The position numbers and the translations under genes are program-made. 64,000 nt of DNA from Euryodendron excelsum (taxonomy: Eukaryota; Streptophyta; Magnoliopsida; Ericales; Pentaphylacaceae). Positions 1 to 64,000 of the stretch are shown here, piece after piece; within the stretch, counting starts at the first letter, position 1; the number at the start of each line of letters is the position of its first letter. Under the pieces are notes generated by a model, which was not told the origin of the DNA, ran no database searches, and was given only the letters and a program-made list of their open reading frames with translations. The DNA lies in contig CM065384.1 in the NCBI GenBank assembly GCA_033060915.1, forward strand, positions 13,827,001 through 13,891,000, written 5' to 3'.

Positions 1-1490
1 AGATTTTGTTTGGAAGAAAGAAATTGAGTTGGAATTTGGATTGGAAGATTAGGAATTCAGGATTGGGCTTAGACCTAGAATTGAACTTGAAAGAGGATTT
101 GACCCTTTGAAAGAGAACTTAGACTAGATTTGGAAAGATAGAGTTTTCAGAATCCTAGACTTAGGAAAGACTCGAATTTAAGAAAGATTGGACTTGACTA
201 GGAAATGTTTAAGAAAAGATTTAACTTAAATGTTGGACTTAGAAGATTAGGAAAGTTGGAATTTAAGAAAAGTTCGAATTAGGAAAGTTTCAAAAATAGG
301 AAAGCTTCGTTTTAGGCAAGTGTCATTTTAGGAACGTTTCATTTTAAGAAAGGTTTTGAAATAGAAAATTTTTTAAATTGGAAAGTCTTCTTTTTAAGAA
401 AGAGTTGATTTTTGGAAAGAGTTTGAATTACGAAAAGTTTAGTTTAAGAAAGATTTAGAGTTTGAAAAGTTTAGAATTTAGAAAGTTTTAACTTAAAAAA
501 GTTTTGAATTTAGAAAGTTTATCTTAGGAGAGTTTCGAATTTAGAAATTTTAGAATTTTAGAAAATATTCAAAGTTTGAGTTTAAGAAACACTTGAGATT
601 AGGAGAGGTTTGAGTTTAGGAAAGATTTCAAATATTCAGATTTGGAAAGTTGAAATTTGAAAAGGTATGGAATTAAGAAAGGTTGGAATTAGGAAAGATT
701 AGGAAGCTTAAAGTTAAGGAACGATTTTAAAGTTAAAGTTTTGGAAACTTAATGTTTATGAAAGTACGAGATTAGGAAGGAGTGGATTAGGGAAGCTTTA
801 GATTAGGAATGATTGATATTCCTATTTCCTAAAACAAAATATTGGATTTTATTTCGAAAAAGAGGTGTTTTGATTTTGTTTCTAAAATCGGAGGATTGGA
901 TCTAGTTTCCTAAATGGGGAGATTGGATTGGTTTCCTAAAGGGAAGATTGGATTTGACATGGATTTGGAAGGTGAAGTTTTGGAAATACTAGATTTTGGG
1001 GTAGAAGATAGGTTTTAGAAATATATGATTTTGATGTCAAAAAAAAAAAAAAAAAGGGGGGGGAGGTTTTGGAAACCTAGGCTTTAAGGCAAGATTGAAA
1101 ATCATGTTTTAGGAAAGAAAATTAGGGTTTCTTAATCATTGGCTCTAGGGTTTAACTTGGACTCTAAGAAAAGAGATTTTAGAAAGAAAAGGTTTTTCAA
1201 AGGAGATCTTAAAAAGGAGTTTTTGAAAAGTAAATTTTGAGAAGAGTTTTTTTAGAAAGGGATTTTTGGAAAGAATTTTTAGGAAAGAGATTTGTGAAAA
1301 ATAGATTTTTGAAGGGAGTTTTTACAAAGCAATTTTTAGAAAACAACTTTGAAAAAGATATTGGAGGGAGCTTTTTAGAAAGTATATTAGAAAAGAGATC
1401 TTGGAAAGTAGATGTAAAAAGAGATTTTGAAGAGGATTTAAAAGGTGGTTTTGGAAAGAAAGTTTAAAAACAAATTTTGGAGAGGGACTT
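1..1490 (-). repeat. Purine-skewed degenerate repeat tract of LTR
   Basis: Some 1.5 kb built of imperfect 10-16 base units such as GAATTTAGGAAAGTTT. On the LTR sense strand this is TTTCCTAAATTC. It gives short purine- or pyrimidine-coded ORFs rich in Lys/Phe that are not genes. The same tract recurs at 11500-13110, 24450-25990, 33800-34640 and 37150-38540. Confidence 0.75.
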
Positions 1491-3750
1491 GAATATAGAC
1501 TTTTACAAGTCTCTAAAAATATCTCACTTTCCTAAAACGGTTCTAACCACAAGAAAATTAGAACCATTCTAGGATTGTGGTTTGAAAACAACAATAATTT
1601 TGAAAATATGGACAATGAAAGTCGCTTTAAATATAATGCTTTCCTAAAGCAACCCTAACCATGGAAAGGCTAGAATTACCTTAAGATTGTGATTTTAAAA
1701 ATAAGTTTTGAGAAAAAAGAATATTTAATGCAAGTTTTGAAAACAGTTTTGTTGCAAGTTTTGAAAACAAGTTTGAAAATGAATTTTAGGAAAATGCAAG
1801 ATCATGATATGCAAAATGCAAATTGGGGTCGTGAACATACAAGGTTAAAGGCTTCACTACATAATTAAGGGGACCGAACCCACGTAGTCTCCGGTTAGAC
1901 TAAGAGAAAGCCCCCGACACCATGACTTTCAATAGTATCCTAAACAGGGACTGGAAAGTCTCTAGTTTCAAGCATGCAAGAAAGGGGGGGAAGAAGATGG
2001 GGGATTAAAACAAAAGAAAACCTAAGTGGGCTTGGAGAGAGAAGAGAGAGGGGGAATTGCGTAAAAGTAAATAAGAAGCCTACCACATGTCTTGTTTTAT
2101 TTGCTTTGCTTTATGCGCTTTGTTCTTTTTACTTTGCTTCGGTCTTCCCCTTGATATTTAGGAGCTTGTTCTAATCTCCTAGAGCTTCGAAGTTACAGTG
2201 CTTCGAGTCTTCAATGGAGGCTAGTGTAGGAGTGTATAGGGGTATATGTGAGTGTATAAGAGCTAGGGTTTGTGTATGGAGGCTATAGTTTTGGTAAACC
2301 TAAATAAGACTAGGGTTTAGGGAGGCTATGAACTTTGTATATCGAAGAGAAGAGTTTTTAGACTGAGTTTGCAGACCCCTTTCATGCTAGAAGAGGCTTT
2401 ATGTTTATAGATAGAGGAATGACTTGGCGCCTATTGTAGTGGTGAAAGGCCATTTTTTGGCTTGGCGCCACTACTAATGGCGCCAGCCAATTAGGAAATG
2501 TTTAAGGTTGGCAAGCAACGTATCTTCAGAAGATTTAGGAGGCTGTACTAGTGGCTACCATGTCATTTTTAGCTTGGCTTTACTAGGAGTGACTCTAGAA
2601 GCTCCAGGAATGATTTCAAGAGCCAGGAATGGGCCGGAAGGCCAGAAAGGGACAAGAACCCTTAGAATAGTGTCTCGGGGGTAGTAGACTTGAAAAATGA
2701 TAATAAGATTTGTTGAAAGGATTGACCGAGCTATTAGGGGCAAAATGGTCAATCCGGCTGGAAAGCTATTGGAATGGACTCAGAATATCCTAGAAGAAGA
2801 CTCAAGGCTTGAAAACAATATCTAGAATGTTCCAGGAGGTTACCGGTTTGATACCCAAAGCCGGTGTGGTTTGGAAAAGGCGACCGGCCTACTAGGGGCA
2901 AAACGGCCATTTTGCACCAGATTTGCCGGAATTAACTTAGAATGATCTGGAAAGATAACAGAAGGTTGAGAATACTATTAGAAACATTCTCAAGAGACTA
3001 CCAGTTTAATACCCAAAGCCGGTGTGATTCTGGAGGAGCTCAGATGCCTAGGGGAAAAATGGTCAACTTGATCGAAATGTCTCGAATTGGCCCGAAACTA
3101 ACTAGAAGACACCTAATCATGTTGGATTGTCTCTAAGACAATCTTGGAAACATGGACTTACTGTTCTGAGGACTTAGGTACTTTCTCAAGAACGTGTTAG
3201 AGAATGGCCATAAGGGCAGTTTGGTCATTTTTCAATGGAGTGGGCTAGCAGGCACTAGTGTTGACTTAGGTTTTGAGTGTTTCCGTCACTCTAACGGCAG
3301 TCCCATGACATAGGGGTTTGTTGGCATTTTCCTATATCGACCTGTTTGTAAGTGTTTTTGCCACTCTGACAGTTGCAATGCTTACGAGTATTTTCGTTAC
3401 TCTAACGGGGCGCGATCATTCCAAATACTACCTAATCTCTATAAGCTACTAGGTGGACTTAGCACCTGAGGAATCAACTTTCTCAAAAGACGTGCCGAAA
3501 CAGACATTTATGCATTGGCGGGCTAGCAAATGCCAAAGGTGGACCGTTCTACCATTTGGGGGACATGGGTTGTCGTTCCAATTGACGGGTTTAAAGGGAC
3601 TTACCGTTCCGTAGAGTTCACTCGGAAACGTGCCGGATAGGATGGACTTACCACCTCGGGGAGTCAACTTTCTCGAAAAGGTGTGCTGGATTTAATTGGA
3701 ATTGGAATTGGAATTAGACTAGAAAGGGGACTTACCGTCTTCAAGAAGAT
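1..3750 (-). mobile_element. Element A 3' LTR, incomplete
   Basis: Position 1 aligns with about position 33808 of A's 5' LTR, so the window opens roughly 690 bases into this LTR. The sequence then follows the 5' LTR block by block: purine-rich tract, GCATGCAAGAAAG block, degenerate TATA region near 2410, GGCGCC palindromes and the 'GGTTTGATACCCAAAGCCGG' repeats. It is cut at 3750, where a forward LTR begins (TGTAAGCACCCC). The last roughly 280 bases that should lead to TGTAAGCACC on the minus strand are absent. Confidence 0.82.
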
Positions 3751-3944
3751 TGTAAGCACCCCATTTTTGACCGCTCAGCGGTCTCTACTCCGTCCAGACT
3801 TGTGTTCAAGTCAATGTGGGCATATTTCGAGCCAAATCAAATTTCTAAGTCTAATCCCGTCAATTCATCGCTTTGCGGACTCCACCAGGCCCAAATAGAG
3901 GCAAAATAACCAAAATGCCACTGGATGCATCATTCGGTCCAATT

Positions 3945-4125
3945 TTCAACAAGCACGTCTTTCCGAAGACGGTAAGTCCCCTTTCCAATTCCAAATCAAG
4001 CACGCCTTTCCAAAGACGGTACGTCCCCTTTCCAATTCCAAATCAGGCAAGTCTTTCCGAAGACGGTAAGTCCCCTTTCCAATTCCAATTCCAATTCCAA
4101 TCCCTCTCTCGAGACAATTGATTTC
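3945..4125 (+). repeat. Hairpin tandem array in LTR U3
   Basis: Units of about 40-45 bases contain CGTCTTTCCGAAGACGGTAAG followed by CCCCTTTCCAATTCC. Each unit carries a 6-base inverted repeat (CGTCTT/AAGACG) with a 4-base loop, and a GGTAAGT that matches a plant 5' splice site. Counterparts lie at 9000-9240, 22010-22225 and 34895-35205. Confidence 0.75.
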
Positions 4126-5282
4126 TCAAGATGATCTGGCACATTTTTTGAAAAAAATCTCTTCGAAACAGTAAGTCCCTTTAAACCTGTCGACCGGGAC
4201 GAAACCCCAAGTCCCCTAGATGGTAGAACGGTCCACCTTTGGCGCATGCTAGCCCGCCAATGCAGAAATGTCCATTTTGGCATGCCTTTCGAGAAAGTTG
4301 ATTCTCAGGCGCTAAGTCCCTTTAGCAGCTTCCGGAGATCAGGTAGTCTTGGAAATGATTGCGAACCGTCAGAGAAGTGGAAATACTCGCAAACATTGCA
4401 ACCGTTAGAATAGCAAAAATACTCGCAAACAAGTCGATATAGTGAATTGCCAACAAACCCCTGTATCACGTGACCACCGTCAGAGTGGCGGAAACACTCA
4501 AAACCTAGGTCAACACCAGTGCCTGCTAGCCCACTTCGATGAAAAATAACCAAACTGCCCCTAGGGCCATTTTTCGGTGTGTTTCTCGAGAACACATTTG
4601 AATCCTCAGAACGGTAAGTCTAACCTTCCAAGATTGTCTTAAAGGCAATTTGGCATGATTAGGTGCCTTCTAGGCAGTTTTGGGCCAATTCTGAGACTTT
4701 CCATTCAAGATGACCATTTTGCCCCTAGGCATTCGAATGCCCTAGGAACCACACCAGCCCTGGGTATCAAACCGGTATCCTCCCGAGAATACTTCTTATA
4801 GTGTTTTCAATCTTTTTTTATCTTTCTGGATCATTCCGAGTCAATTTCGGCAGACTCGATGTAAAATGATCATTTCGCGCTCGTGGGCCGATTGCCTATT
4901 CCAACCACACTGGCTCTAGGTATCAAACCGGCAGGCCTTTGGGAACATTCGGAATAATGTTTCCAAATCTCAAGCCTTTTTCCAGGACGTTCCGAGTCCA
5001 TCCCGGCAGCTTTTCAGCCCGGTTGACCATTTTGCCCCCAATGGCCTAGTTAACCCTTTTGACACATCCTATCCTCATTTTTCAAGTCAAATACCTCCGG
5101 GACACTGTTCTAAGTGTTCCTGCCCTTTTTCGGCCTCCCAGGCCAATCTCGGCGCCTTAAATCGTTCCCGGACTTTCCGGAGTTACTCCTAGTGAAGCCA
5201 GGCTAAAAATTGCATAGTAGTCACTAGTACAGGCGCCCAAATCTTCCAAAGATACGTTGCTTGCTGATCTTAAAACTTTCTT

Positions 5283-5345
5283 AACTGGCTGGCGCCACTC
5301 CTAGTGGCGCTAAGAGGAATTTTGCCTTGGCGCCATTGCAACAAG
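5283..5345. repeat. GGCGCC palindrome cluster upstream of TATA (LTR B)
   Basis: GGCGCCACTCCTAGTGGCGC is an inverted repeat, followed by TTGGCGCC at 5327-5334. The latter fits the E2F consensus TTSSCGSS. It lies 20-80 bases upstream of the TATA box. Equivalent clusters occur in every LTR of this family. Confidence 0.65.
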
Positions 5346-5365
5346 CGCCAGGTCTATCCCATCTC

Positions 5366-5373
5366 TATAAATA
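5366..5373 (+). promoter_or_regulatory. TATA box of LTR B
   Basis: TATAAATA in the context CTCTATAAATACAGAGCC, followed by a conserved block (AACGTGAAAGAGGTCCG, AAACTCAGTCTAAAA). That block is shared by all forward LTRs and probably marks the start of R. Confidence 0.7.
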
Positions 5374-5783
5374 CAGAGCCTCTTCCAACGTGAAAGAGGT
5401 CCGAAAACTCAGTCTAAAAAACCTAATTCTCGATATACAGAGTTCGTACACTTCCAAAACCCTAGCTTCTCTAGGTTTTCCAAACCCTAGCCACCATACA
5501 CAAACCCTAGTCTCCTATACACTCATACACACTCCCATATACTTATACACTAGCCTCCAACCCTCCATTGAAGACTTGGATTATTGTAACTCAAAGCTTT
5601 CGAAGACCAAGACAAAGCTCTCGAAGCTGAAGCGAAGACCGAAGAAAAAGCAAGAAAGCAAGGCGCTCAAGCTAAAGTGAAATAAACAAGACAAGGTAGG
5701 CTTTCTATTTAAATTTCCGCACTTCCCCCCTCTCTCTTCTCTCTCCTAACCCACTTGGGTTTTCTCTATTTTAATCCCCCATC

Positions 5784-5784
<1 letters not shown>

Positions 5785-5830
<46 letters not shown>
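5785..5830 (+). repeat. Poly-C tract, 46 bases
   Basis: An uninterrupted run of C sits where other LTR copies have CATCTTCTTCCCCTCC or about 16 C (23964-23979). It is a homopolymer expansion downstream of the TATA box. Confidence 0.85.
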
Positions 5831-5831
<1 letters not shown>

Positions 5832-6279
5832 CCTTTCTTTGCATGCTTGAAACAAGGGGACTCCCAGTCCATGTTTAGGATTAGACCATTGGAGGGTCAC
5901 CGTGTTGGGGGCTTTCTTTTAGTCTAACCAGAGACTACGTGGATTTGGCCCCCTTGATTATGTGGTGACGCCTTAACCCTGTATGTTCACGACCCCAAAT
6001 TTGCATTATGCATATCATAATTCTTGCATTCTTCCAAAAGTCGTTTCAAAATCGTTTTCAAACTTGTTTTCAAAATTGTATCAAAATCTTCTTTTTCAAA
6101 ACTTGTTTTCAAAATCACATTCCTAGGGTAATTCTAGCCTTTCCATGGCTAGGGTTGCTTTAGGAAAGTGCTATAGTTAAAGTGACCAATATGATCTATA
6201 TTTTCAAATCCTTGTTGTTTTCAAAACCACTTTCTTAAAGTGGTTATAGCCTTCTTATGGTTAGAATTACTTTAGGAAA

Positions 6280-7998
6280 TTTTCAAAAATGGGAGCTTAG
6301 AAATGGCTATTGGGCGCAAAAGGGCTTTGAAGTCGAGTTTTAGCGGGAAAAAGGGCAAGATTGCCCGGAATTGGACACTGGCACCACTAGCCATGGCGCT
6401 TTTGTTAGAATTCACTTGGCGCCAGTGCTAGTAGCGCCAAGCTTGGGAACAAAACTAGAAACATTTCTGGTTCGAACACTTGCGGGATTCGAAGGATTTT
6501 TGCAGAACTTAGAGGCATTGCGAGGAAAATGACTTGGACATTGTAACAGTGCTTCATAGGGACCACGAAGGATTGCCGGAAGTAGACCCCATTGCCGGAA
6601 AAGCCGTCGGAAGAGAAGATTTCGCCGAAGAACTCTAAGAGGTGAGTTTTCGATTTTATGTGGATTTTGGTGTGTAGAATTCCATTTGAGCCATGTAAAC
6701 AGTGGAAATTGATGTTTTGATATGTTTTGAATAGTGTGGTAAAGTTATTTTTGCATTTTGGTGCTTGTTTGATTGAATTTGAGTGATTTTACGTGTTTAT
6801 GTAGAAGGAGTTTCTACAGGAATTGAGGGTTTCTCCCTACAGCTTTGGGCATCGAGTTTTTCGGCTAGATTTTCATACAGTGTGCCTTAGAAAAATGTGT
6901 TTAACAGTCGTGTAAAGTTTCATGATTTTTTAAAAACTTTCTAAATTTTTGAATTTTTGAAAACTAGAAAAATACTTAGAAAATAGAAAAAATATAGAAA
7001 ATTGAGAAATTATTAGAGTTTAGTGTTTAGAAAAATGTAAGAATATTTTAGAAAACATTTGAAATGATTTTGAGAAATTTTGGGATAATTTTGAAAATCA
7101 TTGTTTTGTTGAAAAATAAAACTAAGTCTTTTGAAAATTTTAAAAATTTAAAAAATATGCGCGGGTGTTGGTGCTATGTGATTGTGACGTTACAGAGTGT
7201 ATGGTTTGTGTTTTGTGTTGATGTCGTGAGTGTGGTAGGGACCATTTTTAAGCGGAACTATGCCAAAAATTTTTTTGACATTAGGAAAATAGTTGGAAAA
7301 GTTTTAGGATGAAATCTTTTTGAAGGAAAAAGACAAAAAACCCTAGAGGTTTAGAAAACTCTTTTTGACTCGAAGTTGAAAAATCAAAATGTATAGGAAA
7401 TTCATTTTGACTTGGAAGTGAAATTTTAAAATCAAAATATGTAGCAAATTCATTTGATTTAGAAGACTGGATTTTTGAAGACAAACGAAAAGATTTAGAA
7501 TTTGACAAAAATTTTAGAACAAAATTTTTGAAAAGCCTGAAATATTGGTTAGAGTAGACACAATATTAGAAAAGCTCTAAGATGGGCTGAGGAACTTTGA
7601 GATTTGATTTTGGAGAATTCTAAACTATGATTCCTAGAATTAATTGTCGGGAAGAAAAACATTTTAGAAATTGACTTTCAAGAATTGATTTTGAATTGTG
7701 AGGGAATTACAAAATCTTTTGAAAATGGGTTTTTGGAAAAGAATCTTCAGAGGATAGAGTTTTTTGAAAAATTTGGAGAAAAAGGTTAAGAAACTCGTTG
7801 AGAAACTGAATTTAAGAAAAAATTTTAGTTTGGAGAGTTAACTTTCAAAAACCTTTTGAATTGGCTAAAGCAAGATCTACTGTCAGCTGTGTCAACATAA
7901 TTTTTTTACTCATGCTTTTATCCTTGGTTATTATTATTATTAATATTTTTTTTCCTTATCTGTATATACCGTATATTAACACCTCTTACCTTTTCAGG
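6280..7998 (+). other. Upstream region of the antisense PMD gene, element A
   Basis: About 1.7 kb is homologous to the reverse complement of 20470-21740 in element C. It starts with TTCAAAAATGG, the sequence next to the PPT in C, and has GGCGCC palindromes at 6383-6440 with TTGGCGCC at 6416-6423. It ends with a pyrimidine run and ACCTTTTCAG just before the PMD start codon. It is probably the promoter, 5' UTR and intron of the antisense gene. I see no coding region in it. Confidence 0.6.
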
Positions 7999-8827
7999 AT
8001 GGCAGATGCGGGTGATAATGGTTCCAAGAGGAGACACCGCTCCCGGACGAATTTTGTCAGTGGTTCTAGTCGATCCAGGGGTAGCCGGCGATCTACTGGA
8101 CAGGCATCGTCTAGTCAGAGCAGACGGGGGAGTAGACCACCTGTCAACCCCTTTCCTCTGGTTGAATAGGCCTTTGAGGAGGAGATTGGTGTAGAGGAGG
8201 AGGTATCGGGTCTTGGTGATCAGGTGACTAGTTACGGGAGAGCCTCCATCCGGCACAGACAAACAGACGCTGAGTTAGGCGATTTGGAGGTACCAGACAT
8301 TCCACTGTTGGGAGATCTTGCCTATTATCCTAGTGTGTATTCTCGACAGCACCTGCCTCCTCCACACGTTCACACAGCCTTTAGAGAGGCCGTCCATCAA
8401 GTGTTTGCGACCATGCAGTGGGCCGCTCCATCCTACCATGCTTTCTTGGTTGAGATTGGGTTTGGGGCTTTCATAGAATTACAAGCTAACCGCCTGAACT
8501 GACATCTAGTGCTGGCACTTATCGAGAGGTGATTCGAAGAGACCAGGACTTTCATTTTGTGGGTTTTGAGTTGGGACCCACACCTTTGGATTGGACTATC
8601 ATCACGAGGCTTTCCTTCTTTGGTCGGTGGATCACCTTATAGGCAGTTAGTAGAGCTGACGCATGCATCTTACTGGACTTGCCCCCTCCTGAGCATTCTG
8701 CCTTCCCAGTCTCCTAGCTCAGTTGGGATGACAGTACTTTTCCTGTTGAGACACCACCTGCCCGGCAAGACATCATGAGGCGACGAATTGTTTTGTACAT
8801 CATCTTCAGCTGCTTCTGTAATAACAA
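7999..8827 (+). pseudogene. Antisense PMD protein gene of element A, first part (continues 26842-27849)
   Basis: The start MADAGDNG follows TTTTCAGG, a likely splice acceptor. Next comes a Ser/Arg-rich stretch (SGSSRSRGSRRSTGQ), then the conserved LGDLAYYPSVYSRQHLP and MQWAAPSYHAFLVEIGFGAF. The start of the plant mobile domain follows, seen better in the element C copy. Three stops (8167 TAG, 8500 TGA and a TGA replacing Trp near 8530) and a one-base loss near 8552 break the frame. The gene runs against the LTR and gag strand. At 8827 it is cut by element C, and its continuation resumes at 26842 in the middle of an Asn-rich segment. PMD proteins occur in plant nuclear genes, Mutator-like transposons and some Ty3/gypsy elements; the role here is not known. 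Confidence 0.78.
8823..8827. repeat. Target site duplication AACAA, left of element C
   Basis: AACAA directly precedes TGTAAGC and is repeated directly after the 3' LTR end at 26842-26846. Removing C and one copy rejoins the PMD reading frame region of element A. Confidence 0.9.
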
Positions 8828-8999
8828 TGTAAGCACTCCATTTTCGACCGCTCGATAGTCTATGGTCCGTCCAGACTTGTACTCAAGTCAGTATGGACGT
8901 ATTCCAATTGAAATCAACTCTCTAAGTCTAATCCCGTCTATCCATCACTTCGCAGGCCCATCAGGCCCTAATAAAGGCAAAATGACCAAAATGCCCTTA

Positions 9000-9240
9000 G
9001 GGGCATTATCCTTTCCAATTCCAATCTAGGCACGTCTTTCTGAAGATGGTAAGTCCCCTTTCTAATTTCACAGGCACTTCTTTCTGAAGACGGTAAGTCC
9101 CCTTTCCATATTCCATCAGGCACATCTTTCCGAAGACGGTAAGTCCCCTTTCCAAATTCCAATCCCTCTCTCGAGATTGTTGATTCCTCGAGACGGTAAA
9201 TCTATTCCATCAGGCACGTCTTTTCCAAGACGGTAAGTCC
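9000..9240 (+). repeat. Hairpin tandem array in U3 (element C 5' LTR)
   Basis: Four to five imperfect units of GGCACGTCTTTCCGAAGACGGTAAGTCCCC-type sequence, spaced about 40-60 bases. Each can fold as a CGTCTT/AAGACG hairpin and each contains GGTAAGT. Confidence 0.75.
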
Positions 9241-9429
9241 CCTTTTAACCTGCCGACAAGTACGAGACCCCAAGTCCCCTAGATGGTAGAACAGTCCACC
9301 TTTGGCACATGGTAGCCCGCCAATGCAGAAATGTCCGTTTTAGGCACGTCTTTCGAGAAAGTTGACTTCTCAGGCGCTAAGTCCCTTTAGTAGCTTCCCG
9401 AGATCAGGCAGTCTCAGGAATGATCGTAA

Positions 9430-9575
9430 ACCGTCAGAGTAGAGGAAATACTCGCAAACATCGCAACCGTCAAAGTAGCAGAAATACTTGCAAACAGGTC
9501 AATATAGGGAATTGCCAACAAACCCCTGTATCACGAGACCGCCGTCAGAGTGGTGGAAACACTAAAAACCTAGGT
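9430..9575 (+). repeat. CCGTCAGAGT repeat block in U3
   Basis: Three imperfect copies of CCGTCAGAGTAG(C)GGAAATACTCGC, spaced about 45-75 bases. Related blocks are seen at 4365-4505, 22415-22520 and 35215-35345, and in reverse at 3270-3410 and 41980-42110. Confidence 0.6.
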
Positions 9576-9769
9576 CAACACCGATGCCTGCTAGCCCACG
9601 TTGGTGAAAAATGACTAAACTGCCCTTTGGGCCTTTTTCGGCACGTTTCTTGAGAACACACATGAGTCCTCAGAATGGTAAGTCCAACTTTTTAAGATTG
9701 TCCTAAAAGCAATCCAGCATGATTAGGTGCCTTCTAGTCAATCTTGGGCCAGTTCTGAGACTTTTCGGT

Positions 9770-10260
9770 CAAGATGACCATTTTGCCCATAGGCATCTGA
9801 ACGCCCCGGGGACCACATCGGCCAGTTCCGAGACTTCTCATAGTATTCTCAACCTTCTATTATCTTTCCGGATCATTCTGAGTCAGTTCCGGTAAACCCA
9901 GTGCAAAATGAACGTTTTGCCCCTAATGGGCCGATCACCTTTTCTAGCCACACCAGCTCTGGGTATCAAACTAGTAATCTTTCGAGAATGCTTCTTATAG
10001 AATTCCCGACCTTCCTTTATCTTTCTGGATCATTCCGAGTTAGTTCCGGCAAACCCAGTGCAAAATGACCGTTTTGCCCTTGGTGGATCGGTCGCCTTTT
10101 CTAACCACACCGGCTCTGGGTATCAAACCGAAAACTTATGAGAACATTCTGAATAATGTTTCCAAATCTCTAGTCTTTTTTCAGGACATTTCGAGTCCGT
10201 CCCGGCAGCTGTTCGGCCTGATTGACCGTTTAGCCCCTAATAGCCCGGTCAATCCTTCCG
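9770..10260 (+). repeat. Higher-order ~130-base repeats, CATTTTGCCCC...GGTATCAAAC
   Basis: Three to four imperfect units each hold 'GACCATTTTGCCCCTA', 'CACACCGGCTCTGGGTATC' and a 'TTCTTATAG...TCATTCCGAGT' segment. The array also occurs at about 4700-5060, 22715-23250 and 35410-35900, and in reverse at about 2590-3130 and 41330-41830. It accounts for a large part of U3. Confidence 0.7.
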
Positions 10261-10492
10261 ACATATCTTATCCTCATTTTTCAAGTCAAATACTTCCGGG
10301 ATGCTATTCTAAGTGTTCTTGCCCTTTTCTGGCTCTCCGAGTAATTCCCGACCTCTTTAAATCATTCTCGGACTTTCCGGAGTCACTCCTAGTGAAACAA
10401 GGCTAAAAATTGCATAGTAATAACTAGTATAGGTGCCCAATTCTTCTCAAGATACGTTGTTTGCCAACTTTAAAACTTTCCTAACTGGCTAA

Positions 10493-10589
10493 CGCCACTA
10501 GTAGTGGCGCCAAACCAATATTTGGCCTGGCGCCACTCCTAGTGGCGCTAGAAGCATTTTTGGCCTAGCGCTACTGCAACAGGCGCCAA
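10493..10589. repeat. GGCGCC palindrome cluster upstream of TATA (element C 5' LTR)
   Basis: 'CGCCACTAGTAGTGGCGCC' forms an inverted repeat around CTAG, followed by 'GGCGCCACTCCTAGTGGCGC' and GGCGCCAA at 10506-10513 and 10582-10589. GGCGCCAA is the reverse of the E2F-like TTGGCGCC. Confidence 0.7.
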
Positions 10590-10603
10590 GTCATTCCCTT
10601 GTC

Positions 10604-10611
10604 TATAAATA
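10604..10611 (+). promoter_or_regulatory. TATA box of element C 5' LTR
   Basis: TATAAATA, 15 bases after GGCGCCAA and followed by the conserved GCGTGAAAGAGGTCCGCAAA block. Confidence 0.75.
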
Positions 10612-11499
10612 CAAAGTCTCCTCCAGCGTGAAAGAGGTCCGCAAACTCAGTCTAAAAACCCTATATTTCGATATACAGAGCTCGTAGCCTCTCTAAACCC
10701 TACCTTCTTTAGGTTTTCCAAACCCTAACCACCATACACAAACCCTAGCCTCCTATACACTCACATACACTTCTATACACTTATACACTAGCCTCCAAAG
10801 CCTCTTTTCAAGACTTAAAGAGCTGCAATCTGAAGTTTTGAAGATTGAAGACCAACTCTTGAAGATTAAAGTGAAGACCGAAGCAAGACAAGCAAAGAAA
10901 AGCGCACAAAGCTAAGCAAAATAAAGAAGACACAAGGTAGGCTTCTTATTTACGTTTACGCATCTTCCCCCCTCTCTTCTTCCTCTGAACCCACTTAGGT
11001 TTTCTTCTATTTTAATCCCCCATCTTCTTCCCCTCCTTCTTGCATGCTTGAAACAAGGGAGTCCCGGTCTACGTGTAGGATTAGACTATTGGAGAGTCAC
11101 CATATCAGTGGCTTTCTTTTAGCCTAACCGGAGACCACGTGGGTTTGGCCTCTCTTGATTATATGGTGAAACCTTTAACCTTGTATGTTAACGACCCTCT
11201 TTGCATTGTGCATATCATGATCTTGTATTCCTCTAAAGTTCGTTTTCAAACTCGTTTTCAAAGCTTGCATTAACATCGTTTTCAAAATTGCATTAAAATC
11301 TTCTTTTCCAAAACTTGTTTTCAAAAATCACAATCTTAGGGTGATTCTAGCCTTTCCATGGCTAGGGTTGCTTTAGGAAAGTGTTACATTTAAAGTGGCC
11401 AATATGGTCCATATTTTCAAAACCTTTGTTGTTTTCAAAGCCACTTTCTTAAAGTGGTTTTAGCCTTCTTATATTTCGAATCGCTTTAGGAAAGTGAGA

Positions 11500-13110
11500 C
11501 ATTTTTATACCTTCTAAAAACTCTCGTTTCAAAAGTCTCTATTTCTAAAATCTTCCTTTTGAACATACTTTCCTTAAACTCTCCTTTCCAAAGTTGTTTT
11601 CAAAAACTCTCGCCAAAAATCTATTTTTCAAAAACTCCTTTTCAACTCCTTTCCAAAATACTCTCTTCAAAATTCCTTTCCTAAAAATACTCCCTAGGTC
11701 TTCTTTCTAGAAAAACTCTTTCCAAAAACTCTTTTTAAAAACAATTTCTTCGAATTCACTTTCTACAGACACTCCCTAAATGCTTTCTTAAAAATTCGCT
11801 TTTCAAAAAACTCCTCACTAGGATTGCTTTCAAAACTCTCTATTTTCAAAATTCACTTTCTAAAAACTCCCCTTTAGGATTTCTTTCCAAAAATCCCTCT
11901 TTCTAAAAAACCCACTTTTCAAAATCTCTTTCCTTAGTGCCTAAGTTAAACCCTAGGGCCAATAATTAGGAAACCCTAATTTTCCTTCCCAAAAACATGA
12001 TTTCCAATCTCTTGTTTTGGCTCAAAACCTAGGTTTCCAAAACCTCTTGTTTTCAACATCAAAATTATACATATTTTCAAAACCTATTTTCTACATCAAA
12101 ACTATAATTTTTCCAAATCTAGGGTTTCTGAAACTTCCATTTCCAAATCCATGTCAAATCCAATCTTCCCTTTAGGAAACCAAACCCAATCTCCCATTTA
12201 GGAAATTAGATCCTATCCTCTGTTTTTGGAAACAAAATTAAAACTTCTCTCTTTAGAAACGAAATCCAATCCGTTGCTTTAGGAAATAGGAATCTCAATC
12301 CTTCCAAACTCAAATCTTTCCTAATCCAAATCCTTCCTAATCTTCTACTTTCCTAAACCTTAAGTTTCTTAAACTTTTAAATCTTTCCTTAAACATTAAG
12401 CTTCCAAACCTTTCTTGATTCAACCCTTTCCTAATGCTATCCCTTTCCAAATCTTAACTTTCCAAATCTAAGTTTTTCAAATTTTTCTTAAACTCAAACC
12501 TTTCCTAACTTCAAGTGTTTTCTAAAACTCAAACTTTCAAACATTTTCAAAATTCTAAACTTCCCTAAACTTCAAATCTTTCCAAATTCTAAACTTTCCA
12601 ATTTTCAAAACTTCCCTATTTCAAAACTTTCCAAATTCAAAACTTTCCTAAGTTGAACTTTTCCTATTTCAAAACTTTTTTTAAAACAAAACCTTTCCTA
12701 ATTTCAAAACCTCTCCTAATTTCAAAACTTTCTTAATTCAAAAACTTTCTTAAAATGAACCTTTCCTAATTTCAACACTTTTCTAAATTGAAACTTTTCT
12801 AAAATGAAACTTTCCAAAAATGAAACTTTCCTAATTTGAACCTTTCCTAATTCGAACCTTTCCTAAGTCCAATTTTTCCTAAACTTCCAATTCCAACATT
12901 CGAGTCAAGTTTTTCCTAAACCTCAAGTCTTTCCTAAATCCTATTTTCCTAAGTCTAGGTTTCTTAAATCTCAATTTTTCCAAAATAAATCCAAATCCCT
13001 CTTCCAATTTCTATCTTTCCAAATCAATTTCCTAATCCTTCAATTCCAATTTTCAATTTCCAATCTTCTAAGTTCAAATTAAACTCTTTTTCAAATCCAA
13101 CCTTCTATTT
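11500..13110 (+). repeat. Pyrimidine-skewed degenerate repeat tract (element C 5' LTR)
   Basis: A long run of imperfect TTTCCTAA/TTCAAAAC units with almost no G on this strand. No gene is supported; Phe/Ser/Lys-rich ORFs in it are composition artefacts. Confidence 0.75.
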
Positions 13111-13806
13111 TCTATCGGACTCTTATCCGAACTACAACTGACTAGATTCCTGCAAAAGGATACATAGGCAATCTTCATGGGTGCGGTCACAACATTTTTC
13201 AAACTTCTATTTCCACAATTTCTTTCAAATCTCTAATTCCACAACTTTCTTTAAGCTTCTATTCCCTAATCTGTTCCAAGTTTCTATTTCCAAATCTCTA
13301 TTTCTAATTTCCAAAACTTTCCAATTTCAATTCTATCTTTTCAAATCTCTTTCTAAAAACAAATCAATTTCTTTTCAAATTTATTTCCAAATCTATTCTC
13401 CAACTTTCTCTTTTTGCACTTTCATATTATGCATCATGTTAAATTTCTTTTTAAACATTTCTTGTCTAAATTGATAGGATTGAACATTTGTTAGTTGAAG
13501 ACTCTCATGGGTGAATCTAGGATAAATAGACTTGTAGGTACCGTAAGGGCGGAGTAGGGTGATGGCTTAGTGCGTGTTCCCTACACGTAACCAACCTCCG
13601 AACCTAGGATCACTTCTTTCGAAAGACCAAAATGGAGTTTATTTTCAAAAAGGGCTTAAATATTTTCTAAAGGTTGCCAAACAACCTGTTTTCTTAAAAA
13701 CCCTCTCTTGAGGTAGTATTTTCAAAATCGTTTTCAAAAACCCTAAGTGTAGTCTTCGGATTATGCTTAGTTTTTAGGTGACCTAACTCACCTTAATCAA
13801 GTTAGG

Positions 13807-13816
13807 TGGCGACTCC
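13807..13816 (+). repeat. PBS half-copy inside the LTR
   Basis: TGGCGACTCC equals the first ten bases of the primer-binding site at 13970. It sits about 150 bases before the LTR end. It is kept in LTR D (39244), F (42722), H (59244) and, in reverse, A (33272-33281). Confidence 0.7.
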
Positions 13817-13969
13817 AAACTTTTTCCAAAAGCCCTTTCTTCAAGTCAATTTTCAATTCAAACCTAGTAGCACTCATTCTTCTAGGAGGGTGAGTTTTAA
13901 CGAGAAAGTACAGTGTTTTTCCCGCTTGTGTGTGTATTCCTCGAGTGCAAAAAATTTGGGGGCGACAGC

Positions 13970-13988
13970 TGGCGACTCCACTGGGGAC
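13970..13988 (+). promoter_or_regulatory. Primer-binding site of element C
   Basis: TGGCGACTCCACTGGGGAC begins two bases after the LTR terminus. Its TGG start pairs with the CCA end of a tRNA. The sequence resembles the tRNA-Arg-type PBS described for Ogre elements, though I cannot confirm the tRNA from this window. Confidence 0.82.
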
Positions 13989-15539
13989 ACTTAGAGGGTT
14001 AGGCCATAGTCATGTCTGTTTACCCTTCTTCCATGTAAAGTCTTCAATTAATTTGCAATCCTATTCACTATAACTTTTCAAAACAAAATTTTTAAAATTG
14101 TTTAAAAAAAAACATGCATTTATTCATATTATCTTGTATTAAGTTTTCCATCCACATACTAACTCTTGCATCTTTGTTTTGTAGGTGCGTTTTTTGTTTA
14201 AATTTTAACTGCCATGCATGAATGTGATGAACAGGATGAATGGGAGTTGTTGGGCTCTTTCCTCCGCTTTTAAAAATCACACACTCACTGCATGTGCACC
14301 TGCATTCTGCATACTTGCATTTTTACCCTGATATGTCCTTTCTAGTTAGAAAGGGGGAACGGTATATTGGTTGTGGGCAAGATGCTGTGTCAGTTTCTTC
14401 GCCTACGTCCTCTTGATGGTTCCCTCGCTCGAATCACCAACCGATCATGGCACCACCTCGGGGAGTGGGCCTTGGTTTGAAGAACCGGGGACCGAGCCTT
14501 TTTAGGATGCATTAGTCAACCCTCAACCTCATGCTCATATAGACAGCATGCATAGCCGAACCTCTGCCGGATTTAAGACACGTGCACTGTTTTCCAAAAC
14601 CATGGAGAAAAGGGCGACTGCTCTTACTTTCATTTATACCTGTCTATTCATGTTGTTATAATGACTGTATTCATACTGTTATAATGCCTGTCTAACTGCT
14701 CATGCATGCGCGTTTACCTCGCTATTGCATTCTCTCTTCTTATACTCTTTACATATCCATGTTCATGCATTCTATATCCCATGTCAAGACGAAAGTCTTG
14801 AGTAACTTAAGTCACTGCATTCTCATACATATGATCAACCCAAAGAGAGGGACACCTAGTTCACTCTCCCTTGCATTAAGCCTACCAATACCCTAAGGGT
14901 TCCCATGTAACCCTAAGGACTCATGGCATGCACCTCAATTCATTTCATAAGAGAAGCCCCAATCCCCCTATGCTCACGGAGATAGGATTGTCAAGAAGAC
15001 AATGGGCAATTGATCAACAAGGTCTCTCAGCGACCTCCTCAACATCAAATCCAACGAAGGTGAATCCGAAGACTCAAGAGTAGTTTACAGTTTCCTTTGT
15101 AAAATTAGATAGGTGGAACCCTAAGGAACATGTTCCCTCTCCCCCTGTTTAAAATGTATTTCAATTCTTTTGTATATTAAACCCGAAGTTAAATGTATTT
15201 CTTTATTTTTTCTCAAATGAGTGAGTAAATAAATGCATGAACAAAGGAAAGGTTCCCAGCTAACGGTAAGGCATCTGCATACAAGGGCAAATCCCTTATC
15301 TCCAAAAGTGAGCCAATAGACCATGTGTAGTTTCCCTCCTAAAGAGGGGCACCCTAGAGCATGCATTGCATAAAGACCTGTCAAGATAAAACACTGACTC
15401 TTTTCCTTTGTTGGTTTCAGGTACCTGTCCTCGTTCCCTTGCCGTCTTACAAGCCAAAAGCTAAGAAACGCCCATGAAATTACTTACTCTTGATACCTTG
15501 ACTCTATTACTAGTAGAGGCAAGAGGAGTCAAACATAGG
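13989..15539 (+). other. 5' leader of element C
   Basis: A non-coding leader of about 1.55 kb. It matches the reverse complement of 31700-33100 (element A) and parts of 53640-54560 and 59410-59715 (element E): for example the AACAGGATGAATGGGAGTTG block near 14232 and the 'GATCATGGCACCACC' block near 14443. A TTGGTTTCAGGTACC near 15412 resembles a splice acceptor before gag. No ORF is conserved in it. Confidence 0.6.
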
Positions 15540-16725
15540 ATGACCAAAATGGAAGGCATGCTTTCTTCACTCTTATTACATGCAACCCATGAGCAAGAAG
15601 AATCCTCGCAGGCTCAGACCCATGTGGAATGAAAAAGGATGATGAAGGAAGTCCAAGACCACACCCATACCATTGCTCACCAACCACATCCCCAAGCCAT
15701 TTGCTGTATTCCGGCATCTCTCAGACCAACCTTTAACCACACCCCTAAATCCTATAATCTATCCTGTGATTACCAGTCTCATCCGCTTGGCCTTGACACC
15801 GAAAATTGTCCCACTTTGAAACATAAAGCCCGAAACCCCTTCAATTTCCAAACCACCGACCCCATATCCATCACACCGGAACTTGATCCTCGACCTGTCA
15901 GGTCATCTAGGGCACCTAGGCGAGTGAGACCAAAAGATTGAATTTTCACTAAACTCATTTGTACTCAAACCATAGCTTACTTTGATCTTCTCACCGCGGG
16001 ATATTTGAAACCTATACCCCCTCGACCTTGACCTAGCCCTCTGCCACCCTATTTTAACACAAAGGCGTACTGTGAGTACCATTCAGGCAGCCAAGGACAT
16101 GATACCGAAGAATGCTGGACCCTCAAGTATAAGATCCATGACTTGATAGATAACAACACTATTGGCTAACAATCAGCATCCTTCTACGAACGTCACAACA
16201 AATTCTTCACCAGACCCCACTGTCAATCCTATTACAAAACTTGGTAACAATAAGGTTTGGTTCGCTATATGCCAAGAGATATATTACTAGGATAGGGAGA
16301 AAATGGTATGCGAAGATATAGAACAGAGTCATACCCAGTTACGGTAAAACCCCGATAGAATGCCAGCCCCCAAAGATGAACTCATATATGAATCTGTGAA
16401 GAAGATTGACTAGGAGCTATCCAACCTCAGTAATAAGAATCCCCCATTGTGTACACTTGAGGAGTACCAAGCCACGGTGGGATGCTAGAGCAGAAAACCC
16501 TAGGCTCGAGCTATCAAGTTGGAAGAAGGTGAGTCGCCCGAATGGTTTGTTAGGGAAACTACGAAGCAAACAAATGAAGGCAAGACGGTCAAGAAAGCTG
16601 ACAATTATATCATCGCCGCTAACTCACTTTGAACTCCTGGAGAAGCATCTACTTGTCCTGCCTTGGTTGAAGATCATAGCCGTGGATGGAATGCTGATAT
16701 GGGCATCATCCCAAAGCCCTATTGA
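15540..16725 (+). pseudogene. gag: gag remnant of element C (Gag C-terminal part)
   Basis: The sense-strand reading starts MTKMEGMLSS, comparable to RTKMDEMFKL near the start of element A's Gag. In the same frame at 16071-16115 lies CEYHSGSQGHDTEEC followed by WTLKYKIHDLID. This is the C-x2-H-x5-H-x4-C nucleocapsid knuckle and basic tail typical of plant Tat-type Gag. A second, degraded knuckle is seen at 15765-15809 (CDYQSHPLGLDTENC). The end, after frame changes, is GIIPKPY-stop at 16725, matching GIIPKPN-stop in element A. The central capsid-like part (about 350 residues in A) is missing. Gag would package the element RNA; this copy is dead, with several stops and frameshifts. Confidence 0.75.
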
Positions 16726-18624
16726 AGAATGTAGGAATCCCATCAAAAGCGTACAAGAGAGGGGTGTTTTCACCCACTTTCTTTCTATCCCTTTTACTTC
16801 CTGTCTTTAAATCGATGTTTACATTTTCTCACTGCTCAAGAACTCTATGCTTTCCATAAAAAAATGATAATAGTAATCAAATGATAGTCCTCTTATTCAC
16901 TGCTACTATCTTATATGTCTTTTATCAATAGTAACTACTTTCTATGCAAGAGGCAAGGTTTATCTTATGGAATGATCCGACTTGAAGGGATGATAGCATG
17001 AGTTAATCACTCGCCAAATGACCAGCTTTCCAGAAAGAGAGAGGATAGGGATGAGTGAGGAAACTACCCAAAGGCAACACTTACAAGACACTTAAGCTAA
17101 GCGATATGTGGTCAGTTTATCAAAATGAAGATGAGCCATCTTTCACTTCCCCACATATAAATAAAAGAATAAATAAATAAATGTTCCTATATTCCCTTTG
17201 CTTAACCCCTAGTGCCTCGTGGAAAGCGAAAATTTTCTTTGTCAACCTCGATCCAAGACTGTCCTCCCCACACTGGGGCAAATAATAGTTGAGAACTCTA
17301 GGAATGGTATCCACCTCTATCATGCTAGGATAGTATCGAAAGCTCTATAGATCAAGCAATCTAATTCAAAGTGAAAAGAGGCCCTCATTTCATTCCTCAT
17401 ACAGTCAGAAGCAACCCCTTGCCAAACCCGTTGAGCCATCTATCTTTTCTCAATATAACCCCAGCCTAGGGATCACCGCCCACATTGGGTTAGATTGAAC
17501 TACCAAGGAAAAGGTCTAAGGAAAAAGGGTTGGAGAATTACTCATTCCACAAAAGAAAAAAGACAAAAATGACAAGAGTTGCTAAGGGGCAAGAGGCCGA
17601 AAAAAAAAATGATTGAGTCGTCTTCAAAAGCATAATAAGAAGATCAAAAAAGAAGAGAGTCATGTTTCTCTCAAAAAGCATATAGAAAGTGTGAAAGAAA
17701 ATAGTCATTTTCACCTTGAGAAGAAGGGAATTTAAAGGTGATCCTAGGTTACAAAGAAACCCAATAAACAATAGGTTCAAGCCTTTATCCTTTTTTGAAA
17801 AATCTCAAAAATCATGACCTACATTACAACCCTACTAAAGTCCACTCTGATTGAAAACGGATTCCTTCATCTAAGTGAGCTGGACACGCTGCCAAAGCTA
17901 AGAATGGATGCTAGCCCTACTGAAAAAAGTCAAGGATGGTACGGATCTAAACCCTGTTGAAAACAACATTGAATTTGAGCCTATATATCCCATAGTTTCG
18001 AAAACCCCTTAACCTAGCCTACATTACGGTCCTAAACAAAGTCTCCTCGGATTGAAAGGACTAGCCGCTTATCGCTCTGCTGAAGGTCGGGTAAGCTGTT
18101 GCTAAAACCCCGAGAGTCGAGAGTTATAGCCCAACAATCATATACACTAACCCTGAGGTAGAGAGTCGGAGGCGATCAAAAGGTTGAGAAAGGTACAAAG
18201 TGCTATCATCCAATCAAGGTAAGGTTGAGCCAGAGGAGAGATTAGACCCCCGAAAAGGAAGGAGTCACCTTTCCACAGATATCAAGTTCAACAGCACCTT
18301 TTGTCATTCTGTTAGCTAATATATTTCTAATATGTGCATAAAAAAAATAAATAAATCAACATGAGCTTTACATATATTGGATATAACTCCTTGTAGAAAC
18401 AAAAGTCACTAATACAGTTTACTGTCAAATGTCAACTCATGTACTAGATACATAACATCATCATCCACCACATACATCCGGTTATATGCCTAGTTGTAAA
18501 GATCATAAATGTATCTGTCTATCTATCCATCTTTGTACAAAACTTACAAAATAAAACTGTCTAACATGAATACATCTCAGGAATAGGGGCAAGCGAAGAT
18601 CAGAATCTCCACAAGGAGCATCTA
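16726..18624 (+). other. Region between gag and antisense gene, element C
   Basis: This 1.9 kb should hold pol in an autonomous element but shows no protease, reverse transcriptase, RNase H or integrase motif. Near 17820-18010 a translation (STLIENGFLHLSELDTLPK) matches GLNNTLIENGLLDLNELDML at 28797-28513 in element A. So a short segment is conserved, but its function is unknown. The rest is unassigned. Confidence 0.55.
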
Positions 18625-20463
18625 TCAAAGGTGAAAGTCATTGTCATTTGGATCGAAATCCCCGAAACCCAGCATCGAAGGAGGCAGATAACTACTCGAA
18701 GCACCAGCATCCTGCAGAGAAGATAGAATCGAAATCAGCCACATAAAAAAAAAGGAACTAAACAACAACAGAGCAAAAAGAAGGGGAGAAAAGATGACAT
18801 ACCCCCCCACCTCCCATCTGGGCTATCCGAGCCGTCAAGGAAGCCATATCTGCCTGATACTGGTCTCGCTCTGTCTGGTATCAATCTCTTTGATCCCTCA
18901 CAGCTATAAACTCAGTCTGGGGAACACATCCTCCTGCTCGGCGCCACAAGTCAACCACCTCCTAGCCCACAGCATACCCGCCGACTACTACCTCAAATCG
19001 GGTGAAGGCACCGACAGAATGAGCCCCAAAGTGCGCTGCATAACTTGTGTCCGGAGGAAGCAGGAACTCCACACTCGGCTACCGCTCCTAATAGGGGATA
19101 GGCACTCCCGCCACTAAGGCCCCAAACATATACTCTGGTGGAGCTCCTCCTGACCGGAACTCATCATAAAACTGCCGCCAATGTCGCTCTCTGAGATAGG
19201 ACTCCTAAGTATCATCATTGAGAAAAGCAGCCCTCGACAGGGACAACAGAACCAAGTACTGAACTCTCTCGTAATGAACTGATCCAATAAAAGGCTACCA
19301 AGTCACATCTCTTGCCTCAATCAGCTCCAAGTTAGCCCGAAGCGTCACAAAATCAGTAATCTCTGATCACTGAGCTACCCGATCACGAGCCCACCTCAAT
19401 GCATGTGGATAAAGGTTGTCCTCAACAACTGTAGGGCGACACACAGGCAAGTACTCATAGCTCCACCAGATAAGAAAGAGCCAGAAACTGGTCATACTGC
19501 CCCAACAGGAAGAAGTCCGGACTCGCATCGATTGAAGGAAGCAGCCAAAGGAGAAAGAACCCCAATCTAGCTTCGATAAAGCCCCAAGATCAGCTACTAT
19601 ACTCACCAAGCGAAATGGCACAAGTAACTTGTTGTTGTTGCAGAAGCAGCTAAAGATGATGTACAAAACAAGTCGCCGTCTCATGATGTCTCGCCTAGCA
19701 GGCAATGGCTTAGCAGCAAAGGTACAGTCATCCTAACTAAGCCAAGGGACTGGGAAGGCAGAACGCTCAAGAGGAGGCAAGTCCAGCAGAATGCATGCCT
19801 CATCTCTACTGACTGACTGTAGAGTGATTCGCCGGCCAACAAAGGAAAGCCCTGTGATGACCGCCCAATCCAAGGGAGTGGGACCTAACTCAAAGCCGAC
19901 ATAGTGGAAGGTCTTGGTCTTCCCGAACCACCTCTCAACAAGTGCTAGTACCAAATGCCGATTCAGGCAGTTAGCCTGTAATCCCATGAAGGCTCCAAAT
20001 CCAATCTCAGCCAAGAAGGTACGATATGATGGGGCAGCCCGCTGCATAGTCACAAAGACCTAATGAACGGCCCCTCTAAAAGTTGTATGTGCCTGCGGAG
20101 CGGGAAGATGCTGTCTAGAGTATACACTGGGGTGATAAGCAAGATCCCCGAGTGGTGGAATATATGATACCTGCAGATCTCCCAAGTCTGCCTGTGCCTG
20201 GAGGAGGCTCTCCCATAGCCAGTGACCTGGTCGCCCAGACCCGGTAGCTCCTCATCTCCACTGATCTCCTCTGTAAAGGCCTGCTCAATCGGAGGAAAAA
20301 GGTCGACAGGTGGCCTACTCCCCCGACCACTCTGACTAGATACTGCCTGCCTTGTAGACCGTCGGCTACTCCTAGACCGACTGGAACCACTGGTGGAATC
20401 TGTCCGAGCCGCCTTCCCCGAGTGGCGTCTCCTCTCAGAACCATCATCACCCGCGTCTGCCAT
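18625..20463 (-). pseudogene. Antisense PMD protein gene of element C
   Basis: Runs opposite to the LTRs and gag. MADAGDDGSERRRHSG is followed by an SR-rich stretch (SGSSRSRSSRRSTRQ), a linker, then LGDLAYHPSVYSRQHLP. The plant mobile domain core has LVERWFGKTKTFHYVGFE, GPTPLDWAVITGLSFVGRR, then LDWGSFSFGCFLQSM and FWLFLIWWSYEYLPVCRP. These match the PMD pattern of ERW..ET.TFH, D...LTGL..G, and a WGS...L.....W.YE..P tail. A Gln/Arg-rich probable coiled coil follows, then a 91-base putative intron (18802-18712, GTATGT...TGCAG) and a last exon ending LGFGDFDPNDNDFHL. One frameshift near 20180 and several stops (PWLS-stop, VAQ-stop, VTW-stop) disable it. The upstream CTTTTCAG suggests a 5' intron. 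PMD proteins are linked to transposons and silencing in plants; the function here is inferred only. Confidence 0.8.
18712..18802 (-). other. Putative 91-base intron in antisense PMD gene
   Basis: On the minus strand GGGG|GTATGTCATC opens it and TTCTCTGCAG|GATGC closes it, with a pyrimidine-rich interior. The equivalent in element A is 27675-27762 (GTATGTTG ... TTTGGAG). Flanking exons are conserved while the interior is not coding. Confidence 0.55.
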
Positions 20464-21796
20464 CCTGAAAAGGTAAGCTAAGGTAATAGGTGTTAATATA
20501 CCATACATACAGATAAATAATAACATAATAAAGTAAAACAAAATAAACAACAAACAATAAAAAGCATATAATAATAAAAAGAATTCAAATGATAAGTCAA
20601 AATAAATTTTCTACACATTTCAATTTTCCAACTTCAAAGCCAAATCTCCAGGGTTTTCTATCTTTTTCCTTCAAAAAGATTTCAATCTAACTCTTTCCCT
20701 AAATTTCTAAAAATTTCAGCGAGTTATGTTTAAAAGTGGCCCCTACAACACCCACAACATTAAAACAAAACACAAACCGTGCACTTCACAATGTTACAAT
20801 CGCATAACCTCAACACCCGCGCACACTTTTTGAACTTTCGAAATTTTCAAACCACGTGTTTTATTTTTCCAATAAATCAATGGTTTTCAAAGTTATCCAA
20901 AAATTTCTTAAAATCATATTAAATATTTTCTAAAAATATTCTTACATTTTTCAAAATTTCAAACTCTAAAAATTCCATCAATTTCTTCAGTTTTTCAATT
21001 TTCCTAATTTTCAAAGTATTTTTCTATTTTTTAAAAAATAAAAAAATCACCAAGTTTTCAAAAAATCACGAAACTTCACATGGTTGTTCAACACATTTTT
21101 CTAAGGCACATTGCATAAAAATTTAGCCAGAAAACCCAATGCCTAAACCTGTAGGAACAAACTCCCAATTCCTGCAGAAAACCCTCTTCACATAATCACG
21201 TAAATCGCTCAAATTGAATCAAACAGGCACCAAAAGGCAAAAACAACATCACCATAGTGTTCAAAACATATCAAAATATCAATTTCTACTATTCACATGA
21301 TTCAAACGAAATTTTACATATCAAAATCAACAAAATTTTAAAAACTCACTTTTTGGAGTTCTCCGGCAAAATATTCTCTTCCGGTGACTTTTCTAGCGAC
21401 GTGGTCTCCCTCCGGCAATCACTCGTGGTCTCCAAGAGGTTCTCCTTCAATGTCCAAGTCAGTTTCCCCGTAATGTCTCTCGGATTTGCGAAAATCTTCC
21501 AAAATCCAGCAACTATTCGAACTAGAATTTTTCTGGTTTTAATTTCAAACCTGGCGCCACTAGAAAAGGCACCAAGCCTTCTCTGCCAAAGGCGCTACTC
21601 CTAGTGGTGCCAGTTGCCAATCCTGGGTAGCTTTGTCCATTTTCCCGCCATAACTCATTTTCGAAGGCCTTTTAGGCCCAATATCCATTTTTGAACCCCT
21701 GTTGTCGAAAAATTCCCAAAGTCCATCCCTCTGACTGCCTCGCGGTCAACATGAGACTCTTACTCTATCGTTTTCTACCTTTGACAAGCAAAGACA
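20464..21796 (-). other. Upstream region of antisense PMD gene, element C
   Basis: About 1.3 kb between the PMD start codon and the PPT. Reading on the minus strand it has GGCGCC palindromes (21552-21613, CTGGCGCCACTAG and GGCGCTACTCCTAGTGG), then AT-rich sequence, then a splice-acceptor-like CTTACCTTTTCAG. It probably contains the gene's promoter, 5' UTR and an intron. Confidence 0.5.
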
Positions 21797-21808
21797 GAGA
21801 AAGAAGGG
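21797..21808 (+). promoter_or_regulatory. Polypurine tract of element C
   Basis: GAGAAAGAAGGG, followed by CAGC and the 3' LTR start TGTAAACACCCC. Position and composition fit the plus-strand primer. Element E has AGAAAAAGAGGGG in the same place on the minus strand (44662-44650). Confidence 0.8.
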
Positions 21809-21812
21809 CAGC

Positions 21813-24800
21813 TGTAAACACCCCATTTTTTACTGCTCAGCAGTCTACGGTCCGTCCAGACTTGTACTCAAATCAGTATGGACGTATTCCAATTGAAATC
21901 AACTCTCTAAGTGTAATCTCGTCTATCCATCGCTTCGCGGGCCCACTAGACCCAAACAGAGGCAAAATGACCAAAATGCCCTTAAGGGCATTATCCTATT
22001 TAATTTTAAACTAGGCACGTCTTTCCAAAGACGGTAAGTCCCCTTTCTAATTTCACAAGCGCATCTTTCTGAAGACGGTAAGTCCCCTTTCCATATTCCA
22101 TCAGGCACGTCTTTCCGAAGATGGTAAGTCCCCTTTCCACATTTCAATCCCTCTCTCGAGATAGTTGATTCCTCAAGACAGTAAATCTATTCCATCAGGC
22201 ACGTCTTTCCGAAGATGATAAGTCCCCTTTTAACATGTCGACCGAGACGAGACCCAAGTCTCCTAGATGGTAGAACGGTCCACCTTTGGTACCTGCTAGC
22301 CCGCCAATGCAGAAATGTCCGTTTCAGGCATGCCTTTCGAGAAAGTTGACTTCTCAGGCGCTAAGTCCCTTTAGCAGCTTCCCGAGATCAGGTAATCTCA
22401 GTAATGATCGCGAACCGTCAGAGTAGCGAAAATACTCGCAAACAGGTCGATATAGGGAATTTCCAACAAACCCCTGTATCACGAGACCGCCGTCAGAGTG
22501 GCGGAAACACTAAAAACCCAGGTCAACACTAGTGCCTGCTAGCCCACTTTAGTGAAAAATAACCAAACTACCCCTAGGGCCTTTTTCGGCACGTTTCTCG
22601 AGAACACACCTGAGTCCTCAGAACGGTAAGTCTAACTTTCTAAGATTGTCCTAAAAGCAATCCGGCATGATTAGGTACCTTCTAGTCAGTTTTGGGCCAG
22701 TTCCGTGACTTTCCGGTCAAGATGATCATTTTGCCTCTAGGCATCCGAACGCCCCGAGGACCACATCAGCTCTGGGTATCAAACCGGTAACCTCCCGAAA
22801 ATGCTTCTTATAGTGTTCTCAACCTTCTATTATCTTTCCGAATCATTTTGAGTCAGTTCTGGTAAACCCGGTACAAAATGACCCTTTTGCCCCTACTGGG
22901 CCAATCACCTTTTCTAGCCACACCGGCTCTAGGTATCAAACCGGTAATCTCCCGAGAATGCTTCTTATAGCATTCCTGACCTTTTTTTATCTTTTCGGAT
23001 CATTCCGAGTTAATTCTGGCAAACCCGGTGTAAAATGATCGTTTTGCCCCTAGTGGGCCAGTCACCTTTTCCAAACACACCAGCTGTGGGTATCAAACCG
23101 GCAACTTTTGGGAACATTCTGAATAATGGTTCCAAATCTCTAGTCTTTTTTCGAGACATTTCGAGTCTGTCCCGGCAGCTGTTCGGCCTGATTGACCGCT
23201 TTGCCCCTAATAGCCCGATCAATCCTTCCGACACATCTTATCCTCATTTTCCAAGTCAAATACTTCCGGGATGCTATTCTAAGTGTTCCTGCCCTTTTCC
23301 GGCCCTCCGAGTCATTCCCAACCTCTTCAAATCATTCCCGGACTTTTTGGAGTAACTCCTAGTGAAGCAAGGCTAAAAATTGCATGATAGTCACTAGTAT
23401 AGGCGCCCAAATCTTCTCAAGATACGTTGCTTACTAACCTTAAAATATTCCTAACTGGCTAGTGCCACTAATAGTGGTGCCAGAAGCATTTTTGGCTTAG
23501 CGCCACTGCAAGAGGCGCCAGGTCATTCCCTAGTCTATAAATACAGAGCCTCCTCCAGCGAGAAAGAGGTCCGCAAACTCAGTCTAAAAACCCTATATTT
23601 CGATATACAGAGCTCGTAGCCTCTCTAAACCCTAGTTTCTCTAGGTTTTCCAAACCCTAGCCACCATACACAAACCCTAGCCTCCTATACACTCACATAC
23701 ACTTCTATACACTTATACACTAGCCTCCAAAGCCTCTTTTAAAGACTTAAAAAGCTGCAATCTGAAGTTTTGAAGATTAAAGACCAACTCTTGAAGATTA
23801 AAGTGAAGACCGAAGCAAGACAAGCAAATAAAAGCACGCAAAGCTAAGCAAAATAAAGAAGACACAAGGTAGGCTTCTTATTTACATTTACGCATCTTCC
23901 CCCCTCTCTTCTTCCTCTGAACCCACTCGGGTTTTTTTCTATTTTAATACCCCATCTTCTTCCCCCCCCCCCCCCCCCGCCCTTCTTGCATGCTTGAAAC
24001 AAGGGAGTTCCCAGTCCATGTGTAGGATTAGACTATTGGAGAGTCACTTTGTTGGTGGCTTTCTTTTAGTCTAATCGAAGACCACGTGGGTTCGGCCTCT
24101 CTTGATTATGTGGTGAAGCCTTTAACCTTGTATGTTCACGACCCTCTTTGCATTGTGCATATCATGATCTTGTATTCCTCTAAAGTTCGTTTCCAAACTC
24201 GTTTTCAAAGCTTGCATTAACATCGTTTTCAAAATTGCATCAATCTCTTCTTTTCCAAAACTTATTTTCAAAATCACAATCCTAGGGTGATTTTAGCCTT
24301 TCCATGGCCAGGGTTGCTTTAGGAAAGTGTTACATTTAAAGTGGCCAATATGGTCCATATTTTCAAAACCTTTGTTGTTTTCAAAGCCACTTTCTTAAAG
24401 TGGTTTTAGCCTTCTTATGGTTAGAATCGCTTTAGGAAAGTGAGACATTTTTACACCTTCCAAAAACTCTCTTTTCAAAAGTCTCTCTTTCTAAAATCCT
24501 CCTTTTTAACATACTTTCCTTAAACTCTCCTTTCCAAAGTTGTTTTCAAAAACTCCCTCCAAAAATCTATTTTTCAAAAACTCCTTTTCAACTCCTTTCC
24601 AAAATACTCTCTTCAAAATTCCTTTCCTAAAAACACTCCTTAGGTCTTCTTCCTAGAAAAACTCTTTCCAAGAACTCTTTTTAAAAACATCTTCTTCGAA
24701 TTCACTTTCTAAAGACACTCCCTAAATGCTTTCTTAAAAATTCGCTTTCCAAAAAACTCCTCACTAGGATTGCTTTCCAAAAACTCTCTATTTTCAAAAT

Positions 24801-26841
24801 TCACTTTCTAAAAACTCCTCTTTAGGATTTCCTTCCAAAAATCCCTCTTTCCAAAAAACTCACTTTCCAAAATCTCTTTCCTTAGAGCCTAAGTTAAACC
24901 CTAGGGCCAATAATTAGGAAACCCTAATTTTCCTTCCCAAAAACATGATTTCCAATCTCTTATTTTGGCCTCAAAACCTAGGCTTCCAAAACCTCTTGTT
25001 TTCTACATCAAAACTATACATATTTTCAAAACCTATTTTTTACATCAAAACTATAATCTTCTCAAATCTAGGGTTTCTAAAACTTCCCTTTCCAAATCCA
25101 TGTCAAATCCAATCTTTCTTTTAGGAAACCAAACCCAATCTCCCCTTTAGGAAACTAGATCCTATCCTCCGTTTTTGGAAACAAAATCAAAACTCCTCTC
25201 TTTAGAAACAAAATCCAATCCCTTGATTTAGGAATTAGCTATCTCAATCCTTCCAAACCCAAATCTTTCCTAATCCAAATCCTTTCTAATCTCCTACTTT
25301 CCTAAACCTTAAGTTTCTTAAACTTTTAAATCTTTCCTTAAACATTAAGCTTCTAAATCTTTCTTGATTCAACCCTTTCCTAATTCTATCCCTTTCCAAA
25401 TCTAAGTTTTTCAAATCTTTCTTAAACTCAAACCTTTCCTAACTTCAAGTGTTTTCTAAAACTCAAACTTTCAAGCATTTTCTAAATTCTAAACTTCCCT
25501 AAACTTCAAATCTTTCCAAATCTAAAACTTTCCAACTTTCAAAACTTCCCTATTTCAAAACTTTCCTAAGTTGAACTTTTCTTATTTCAAAACTTTTCTT
25601 AAAACGAAACCTTTCCTAATTTCAAAACCTCTCCTAATTTCAAAACTTTCCTAATTTGAAAACTTTCCTAATTTCAACAATTTTCTAAATTGAAACTTTT
25701 CTAAAATGAAACTTTCCAAAAATGAACCTTTCCTAATTTGAACCTTTCCTAAGTCCAATCTTTCCTAAACTTCCATTTCCAACATTCGAGTCAAATTTTT
25801 CCTAAACCTCGAGTTTTTCCTAAATCCTATTTTCCTATGTCTAAGTTTCCTAAATCTCAATTTTTCCAAAACAACTTCAAATCCCTATTCCAATTTCTAT
25901 CTTTCCAAATCAATTTCCTAATCCTTCAATTCCAATTTCCAATTTCCAATCTTCTGAGTTCAAATCAAACTCTTTTTCGAATCCAACCTTCTATTTTCTA
26001 TCGGACTCTTGTCCGAACTACGACTGACCTGATTCCTCCAAAAGGATACGTAGGCAACCTTCATGGGTGCGGTCACAACATTTTTCAAACTTCTATTTTC
26101 ACAATTTCTTTCAAATCTCCAATTCCACAACTTTCTTCAAGCTTCTATTCCCTAATCTGTTCCAAGTTTCTATTTTCAAATCTCTATTTCCAATTTTCAA
26201 AACTTTCCAATTTCAATTCTATCTTTTCAAATCTCTTTCTAAAACAAATCAATTTCTTTTCAAATTTATTTCCAAATCTATTCTCCAACTTTCTTTTCTT
26301 GCACTTGCATATCATGCATCATGTTAAATTTCTTTTTAAACATTTCTTTTCTAAAGTGGATAGGATTGAACATTTGTTAGTTGAACACTCTCATGGGTGA
26401 ATCTAGGGTAAATAGACATGTAGGTACCGTAAGGGTGGGGTAGGGTGATGGCTTAGTGCGTGTTCCCTACACGTAACCAACCTCCGAACCTAGGATCATT
26501 GCTTTCGAAAGACCAAAATGGAGCTTATTTTCAAAAAGGGCTTAAACGTTTTCTAAAGGTTGCCAAACAACCTGTTTTCTTAAAAACCCTCTCTTGAGGT
26601 AGTATTTTCAAAAACCCTAAGTGTAGTCTTCGGATTATGCTTAGTTTTTAGGTGACCTAACTCACCTTAATCAAGTTAGGTTGCGACTCCAAACTTTTTC
26701 CAAAAGCCCTTTCTTCAAGTCAATTTTCAATTCAAACCTAGTCGCACTCATTCTTCTAGAAGGGTCAATTCTAACGAGAGAGTACAGTATTTTTCCCACT
26801 TGTGTGTGTATTCCTCAAGTGCAAAAAATCTGGGCGCAACA
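21813..26841 (+). mobile_element. Element C 3' LTR
   Basis: Starts TGTAAACACCCC and ends GGGCGCAACA. It has the same block order as the 5' LTR: hairpin array 22010-22225, 'GGTATCAAACCGGTAA' repeats 22750-23110, palindromes 23460-23520, TATA 23536, pyrimidine tract 24450-25990, GGATACGTAGGCAACC at 26044. It is 111 bases shorter than the 5' LTR. Confidence 0.92.
23536..23543 (+). promoter_or_regulatory. TATA box of element C 3' LTR
   Basis: TATAAATA in AGTCTATAAATACAGAGCC, about 20 bases after AGAGGCGCCAGG. Confidence 0.72.
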
Positions 26842-26846
26842 AACAA
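26842..26846. repeat. Target site duplication AACAA, right of element C
   Basis: Matches 8823-8827 exactly and marks a standard 5-bp LTR-element insertion. Confidence 0.9.
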
Positions 26847-27849
26847 CAAGTCACTTGTGTTATTTTGGTTGGTGAGTATAGTGGCTGATCTTGGGGCTTT
26901 GTCTAAGCTAGATTAGTGGTCCTTCTCATTCGGTTGCTTCCTATGATCGATATGGGTCTGGACCTCCTTTCGTTGGGGCAACATGACTGATTTTTTGCCT
27001 TTCCTTGTTTGGTGGAGCTACTGGTACCTGCTTGTTCGTTGCCTTATAGTTGTCGAGGATGACCTTTATCCTCGTGCTTTGAGGTGAGCTCGTGATCGGG
27101 TAGCCCAGCAATCGGAGATCACTGACTTCGTGACACTAGGGCGAACTTAGAGCTCATTGAGGTGAGGGACGTGACTTGGCAGCCCTTCATTGGATCAGTT
27201 CATCATGAGATGGTGCGCTATTTGGTCCCGTTGTCTCTATCGAGGGCTTCTTTTCTCAGTGATGATTCTTGGGAGTCCTACTTAGGAGACTGGCACTAGC
27301 GGCAGTTTCATGAGGACATCCGGTCAGCAGGAGATCCATCGGAGTATATGTTTAGAGCTTTGGTGGAGGGAGTTTCCATTCCCTATCAAGAGCGCTAGCC
27401 GGGTGCCAGGTTCTTGCTTCCTCTGGAGACAAACTATGCTACACACTTTGGAGCTCATGTTGTCGGTGCCTTCACTTGGTTTGAGGTAGTAGTCGGCGGA
27501 TACGTTGTGGGCCAGGAGGTGGTCGACTTATGGCGCCGTGCCAGGGGATATGTGCCCCAGGCTGAGTTTACAGCTGTAAGGGACTAGAGGGATCGATACC
27601 AGACGGAGTGAGATTAGTACCAGGCACAGGTAGCTTCCTTGACAGCTCGGTTAGCCCAGATAGGAGGTTGCGGGGTATGTTGTCTTTTCCCTTCTTCTTT
27701 TCGCTCTGTTGTTGTTTAGTTATTCCTTCATGTGGCTAATTTCAGTTCTATCTTCTTTGGAGGATGATGGTGCTTTTACTAGTTATCCACCTCCTCCGAA
27801 TCTAGGTTTCAGAGATTTCAATCCTGAGGATATTGACTTTGATCTTTGA
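26842..27849 (+). pseudogene. Antisense PMD protein gene of element A, second part
   Basis: Continues the gene cut at 8827: NNKSLVLFWLVSIVADLGALSKLD, then a PMD tail (SFSFGCFL, MTDFLPFLVWWSYWYLLV) and SEITDFVT. Next are FEVVVGGYVVGQEVVDLWRR, a Gln/Arg-rich segment with likely coiled-coil heptads (RYQTE, YQAQVASLTARLAQIGG), a putative intron (27675-27762), and a last exon ending LGFRDFNPEDIDFDL with a stop at 27847. Several stops are present, most explained by C-to-T or G-to-A changes relative to the element C copy. It reads against gag of the same element. Confidence 0.78.
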
Positions 27850-28512
27850 CAGATGCCCCTGGTGGAGACCCTGATCTTCTTTTGCCCCTATCCTGGAGAT
27901 GTATTTGTGTTAGACATTTTTGTAGATTTTGCACAAAGGTAGACATTTATGATTTAGATAATCAAGTATATGGACAGGCAGAGATATTTATAATTTTTAT
28001 AGCTAAGTACATGATCAGATGCATGTGATGGATGATGATGCTTTACATTTATTACATGGGTTGATATTAAACTGTGTTGGTGACTTCTGTTTCTATCGAG
28101 AGTTATGTCCTATGCATGCAAAGCTTATGCCAATTTATTTATTTATTTATTATTATTATTATTATCTTTTTTTAATGAAGATGCATGCACATATTAGAAA
28201 TATTCTAGTTAAAGGGATGACAAGGGATGCTGTCAAACTCAGTATCTTTGGAATGGTAACTCCTTCCTTTTCAGGGGTTTAGCCTCTCCTTTGGCTCAAC
28301 CTTATCTTGACTGGACGATAGCACTTCGTACCTTTCTCAACCTTTTGACCGACTCCTACTCTCTATATCGAGGTTAGTATATAAGATTGTTGGGGTTGAA
28401 ACTCTCAAGTCTCGGGGCTTCGGCAACAACTTACCTGACTTTTAGCAGAGTGATAAGTGGCCAATCATTTAATCTGAGGAGACTTTGCTTTAGGACCATA
28501 ATGTAGGCTAGG
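27850..28512 (+). other. Non-coding stretch downstream of PMD gene, element A
   Basis: AT-rich, with a TTTATTTATTATTATTATT microsatellite (28134-28165). It probably holds the 3' UTR of the antisense gene and the tail of the sense transcript region. No gene is seen. Confidence 0.45.
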
Positions 28513-28797
28513 TTATGGGGTTTTCGAAACAACAGGATATGTAAGCTCAAATTCAATGTTACTTTCAACTGGGTTTAAGTCCATACCATCCTCGACTATT
28601 TTCCTAGCATGGTTAGCATCCTTGTTTAACTTCGGCAGCATGTCTAGCTCATTTAGATCAAGCAATCCATTTTCAATCAGAGTGTTGTTCAGGCCTTTGA
28701 TAAATTTTTTTTTTTTTGGCCTATTGCCCCTTGGCAACTCTTTTCCTTCGCTTTTCTTTTTCCTTTTCATCTCTTTTCTATTCCTTTTATGAAACAC
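28513..28797 (-). other. Conserved short ORF downstream of gag, unknown
   Basis: 94 codons: a Lys/Arg-rich start (KRNRKEMKRKKKSEGKE, KKKKF) and then NTLIENGLLDLNELDMLPKL and VEDGMDLNPVESNIEFE. The second half matches a broken translation in the same place in element C (near 17830-18000), so it is an inherited part of the element rather than chance. It may be a relic of the segment after gag. I do not recognise a family. Confidence 0.4.
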
Positions 28798-28798
28798 G

Positions 28799-28970
28799 CA
28801 ATTCTACAACCCTTTTTTCCCTTAGATATTTTTCTTAGCAGTTCAATCTAACCCAATATGGGTGGTGATCCCTGGGTTGGGGGTCAATTCTACAACCCTT
28901 TTTTCCCTTAGACCTTTTCCTTAGCAGTTCAATCTAACCCAATGTGGGCGGTGATCCCTAGGTTGGGGCT
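28799..28970. repeat. 86-base tandem duplication
   Basis: Two copies, 28799-28884 and 28885-28970, of a unit beginning CAATTCTACAACCC and ending GGTTGGGG, with a handful of differences. Element C has one related copy (17455-17540, reverse), so the duplication is private to element A. Confidence 0.75.
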
Positions 28971-29683
28971 TTCTCAAAAGAAGATAAATGGCTCAACAGA
29001 TTTGGTAAGGGGTTGCTTCTGACTGTATGGGAAATGAAATGATGGCCTCTCTTCACTTTGAATTAGATTGCTTGATCCATAGAGCCTTCAACACTGCCTT
29101 AGCACGATAAAGGATGGATACTATTCCTAGAGTTCTTGACTATTGTCTGCCCCAGTGTGGGAGGACAATCTTGGATCAAGGTTGACAAAGAACATTTTGC
29201 TCATTGCGAGGCACTAGGGGTTAAGCAAAGGGAATATAAACACATTTGTTTTTTTTTATATATGGAAAAGGGAAAGATGGCTCCTCTTCCTTTTGATAAT
29301 CTGGCCACTCATCGCCTAGCTTCGGTGTCTTGCAAGTGTTACCTTTGGGTAGTTTCCTCACTCATCCCTATCCTCTCTCTCTCTTTGGAAAGCTGATCAT
29401 TTGGTGAGTGGTTAACTCATGCTATCACCCCTTCAAGTCAAATCATTCCATAAGATAAACCATTCCCCTTGCGTAGGAAGTAGTCACCATTCATAAGAGA
29501 AATATAAGATAACAGCAATGAAGGAAGAGACTATCATTTGATTATTATCATTTTTTTATGAAAAGCATAGAGTTCTTAAGCAATGTGGAAATGTAAACAT
29601 CAATTTAAAGACATAAAATAAAAGGGATAGAAAGAGAGTGGGCGAAAACACTCCTCTCTTGTACACATTTGACGAGACTCCTT

Positions 29684-31700
29684 CTAATTGGGTTTTGGGA
29701 TGATACCCACATCTTCGACACTCCATCCATGGTCACGGCTTCCAGCCAAGGTAAGGCAGGCGAAAGCCTCTTCTAGAGCTCCTGGTATGTCGGCAGTGAT
29801 GGTGTAGTTGGTAGCTTCATTGACTTTCTTTTTGTTCTTTGCAGCAGGTTCTTCTGTAAATAGGATGGCTAGTTCACCTCCTTCTAACTCGAACGGCTCT
29901 GTCTGTGCTCCTGACTCTTCTAGGCCCCAACCTATGTCTTCATAGTTGTACTCGGTCACAGACCAAGGGTTTTCCAATAAGTGACGTTCAGCTGCTGCAT
30001 ACTTTGGATGTAGAAACTCAGCACCCCATCCGTCCATAGCCATGTTTTCAACAAGCTTTTCTTCCGGAAACATTGGCTCCTCAACTGGCCAGTCAGAAGC
30101 ATCAGGTACCCCATTAGGGTTATAGAGATAAATCGAGCATAATGGGAAGTCCTCCTCCCAGTCATCCTCTCCATCGGTCTCCCAATCCACCTCATAATCT
30201 TCAGGCATGGGCCCATCAACCTTTTCCTCGCCGTCCATTTCTACTAGTATCATATTGACGGTGTGGTTCGGCAGAGGGTTGGTGGTCACATTGGGGGTTG
30301 GAGTAGGATTCACCAGTTGAAGATCAATAGTCTTATTGTCGATTAAGTCTTGGATCTTATGCTCGAGAGAGAAGCAGCTTTCAGTGTCGTGCCCTTAGCC
30401 ACCCAAATGGTATTCACAAGTGAGGGCGGCATTGAAGGTTTTGGGGTAGAGGGCTCGGCAATGGGCGAGTAGGTATGGGCTTTAGGATATTATTCTTCAG
30501 CAGGTTATGGTAGGCCTCAGTTTGGGTGCAGGCTAAGGTGTCAAAGGTATGGAGGCATCAGGCAGGTCTATTAAAGTTAGGTCGTGCCTCAGCAAGGCCA
30601 TAGTTAGGGGTTGGAATAGGCATGGTTAAGATAGGTAAGGGTAAGATAGGGTGTGACTGTAGTGGTGGACGGTATTAGGGTGGTTGGCCAGGCAAAATGG
30701 CAGACACCTCGCTTTCCTTCTTGATTATTCCCCTTGTAGTAGCCACATTCATGGCTATGTTGGCAGAACTTTCACCAATCTTTGCGTAGGGGTCTGTAAT
30801 CCTCCCTGTCTTAAGACCGTTTTCTATCATCTCCCCTTGCATGATGAGTTCAGAGAAGCTTTTCCCTATGCTTGTGCAGAGCTTCTCATAGAGTATACCT
30901 TGAAAGGTATGTAGGAACAATTGCACGTACTCCTTTTCTTCCAATAGGGGATTGACTTGTGCAGCGGCTTCTCTCCATCTCAAGGCATAGTTCTTGAAAC
31001 TTTCTTTTTCACCCTTACTCATAGACATCAGATATCATTGGTCAGAGGTGAGGTCGATATTGTGGCGGTACTAAGCTTTGAACGCGTTGACCAGCTCAAT
31101 CCAAGTCGTGATCTTCCTTAGGTCCAGACAGGCAAACCATTGTAGGTCAGATCCAGTGAGGTTGTGTTGGAATAACTGCATGAGGAGTTTCGGATCGTTG
31201 CCATAACCGCTTAGTGCCCTTGCATGGAGACAAAGATGAGTAATAGGGTTACCAATGTCATCATACTCCTAGAAATCAGGCATTTTGAACTTAGCAGGTC
31301 TCAGATGGTCAGGAAAGAAACAGGGCTTGTCATAGGAAGTAAACCCATAAGTCTCATGGTAATGGAGACTTTACAGTGAATCCTCTAGCCCTTGGATTTT
31401 CAAACCGATAGGGTCTAGGGGAGTCCTCTTTACGGCAAGTGAAAGCAATATGGTTTCCTCCTCTTCAGTGTTGATCCCTTTGGTGTCTTCCTTGTTCCTC
31501 CCAGCATTGTCAAATTGAAGCACAATCCTCGGGTTAACGGGTTCAGGGTCCTTGGACGAAGTCATGGATGACAATGGGACTGTAACTGTATCTTTCACGG
31601 TAATAGTTTGAATGAGTTTGAACATTTCATCCATCTTGGTCCTTATTTCGTTGACCTCTTCTCGAGAGACTTAGGACGGTTCCTCGGGGTTGGCAGCCAT
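29684..31700 (-). pseudogene. gag: gag of element A (Gag, decayed)
   Basis: Starts MAANPEEPS at 31700. The capsid-like region reads LMQLFQHNLTGSDLQWFACL, then MSMSKGEKESFKNYALRWRE, AAAQVNPLLEEKEYVQLFLH and SELIMQGEMIENGLKTGRI. This is the plant retrotransposon Gag family (LTG..L.W, E.F..Y..RWRE.AAQV). The nucleocapsid knuckle is at 30418-30374 (C-EY-H, one in-frame stop, GH-DTES-C), followed by FSLEHKIQDLID. The tail is acidic, with GWGAEFLHPKYAAAERHLLE, and ends GIIPKPN-stop at 29684. There is about one frameshift (between 30675 and 30418) and about seven stops. No protease follows. It would have formed the RNA-packaging particle. Confidence 0.82.
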
Positions 31701-33099
31701 AAGTGATGCTCTTTGCCGGGTGACAATGGGGTCCCTAGGTGGATGTTGACTCTTTTTGGGAGCAATGTTGACTCAGTGCAGGGTGATCAAGGGTGTCCCT
31801 ATTTAGGAGGGAGACTAAATGTGATGGCTTTGGCTCATTTTCGGAGATATGGGTTTTTGCCCCTGTATGCAAGTACCTTGCCATTGATCGGGAATCTGAA
31901 TTTATAAAAATAAGGAAACTCATTGAATAAAAGAATAAAAGAACATTTTAATAGGGGGAGGGGGAACATTTTTCTTTGGGCTTCCATCTATCTAATTTTA
32001 CATATGAAATCCTAAACTACTTCTCGAGTCTTCGGATTCGCTTTTGTTGGATTCGATGTTGAGGAGGTCGCTGAGAGACCTTGTTGATCAATTGCCTCTT
32101 GCCTTCTTGGCAACCCTATCTCTATGAGTGTAGAGGGATTGGGGCCCCTCTTATGGAATGAATTGATGTGCATGCCATAATTCCTTAGGGTAACGTGGGA
32201 ACCCTTAGGGTTTAGGTAGGTTTAATGTAAGGGAGGGTAACCTTAGTATCATTCTCTTTGGGTTAATCATATGTATGAGAAAACGGTGACTTGAGTTACT
32301 TTGGAACTCTCGTCTTGACATAGAATATGAAATGCATGAATATGGATGTGAAGAGTATAAGGAGAGAGAATGCAATAGCAAGGTAAACGTGCATACATAA
32401 GCAGTTAGACAAGCATTATAACAATATGAATAAATAGGTATAAAGGAAAGTAAAAGCAATCACCCTTTCCTCCATGGTTTTGAAAACGGTGTGCGTGTCT
32501 TAAATCCGACAGAGGTTCAACTATGCATGGTGTCTATATGAGCATGAGGTTGAGGGTTTACTAATGCGTTTTAAAAAGGCTCAGTTCTCGGATCTTCAAA
32601 CCTAGGCCCACTCCCCAAGGTGGTGCCATGATCGGTTGGTAATCTGAGCAGGGGAACCATTAAGAGGCCGTAAGCGAAGAAACTGAAATAACATCTTACC
32701 CACAGGCAATATACTATTCCCCCTTATAACTAGAAGGGACAGATCAGGATAAAGAATGCAAGTGCACGTGCTGTGGTTGTGTGATTTTTGAAAGCAGAGG
32801 AAAGGGTCCAACAACTCCCGTCTATCCTGTTCATCACATTCATTCATGTAGAGCAGTTAGTATAAAACAATAATGCAAACAAAAGCTCACGTACAAAACA
32901 AAGATGCAAGAGTTAGTATGTAAATGGCAAACTTAATGCAAGATAATATGAATGGAGTTGAATGCATGTTTTTTTTTTAAAAAACAACTTTGAAAATTTG
33001 ATTTTGAAAAATTTAAATTGAATAGAATTGGACAAGTTAATTGAAGACTCTACATGGGTGAAGGGTGAAGAGACATGACTATGGCTTAAACCTCCAAGT
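31701..33099 (-). other. 5' leader of element A
   Basis: About 1.4 kb from PBS to gag on the minus strand, homologous to 13989-15500 in element C. It is apparently non-coding. Weak ORFs on both strands are not shared between copies. Confidence 0.6.
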
Positions 33100-33118
33100 A
33101 TCCCCAGTGGAGTACCCA
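33100..33118 (-). promoter_or_regulatory. Primer-binding site of element A
   Basis: On the minus strand, TGGGTACTCCACTGGGGAT starts two bases after the LTR terminus GCGACA. It differs from element C's PBS at two or three positions. Confidence 0.75.
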
Positions 33119-33120
33119 GC

Positions 33121-34638
33121 TGTCGCGTCTAGATTTTTCGCACTCGAGGAATACACACACAAGCGAGAAAAATATTGTACTCTCTCGTTAGAACTCATCC
33201 TCCTAGAAGAATGAGTATGACTAGGTTTGAATTGAAAATTAATTTGTATAAAGGGCTTTTAGAAAAAGTTTGGAGTCGCCACCTAACTTGATTAAGGTGA
33301 GTTAGGTCACCTAAAAACTAAGCATAATCCGAAGATTACACTTAGGGTTTTTGAAAACAATTTTGAAAATACCTCCTCAAGAGAGTGCTTTTTAATAAAA
33401 CAGATTGTTTGGCAACCTTTAGAAAATATTTAAGCCCTTTTTTGAAAATAACTCCATTTGGTCTTTGAAAGTAGTGATTCTAGGTTCGGAGGTTAGTTAC
33501 GTGTAGGGAAGACGCACTAAGCCATCACCCTATCCCGCCCTTGCGGTACCTACATGTCTACTCACCCTAGATTCACCCATTAAAGTCTTCGATTAATAAT
33601 ACATGATATAAACGTACAAGAAAAGAGTTTAACTTTAAAAATAGACTTGGAAAAGAAATTTACGATTTGAAAAGACTTGATTTGAAATTGGATTTGAAAA
33701 GAAGAGTTGAGTTTTAAAAAAAGTTATGACCATACCCATGAGGGTTGCCTACGTATCCTTTTTAAGGAATCAGGTCAACCGTAGTTCAGATAAGAGTCCG
33801 ATAGAAGATTTTGATTGGAAGAAAGAAACTAAGTTGGAATTTAGATTTGAAGATTAGGAAATTAGGATTGAACTTAGATCTAGGATTGAACTTGAAAGAG
33901 GATTTGATCCTTTGAAAGAGAACTTAGACTAGATTTGGAAAGATAGAGTTTTCGGAATCCTAGACTTAGGAAAGATGAGGCCTAGGAAAGACTCAAATTT
34001 AAGAAAGATTGGACTTGACTGGGATAGGTTTTAGAAAAGATTTGACTTAAATGTTGGACTTAGAAGATTAGGGAAGTTGGAATTTAAGAAATGTTCGAAT
34101 TATGAAAGTTTCAAAAATAGGAAAGTTGCGTTTTAGGCAAGTGTCATTTTAGCAAAGTTTCATTTTAAGAAAGGTTTTGAAATAGAAAAGTTTTGAAATT
34201 GGAAAGTCTTCTTTTTAAGAACGAGTTGATTTTTAGATGGAGTTTGAATTAGGAAAAATTTAGTTTAAGAAAGATTTGGAGGTTGGAAAGTTTAGAATTT
34301 AGAAAGTTTTAACTTAAGAAAGTTTTGAATTTAAAAAGTTTTAACTTAGGAGAGTTTCGAATTTAGAAAGTTCAGAATTCTAGAAAAGATTCAAAGTTTG
34401 AGTTTAAGAAACACTTGAGATTAAGAAAGGTTCGAGTTTAGGAAAGATTTCGAAAATTCAGATTTGGAAAGTTGAAATTTGAAAAGCTATTGAATTAAGA
34501 AAAGTTGGAATTAGGAAAGATTAGGAAGCTTAATGTTAGGGAAAGATTTGAAAGTTTAAGTTTTAGAAATTTAAAGTTTAGGAAAGTATAAGATTAGAAA
34601 GGAGTGGATCAGGAAAGGTTTAGATTAGGAAGGAGTGA
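33121..34638 (-). mobile_element. Element A 5' LTR, 3' portion
   Basis: The terminus reads GACGCGACA on the minus strand at 33121. It contains the reverse of the TGGCGACTCC copy (33272-33281), the GGTACCTACATGT block (33545-33559), the 'GGTTGCCTACGTATCC' box (about 33746) and the start of the purine-skewed tract. It is interrupted at 34638 by solo LTR D and resumes at 39411. Confidence 0.88.
34634..34638. repeat. Target site duplication AGTGA, left of solo LTR D
   Basis: AGTGA precedes TGTAAGCACC and is repeated at 39406-39410. Confidence 0.9.
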
Positions 34639-34894
34639 TGTAAGCACCCCATTTTTGACTGCTTGGTAGTCTACACTCCGTCCAAACTTGTGTTCAAGTC
34701 ATTGTGGGCATATTCCAACCGAAACCAACTTTCTAAGTCCAAATCTCGTCTGTTCATCGCTTCGCAGGCCCGCTAGGCCCAAATAGAGGCAAAATAACCA
34801 AAATGCCCTTAGGGGCATTGTTCTCTCCAATTCCAACTCCAACCCCTCTCTCGAGACAGTTGATTCCTTGAGACAGTAAATCTACTCCAATCAG

Positions 34895-35205
34895 GCACGT
34901 CTTTTCGAAGACAGTAAGTCCCCTTTCCAATCCCTCTCTCGGGACAGTTTATTCCTCAAGACGATTCCAAATCAGGCACATGTTTTCGGAGATGATAAGA
35001 CCCCTTTCCAATCCCTCTCTCGAGACAGTTTATTCCTTGAGATGGTCCCAAATCAGGCACGTCTTTTCGGAGACGATAAGACCCCTTTCCAATCTCTCTC
35101 TCGAGACAGTTTATTCCTCGAGACGATCCCAAATCAGGCACGTCTTTTCGAAAACGATAAGACTCCTATCCAATCCCTCTCTCAAGACAGTTTATTCCTC
35201 GAGAC
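34895..35205 (+). repeat. Expanded hairpin array in solo LTR D
   Basis: Five units of about 62-65 bases: CCAATCCCTCTCTCGAGACA, GTTTATTCCTCGAGA, and 'CAGGCACGTCTTTTCGGAGA'. This unit adds the TCTCGAGA segment to the shorter unit seen in other LTRs. It gives chance ORFs with 21-residue repeats on both strands. Confidence 0.8.
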
Positions 35206-36259
35206 TATCCGAGTAGCGAAAATACTCGCAAACATCACAACCGTCCGAGTAGGGGAAATACTCATAAACAGGTCGATATTGGGAATTGCCAACAAACCCC
35301 TGTGTCATGACGACCACCGTCAGAGTGGTAGAAACACTCAAAACCCAGGTCAACACCAGTGCCTGCTAGCCCACTTCAGTGAAAAATGACCAAACTGCCT
35401 GAGACTTTCTGGTCAAGATGACCATTTTGCCCCTAGGCATCCAAACACCCTGGGAACCACACCGGCTCTGGGTATCAAACCAGTAACCTTCTGAGATTAT
35501 TTCTTATAGTATTCTCAACCTTTCTCTACCTTTCCGGATCATTCCGAGTTAGTTCCGGCCAACCTGGTACAAAATGATCGTTTTGCCCCTGGTGGGCCGG
35601 TCTCCTTTACCGACCACACCAGCTCTGGGTATCAAATCGGTAATCTTCTGAGACTGCTTTTTGTAATGTTCTCAACCTTTCCGGATCATTCCGAGTCAAT
35701 TCCGACAGACCCGGTACAAAATGACCGTTTTGCCCCTAATGGGCCGGTCTCCTTTTCCGACCACACTGACTCTGGCAATCAAATCGGCAACCTTTGGGAA
35801 CATTCTGAACAATGTTTTCAAATTTCGAGTCTTCTTCCGGGACAATCCGAGTCCGTCCTGGTAACTTTCCGGCCCGATTGACCTTTTTGCCCCTAAAGGC
35901 CCGGTCAACCCTTCCGACACATCCTATCCTCATTTTTCAAGTCAAATACCTCTGGGACACTATTTTAAGTGTTCCTGCTCTTTTCTAGCCCTCCGGGCCA
36001 TTCCCGATCCCTTAAATCATTCCCGGACTTTTCGGAGTCACTCCTAGTGAAGCCAGGCTAAAAATTGCATGGTAGTCACTAGTACAGGCGCCCAAATCTA
36101 GTCAAAGATACGCTGCTTGCCGACCTAAATACTTTCCTAACTGGCTGGCCCCACTAGTAGTGGCACCAAGCCAAGAATTGGCCTGGTGCCACTAGGAGTG
36201 GCGCCAAGAGCAATTTTGCCCTAGCGCCATTGCAACAGGCGCCAGTGCATTCCTCTCTC

Positions 36260-36267
36260 TATAAATA
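36260..36267 (+). promoter_or_regulatory. TATA box of solo LTR D
   Basis: TATAAATA followed by CAGAGCCTTCTCCAACGTG. It is preceded by GGCGCCAA at 36200-36207 and GCGCCAGTGCATTCC. Confidence 0.72.
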
Positions 36268-39200
36268 CAGAGCCTTCTCCAACGTGAAAAAGGTCCACAA
36301 ACTCAGTCTAAAAACACTAATATTCGATATACAGAGCTCGAACACTCTCTAAACCCTAGCTTCCTTAGGTTTTCCAAACCCTAGCCACCATGCACTAAAC
36401 CCTAGCCTTCTATACACTCATACACACCTCCATACACTTATACACTGGCCTCCAACCTTCATTTGAAGACTTGAAGAGCTGCTAACTGAAGTTTGAAGAT
36501 TGAAGACAACTCTTGAAGTTTGAAGACGAAGATCAAGATGAAGATCGAAGACAAGCAAGATGCGCAAAATAAACAAGACACAAGGTAGGCTTTCGTTTTA
36601 CGTTTGTACACTTCCCCCTCTCTCTTCTCTCTCTTAACCCACTTGCGTTTTCTCTATTTTAATCCCCCATCTCTTTCCCCCCCTTTCTTTGCATGCTTGA
36701 AACAAGGGGACTCCCAGTCCATGTGTAGGATTAGACCATTGGAGGGTCACTGTGTCGGGGGCTTTCCTTTAGGCTAACCGGAGACCACGTGGGTTCGGCC
36801 CCCTTAATTATGTGATGAAGCCTTAACCTTGTATGTTCACGACCCCAAACTTGCATTGTGCATATCATGATCTTGCATCTTCTAAAAAATCGTTTTCAAA
36901 CTCGTTTTTAAAATTTGCATTAAACTTGTTTTCAAAATTGCATCAAAGTCTCTTTTTCAAAATATGTTTTCAAAATCATAATCCTAGGGTGATTCTACCT
37001 TTTCCATGGCTAGGGTTGCTTTAGGAAAGTGTTACATTCAAAGTGACCAATATGGTTCATATTTTCAAAATCTTTATTGTTTTCAAAACCACTTTCTTAA
37101 AGTTGTTCTAGCCTTCTTATGGCTAAAATCGCTTTAGGAAAGTGAGATGTTTCTATACCTTCTAAAAACTCTCTTTTCAAATCCCTCCTCCAAAAGCTCC
37201 TCTTTTCAAAATTGTTTTCTAAAAACTCTTTTCAAAACTTCCTTTTTCAACTCCTTTCCAAAACGCTCTCTTCAAAGTCCACTTTTCAAAAACGTTCCCT
37301 AGGTCTCTTTCCTAGAAAAACTCTCTCCAAAAATCTTTCCAAAAACTCTCTTCTCAAAGTCTTCCTTCTAGAAACTCCTCTCTAGGATTTCCTTCCAAAA
37401 AACTTGTTTCCAAAAAACACACTTTCCAAGAACTCCTCCCCAGGATTCCCTTCTAAAAATCTCCGTTCCCGAAAACACACTTTCCAAAAAACTCTTTCCT
37501 AAGAGCCCAAGTCAAGCCCTAGAACTCACGATTAGGAAACCCTAGTTTTCTTTCCAAAAACATAGTTTTCAAACTTGCCTTAAAACCTAGGTTTCCAAAA
37601 TCTTCCTTTTTACATCCAAACTTTACATATTTCCAAAACCTCTTTTCTACGTCAAAACTATAGTTTTCCAAATCTAGGGTTTCCAAAACCTCCTCTTCCA
37701 AATCCTTGTCAAATCAAATCTTCCCTTTAGGAGACCAAATCCCATCTTTCCTTTAGGAAACCAAATCAAATCTTCTCGTTTAGGAAACTAGATTCAATCC
37801 TCCGTTTTTTGAAACAAAATTAAACCTTCCCTTTTAGACTCAAAATCTAAATTTTTCCTAATTCAAATCTCTCCTAATTTCCTACCTTCCTAAACCTTAA
37901 GTTTCTTAAAACTTTCAAATCTTTTCTTAAACTCAACTTTCAAATCTTCCCTAATTCAACTATTTCCTAACTCTACCCCTTTCCAAATCTTAACTTTCCA
38001 AATCCAAGTTTTCAAATCTTTCCTAAACTCAAACATTTCCTCATCTCAAAACTTTCTAAATCCTAAACTTTCTAAATTCCAAATCTTTCTAAATTCAAAA
38101 CTTTCTTAAGTTAAATTTTTTTTTTAAACTTCCTAAATTTTTCTAAAACTCTAAACTTTCCTAAAACTTTAAATCTTTCTTATTCTCAGAACTTTCTTAT
38201 TTACAAAACTTTTCTTTTCTTAAAATGAAACTTTCCTAATTTCGAAACTTTCTTAATTTGAAAACTTCCCTAATTGAAAACTTTCCTAAATCGGACCTTT
38301 CCTAATTCGAATCTTTCCTAAATTCAATCCAATCTTTTTCCAATCTTCCAAGTCCAATATTAAAGTCAAATCTTTCTTAATCTTAAGTCCTTTCTAAATC
38401 CTCTATTTCCTAAGTCTAGGTTTCCTAAAACCAAGTCTTTCAAAATCAAATCTTTTTAAATCTTCCAATCAAAGTTCAATCTTTCAATCTTCCAATCCAA
38501 TTTCCAATTCAATCACTTACTTCCAATTAACTCTTCTATTTTCAATCGGACTCTTATCCAAACTACGACTGACCTGATTCCTCCAAAAGGATACGTAGGC
38601 AACCTTCATAGGTGCGGTCACAACTTCTTTCAAATTTCAAATTCCTCCATATTTTCCAAATTTCAAATTCCAAAATCTTTCCAAATCTCCAATCTATTTT
38701 CAAATTTTCAATTTCAAATTTCTATTTCCAAATCTCTATTTCAATTTCCAAATTCAATTTCAATCTTCAAGTTCAAACTTCTATCTCTTTCTTTTCAAAT
38801 CAAATCAAATCAAATTCTTCTTTTCAAACCTATTTCCAAATCATCTCTCTTATCTTGCACTTGCATATCATGCATCATGCGTTTTTAAACATTCGTTTTC
38901 AAAGTGGATAGGATTGGCTAATAGTTAGTTGAAGACTCTCATAGGTGAATCTAGAGTAGATTGACATGTAGGTACCGAAAGGGCAGGGTAGGGTGATGGC
39001 TTAGTGCGTCTTCCTTACACGTAACCAACCTTTGAACCTAGGATCACTGATTTCAAAGACCAAAAATGAAGTTATTTTTCAAAAAAGGGCTAAATGTTTT
39101 CCAAAGGTTACCAAACAACTTGTTTTCCTAAAAAACCCTCTCTCGAGGTGATATTTTCAAAATCGTTTTTTCAAAAACTCTAAGTGTTGTCTTCGGATTA

Positions 39201-39405
39201 TTCTTAATTTTTAGGTGACCTAACACACCTTAATCAAGTTAGGTGGCGACTCCGAATCTTTTTCAAAAGCCCTTTATTCAAACCAATTTTTCAATTCAAA
39301 CCTAGTCACACTCATTCTTCTAGGAGGGTGAGTTCTAACGAGAGAGTATAACATTTTTTCCGCTTGTGTGAGCATTCCTCAAGTGCGAAAAATCTGGGCG
39401 CGACA

Positions 39406-39410
39406 AGTGA
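39406..39410. repeat. Target site duplication AGTGA, right of solo LTR D
   Basis: Identical to 34634-34638. Confidence 0.9.
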
Positions 39411-42400
39411 GATTCCTATTTCCTAAAACAAAAGATTGGATTTTATTTCTAAAAAGAGGTGTTTTGATTTTGTTTCTAAAAATGGAGTATTGGATCTGGT
39501 TTCCTAAATGGGGAGATTGGGTTTGGTTTCGTAAAGGGAAGATTGGATTTGACATAAATTTGGAAGGTGAAGTTTTGGAAATCCTAGATTTTGGGGTAGA
39601 AGATAAATTTTGGAAATATATAATTTTGATGTTAAAAAAAAAGGAGGTTTTGGAAACCTAGGCTTTAAGGCAAGATTGAAAATCATGTTTTAGGAAAGAA
39701 AATTAAGGTTTCCTAATCATTGGCTCTAGGGTTTAACTTGGACTCTAAGAAAAGAGATTTTGGAAAGTTAAATTTTTGGAAAGAAAAGGTTTTGGGAAAG
39801 AGATCTTAAAAAGGAGTTTTTGGAAAGTGAATTTTGAAAAGAGAGTTTTTGGAAAGAAATTTTTGGAAAGAGTTTTTAGGAAAGAGATTTTTGAAAAATA
39901 CATTTTTAAAAGGAGTTTTTGGAAGCAACTTTGAAAAAGAGATTGGAGGGAGTTTTTTAGAAAGTATATTAGAAAATAGATCTTGGAAAGTAGATGTAAA
40001 AAGAGATTTTGGAGAGGATTTAAAAAGAAATTTTGGAAAGTAAGTTTAAAAAGAGATTTTGGAGAGGGACTTGAATATGGACTTTTACAAGTCTCTAAAA
40101 ATATCTCACTTTCCTAAAACGATTCTAACCATAAGAAGATTAGAACTATTCTAAGATTGTGGTTTGAAAATAACAATAATTTTGAAAATATGGACCATGA
40201 AAGTTGCTTTAAATGTAACGCTTTCCTAAAGCAATCCTAACCATGGAAAGGCTAGAATCACCTTAGGATTGTGATTTTGAAAATAACAATAATTTTGAAA
40301 ACATGGACCATAAAAGTTGCTTTAAATGTAACACTTTCCTAAAGCAATCCTAACCATGGAAAGGCTAGAATCACCTTAGGATTGTGATTTTAAAAATAAG
40401 TTTTGAAAAAAAAAAGAAGATTTAATGCAAGTTTTGAAAACGGTTTTGATGCAAGTTTTGAAAACAAGTTTGAAAATGAATTTTGGGAAAATACAAGATC
40501 ATGATATGCACAATGCAAATTGGGGACGTGAACATACAAGGTTAAAGGCTTCACCACAAAATCAAAGGGGCCAAACCCACGTGGTCTCCGGTTAGACTAA
40601 GAGAAAGCCCTCGACACGGTGACTTTCAATAGCCTAATCCTACACATGGACCGGGAAGTTCCTTGTTTCAAGCATGCAAGAAAGGGAGGGAAGAAGATGG
40701 GGGATTAAAATAGAATAAAACCCAAGTGGGTTCAGAGAAAGAAAAGAGAGGGGGGAATTGCGTAAACGTAAATAGGAAGCCTACTTCATATCGTATTTAT
40801 TTGCTTTGCTTTATGCGCTTTGTTCTTCTTGCTTTGCTTCGGTCTTTGCCTTGATCTTTAAGAGCTTGTTCTAATCTCCCAAAGCTTCAGAGTTACAATG
40901 CTTTAAATCTTCAATGGAGGCTTTGGAGGCTAGTGTAGGAGTGTATAGGGGTATATGTGAGTGTATGGGAGCTAGGGTTTGTGTATGGAGGCTAGGGTTT
41001 TAGTAAACCTAAAGAAGACTAAGGCTTAGGGAGGCTATGAGCTCTGTATATCGAAGATGAGAGTTTTTAGACTGAGTTTGCGGACCCATTTAACACTGGA
41101 AGAGGCTCTGTAATTATAGATAGAGGAATGACCTAACGCCTGTTGTAGTGGCACCATGCAAAATATTACATTTGCACCACTCCTAGTAGTGCCAGCCAAT
41201 AAGGAAATGTTTAAGGTCGGCAAGCAACGTATCTTCAAAAAATTTGGTCGCCTATACTAGTGACTACCATGTAATTTTTAGGCTAACTTCACTACAAGTG
41301 ACTCTGAAAGGTCCGGGAATGATTTGAAGGGCCTGGAATGGCCTGGAAGGCCGGAAAGGGATAAGAACCCTTTGAACAGTGTCTTGGGGGTAGTAAACTT
41401 TAAAAATGATGACAGGATTTGTTGAAGGGATTGACCAGGCCATTAGGGGTAAAACAGTCAATCAAGTCTGAAAGCTGCCAAGATTGACTCAGAATATCCC
41501 GGAAGAAGACTCGAGGCTTGGAAATATTATTTAGAATGTTCCAGGTGGTTACCGATTTGATACCCAAAGTCGGTGTGGTTTAGAAAAGGCAATCGGCCTA
41601 CCAGGGGCAAAATAGTCATTTTGCACCATGTTTGCTAGAACTGACTCGGAATGATCTGAAAAGATAATAGAAGGTCAAGAATACTATAAGAAGCATTCTC
41701 TAGAGACTACCGATTTGATAGCCAGAGCCGGTGTGGTTCCCAAGACGCTCGGATGCCTAGGGGCAAAATGGTTATCTTGACCAAAATGTCTCAAAATTGG
41801 CCCGAAACTGATTAGAAGGCACCTAATCATGCCACATTGTCTTTAAGACAATCTTGGAAAGGTGGACTTACCATTCTGAGGACTTAGGTACTTTCTTAAG
41901 AACTTGCTAAGGGCAGTTTGGTCATTTTTTACTAGAGTGGGCTAGCGGGCACTAGTGTTGACCTAGGTTTTGAGTGTTTCCGTCACTCTGACGGCGATCC
42001 CGTGACATAGGGTTTGTCGGCAATTCCCTATATCGACCTGTTTGTGCGTGTTTCTGCCACTCTAACGGTTGCGATGTTTATGAGTATTTCCGTTACTCTC
42101 TCACGGGTCGCGATCATTCTAGAGACTGCCTAATCTCTGGAAGTTGCTAGGTAGACTTAGCACCTGAGGAATCAACTTTCTCGGATGGCATGCCAAAACA
42201 AACATTTCTGTATTGGTGGGCTAGCTGGCACCAAAGGTGGACCGTTCTACCATCTCAGAGACTTGGGGTCTCGTCCCGGTCGACGAGTTTGAAGGGACTT
42301 ACCGTTCCGAAGAGTTATCTCGGAAACGTACCAGATAGGATGGACTTACCACCTCAAGGAATCAACTTTCTTGAAAAGGTGTGCTGAATTTAATTGGAAT

Positions 42401-42657
42401 TCGAATTGGAATTGTACTGGAAAGGGAAGGGAACTTACCGTTTTCGAGAAGACGTGCCTACTGGAATTGGACAGAACAATGCCCCCAAGGGCATTTTGGT
42501 CATTTTGCCTCTATTTGGGCCCAATGGACCTGCGAAGCGATTTATTGACGGGATTAGACTTGGAAAGCTAATTTAAATCGGAATATGTTCGTATTGACTT
42601 GAATACAAGTCTGGGCGGACTGGAGATTGCCGAGCGAGCAAAAATAGGGTGCTTACA
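39411..42657 (-). mobile_element. Element A 5' LTR, 5' portion
   Basis: Continues the LTR after solo LTR D and runs to its minus-strand start TGTAAGCACCCT at 42657. Joined with 33121-34638 it gives about 4765 bases. The TATA region near 41115 is altered (TATAATTACAG on the minus strand). A stretch of about 120 bases around 40200-40390 is tandemly duplicated (GGACCATGAAAGTTGC / GGACCATAAAAGTTGC). Confidence 0.86.
40140..40390 (-). repeat. ~120-base tandem duplication in element A 5' LTR
   Basis: Two copies of the segment AACAATAATTTTGAAAA...GAATCACCTTAGGATTGTG, the first from about 40170 and the second from about 40286. The 3' LTR of element A (1570-1690) has only one. Confidence 0.7.
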
Positions 42658-42877
42658 CCTAAGTATAATCTCCGGATTGCACTTAGTTTTAAGTGGCCTA
42701 ACTCACCTTAATCAAGTTAGGTGGCGACTCCAAATTGTTTTCTAAAAGCCCTTACTCAAAATCATTTTCTATTTCAACCCTAGTCGCACTCATTCTTCTA
42801 GGAGAATGAGTTCTAATGAGAGAGCACTGTGTTTTTCTCACTTGTCTTTTTCAAGTGTGAAAAATTTGGGCACTACA
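42658..42877 (+). mobile_element. LTR tail F, forward
   Basis: The last 220 bases of a family LTR: CCTAAGTATAATCTCCGGATT, CACCTTAATCAAGTTAGG, TGGCGACTCC (42722-42731), CTCATTCTTCTAGGAG, and the terminus GGGCACTACA. It is cut at 42657 by element A, so the rest lies left of the window. The sequence to its right belongs to element E's LTR. Confidence 0.8.
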
Positions 42878-43206
42878 GGGGTTAAAAAAGAGAAGAACTA
42901 AGTGGGTTCAGAGGGAAAAAAGAGAGTGGGGGAGTACGAAAAGTAAATGGAGGATTTACCTTGTCTCGTTTCTTCTTTCTTTGATGGAGGCTCAGGCCTT
43001 GGACTTGGGAAGACTTCGGGAGCTTCCGGGTAGCGAAGGATGGCCTTCAATGGAGCTCGGGAGCTAGGGCTTCAAATCTTCAGACTAGGGCTCGACCGCC
43101 AAAACTTTGAGAGAGAAAGAGAGAGGGCTCTAGGAGCTATCTTGGCAGAAAGAGAGAGAGTTTTTGGAGAGATTTTTTGACCCAAAATAATGAGGGGGGA
43201 GGTCTG

Positions 43207-43214
43207 TATTTATA
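43207..43214 (-). promoter_or_regulatory. TATA box of element E 3' LTR
   Basis: TATAAATA on the minus strand (GCACTATAAATACAGACC), with a GCGCCACT...AGTGGC palindrome upstream at 43218-43290. The 5' LTR copy is mutated near 62190. Confidence 0.65.
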
Positions 43215-43609
43215 GTGCAAAATCAGAGGGATTGTGCGCCACTCATAGTGGTGCATGCCTTAAGCTAGCCCGTGCGCCACTAAAAGTGGCGTAGGCTCAT
43301 TTATGAAGGCTGAAAAAAAGGCTAGATACAGGGCTTCTTTGACGCTAGTCAATTTGTAACTATTTTTGACAACCTGGGGGTTGGTGTGAGCCTCTAGAAG
43401 TGACTCAAGGCAAAAAATTAGTCATGCTTCACTCGAAGTGGAACAAAGAGGTTCTAGTTTGAAAAGGAAAGTGCTGGACAGCGACGCTTGGCCAAAAATG
43501 AAAGGGAATACCTTGAAAAGTGCCTTAGAGGTTGCCGGTTTGATTCCTAGAACTAATGTGGTTGAAGAGAGTGACCAGATGGCAGTCATTTTGTCTTGGG
43601 AGCTCCAAG

Positions 43610-43720
43610 GTTGACCGGGTTGACCAGAGTTCACTGGGGTTGACCAGGGTTAATTGGGGTTGACTAAAGTTGATTAGGTTGACCAGAGTTGACCAGAGTT
43701 GACTAGGGTGTTGCCAGTTT
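43610..43720 (-). repeat. GTTGACC minisatellite in element E 3' LTR
   Basis: About ten imperfect copies of GTTGACCAGGGTTGACT-type units of 10-11 bases. The same array is in the 5' LTR at 62592-62732. Confidence 0.8.
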
Positions 43721-44649
43721 AATACCTAGGGCTAGTGTGGTTTCCTAGGGCATTTGGATGCCTAAAGGCAAAATGGTCTTTTTGACCGAGGAACCTCTGA
43801 GAAAGGACTAAGGTTGACTGGATGGCACTGAACAAGCTGAACCGTCTAGGGACGACCTAGAAAGGTGGTCTTACTATTCTGAGGACTTGGTACTTTGTCC
43901 AAGAACATGCCTGGCCTGCTAAGGGCAAAATGATCATTTTTTACCAGGACTGGTTAGTAAGCATCGATGTTGGTCGGTCTGGATCTGGTTTACACTTCTA
44001 TCAAGGGAATTTGTACTTTCTTGGTGGACAGGTTTGAAAGTGTCTTACATCCTTGAAGGATAAACTTTCTCAAAGGTCGTGCCAGATTGGGACGGTCTTC
44101 CGTTCTTGAAGGATTTGTGCTTTCTCAAATAACGTACCGGACTTGGACGGTCTTCCATTCTTGTGGGATTTGTGCTTTCTCAAAGAACTTGCCAAATCAA
44201 CAGACATTCTACATTGACAGGCTAGTAGTCGCCAGAAGTGAACCGCTTTTCCATCTCGAGGGCTTAGGTACTTTCCGGATATAAGTGTGAAAGCGGCTTT
44301 ACCGATTCGGGGAGTAAACTTTCCTGATGATGGTGCTGTACTGGGTTGAATGGTCATACTATCAATGAATGATCACCTTTCTCGAATAACAAGACAAATG
44401 GATTTGACTTGAAATTTGAATGGACTTATTATCTTATAAAAGACGTGCCGGTCTAGATTAGATTGACTAATACACAAGGGGCATTATGGTCATTTTGCCT
44501 CTATTGGGCCCAGTAGGCCCGCAAAGCGGTTGACAGATTGGATTGGATTTGGAAAGCCAGTTTAGGCTTGAGTATGCTTGTGTCGGTTTGTAAGTGCTTC
44601 TGGTCGGGCCGGAGATCGCCAAGTGGTCAAAATAGGGTGCTAATAGTTG

Positions 44650-44662
44650 CCCCTCTTTTTCT
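44650..44662 (-). promoter_or_regulatory. Polypurine tract of element E
   Basis: AGAAAAAGAGGGG on the minus strand, four bases before the 3' LTR. It aligns with element C's GAGAAAGAAGGGCAGC. Confidence 0.75.
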
Positions 44663-46047
44663 GTCTTTACCTGTTAAAGATAGATAACGATAAAGTAAGT
44701 ACCTAATGAAGGTAGCGTGGTGGTCCAAGGGACCGGAGGTTTGAAATTTTGAAAACTGGAGGTTGAAGCTTAAAAATGGAGTCAAAAGGCCATTGAAAAC
44801 TGGTTTTGGAGGGCAAAAAGCCGAGGTGGGGCCCAACTTGGCTGTGCACCACTCACAGTGGCACCAGGCTTGTTTTTCTTCTTGTGCCACTAGAAGTGGC
44901 CCATGGCCTGCGAAATTTCTTAAAACAGCAACTACGGGTTTGAGGGTTTTTGCTTGGTTTTGCATTTTCTAATTTGTCTCTCTAAAATCTTTTGCGGCAT
45001 TTTGCTTGGGCATTGCCAGGGAGTGTTTTTGGAATGCCAGGGAGTCGCTAGGAAGTGACATCATTGTCGGACGGTCACCGGAGAAGAAGAAATTGTCGGA
45101 AAATCCCAAAAAGTGAATTTTCTTGTTTTTGGTTGATTTCAATGTGTAGATTTCCATTTGAAGCATGTGTATAGTTGAAATTGAGATTCTTGAATGTTTT
45201 GAACTCATCTACAAAGTCATTTTTTGTGCTTTAGTGATCATATGAGTGAGTTTGTGTAGATTGCCATATTTTAGGAAAAGGGGTTTCCAGCAAACTTAGA
45301 AAAACTAGTGATTTCTGCACCAGATGATGCATTTTCCTTCAAAGTTTTTGCGTAGGATGTCTTAGAAAAATGTTTTGAATAACCATGTGAAGTTTCATAA
45401 TTTTCTAAAAACAATTGTATTTTTTGATTTTTTAAAAATTAGAAAAAGGTTGAAAATGCGGAAAGTTGAGAAAAATTGAGGAATGAATCCCGGGGGTGTT
45501 AGATTGTTGCTAGAAAATTCTAGAAATATTTTTGAAAAGTTTTATGTATGTTTTTGGAAAATTTGTGAACTTTTTTTGAAGGTGTTTGAAAAGAAGTGTG
45601 AAAATAGCTCCAGGAATAAGAAAAATGGGTGTTTCCCCGTTTATGCCCTGTGTTGGGCAAGTGGAGAGGTATTACGTGTTTTGTGGTGTTGTGAGTTTGT
45701 GGTTATGTGGCGTTGTAAAGGTCTTTCATAGACGAGACTCTGCTGGATTTTTCAGAAAATTTGGTAGTTGGAATTTTTGTGAAAAAAAGGTTTAGGGAAA
45801 TTTTAAAAAGGGTTCTTTAGAAAAGGGAGAGGGATAGGCTTTTGAAAGGAAAGCCTTAGAAACTAATTGAATCGGGATTTTTGAGGAAAAACCCTGAGAA
45901 ACCATAGGAGCCGGGCTTTTGTGGAAAAGCCTTAAGAAATCATGTTTTTGTTTTTTGGAGAGGAAAGCTTTTTGAAAACCCAGGCTTTAGGCCCAGATTG
46001 GTGGACTTTTTGAAGGAAAGTTAGAAAACCGAGTAATTTTGAAAACA
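44663..46047 (+). other. Upstream region of the antisense PMD gene, element E
   Basis: Homologous in place to 6280-7998 and 20464-21796: palindromic GTGCACCACTCACAGTGGC and GTGCCACTAGAAGTGGC (44845-44900), 'CATTTTGCTTGGGCATTG', and a G/T-rich downstream part. It is the likely promoter and 5' UTR region. No ORF is conserved with the other copies. Confidence 0.5.
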
Positions 46048-46530
46048 ATCCCTTTTTGAGGATGAAAAGTTTATGAAACCAGTTTAATTTTGAAAACAAC
46101 TTTTTGAGGGTTAAAAATTTAGAAAACTAGCATTGAAATTGAAGCCAACTTTTTGAGGATAAAAGTTATAGAAAACTGGGAATTAAAATTGAAACCAGCC
46201 TTTTTGAGGAGAAAAAGTTTAAAAAATTGAGATTGAAATTGAAACCAACTTTTTTGAGGATAAAAGTTTAGAAAACCAGGAAATGAAATTGAAACCAACT
46301 TTTTGAGGATAAAAAGTTTTAGAAAATCGGGAATGATTTTGAAACCAAATTTTTTAGAATAAAAAGTTTATAAAACCGGGATTGAAATTAAAACCGGGAT
46401 TTTTTTAGGATAAAAAGTTTACAAAACTGGTATTGAAATTGAAATCAACTTTTTTTAGGATAAAAGGTTTAGAAAATTGAAAAATTTTGAAAACTACTTT
46501 TTGAGGATGAAAAGTTTATAAAACCTAGAT
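46048..46530 (+). repeat. ~50-base tandem array before the PMD start, element E
   Basis: About ten units of TTTTTGAGGATAAAAAGTTT followed by AGAAAACCGGGAATGAAATT and GAAACCAAC. It lies in the probable 5' UTR or intron of the antisense gene. I see no comparable regular array in A or C. Confidence 0.8.
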
Positions 46531-46670
46531 TGAGAAACTGTTTGGGGAAACTTGAGACACTTCCTACTCCTGTCCCTCTTTTTTTTGCACTCTTTTCTTT
46601 TCTTTTCCTTTTGCCATTGTTCATGTTGCTGACTGATAGATGTTTCTTTTCTTCCTTTTTGTTTTCCAAG

Positions 46671-47188
46671 ATGATCGATGCAAATGAGGGGGGTCTGAGA
46701 GGAGATTTTGACTCGGCAAGGGCTTTTGGGAGGATTCAAATGCCGGAGAAGTTAGCAGGAGTAGCTCTCATTCTGAGAGCAGTCAGCAGACGGCTAGTCG
46801 GGCAGCCACTAGTAGCAGCCGGACGGCTAGTGAGCCACTTTTTGAGCCCGACATTGAAGAGAGTGTAGTGATGACAGCGATGAGGCACTAGGGCCAGAGG
46901 ACCCTCTTACAGGCTTTGGGAGGGCAAGTGTTAGGATTAGACGCACTGAGCCTACTCTGAACGATCTGGTAGTAGCCAACATTCTAACTTTGGGTGATCT
47001 AGCCTACCATCCTAGTGCTTATGCCCGACGACATATGGTTCCCCATAGACATTTTGCCTTCAGAGGGGCATTTCATCTGGCTCTTAGGGCGATGTGGTCA
47101 ACTGTTAGGTCTTACCAGACCTTCTTAGTTGACATAGGCTTTAGTTCTTTTATGAGGCTTCAGACGGATCGACTAGATTACCGACTGG
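46671..47188 (+). pseudogene. Antisense PMD protein gene of element E, first part (continues 49894)
   Basis: MIDANEGGLRGDFDS follows TTTTCCAAG, again an acceptor-like site. After frameshifts it gives an SSSRTASEP stretch, then NILTLGDLAYHPSAYARRHM and SYQTFLVDIGFSSFMRLQTD, which match the C and A copies. It is split at 47188 by solo LTR G inside ...LDYRLV|PTLVERWF. It is more diverged from A and C than they are from each other, consistent with an older element. Confidence 0.75.
47184..47188. repeat. Target site duplication ACTGG, left of solo LTR G
   Basis: ACTGG here and ACTAG at 49894-49898, one mismatch. Confidence 0.6.
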
Positions 47189-48044
47189 TGTCACACCCCC
47201 AACCCAATTAGATATTAATTATGTCACATTAGGTGAGACATGATCGCACAGGTCACCGTACCTGCAAACAACACCTCAACACATACTCGAAAATAAAAGA
47301 ACGCAGCGGAATATACGAGATAAATAATACAATGAGGAAAATATAATAACTCTCCAAAGGAAATACATTACCACTGGAAAATAATCAACATCCTTTCACA
47401 AAATTATTTACCATTATACAAAGTTAAAACATAACACCAAAACCCACCGTCTCATATAAAATACAACCATGAACTGAAAGTAAGACAATGGAGCTCTCCC
47501 AAGCCCCGAGACTCGACATTCTGACATCGACATGATTGCCACCACGGCAAGGACCAAGACTGTAGTGAACCAAACCGTCATCTCCAAGTTACCTGTCAAG
47601 ACAGTCTGTGTGGGTGTGAGCTAATTATCAACATGCTCACGATAGATAATCGAATTCATAGAGAATGATAATAAACACCCACAATGTACATTGTATAAAT
47701 GATCAGTATATATACATATATATATCATAGATGCCTCAATGCAATAAATGTATCACCCACATATGCGCGCAATTTTAGATAACGTTGGCCCAATATATCG
47801 ATGACGCGTTATCAAGGAATGCCCACCGTGGCACCCCTAGGCTAGACCACCGTGACTAAGCTTTGGTTAACCCACCGTGGTTAACTCTCTCTAGTGCAAT
47901 GCAAGACATACAATATGAATGGTATGCAATGCCACCATATATATAAAATCATCAATGTCTCCACAGAACTTCTCATATATAAACACCTTCAACACCTCAT
48001 ATACATTCACCACCATTATATGAAAATAAACAATGCATTTAACA

Positions 48045-48325
48045 TTAATAAGATTATCTCAAAATTTTACAATCCCACAATTAACACCAATATAGATAAT
48101 AATACAAGCAATATATATTCATTTCTATATGAATAAGATTATCCTATGATCCCACAATCCCACAATTAACACCAACACATATAATAACACAAGCAATATA
48201 TATTCACTTCTATATGAATAAGATTATCCTATGATCCCACAATCCCACAATTAACACCAACACATATAATAACACAAGCAATATATATTCACTTCTATAT
48301 GAATAAGATTATCCTATGATTCCAC
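48045..48325. repeat. 85-base tandem repeat, about 3.3 units
   Basis: TATATGAATAAGATTATCCT recurs at 48126, 48211 and 48296 (period 85). The last two full units are nearly identical and a more diverged unit precedes them. Confidence 0.88.
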
Positions 48326-49365
48326 CTGTCACCGCACACACACTATGTCAAAGATCACTTCGGACTTGACGTTGAAGGATCTTGCTCTCCGTTAGCTCCT
48401 ATCACCACAATTGTATTAGTTTAGGAAACTCAATGTATACTCCAATAATCATAGCTATAATGTCTATACAAACAAGTTATAAAACTGAAATTATACATTA
48501 GAACTACCATATGCTAATCTCAATCACACTCCCAATGTAAAGCTAGAGCTAAAAAATATCAAAATACACCAAGTCCTCTAATCTGCCGAAACTGACACAA
48601 GCTTCATACTCTGGACATAACTTTGTGAGCTTATGCCCAAAAATTCTAAAACTTTAGGAATACCAACTACACATATCAAAGAGTATCCAGACCAAATTTT
48701 ACATTTTTTGGACATGCCTAATTATTTATTTGGTATTTTCAAAAATAAGGCAGAGCTATAGAAACTCGAATTCAGCAGCAAATAATCTATTTTTGATAAA
48801 TTAATAACATAGGGAAACGACATCTAAATTATCTGAAATTTGGTACAGATTATCATAAACCTTTCTTCTAGATACAGTAAAAATTTCATAATTTTTGGGC
48901 TACTCTAACTTGGTCGAATGCTCTGTCTAACCAAAGGTTACAGATCTGGGTAGATCTAGGCATCAAAAATCTGCAGGGACAGTCCCATTTCAAAAATTCA
49001 CCATAATTCGAAATTACAACATTTTTAAGTGAATCCAAAGTCCAAATGATCCTCATAACTCTAACTTACAGTATTCAAAAATTCAGCCACAAATAAAATT
49101 TTTAGCTAGGTCGAAATGTCTCTAAACAGTAGCCTTTTCATGGAGAATACTCTGTTATGGCTGTCATGAGTGATTCTAAGTTTTTACCATGGAAGATCTC
49201 ACCTCCATCCTCCTCCTTCCATGGCATGGCTGATACAACATGCAATAATTAGAGAAAATATGATGAAACAAGCATGATACTCACCTTGGATGAGGAAAAC
49301 AAAGTGTAAGAAAGTTTTCTTAGATTTTTCCCCTCTTTTCTTCTTCTTCCTCTTTTCCACCGATT

Positions 49366-49368
<3 letters not shown>

Positions 49369-49443
<75 letters not shown>
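49369..49443. repeat. CT microsatellite
   Basis: About 37 CT repeats, followed by interrupted CTATATCTCTCTCTCTATAA. A translated Ser-Leu repeat ORF here is an artefact. Confidence 0.92.
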
Positions 49444-49445
<2 letters not shown>

Positions 49446-49893
49446 ACTCTATATCTCTCTCTCTATAATGGCAGCTAGCTTTCTTCTATTCTCTCTCTCA
49501 TCATGTTAGACCACTCAAGCTATCTTTCCTCTCTTCTCTCTCCCATCATGCTAAACCACTCACCCCACACCATTCTTGTTTTTTTCCTTTCTTTTTCTTT
49601 CTTTTCTTTCTTCATTTGCCTCCTTGTCCCCTCTTGTCATCTTTCTCCCTTTCTCTCCACCGACACCCTCCCCTCCTCTCAATTAACTTCAATAGAGACA
49701 TAATAATATATATCTCACCCCCCTTTAGGTATTTTATACATTCACTTATTATACCCACTCACCAATGTCTCACCATTTAACTTACCACTAAGAAAATGAT
49801 ACAAGTGGCACCCCCAATTTATAATTAACCATGCAATAGATGTAAATTAAATTAAATAAACTAATCATGAAAATATGAGATTAGGGTTTCACA

Positions 49894-51090
49894 ACTAGTT
49901 CCTACTCTGGTTGAGAGATGGTTCAGAGAGACTGGGACATTCCATTTTGTTAACTTTGAGCTTAGGCCGACCTCATTAGATTGGGAGATCATTACCGGGC
50001 TGTCTTTTACGAGTCGTCAGATCGAGTTGAGGCCAATTGACGTGACCAAGGTTTGCTATTTGCTAGATATACCACCTTTTATAAAGCCATCATTCCCTAC
50101 TGCCCTTCTTTGTCGGCATATTTTGGATTTTAGTACTGAGCCCCCACCAGCCTACCGGGCTAGTATGAGCACCAGTTAGTGTTGTTTGCAGTATTTACCT
50201 ATTTCTATAACAACAACAGGTCCACCATCCCTTTTCCATTGGTGAGTTTAGTGGCTGGTGTAGATGCTCTGATAGGTGTAGACTTGGGGATCTTTCATCT
50301 TTGCATGCTTCCTTGGAGGTATGCGATGGAGGACTTTGGCTTGTTGGAGTAGTATGACTGGCTTCTGGCCTTTCTTGATTTGGTGGAGTTACGAGTACCT
50401 ACCCGTTCCCCGTCCTTAGGTCCGTATGGTTGACATTTATCTACGGGCCTTGAGGTAGGCGCGTTGTTTGGTTGACCAACATTCCAAGATCATAGATTTT
50501 GTCACTATTCGGGCAAACTTGGAGTTGTTGGTACCGGATGACGTGACGTGGACACCTTTCACTGGTTCTGAGTATTTTGAGACTGTGAGGTATCTTTGTC
50601 TAGAGTTTCATTTGTCGAAGCGAAGTCTTGGGAGACATATTTGGGAGAGAGGCATTGACGCTAGTTTCATGAGGAGTTTCGAGCTGCCGATGCTCCTCCT
50701 TAGTACATGTATGGATTTTTTCATAAGGATACTGCTATACCATTGATTAATCCCCAGCCAGGTGCTGCCTTATTACTTTTGCCAAATGTTGATTATACAG
50801 CCCAGTTTGCTGAGAGATCCATAGGAGGCTTAACTATCTTTGATGTAGTGGTAAGAGGTGTGGTCGTAGGTCATGAGGTGGTGAATTTATGGCACCGTTT
50901 GCAAGGTTATGTGCCTCCAGCAGAGTTTGCAGCCATGAAGGACCAAAGGAATTAGTTCCAGGCAAAGCGTGACCAGTATGAGGCCGAGCATGAGCAATAT
51001 TAGGGTGAGCGAGATCGGTATCAGACGGAGGTGGCTGCCTTATCTACCCGATTAGCCCGAATGGGTGGTGATCTGATGAGCTCATCTTGT
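49894..51090 (+). pseudogene. Antisense PMD protein gene of element E, second part
   Basis: Resumes after the insertion with VPTLVERWFRETGTFHFVNF and DWEIITGLSFTSRQIELRPI, the clearest PMD core in the window (LVERW-RET-TFH, D..ITGLSF). Then come MTGFWPFLIWWSYEYLPVPR, IIDFVTIRANLELLVPDDVT and VVVRGVVVGHEVVNLWHRLQ. A strongly predicted coiled coil follows (KRDQYEAEHEQY, ERDRYQTEVAALSTRLARMG). Stops and frameshifts interrupt it. The small last exon seen in A and C is not recognised; the conserved part ends near 51090. Confidence 0.78.
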
Positions 51091-52720
51091 TTTCTCTCTT
51101 TTTTGATTTTCTGTATTCATAGTGGCTGTATTTATCCATCACCTGTCCTAATTTGGCTTTTCTGGTTCTCTTGTAAGGAGCCAATGGTTCACAAGTTGCC
51201 CCTGATTTGTCTTTTCCTAATCTAGCTGACTGTGGCAACTTTGATTTGCATTCACCTTTATCATGATCTGTCTTTTCATGAGTATCTGAACATTTTAGAC
51301 TTTGTCAGATGATTTTTATTTTCTGCCCTTTCATTCTGGTACTGTAACCTTAAAACAAGAAGGATATGTTAATGTTCATGGGATGATTGGATGATAAATG
51401 CAAAATGTGCTTGTGTGTTTGTTTATGCAGGAGGCTTTGTTGAATGTATGCGAAGCTCATGCCAAAATTTTTACTAAATGGGGATGCAAACATGTGCACT
51501 TGTGAAAGTAAAAACCTTTTTGGATGCCCTAGACTTATATTCTTGAAAATGGGGGCATCCTTTTTATTGAAAGTTTTGCCCCTTCATCCTTTTTCCCCTT
51601 TTCAGCTATTAATGTGATAGCATTTTGCACCATCCTAGCAGTGATACCCTTAACGCTACCTCTTAGAGGGTTAGTGTTTAGGAATGGTTGAACTCTCGAC
51701 ATTTCTGGACATAGCTCGAGTAACGACTTTCATGACCTTAGCATAGCAATCGACAGCTAAGCCCTCAATCTGAGCAGACTTCTTTTTGGACCATAATGTA
51801 GGCTGGGTTCACGGGCTGAAATGAAAAGGTTATAGGCACAAAACTATTATATTCAATTAAGGTTACATAAGACCAGAGCTGCTCTTGGTAATGAAATCTA
51901 CCCCTGTGAATGCCATCCTATCTTTGTGTTACTATCACATTGCTCAAGCTTATTTAGACTAAGCAATTTTCTTTGATCCGAAAGGTCTTTTCTTTGGAAC
52001 GTAATGTGGGCTAGGTTATTTGGTGTTTGAAAGGAGGGATAAAGGCCTAAAATCCTATTCATCTCTACTTAGGTTATGAGAAGCCATGATCACTTTTGGC
52101 GATCACCCCTTATTGCTTTTGGCATTTTGATAGAAAGACTTACTTTCTTGTAATATTCTTATCCTTTATTAGAATTCTTGTGTAATACTTGTGTTTGTGA
52201 TTTTTTTTTTTTTTGACAGCTAATCTCATGTTTGCTTTCTAGCTTCATTCTACCTTCTCAATTTTGAAAGATGTACTCGTGTCTTTACCTTAACCCAGTG
52301 TGGGCAGTGGTCATTGGGTTGTTTTTTGAAAAGAAATGCAAACAGCTCAAATGGGCTTTGTAACGGCTATATTTTAACTGTATGGTAGAAGAAATGAGAG
52401 CCTTTCTTCATTTCAAGTAAAATTGCTTAGTCTATAAAGCTCAATTCAAAGTTTCAATGATGTTTGTCGGACGGCAACTATTGATGTATGGGCTCATTCA
52501 CTACCGGTATTTGCTCTAGTATATAGGAAGCAACTCTGGTTCGGGTTTTTGACCAAGAAATGCCTTCAGCTCTAGTGGGTTATGCAAAAGGAATCATTTG
52601 CTATTTGTGGGAAAATAAAACAATGGCTCCTCTTCTTTTTGATAGCCCAGCTACCCATTGCGTAGCTCAGATGCCATTCAAGTGTTGCTTTTTAGGTAAA
52701 CTTCACATTCTCAAGTTTAG

Positions 52721-52754
<34 letters not shown>

Positions 52755-52990
52755 CAAGGATTTCTGGTGTAGGATGAGTTGCTAATACTATCACACCCAC
52801 CAAGCAATGTTAGTGGTTGAAGAGGAATTTCCTAGAAGTACTCCACCATCCACAAGAACATAAAAGGAAGCTCTAACATGGCATGAGTTTATTAAGTGTG
52901 CAAACTTAAGAAATTAATGACAAGAAATGTAAAATGATAGAAAGAAAGTGAATGAATTTTAAAAAACATCCCTTCCTTGCAGGCTCGCAA
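51091..52990 (-). other. Region between antisense gene and gag relic, element E
   Basis: This 1.9 kb matches in place and in patches the 27850-29680 region of element A, for example AACCCAGTGTGGGCAGTGGT near 52295 and AATGAGAGCCTTTCTTCA near 52393. It has no pol motifs. A CT run lies at 52725-52751. No gene is supported. Confidence 0.5.
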
Positions 52991-52993
52991 CCC

Positions 52994-53392
52994 TTAGTAG
53001 TGTTTGGAAATTATACCAACCTTTTCGGTGTCCAACTCAATAGGTGCATGGTGAATGGGCGAATCTTTCGAGGGATGGTTGAGGTTGGTGCGGTTATTGA
53101 TCTCTCTTTCCTCCATTCCTTCGTATTCTACAAACAAGCAAGCGAGGTTGTCTTCTATGAAATTAAATGGTGCCATTGGAAACTTTGGCTCAACCAATCC
53201 CTAACCCATATCTTCATAGTCATACTTGGTTGAGGGCTAAAGATTCTTGGCCAGAAGGGCTTCAGCCTCAGCATATTTGGGGTGCAAGAATTCTTCTCCC
53301 CACCCATCAGCAGCAGGGATCTCCTCCATGAATACTTCAATTCGCCAATCAGCGGTGGTGTCTACTCCGTGGGCCATCGGTGATGTTTTGTG
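52994..53392 (-). pseudogene. gag: Gag C-terminal relic of element E
   Basis: On the minus strand: ADWRIEVFMEEIP, DGWGEEFLHPKYAEAEALLA, then, after a stop, YDYEDMG and VEPKFPMAPFNFIEDNLACL. This matches DGWGAEFLHPKYAAAERHLL and NYEDIGWGLEESG in element A's Gag tail. Capsid and nucleocapsid parts upstream are gone: the leader begins almost at once (53640). So E is an internal-deletion derivative, or its gag diverged beyond recognition. Confidence 0.7.
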
Positions 53393-53639
53393 CTTTGTGA
53401 TGATCGATTCTAAAGCAGTAAGCAGTGGTGGGTCGGATGTGTTTTTACTTCCTTGCTTTCGAAGTAACAGTGAGTTGAACGTGTCTTTAATTCTTGTGGA
53501 ATAAGGGAAAGAGAGACGAAAACAAAAAAGGAAAAGAACAAGAGAAAAGTTAGTTCTTATCCTTGAAAAGAATTTATGCAATGCATGCCCTAGAGGTGTC
53601 CTAGTTTGTTTAGGTATGATGCTAAGGCTCATTTTGGAG

Positions 53640-54565
53640 ATAAGGGATTATCCCTACATGCAGACACCATACATGTGCCTATTTCATACATCATATACAA
53701 CCATTCATTCAAAAGAGATAAAAAGAGCAATTTTATTTTCCTTCGTATAGCAAGTTAAAATTACATAGATCGGAGAAAGGGAACATTTTTCATGGGACTT
53801 CCACCTATCTACCTAAACTTCTTTTCAAGTTTTTTATTTTGCCTTATAGATATCAAGAAGTCCTTGAATGACCTTGTATCCAGATTATCCCTTTTCTTAT
53901 TGCAACCTTATCTCCTTAAGTGAGAGGGATTGAGGCCCCTCTGATGAAATGATTCTTGAATGCATGCCAAGATCCTTAGGGTTTGGAACCATTAGGAATT
54001 CGATAGGCTTATGATTTGAGATTGGCTTGTGGGCCATTCTCTCAGAGGTTGATCATATGCATGGAGTGCAAGTGGCTTGAGTTATTTTGGGATTTTTGAC
54101 TTGGGATGATTACATATGCATGAGTAGTTTAATAGCATGAATGATAAGATATTGATAACAAAGCATTCACATATGTAACCATAATAACAACAGGAGTAAG
54201 AAAATTAAAACGCGGTCACTCTTTCCTCCTTGGTTTTTGAAAAAGACACGTGCCTCAAATCGGGCAATGATTCGACTATGCATGGGTGCTATATGAGCAT
54301 GAGGTTGAGGGCTACTAATGCTTCTTAAAAAGCTCAACTCCTAGATATTCAAATCTAGGCGCACTCCCCAGGGTGGTTCGTGATCTGAGTGGGGGAACTA
54401 TCTAGAGATCATTAGTTAGGTGACACATCTGCCTACCACCAGCAGTCAATGTTGTTCTCCCTTCTAACTATAAGGTAGTAACCAGGGTTAATATTCCATG
54501 AAGATGCACATGCAAGTGTGTGTGTGATTTTGAAAATTAGAGGAAATAGCCCAACAATTCCCATA
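53640..54565 (-). other. 5' leader of element E, part next to gag
   Basis: Matches the leaders of A and C: 'GGCCCCTCTGATGAAATGAT' near 53933, 'GCATGAGGTTGAGGGCTACT' near 54296, and GGAAATAGCCCAACAATTCC at 54542. It continues at 59409 after solo LTR H. No gene is supported. Confidence 0.55.
54561..54565. repeat. Target site duplication CCATA, left of solo LTR H
   Basis: Exact match to 59404-59408. Confidence 0.88.
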
Positions 54566-56368
54566 TGTAAGCACCCCATTTTTGCCCGCTTGGCAATCTC
54601 CGACCCAACTGGATTCGGTTTCCAACGTCACAAAACATGCAAGCTCAAGATGAGCCTTTCAATCTCCAATCCAACTAGCTAGTCGCTTCTCGAGCCCACA
54701 AGGATCCGCTGGAGCCTTAAGCACCATTATTCCAGGCAGTTTTCCGGACCAGGCGGTCCCAGAAACCAATGCCATCCAGGTAGCTTCCCGGGATCGGGCG
54801 ATCTCGGGGACCAACACCTCATCAAAGATTTCAGACGGTTCACTTCTGGCGCCTGCTAGCCCGCCAATGTAGAATGTCCGTCATTCGGTAGTTCTCCGGG
54901 ACCAGGCGTTCTTGGAGACTAACACCACCCTTCTAGGTAGCTTTCTAGGACCAGGCGTTCTCAGGAACCAACACCACCCTACAGGTAGCTCTTTAAGACG
55001 AGGCGTTCTTAGAGACCAACACCACACAGGTAGCTTTCCGAGACCGGGTGGTCTTGGGAACCAACACCTAGGTCAACACCGGCGCTAGCTAGCCCGACTC
55101 GGTGAAAAATGACAAAATCTGCCCCTTGGGCCTCCAGACACGTTTTGGGAAAGTTCAAAATTCCTCAAAATTATAAGTCCATCCTTCCATAATGTTGTCA
55201 AACCATCAGGTGTCCCCCGCACGCCATTTGGTCCAAATCTGGTCCTATTCCGGCTCACTCTGGTCAAAATGACCATTTTGCCCCTGAATGACTCAGCACT
55301 GCACGAACCCCGTTGAACGGCGACAAACCCTCCCAAACCCATCCTTGAACCGCCCTACACGCCTAACACAATATACCGGACCATTCCTGACCATTTCCAG
55401 CCAACTCCGGTCAAAATGACCGTTTTACCCCTAAAAGCCTAAAAACGCCCCGAAACAACACCAGCCTTGGGATTTTGAGCAAAGGATTTCACCGCATGCC
55501 TTTGTTTAACCCAAGGAATACCCTACGACACTAAACTCACACAACGCGATAAAAGTTCCTTGGAGTGTCTCGCAGACGCTCCGCCTAAATTATCTTTTCC
55601 CCCGATTCCCTGGTTATAATGCACCGTCAAGTGACTTGAGAAATGCGTAAATCAAGGAATTCTCGAACACTCGTCCATAGATCTTCCCATCGGTACGGTT
55701 TGATCGAATAGATTGCTCCCTGAAGCCCTCCATCGTACGGTGTGCAAACCATGACTTTCAGCAACCCCTAGAGCATCTCGCAGACGCTCCGCCAAGGTTG
55801 ACTTTTTCTTCGATTCCCTAATTAAAACGCATCGTCAAACGACTTGAGAAATGCATAAATTTGGGAATTCTAGAAAGTACTTTCCATCGGAACGGTCTGA
55901 TCGAATAGATCACTTCTCGAAAGCTTCGATCACATCAAATGAAAACAGTCACTTTCGAACACACACAGAGCGTATCACAGACGCTCCACAAAATTGTCCT
56001 TTTGGCACGCTTCCCAAGATGATATCCCACACTTCTGAACATAATTTAAACTCTTTGAAAACATGAAAGTTCATCGGTTGCACTAGGAGAACATCCCGAG
56101 TGCGACCGATTCCCCCGGAACCTTCCCGGTTGGCCCAATTATCAAGGCAAAGTTTGGGCGATTCTTCCCGGTGATGGAACGTATGCTACATGCACTCAAA
56201 TTTTGTTCAGATTGACTGACTTTCGATCGACGGTTGAGATTTAATCAGTACATAGTGTGCCACGTGTTATTCTGGCAATGGAATAGTACCTGCGCATGTA
56301 CAACATGCGCACGGCCAAATTTTGACCATGCGTATGTAACACATGCGCATGGTCTGTTCCAGATTGTC

Positions 56369-56376
56369 TATAAATA
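56369..56376 (+). promoter_or_regulatory. TATA box of solo LTR H
   Basis: TATAAATA in GTCTATAAATAGAGGCC. GCGCATG motifs precede it (56285-56352) in place of the GGCGCC palindromes of the other LTRs. Confidence 0.72.
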
Positions 56377-57779
56377 GAGGCCTTCCCCCTTGCATATTCC
56401 AGGTCCGAAATTGATACGAAACTCTGCTGAAATCACTCCAGAAACTCGAATCTCTACATATATTCCTCCCCTCCAACACTTAGGTTAGATTCTACCTCTC
56501 CTAAGCCTATACACTCCATACACAAAGCCTCATACACACTTATACACTCCACTCAAGCCTCTCAAGCCTTCTTGAAGTCACTCAAGCTCCAATCAAGACA
56601 TCCATTGAATATTACAAGAGTGTTGAAGGCAAAAGGTGATATCCCTTTTATATTTGTGATCTCCCCCACTCTTCTCTTCTCCCTCCTAGCCTACTTAGGC
56701 TATTCTCTATTTTAATCCCCATCTTCAACCCCCCTTTCTTGCATGCTTGAGCCAAGAGGGCTCCTAGATCATGCCTAGAGGAAAGCAAGTGAGAGCCACC
56801 GTGTAGGGGGACCTCTCACTAGCCTACTTTAAGATGGTATGGCCTAAGAGTCCCTTGTTTGTATGGTGAAGCCTAAAAGTCTTGTATGTGAATCATGACC
56901 CCTTGCATATTATTATTTTGGTCATGTCTTGTATGCTTGGCTTCATTTTATGTTTATTGCCATATTCCACAATGTTTGCATTGCTCTTAATTTTATGACA
57001 TTTTCAAGTTCTACATGCCCTTTAAAAATTGTTCCAAGAGTTGGCCCCTTGAAGTTTAGGATGAGACTTTAGGAGTTATGCCTTAAAAAATCCCTCACTA
57101 CCCCCTAATTCACACTTTTGCATCATTACATTTCAACTTGCACAAAGGTTGCTTTCAAACTCCCTAATTTTTAAGGTTTCCATCCTCTCAAATTTAGTGG
57201 TTCAAATGGCCCCATGGAACCCTCTCTTGAGTGATCTCCCTTTATATTGGCCATAGGACCCCTAAATTGTTAGAATGGTCCCCTTTTCTCCTTATGATCG
57301 CCTAAGGATGATGTTCAAATCCTTTGATTTTTATGGTTTCCATTCTCTCAAGTTTAGGGGTTGGAATGGCCCCATGGAACCCTTTCTTGAGTGGTCTTCC
57401 TTTTTATTGGCCATATGAACCCTCTCTTGATGGAATGGTTCCCTTGAAAAATGGTTTTCAAAATCCTTCCTCAAAGATGATTTCAAAAATGCATTTTCTC
57501 CATCTTTGCAAAAAAATGATGTTATAAAAATTACCATCATTATGTTGATTTTTGAACCCTTGTATTCTTGTCAAGATAGTGGTTATAATAGTCATGAGGA
57601 AACCTTCCTTGGAACGGTCTCCAATCACCAACCATACAAACCCTACTCTTGACTAGAATCAAAATTTTCATGGAAATGATCTTCAAAGAGATGGCCTATC
57701 AAAATCCATTGTATAACATGTTGTGTTTTCCAAAACTCTCTCCAAAAATGCATTAAACTAGTTTTCAAAACCAACTTCC

Positions 57780-58040
57780 AATCCAACCCTAGGTTAACTT
57801 GACCCTAGGATAACTTGACCCTAGGTTAACTTGACCCTAGTTGACTAACCCTAGGTTAACTTGACCCTAGTTGCCTAACCCTAGGTTAACTTGACCCTAG
57901 GTTAGCTTGACCCTAATTACCTAACCCTAGGTTAGCTTGACCCTAGTTACCTAACCCTAGGTTAACTTGACCCTAGTTGCCTAACCCTAGGTTGACTTAA
58001 CCCTAGTTAGTTAACCCGTAGTTTTCTTAACCTTAGGTTC
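57780..58040 (+). repeat. CCCTAGGTTAACTTGA minisatellite
   Basis: About 14 units of 16-20 bases, alternating CCCTAGGTTAACTTGA and CCCTAGTTGCCTAA, often in pairs. The CCCTA core resembles the plant telomere repeat CCCTAAA but the spacing does not. Confidence 0.88.
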
Positions 58041-59403
58041 CCCCTAACCCTAGTCTAACCCAACCTAGGTTAAGTGAACTTCAAAGGTTCCAACTCTTGA
58101 ACCCTTTCCTAAATGATCATTCAATTTTAAACTATCCTCATAACCTATTTTTCCAAAACCTCCTACTCTTTTGATTTCAAAAACCAACTCCATAAACTCT
58201 TCAGATGTTCTTACATTCCCTCTTCAAGACCTTTCCAAAAATGTTTTCAAAGAGTTACAAACCTAAGGTGTCCCTAGCCCTCTCATGGCTAGGGATTCCA
58301 AGGAAAAGTGATAAATCAAGAACAATCTCCAAGGTTGTTCATATTAGGATTTCAAACCCTTATTCCTTTCCAAAAAACTACTTTTAAAAATCAATTCATC
58401 AAAAAAATGCCTCCAAGGTTTTCAAAACAAAGCTTCAAAAACACTTCCAAGTTCTCTTGAGACGTGCCAAAGCATTTTTCCAAAACTCCCTCAAGTTGAT
58501 CCAAAAACATTTTCAAAACACACCACCATCCAATTTCAAGTCAAAACTTCCAAGACCATAAAGAGTTTTCAACTTTCAAAGACCTCAAAGTGTCTTAAAC
58601 TTTTCCAAAGACCCCAAAGTGTCTTTAAATCTTCCAAAAGCCCTAATGCGCCTATTTTCCATCGGGCTCTTGCCCGAACTACAATTGACCTGATTCTCTC
58701 CAAATGAGATACGTAGGCAACCTAAAATGGTGCAGTCATAACTTTCAGTTCAACCCCAATCCCTTTTTCAAAAAACTCCAATCAATTCAAAATTTCTATT
58801 CTAAACTTTTTCAAAACCTCCATTATTTTCAAACTTTTTTCAAAAACTTGCATCATGCATCATCCATCCGAAAAGTGATGACTAAACCCCGTTTTCAAAA
58901 TTCTAAAGTGGATATGAAGTGGACAATGGTAACCGGTTATTCTAGTGAGTGAACAAAAGGGTGATTAGACATGTAGGTACCGAAAGGGTGGGGTAGGGTA
59001 ATGATCTTAGGATATCTTCCCTACACGTAACCAACCCCCAAACCTTAGATCTCTGCTTTCGAAAGACCAAAATAGAGTTATTTTCAAAAAGGGCTTAAAC
59101 ATTCCAAAAGGTTGTCAAACAACCTATTTTTCTAAAAACCCTCTATTGAGGAAGTTTTCAAAAAACCTTTTCAAAAACTCTAAGCTTAACCTTCGGATTA
59201 ACGCTTAGTTTTAGGTGCCCTAACTCACCTTTATCAAGTTAGGTGGCGACTCCTATTTTTCTAAAAAAGCCCTTAGACAAATCAATTTTCAAACCAAGTC
59301 GCACTTGCCCTTCTAAGGGAACGAGTTCTAGTGACAGAGTTCCGTGCTTTAGGGTCTCCGAGCCGAAAGGACCTTGGAAACCCCAAAAAACCAGGACGCG
59401 ACA

Positions 59404-59408
59404 CCATA
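59404..59408. repeat. Target site duplication CCATA, right of solo LTR H
   Basis: Exact match to 54561-54565. Confidence 0.88.
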
Positions 59409-59718
59409 CATCCTATCAAATATAGCATACATGGCAGTTTATGAGCATAAATTAAAATGTGAACAAGGGTCCACCTACAAAACAAATGCACAGAGTTAGC
59501 ACTTTTCAAGGAACTTAAATGCAAAATAAAGTATGATGTATGAACAATGCAAGAGCATGTAATGAATGCAATGTTTGACTTTTTGCAAAAAAAAGACCAT
59601 TTTTAGAAAATTAGAAATTTTGAAAAGCTTAGAAGGTGGATATAATTAAACAAGGCAATAGGCGAACTTAAGGTGAGTAAAGGGTGACTGGACATGATAT
59701 AGGCCTAACCCTCTAATT
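59409..59718 (-). other. 5' leader of element E, part next to the PBS
   Basis: Continues the leader interrupted by solo LTR H. It matches element A around 32830-33095 (AACAAATGCACAGAGTTAGC against AACAAAGATGCAAGAGTTAG). Non-coding. Confidence 0.6.
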
Positions 59719-59737
59719 GTTCCCAACGGAGTTGCCA
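59719..59737 (-). promoter_or_regulatory. Primer-binding site of element E
   Basis: TGGCAACTCCGTTGGGAAC on the minus strand, three bases after the LTR end. It differs from element C's PBS at four positions (two G-to-A or C-to-T). Confidence 0.75.
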
Positions 59738-60499
59738 AGCTATCGCACCCCTTTTTTTTATAACCGAACCAAGCCCTCTTGGCTCGAGAAAAAAGCACGG
59801 TGCTTTCTTAGTAGAACTCATCCTCCTAAAAGGATTAATGCAACGGGGTTTGAATTTTTGAAATGGAATTGATTAAGGCTTTTTGACAAGATCTTTGGAG
59901 ACACCACCTAACATATTTAAAGATGTGCTAGGTCATCTATACCAAGTAAAGCCCGAGGGTTAAACTTAGGTTTTAGAAAGTATTTTTGAAAGACGTCCTC
60001 ATCAGAGGATTTTAGAAAATAGGGTTGTTTGACAACCCTAAAAATGTTGGCAAGCCCTTTTGAAAATTTACTCCAGTTTTGATCTTTGAAATAGAAATTC
60101 TTAAGTCCAGGGTTTGATTACATGTAGGGAAGATTTCTAAGACTATCACCCAACCCCGCCCTTGCAGTACCTATATATCTATTCACCTTTTACTCACCTA
60201 ATTATGACTCACCGGTTACCTATGTTTAATGCTATCCACTTAGAAAATATTTGAAAAAAAAGTTTGAAAAAGAGTTTGAAAGATGGAATTGAGTTTGAAA
60301 AATGGTTATGGAATTGGGAATTTAAAAAGGGTTGTGGAATTGAAAATTTGAAAAGAGTTGTGACCGCACCCTATGAAGGGTTGCCTACGTACCTCCTTAA
60401 AGATGATCAGGTCAGCTGTAGTTCGGACAAGAGTTCAAAAGAGTTAGAATTTTGAAATGAGTTTCTATTTCTAGAAAATTTCCATCTTTAGAAAGTTTC

Positions 60500-60740
60500 C
60501 TTTTTAGGGAAAGTTTGAGTTTGAAAGTGTTTCCTTTTTAGGAAAATTTGACTTTGAAAGATTTGCTTTTCAAGAAGATTGGATTTTGAAAAATGTTTCC
60601 TTTTCAGGAAGATTTAATTTTTGAAATATTTCCTTTTCAACAAGATTGGATTTTGAAAATGTTTCCTTTTCAAGAAGATTTGATTCTTGAATTTTTTCCT
60701 TTTCAGGAAGATTGGATTTGGAAATGTTTACTTTTCAAAA
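60500..60740 (-). repeat. ~42-base tandem array in element E 5' LTR
   Basis: Five to six units of TTTCCTTTTCAGGAAGATTGGATTTTGAAAATG type. The 42-base period gives a chance ORF with a 14-residue FPFQED repeat. Confidence 0.8.
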
Positions 60741-62591
60741 AGACTTACTTTGATTTGAAAAGATTAGATTTGAAAAAGATTTGATTTGAGAATTTTGAAA
60801 AGATTTTATTTCCTTTTTGGAAAAGGTTTGTTTCTTTTTTCGAAAAAGATTTGATTTGTTTCCTTTCAGAAAGATTTGAAAAAGATTTGGAAGATTTGAA
60901 AGGGTTTGAAAAGATTTGGAAAGGTTTTGTTTCCTTTTTGAAAAAGATTTGATTTGCTTGAAAAATGTAAGTTTGGATTGTTTCCAAAATGGGAGGAGTA
61001 GATTTAGGGTTTAAATTTGGAAATTTTGAAAAAGGAGTGATTTGAGGGATTTGAAATGAAAGGTTTTGATTAGATTGATTTTAAAAAGGAAAGTTTGAGA
61101 AAGAAAGGTTTGATTGATTTGGAAATTGAGTTTTGAAAAATATATGATTTTGGTTTAAAAATGGAAGGTTTCTAATTTGACAAAGACAAGATTTTTCTAG
61201 GATTAAACTTCTAGAGTTTAATAAATGCGAGTTTTGTAAATGGTTCGAAAACCAAGTCTTTTGAAAACATGTTTTAGGGCTCGAAACCCTAACTTAGATT
61301 TTAGACATTCAAATGAATATCGCACTTTGCCTAAAGCCATTCTAGCCATTAGAAGGCAAGAACTACTTTAGGCTCGTGACTTGAAAAACAACAAAGGCAC
61401 GAGGCCAAAAATGTAGACCTTCTCAGGTCGTTTTGAATGTCACACGTTTCCTGAGACAACCTTAGTCATGAAATAACTAGGATCGTTTCAGGATTGCGTT
61501 TTTTGAAAAGAAAACTATATGGGCTATTAGAAGCCATTTCAAATGTCACACTTTTCTAGGAAAACCCTAACCATAAAAGGGTTAGGATCAACCTAGAATT
61601 GTGATTTTTAGAAAGCAACTTTGAAATAGATTTTTAGGGATATAAAGATGACAAAAATACAAATGTATGACAACGATAGTAAAGGCATGAATCATACAAG
61701 GCTAGGTATCACCACATTGCAAGAAGGCCCTAAGGCCATACTGTGAGGCGAGTGAAAGTCAAGAAAGGAGTCCCGATCGGTAGTCCCTCCTCGTCCACTC
61801 TAAACATGAACTTAGCATCCTCTTGTTCTAAGCATGCAAGAAATGGGGGTTTAGAGATAAGGGGTTAAAAAGAGAAGAACCCAAGTGGGTTTGGAGGGAG
61901 AAGAGAAAATGGAGGAGTACTAAAAGTAAACGAAAGATTTACCTTATCTCGTCTCTTCTTTCTTTAACGTAGGCTCGGACCTTAGACTTGGAAAGACTTT
62001 GGGAGCTTCCGGGCAGCAGAGGATGGCCTTCAATAGAGCTTAGGAGCTAGGGCTTTGGAGTTTCGAACTAGGGCTCAAATGCCAGGACTTCAAGAGAGAA
62101 AGAGAGAGGGCTCTGGGAGCTATCTTGGCAAAGAGAGAGAGAGTTCCTCGAGAGATTTTTTGACCTAAAAGAGTGAGGGGGAGTTCTATATTTAAATTGC
62201 AAAATCAGAGGGACTGTGCGCCACTCATAGTGGCGTATGCCTTAGGCTTGGCCATATGCCACTGAGAGTGGCGCAAGCTCATTTATGAGAGCTGAAGAAA
62301 AGGCTGGATACAGGGCTTGTTTGACACTGGTTGATTTGTAATCGTTTTTGACAACCTAGGGGGTTTGATGTGTGCCTCTAGAAGTGGCTCAAGGCTAAAA
62401 ATTTGTCATGCTTCACTCAAAGTGGAGCAAGGAGGTTCTGATTTGAAAAGAAAAGTGCCGGATGGTGGGGCCCAGCCGAAAATGGAAGGGAATACTCTGG
62501 AAAGTGCCCTAGAGGTTGTCAGTTTGATTCCCAGAATCAGTGTGGTTGAAGAGAGTGACCGGATAGTGGTCACCTCATCCCAGGAGCTCTA

Positions 62592-62732
62592 GGGTTGACC
62601 TAGTTGACCAAAGTTGAGTAGGGTTGACTGGGGTTGACTAGAGTTGATTGGGTTAACCAGAGTTGACTGGGTTTACTAGAGTTGACTAGAGTTGACCAGG
62701 ACTCACTGGGTTAACCAGAGTTGACTGGGGTG
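62592..62732 (-). repeat. GTTGACC minisatellite in element E 5' LTR
   Basis: About 13 imperfect 10-11 base units (GTTGACTAGAGTTGACCAG). Counterpart of 43610-43720, slightly longer. Confidence 0.8.
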
Positions 62733-63638
62733 TTACTAGTTTGATACCCAAAGCCAATGTGGTTTCCTAAAAGCAAAATGGTCATTTTGACCAGGGAAGG
62801 ACCATGGTTGGCTGGGTGGCACTGGACATGCCAGACCATCTAAGGACAGTCTAGAAATATGGTCTTACCATTCTAAGGACTTGGTACTTTCTCGAAGAAC
62901 GTGTCGTGCCTGCTAGGGGCAAAATGGTTATTTTTCATCAGGACAGGCTAGCAGGTATCAGTGTTGGCCAGTCTGGTTCTGGTTTAGACTTCTATCCAAG
63001 GAATTAGTATTTTCTCGATAGACAGGTTTGAAAGAGTCTTACCGCCTTCAAGGATAAACTTTCTCGAAGGTCGTGCCGAATTAGGACGGTCTTCCATTCC
63101 TGAGAGATTTGTGCTTTTTCAAAGAATGTGCCAAACTTGGACTGTCTTTCGTTCTTGAGGGACTGTGCTTTCTCAAAGAACGTGTCAGATTAGCAGACAT
63201 TCTACATTGGTAGGCTAGCAAGCACCAGAAGTGAACCATTTTTCCATCTCGAGGGCTTAGGCACTTTCTAGAGATGAGTGTGAAAAGGGCTTTAACGATC
63301 TAGGGAATAAACTTTCCCGGTGATCATGCCGTACTAGGTTTAATGGTCTTATCGTCACTGAGGGATCAATTTTCTCGAATGACGGGACAAATGGATTTGA
63401 CTTTGAATTTGAATGGGCTTATCGTCTTATGGAAGACGTGTCGGTCTAGATTGGATTGACTAATGTCCGAGGGGCATTTTGGTCATGTTACCTCTATTGG
63501 GCCTAGTGGGCCTGCAAAGCATTTGATGGATTGGATTGGAGTTGCAAAGCTGGTTTAGGCTTGAGTATGCTTATGTTGGTTTGTAAGTATTTTGGGTCGG
63601 GCTGGAAATCGCCGAGTAGCCAAAATGGGGTGCTAACA

Positions 63639-64000
63639 CCTTCCAATCACAGTACTGGCACAATAGTGACCTCACCTTAGATAGATGTGCCTTAATAATG
63701 ATGACCCGAGCGAAAATGGAGAGTTTCAAAACCTATATTGTAAGATGGAGAGAAGTAGCCACTCAAGTCAACCACCCGTTGGTGGAGAAAGAATACATGC
63801 AACTATTTGTGAATACCTTTTAGGGCCTGTATTACGAACGCTTATGCCTAAGCATTTGAAAGAGTTTCTCTTAATTAATAATGCAAGGGAAATGATCAAG
63901 AACGTGTTAAAAACTAGCAAGATCACAGACCCTTACTCCAAGATAGGTGAAGGCTTCTCAACTATGGCAAAGAAGGTAACAACCACTTGAGGTACCTGTA
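63639..64000 (+). pseudogene. gag: gag fragment of element I (host of element E)
   Basis: Beginning at the E junction the plus strand reads QYWHNSDLTLDRCALIMMTR, then MESFKTYIVRWREVATQVNH and PLVEKEYMQLFVNTF. This aligns with Gag of element A (YRHNIDLTSDQ, KESFKNYALRWREAAAQVNP, LLEEKEYVQLFLHTF). After a stop, KSFS, LIMQGK and KITDPYSKIGEGF continue the match in shifting frames. It is in the opposite orientation to A and E, and it runs off the window. Confidence 0.82.

Follow-up and report, generated by a model that had tools for sequence, protein, structure and literature searches.

Three LTR retrotransposons (C, A and E) in one stretch of the Euryodendron excelsum genome (contig CM065384.1 of assembly GCA_033060915.1, positions 13,827,001 to 13,891,000; these 64,000 nucleotides as a whole are called the window) carry a plant mobile domain (PMD) gene on the strand opposite to their LTRs and gag remains, on the 3′ side and adjoining the 3′ LTR. 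Purifying selection acted on this antisense PMD frame, and the gene is carried in a multicopy layout which has no space for pol between gag and PMD.

Results

Architecture of the three elements

Element C has a 5′ LTR at 8828-13967 (+; 5140 bp, first bases TGTAAGCAC) and a 3′ LTR at 21813-26841 (+; 5029 bp), 89.5% identical to each other; a PBS (TGGCGACTCCACTGGGGA) at 13970-13987 (+), matching with 0 mismatches where the chance expectation at up to 3 mismatches is 0.05; a PPT at 21790-21812 (+), to which a similar stretch is found in 10 of 12 sampled genomic copies; and a TSD of AACAA (5 bp). Ty3/gypsy elements of the Tat and Ogre kind have very long LTRs, of up to about 5 kb, and a TSD of 4-5 bp, and C agrees with them in both. 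As a multicopy element with LTRs, PBS, PPT and TSD, in which no pol was found, it is by definition a non-autonomous LTR element. At the rate of 1.3e-8 applied in PMC6123737, the LTR divergence (K80 0.076) corresponds to about 2.9 million years. Both C LTRs contain 157-bp tandem repeats (9834-10128 and 22760-23105).

Element C was inserted into the PMD gene of element A, which is older and minus-oriented, with a PBS at 33101-33118 (−; 2 mismatches) and a broken gag, recognised in fragments, at 29687-31670 (−), where PF03732 matches 31074-31268 with E=0.0014, under that profile's cut-off. Element E is also minus-oriented, as read from its two LTR starts at 63638 and 44645 (−); a PBS search in E found none. 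Gag is substantial in A alone, and in C and E only its C-terminal part was found: in C as a remnant at 16095-16719 (+), matched by tblastn with an A gag fragment over 16095-16163 (70%) and 16180-16719 (28%), while tblastn with the remaining three A gag fragments gave no match in C; and in E at 53084-53371 (−), 43% identical to an A gag fragment by tblastn (E 1e-14). The first-pass annotation, which had placed the PMD gene between gag and the PPT in all three elements, was right about the antisense strand, the 3′ side and the coordinates, whereas its gag is a substantial gene only in A.

Other repeats lie in and around these elements. A solo LTR of the same superfamily (34639-39407) is nested in the 5′ LTR of A, and a truncated, plus-oriented LTR (3751-6279), forming an inverted pair with 1528-3742, lies at the expected start of the A 3′ LTR. 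The insertion in the E PMD gene (47189-49893) includes a tandem array of 3 x 85 bp (48069-48325) and a CT run (49367-49464). At the right edge of the window, 63692-63993 (+) encodes the gag capsid part of another element, 60-61% identical to that of A.

Structure and identity of the PMD gene

The whole C gene spans 20463-18625 (−) and has two exons and about 585 codons. Exon 1 (18803-20463, −), with one frameshift and 9 in-frame stops, encodes an SR-rich N-terminus, the PMD and a tail; alignment and splice-site counts point to an intron of 91 nt (18712-18802, −; GTATGT...CTGCAG), and translation and alignment to an exon 2 of 28 codons plus stop (18625-18711, −). In A, the first part of the gene (7999-8827, +) is cut off by the C insertion from the second (26842-27849, +), which has a putative intron of 88 nt at 27675-27762, in the same position as in C, followed by exon 2 at 27763-27849. 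The E gene is likewise divided by an insertion, into 46671-47188 (+) and 49894 to about 51090 (+); its second part is identified by a PMD match (3.3e-4, on 49895-50176) and by its omega, and no such intron was seen in E. The gene had been described as one of roughly 600 codons; its 3′ part in C and A is an intron followed by a 28-codon exon 2 rather than a single open frame. The copies in C, A and E are all disrupted by stops or frameshifts.

The antisense intron, typically 88 nt long (91 in C), precedes the 28-codon final exon, and across 25 copies of the C-type gene its GT is kept in 23, its AG in 23 and the full GTATGT in 21. Its splicing requires a transcript of the antisense strand, as RNA made in the sense direction contains the reverse complement.

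Assignment of the gene to the PMD family, made at first from the letters of the sequence, agreed with the profile search: with X at its stops, the C gene matches PF10536 at 69.9 bits (cut-off 34.9; 2.9e-19) over profile positions 6-285. When the gene was taken as ten stop-free pieces, three of them matched PMD (two consecutive ones from C, 2.8e-8 and 4.4e-4, and one from E, 3.3e-4), each below the cut-off, and the remaining seven, both of A's included, gave no PMD match; the A gene is linked to the C gene through DNA similarity and reading frame. PF04195 (TRP28) was not matched in the antisense gene by the Pfam scan, which returned PMD, and we therefore rejected identity with Retand, whose antisense gene is TRP28. 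The SR-rich N-terminus noted at first pass is visible in the translations. A coiled-coil C-terminus had also been suggested, with which a C-terminal helix in a poor structural model would be weakly consistent; the AlphaFold model of P0003 (see below) has a pLDDT of 36 and is useless as a structure, and a PDB sequence search returned nothing notable.

Searching public proteins gave a single relative of the window gene, P0003, with 52% identity over 397 aligned columns including the tail, and two further searches added few. In a tree of 11 rows, which contained no labelled PMD-A reference, the window C gene, its genomic copy L031, P0003 and P0004 group together (100/100) apart from the 7 other PMD rows, and the branch between window-type PMD and those rows is at least 1.84 changes per column. 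Eighteen rows had been prepared; the seven dropped had crops of fewer than 80 residues (four genic PMDs of this genome, P0007, L036 and L047, the last two probably short through out-of-frame reading, with 38 and 41 stops). Two tree rows, L009 and L018, bear a MULE label, which is provisional.

A shared TATA box before the antisense ATG was considered and rejected: TATAWAW upstream of the ATG on the PMD strand is absent from 10 of 12 sampled flanks and from C and A, and in the two flanks and E that have it the distances differ.

Other PMD genes of the genome

Nine other PMD pieces of this genome are 24-31% identical to the window gene in matches of at least 60 residues, and the PMD types brought up by the first genome search are far from it. 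In two of the PMD loci (L010 and L021) the PMD gene lies downstream of a MULE transposase ORF (PF03108, PF10551), on the same strand, and the ORF sizes of L011-L013 resemble these; MULE-borne PMD has been reported for grasses and Amborella (Ikeda et al. 2017, PMC5418596). One of the genic PMD proteins here shares 70% identity with a Rhododendron protein over one stretch of 315 columns and 59% over another of 408.

Copies in the genome and their decay

DNA searches gave 6288 first-look candidates for the C gene and 2287 for the E gene. At least 40 scored copies of each, the window's own included, were found in the genome, the others being 84-88% identical to the C gene and 79-85% to the E gene. 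In 10 of 12 sampled copies a PPT and an LTR start are present on the opposite strand, some 1.3 kb upstream of the PMD ATG; one of the two exceptions has an LTR start on the PMD strand and the other none within 1.8 kb, and two of the ten have an additional LTR start on the PMD strand. The first-pass annotation had held the gene to be an inherited component and not a chance insertion, and this is strongly supported by the occurrence of the same gene on the same strand at the same place in three elements, by purifying selection in the antisense frame (see below) and by the position of PPT and LTR start on the other strand in those ten copies. Conversely a chance insertion, or a pseudogene captured once, is rejected by the copy numbers, the PPT/LTR layout and omega.

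All 25 copies of the C-type gene (L029-L052 and window C) are broken, each having 2-12 in-frame stops in exon 1, and 16 of the 25 show no frameshift relative to L031. Of 176 stops in total, 76 are TAG at sites whose commonest codon is CAG, and a further 51 are TAG or TGA replacing TGG, or TGA replacing CGA; we infer that this pattern is the mark of cytosine deamination, and hence of past methylation. Copies of the related P0003 type, reached by protein search of the genome, numbered 105 when scored (69-76% identity), and 4 of these are free of stops across the 390 residues matched, with open frames of 519-641 aa. Lack of a PMD match, or of intact or conserved antisense ORFs in other copies, would have spoken against the first-pass annotation; a PMD match was obtained, and open relatives exist in the P0003 type. 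In the PMD tree of the 25 copies, C-type and other copies interleave, which is what recombination between subfamilies, or template switching, would give.

Absence of pol

Pfam found no pol domain in 20 window fragments outside the PMD gene, these fragments covering only part of the internal regions. Of 23 scored copies, that of the window among them, 9 match the C internal region end to end (one of the nine in two pieces), and a tenth copy matches in three pieces with a gap. Among scored A-type copies, 16 of 25 (again including the window's own) have a collinear gag side and PMD side no more than 399 bp apart, and the other 9 have no PMD-side piece reaching the end of the query. A pol region needs about 3 kb. 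These end-to-end C copies and the closeness of the gag and PMD sides in A-type copies therefore leave no space in which a pol could lie between gag and PMD.

Beside one of the open P0003-type copies we found a gag C-terminus on the strand opposite to PMD, 53% identical to that of A over 101 columns, and 2.2-2.4 kb from the PMD match, 1.1 kb of the interval being unread.

Selection on the antisense frame

Between the second part of A and C, omega in the PMD frame is 0.172 (0.11-0.26; 239 codons); it is 0.121 (0.07-0.21; 156 codons) between the first part of A and C, and 0.073 (0.06-0.22; 345 codons, with dS saturated) between the second part of E and C. In all three pairs the antisense PMD frame has the lowest omega of any frame, and in two control stretches beyond the PMD gene omega is 0.41-1.08 across the six frames. 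The sole other low frame is the mirrored sense frame (0.29, 0.17 and 0.35); a sense-strand ORF was rejected as the source of the codon signal, since in the mirrored frame omega is higher and stops are more numerous (20 against 12, 8 against 6 and 29 against 13 in the three pairs). In a six-frame tblastn of the window, all 7 matches of PMD queries are antisense to C or E.

Codon positions were compared in the 25 C-type gene copies (24 from the genome and window C), counting a variant as shared when present in at least 3 copies. Shared variants fall on codon positions 1/2/3 as 126/87/219 (p=1.3e-14) and singletons as 189/177/216 (p=0.13); when exon 1 is ended at its splice site the figures are 137/91/229 (p=8e-15) and 196/188/231 (p=0.08), and exon 2 on its own has no clear codon bias (shared 8/6/11). 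That shared variants favour position 3 and singletons hardly do indicates that selection preserved the protein during the spread of the elements and that near-neutral decay came later. Singletons do show an excess at position 3 when the 9 C-type copies are taken alone (159/131/198, p=0.0009), as also among 7 other copies (126/109/167, p=0.001), so they are not purely neutral; such a bias would be expected if small samples score some inherited variants as singletons. Part of the selection on PMD may be earlier than the loss of pol.

Discussion

We tentatively favour, as a possibility that we would stop short of calling probable, an explanation in which these pol-less Ogre/Tat-like elements carry a two-exon antisense accessory PMD gene whose product is an anti-silencing protein favouring the copies that carry it. 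Lacking pol, such elements must take pol in trans. Pol II would transcribe the PMD gene from an antisense promoter of its own (somewhere in the 1.3 kb upstream of the ATG, or else within the 3′ LTR), and the transcript would be spliced and translated into a nuclear protein. At the weakest step, this protein would act on the chromatin or transcription of carrier copies, competing with host silencing complexes of the PMD/PP7L type, so that a copy keeping PMD would be transcribed more. A chromatin or silencing role, as the first-pass annotation had also imagined, is suggested by what MAIN and MAIL1, which have a silencing role with PP7L as partner (PMC5418596, PMC7156037), do in Arabidopsis, and the anti-silencing step, drawn from this distant homology, stays conditional. 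A benefit of PMD to its own copy would account for its retention where pol, and most of gag in C and E, were lost. A larger claim, that these elements are a long-lived pol-less lineage, parasitic on other retrotransposons, whose sole selected gene is a spliced antisense PMD which is homologous to MAIN/MAIL1 and blocks host PMD-dependent silencing for its own copy, seems to us improbable as a whole.

Alternatively the PMD protein could serve the replication cycle directly, for example in nuclear entry of the pre-integration complex or in the choice of insertion site, as discussed for antisense ORFs by Vicient and Casacuberta (PMC7264820). Purifying selection and retention fit this equally well, and the SR-rich N-terminus might contact nucleic acid or contain an NLS; however, non-autonomous copies would be expected to lose any function that can be supplied in trans, like those of pol and gag, and PMD stayed, which makes a replication role rather unlikely in our judgement. 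It could also be that the antisense transcript, rather than a protein, matters, by forming dsRNA with the genomic RNA and so tuning or triggering siRNA silencing. Such a role has been suggested for antisense transcription (PMC7264820), tea has 175 PHAS loci at PMD genes (PMC10673657) and the CAG to TAG stops (76/176) bear the deamination mark described above; but a pure RNA function predicts neither constraint by codon position nor omega of 0.07-0.17, and we consider it very unlikely.

Or PMD may have been functional only in pol-bearing ancestors, from which the pol-less copies inherited it while recombining with autonomous ones; its constraint would then say nothing about the pol-less elements themselves. 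The interleaving of C-type and other copies in the PMD tree is as template switching would produce, yet the distance from gag to PMD is too short for pol in A, C, E and one P0003-type element (the spacing for E and for the P0003 type being that of one copy each), and a shared pol-less ancestor is a simpler source of this closeness in all four than four separate losses; we regard such a relic as unlikely. Anti-silencing by the PMD protein is favoured over these alternatives because the part that was retained could benefit its own copy, whereas pol can be borrowed.

Whether retrotransposon PMD is functional and whether host silencers descend from it are treated as open questions in print (PMC5418596, which describes the ancestry as fully open, and PMC6317226). 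Selection at the codon level on an antisense, intron-bearing PMD gene in pol-less elements is a sign that the element gains from the protein, and pol-less PMD carriers have few other genes to confound a functional test.

Comparison with known systems

Ikeda et al. 2017 (PMC5418596) report that Gypsy elements alone code for PMD-A1 and A2, without deciding whether element or gene came first, and Neumann et al. 2019 (PMC6317226) report PMD in 57% of Ogre elements, distinguish reverse extra ORFs at the 3′ end and ask if extra ORFs have any function. PMD is the commonest atypical domain of Gypsy elements according to PMC9289625, which gives tRNA-Arg as the Ogre primer. Antisense ORFs, which the first-pass annotation had mentioned as extra ORFs of Tat-lineage elements, are indeed published for LTR elements, and have been reviewed by Vicient and Casacuberta (PMC7264820); the window PMD gene belongs to the 3′ antisense class (eORF-3′R / aORF-3R). 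With PMD in Gypsy and Ogre elements and antisense extra ORFs both in print, the kind of gene that we describe is already known.

The window elements are like the Gypsy elements with PMD-A (PMC5418596) and the Ogre elements with PMD ORFs (PMC6317226) in having, as apparently Gypsy-type elements, very long LTRs and a PMD-coding extra ORF, and differ from their descriptions there, supplementary tables aside, in having no space for pol, in the restriction of gag to its C-terminal part in C and E, and in the antisense intron. Like Grande, RIRE2 and Retand (PMC7264820, PMC11963269), they have an antisense gene placed after the coding region and ahead of the 3′ LTR, which most copies retain; however, most domain-bearing antisense ORFs of Retand are TRP28 (PF04195), which Vicient (PMC11963269) has linked to Retand, and those of the window are PMD. 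MULE-borne PMD (2006, cited in PMC5418596) resembles the window gene in that a PMD is carried on a mobile element. It differs in that the transposase ORFs of L010 and L021 share the strand of the PMD gene.

In having LTRs, PBS and PPT, with gag also in A, and no pol, the window elements are like TR-GAG and LARD elements, among which we know of none that retains an accessory gene under selection. Nor, supplementary files aside, did the titles and abstract openings of the papers listed describe an antisense PMD gene under selection in elements that lack pol. What looks new is the carrier: multicopy elements in which gag and PMD lie too close together to admit a pol, gag itself being cut down to its C-terminal part in C and E. 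To retain such a gene after losing the rest is unusual.
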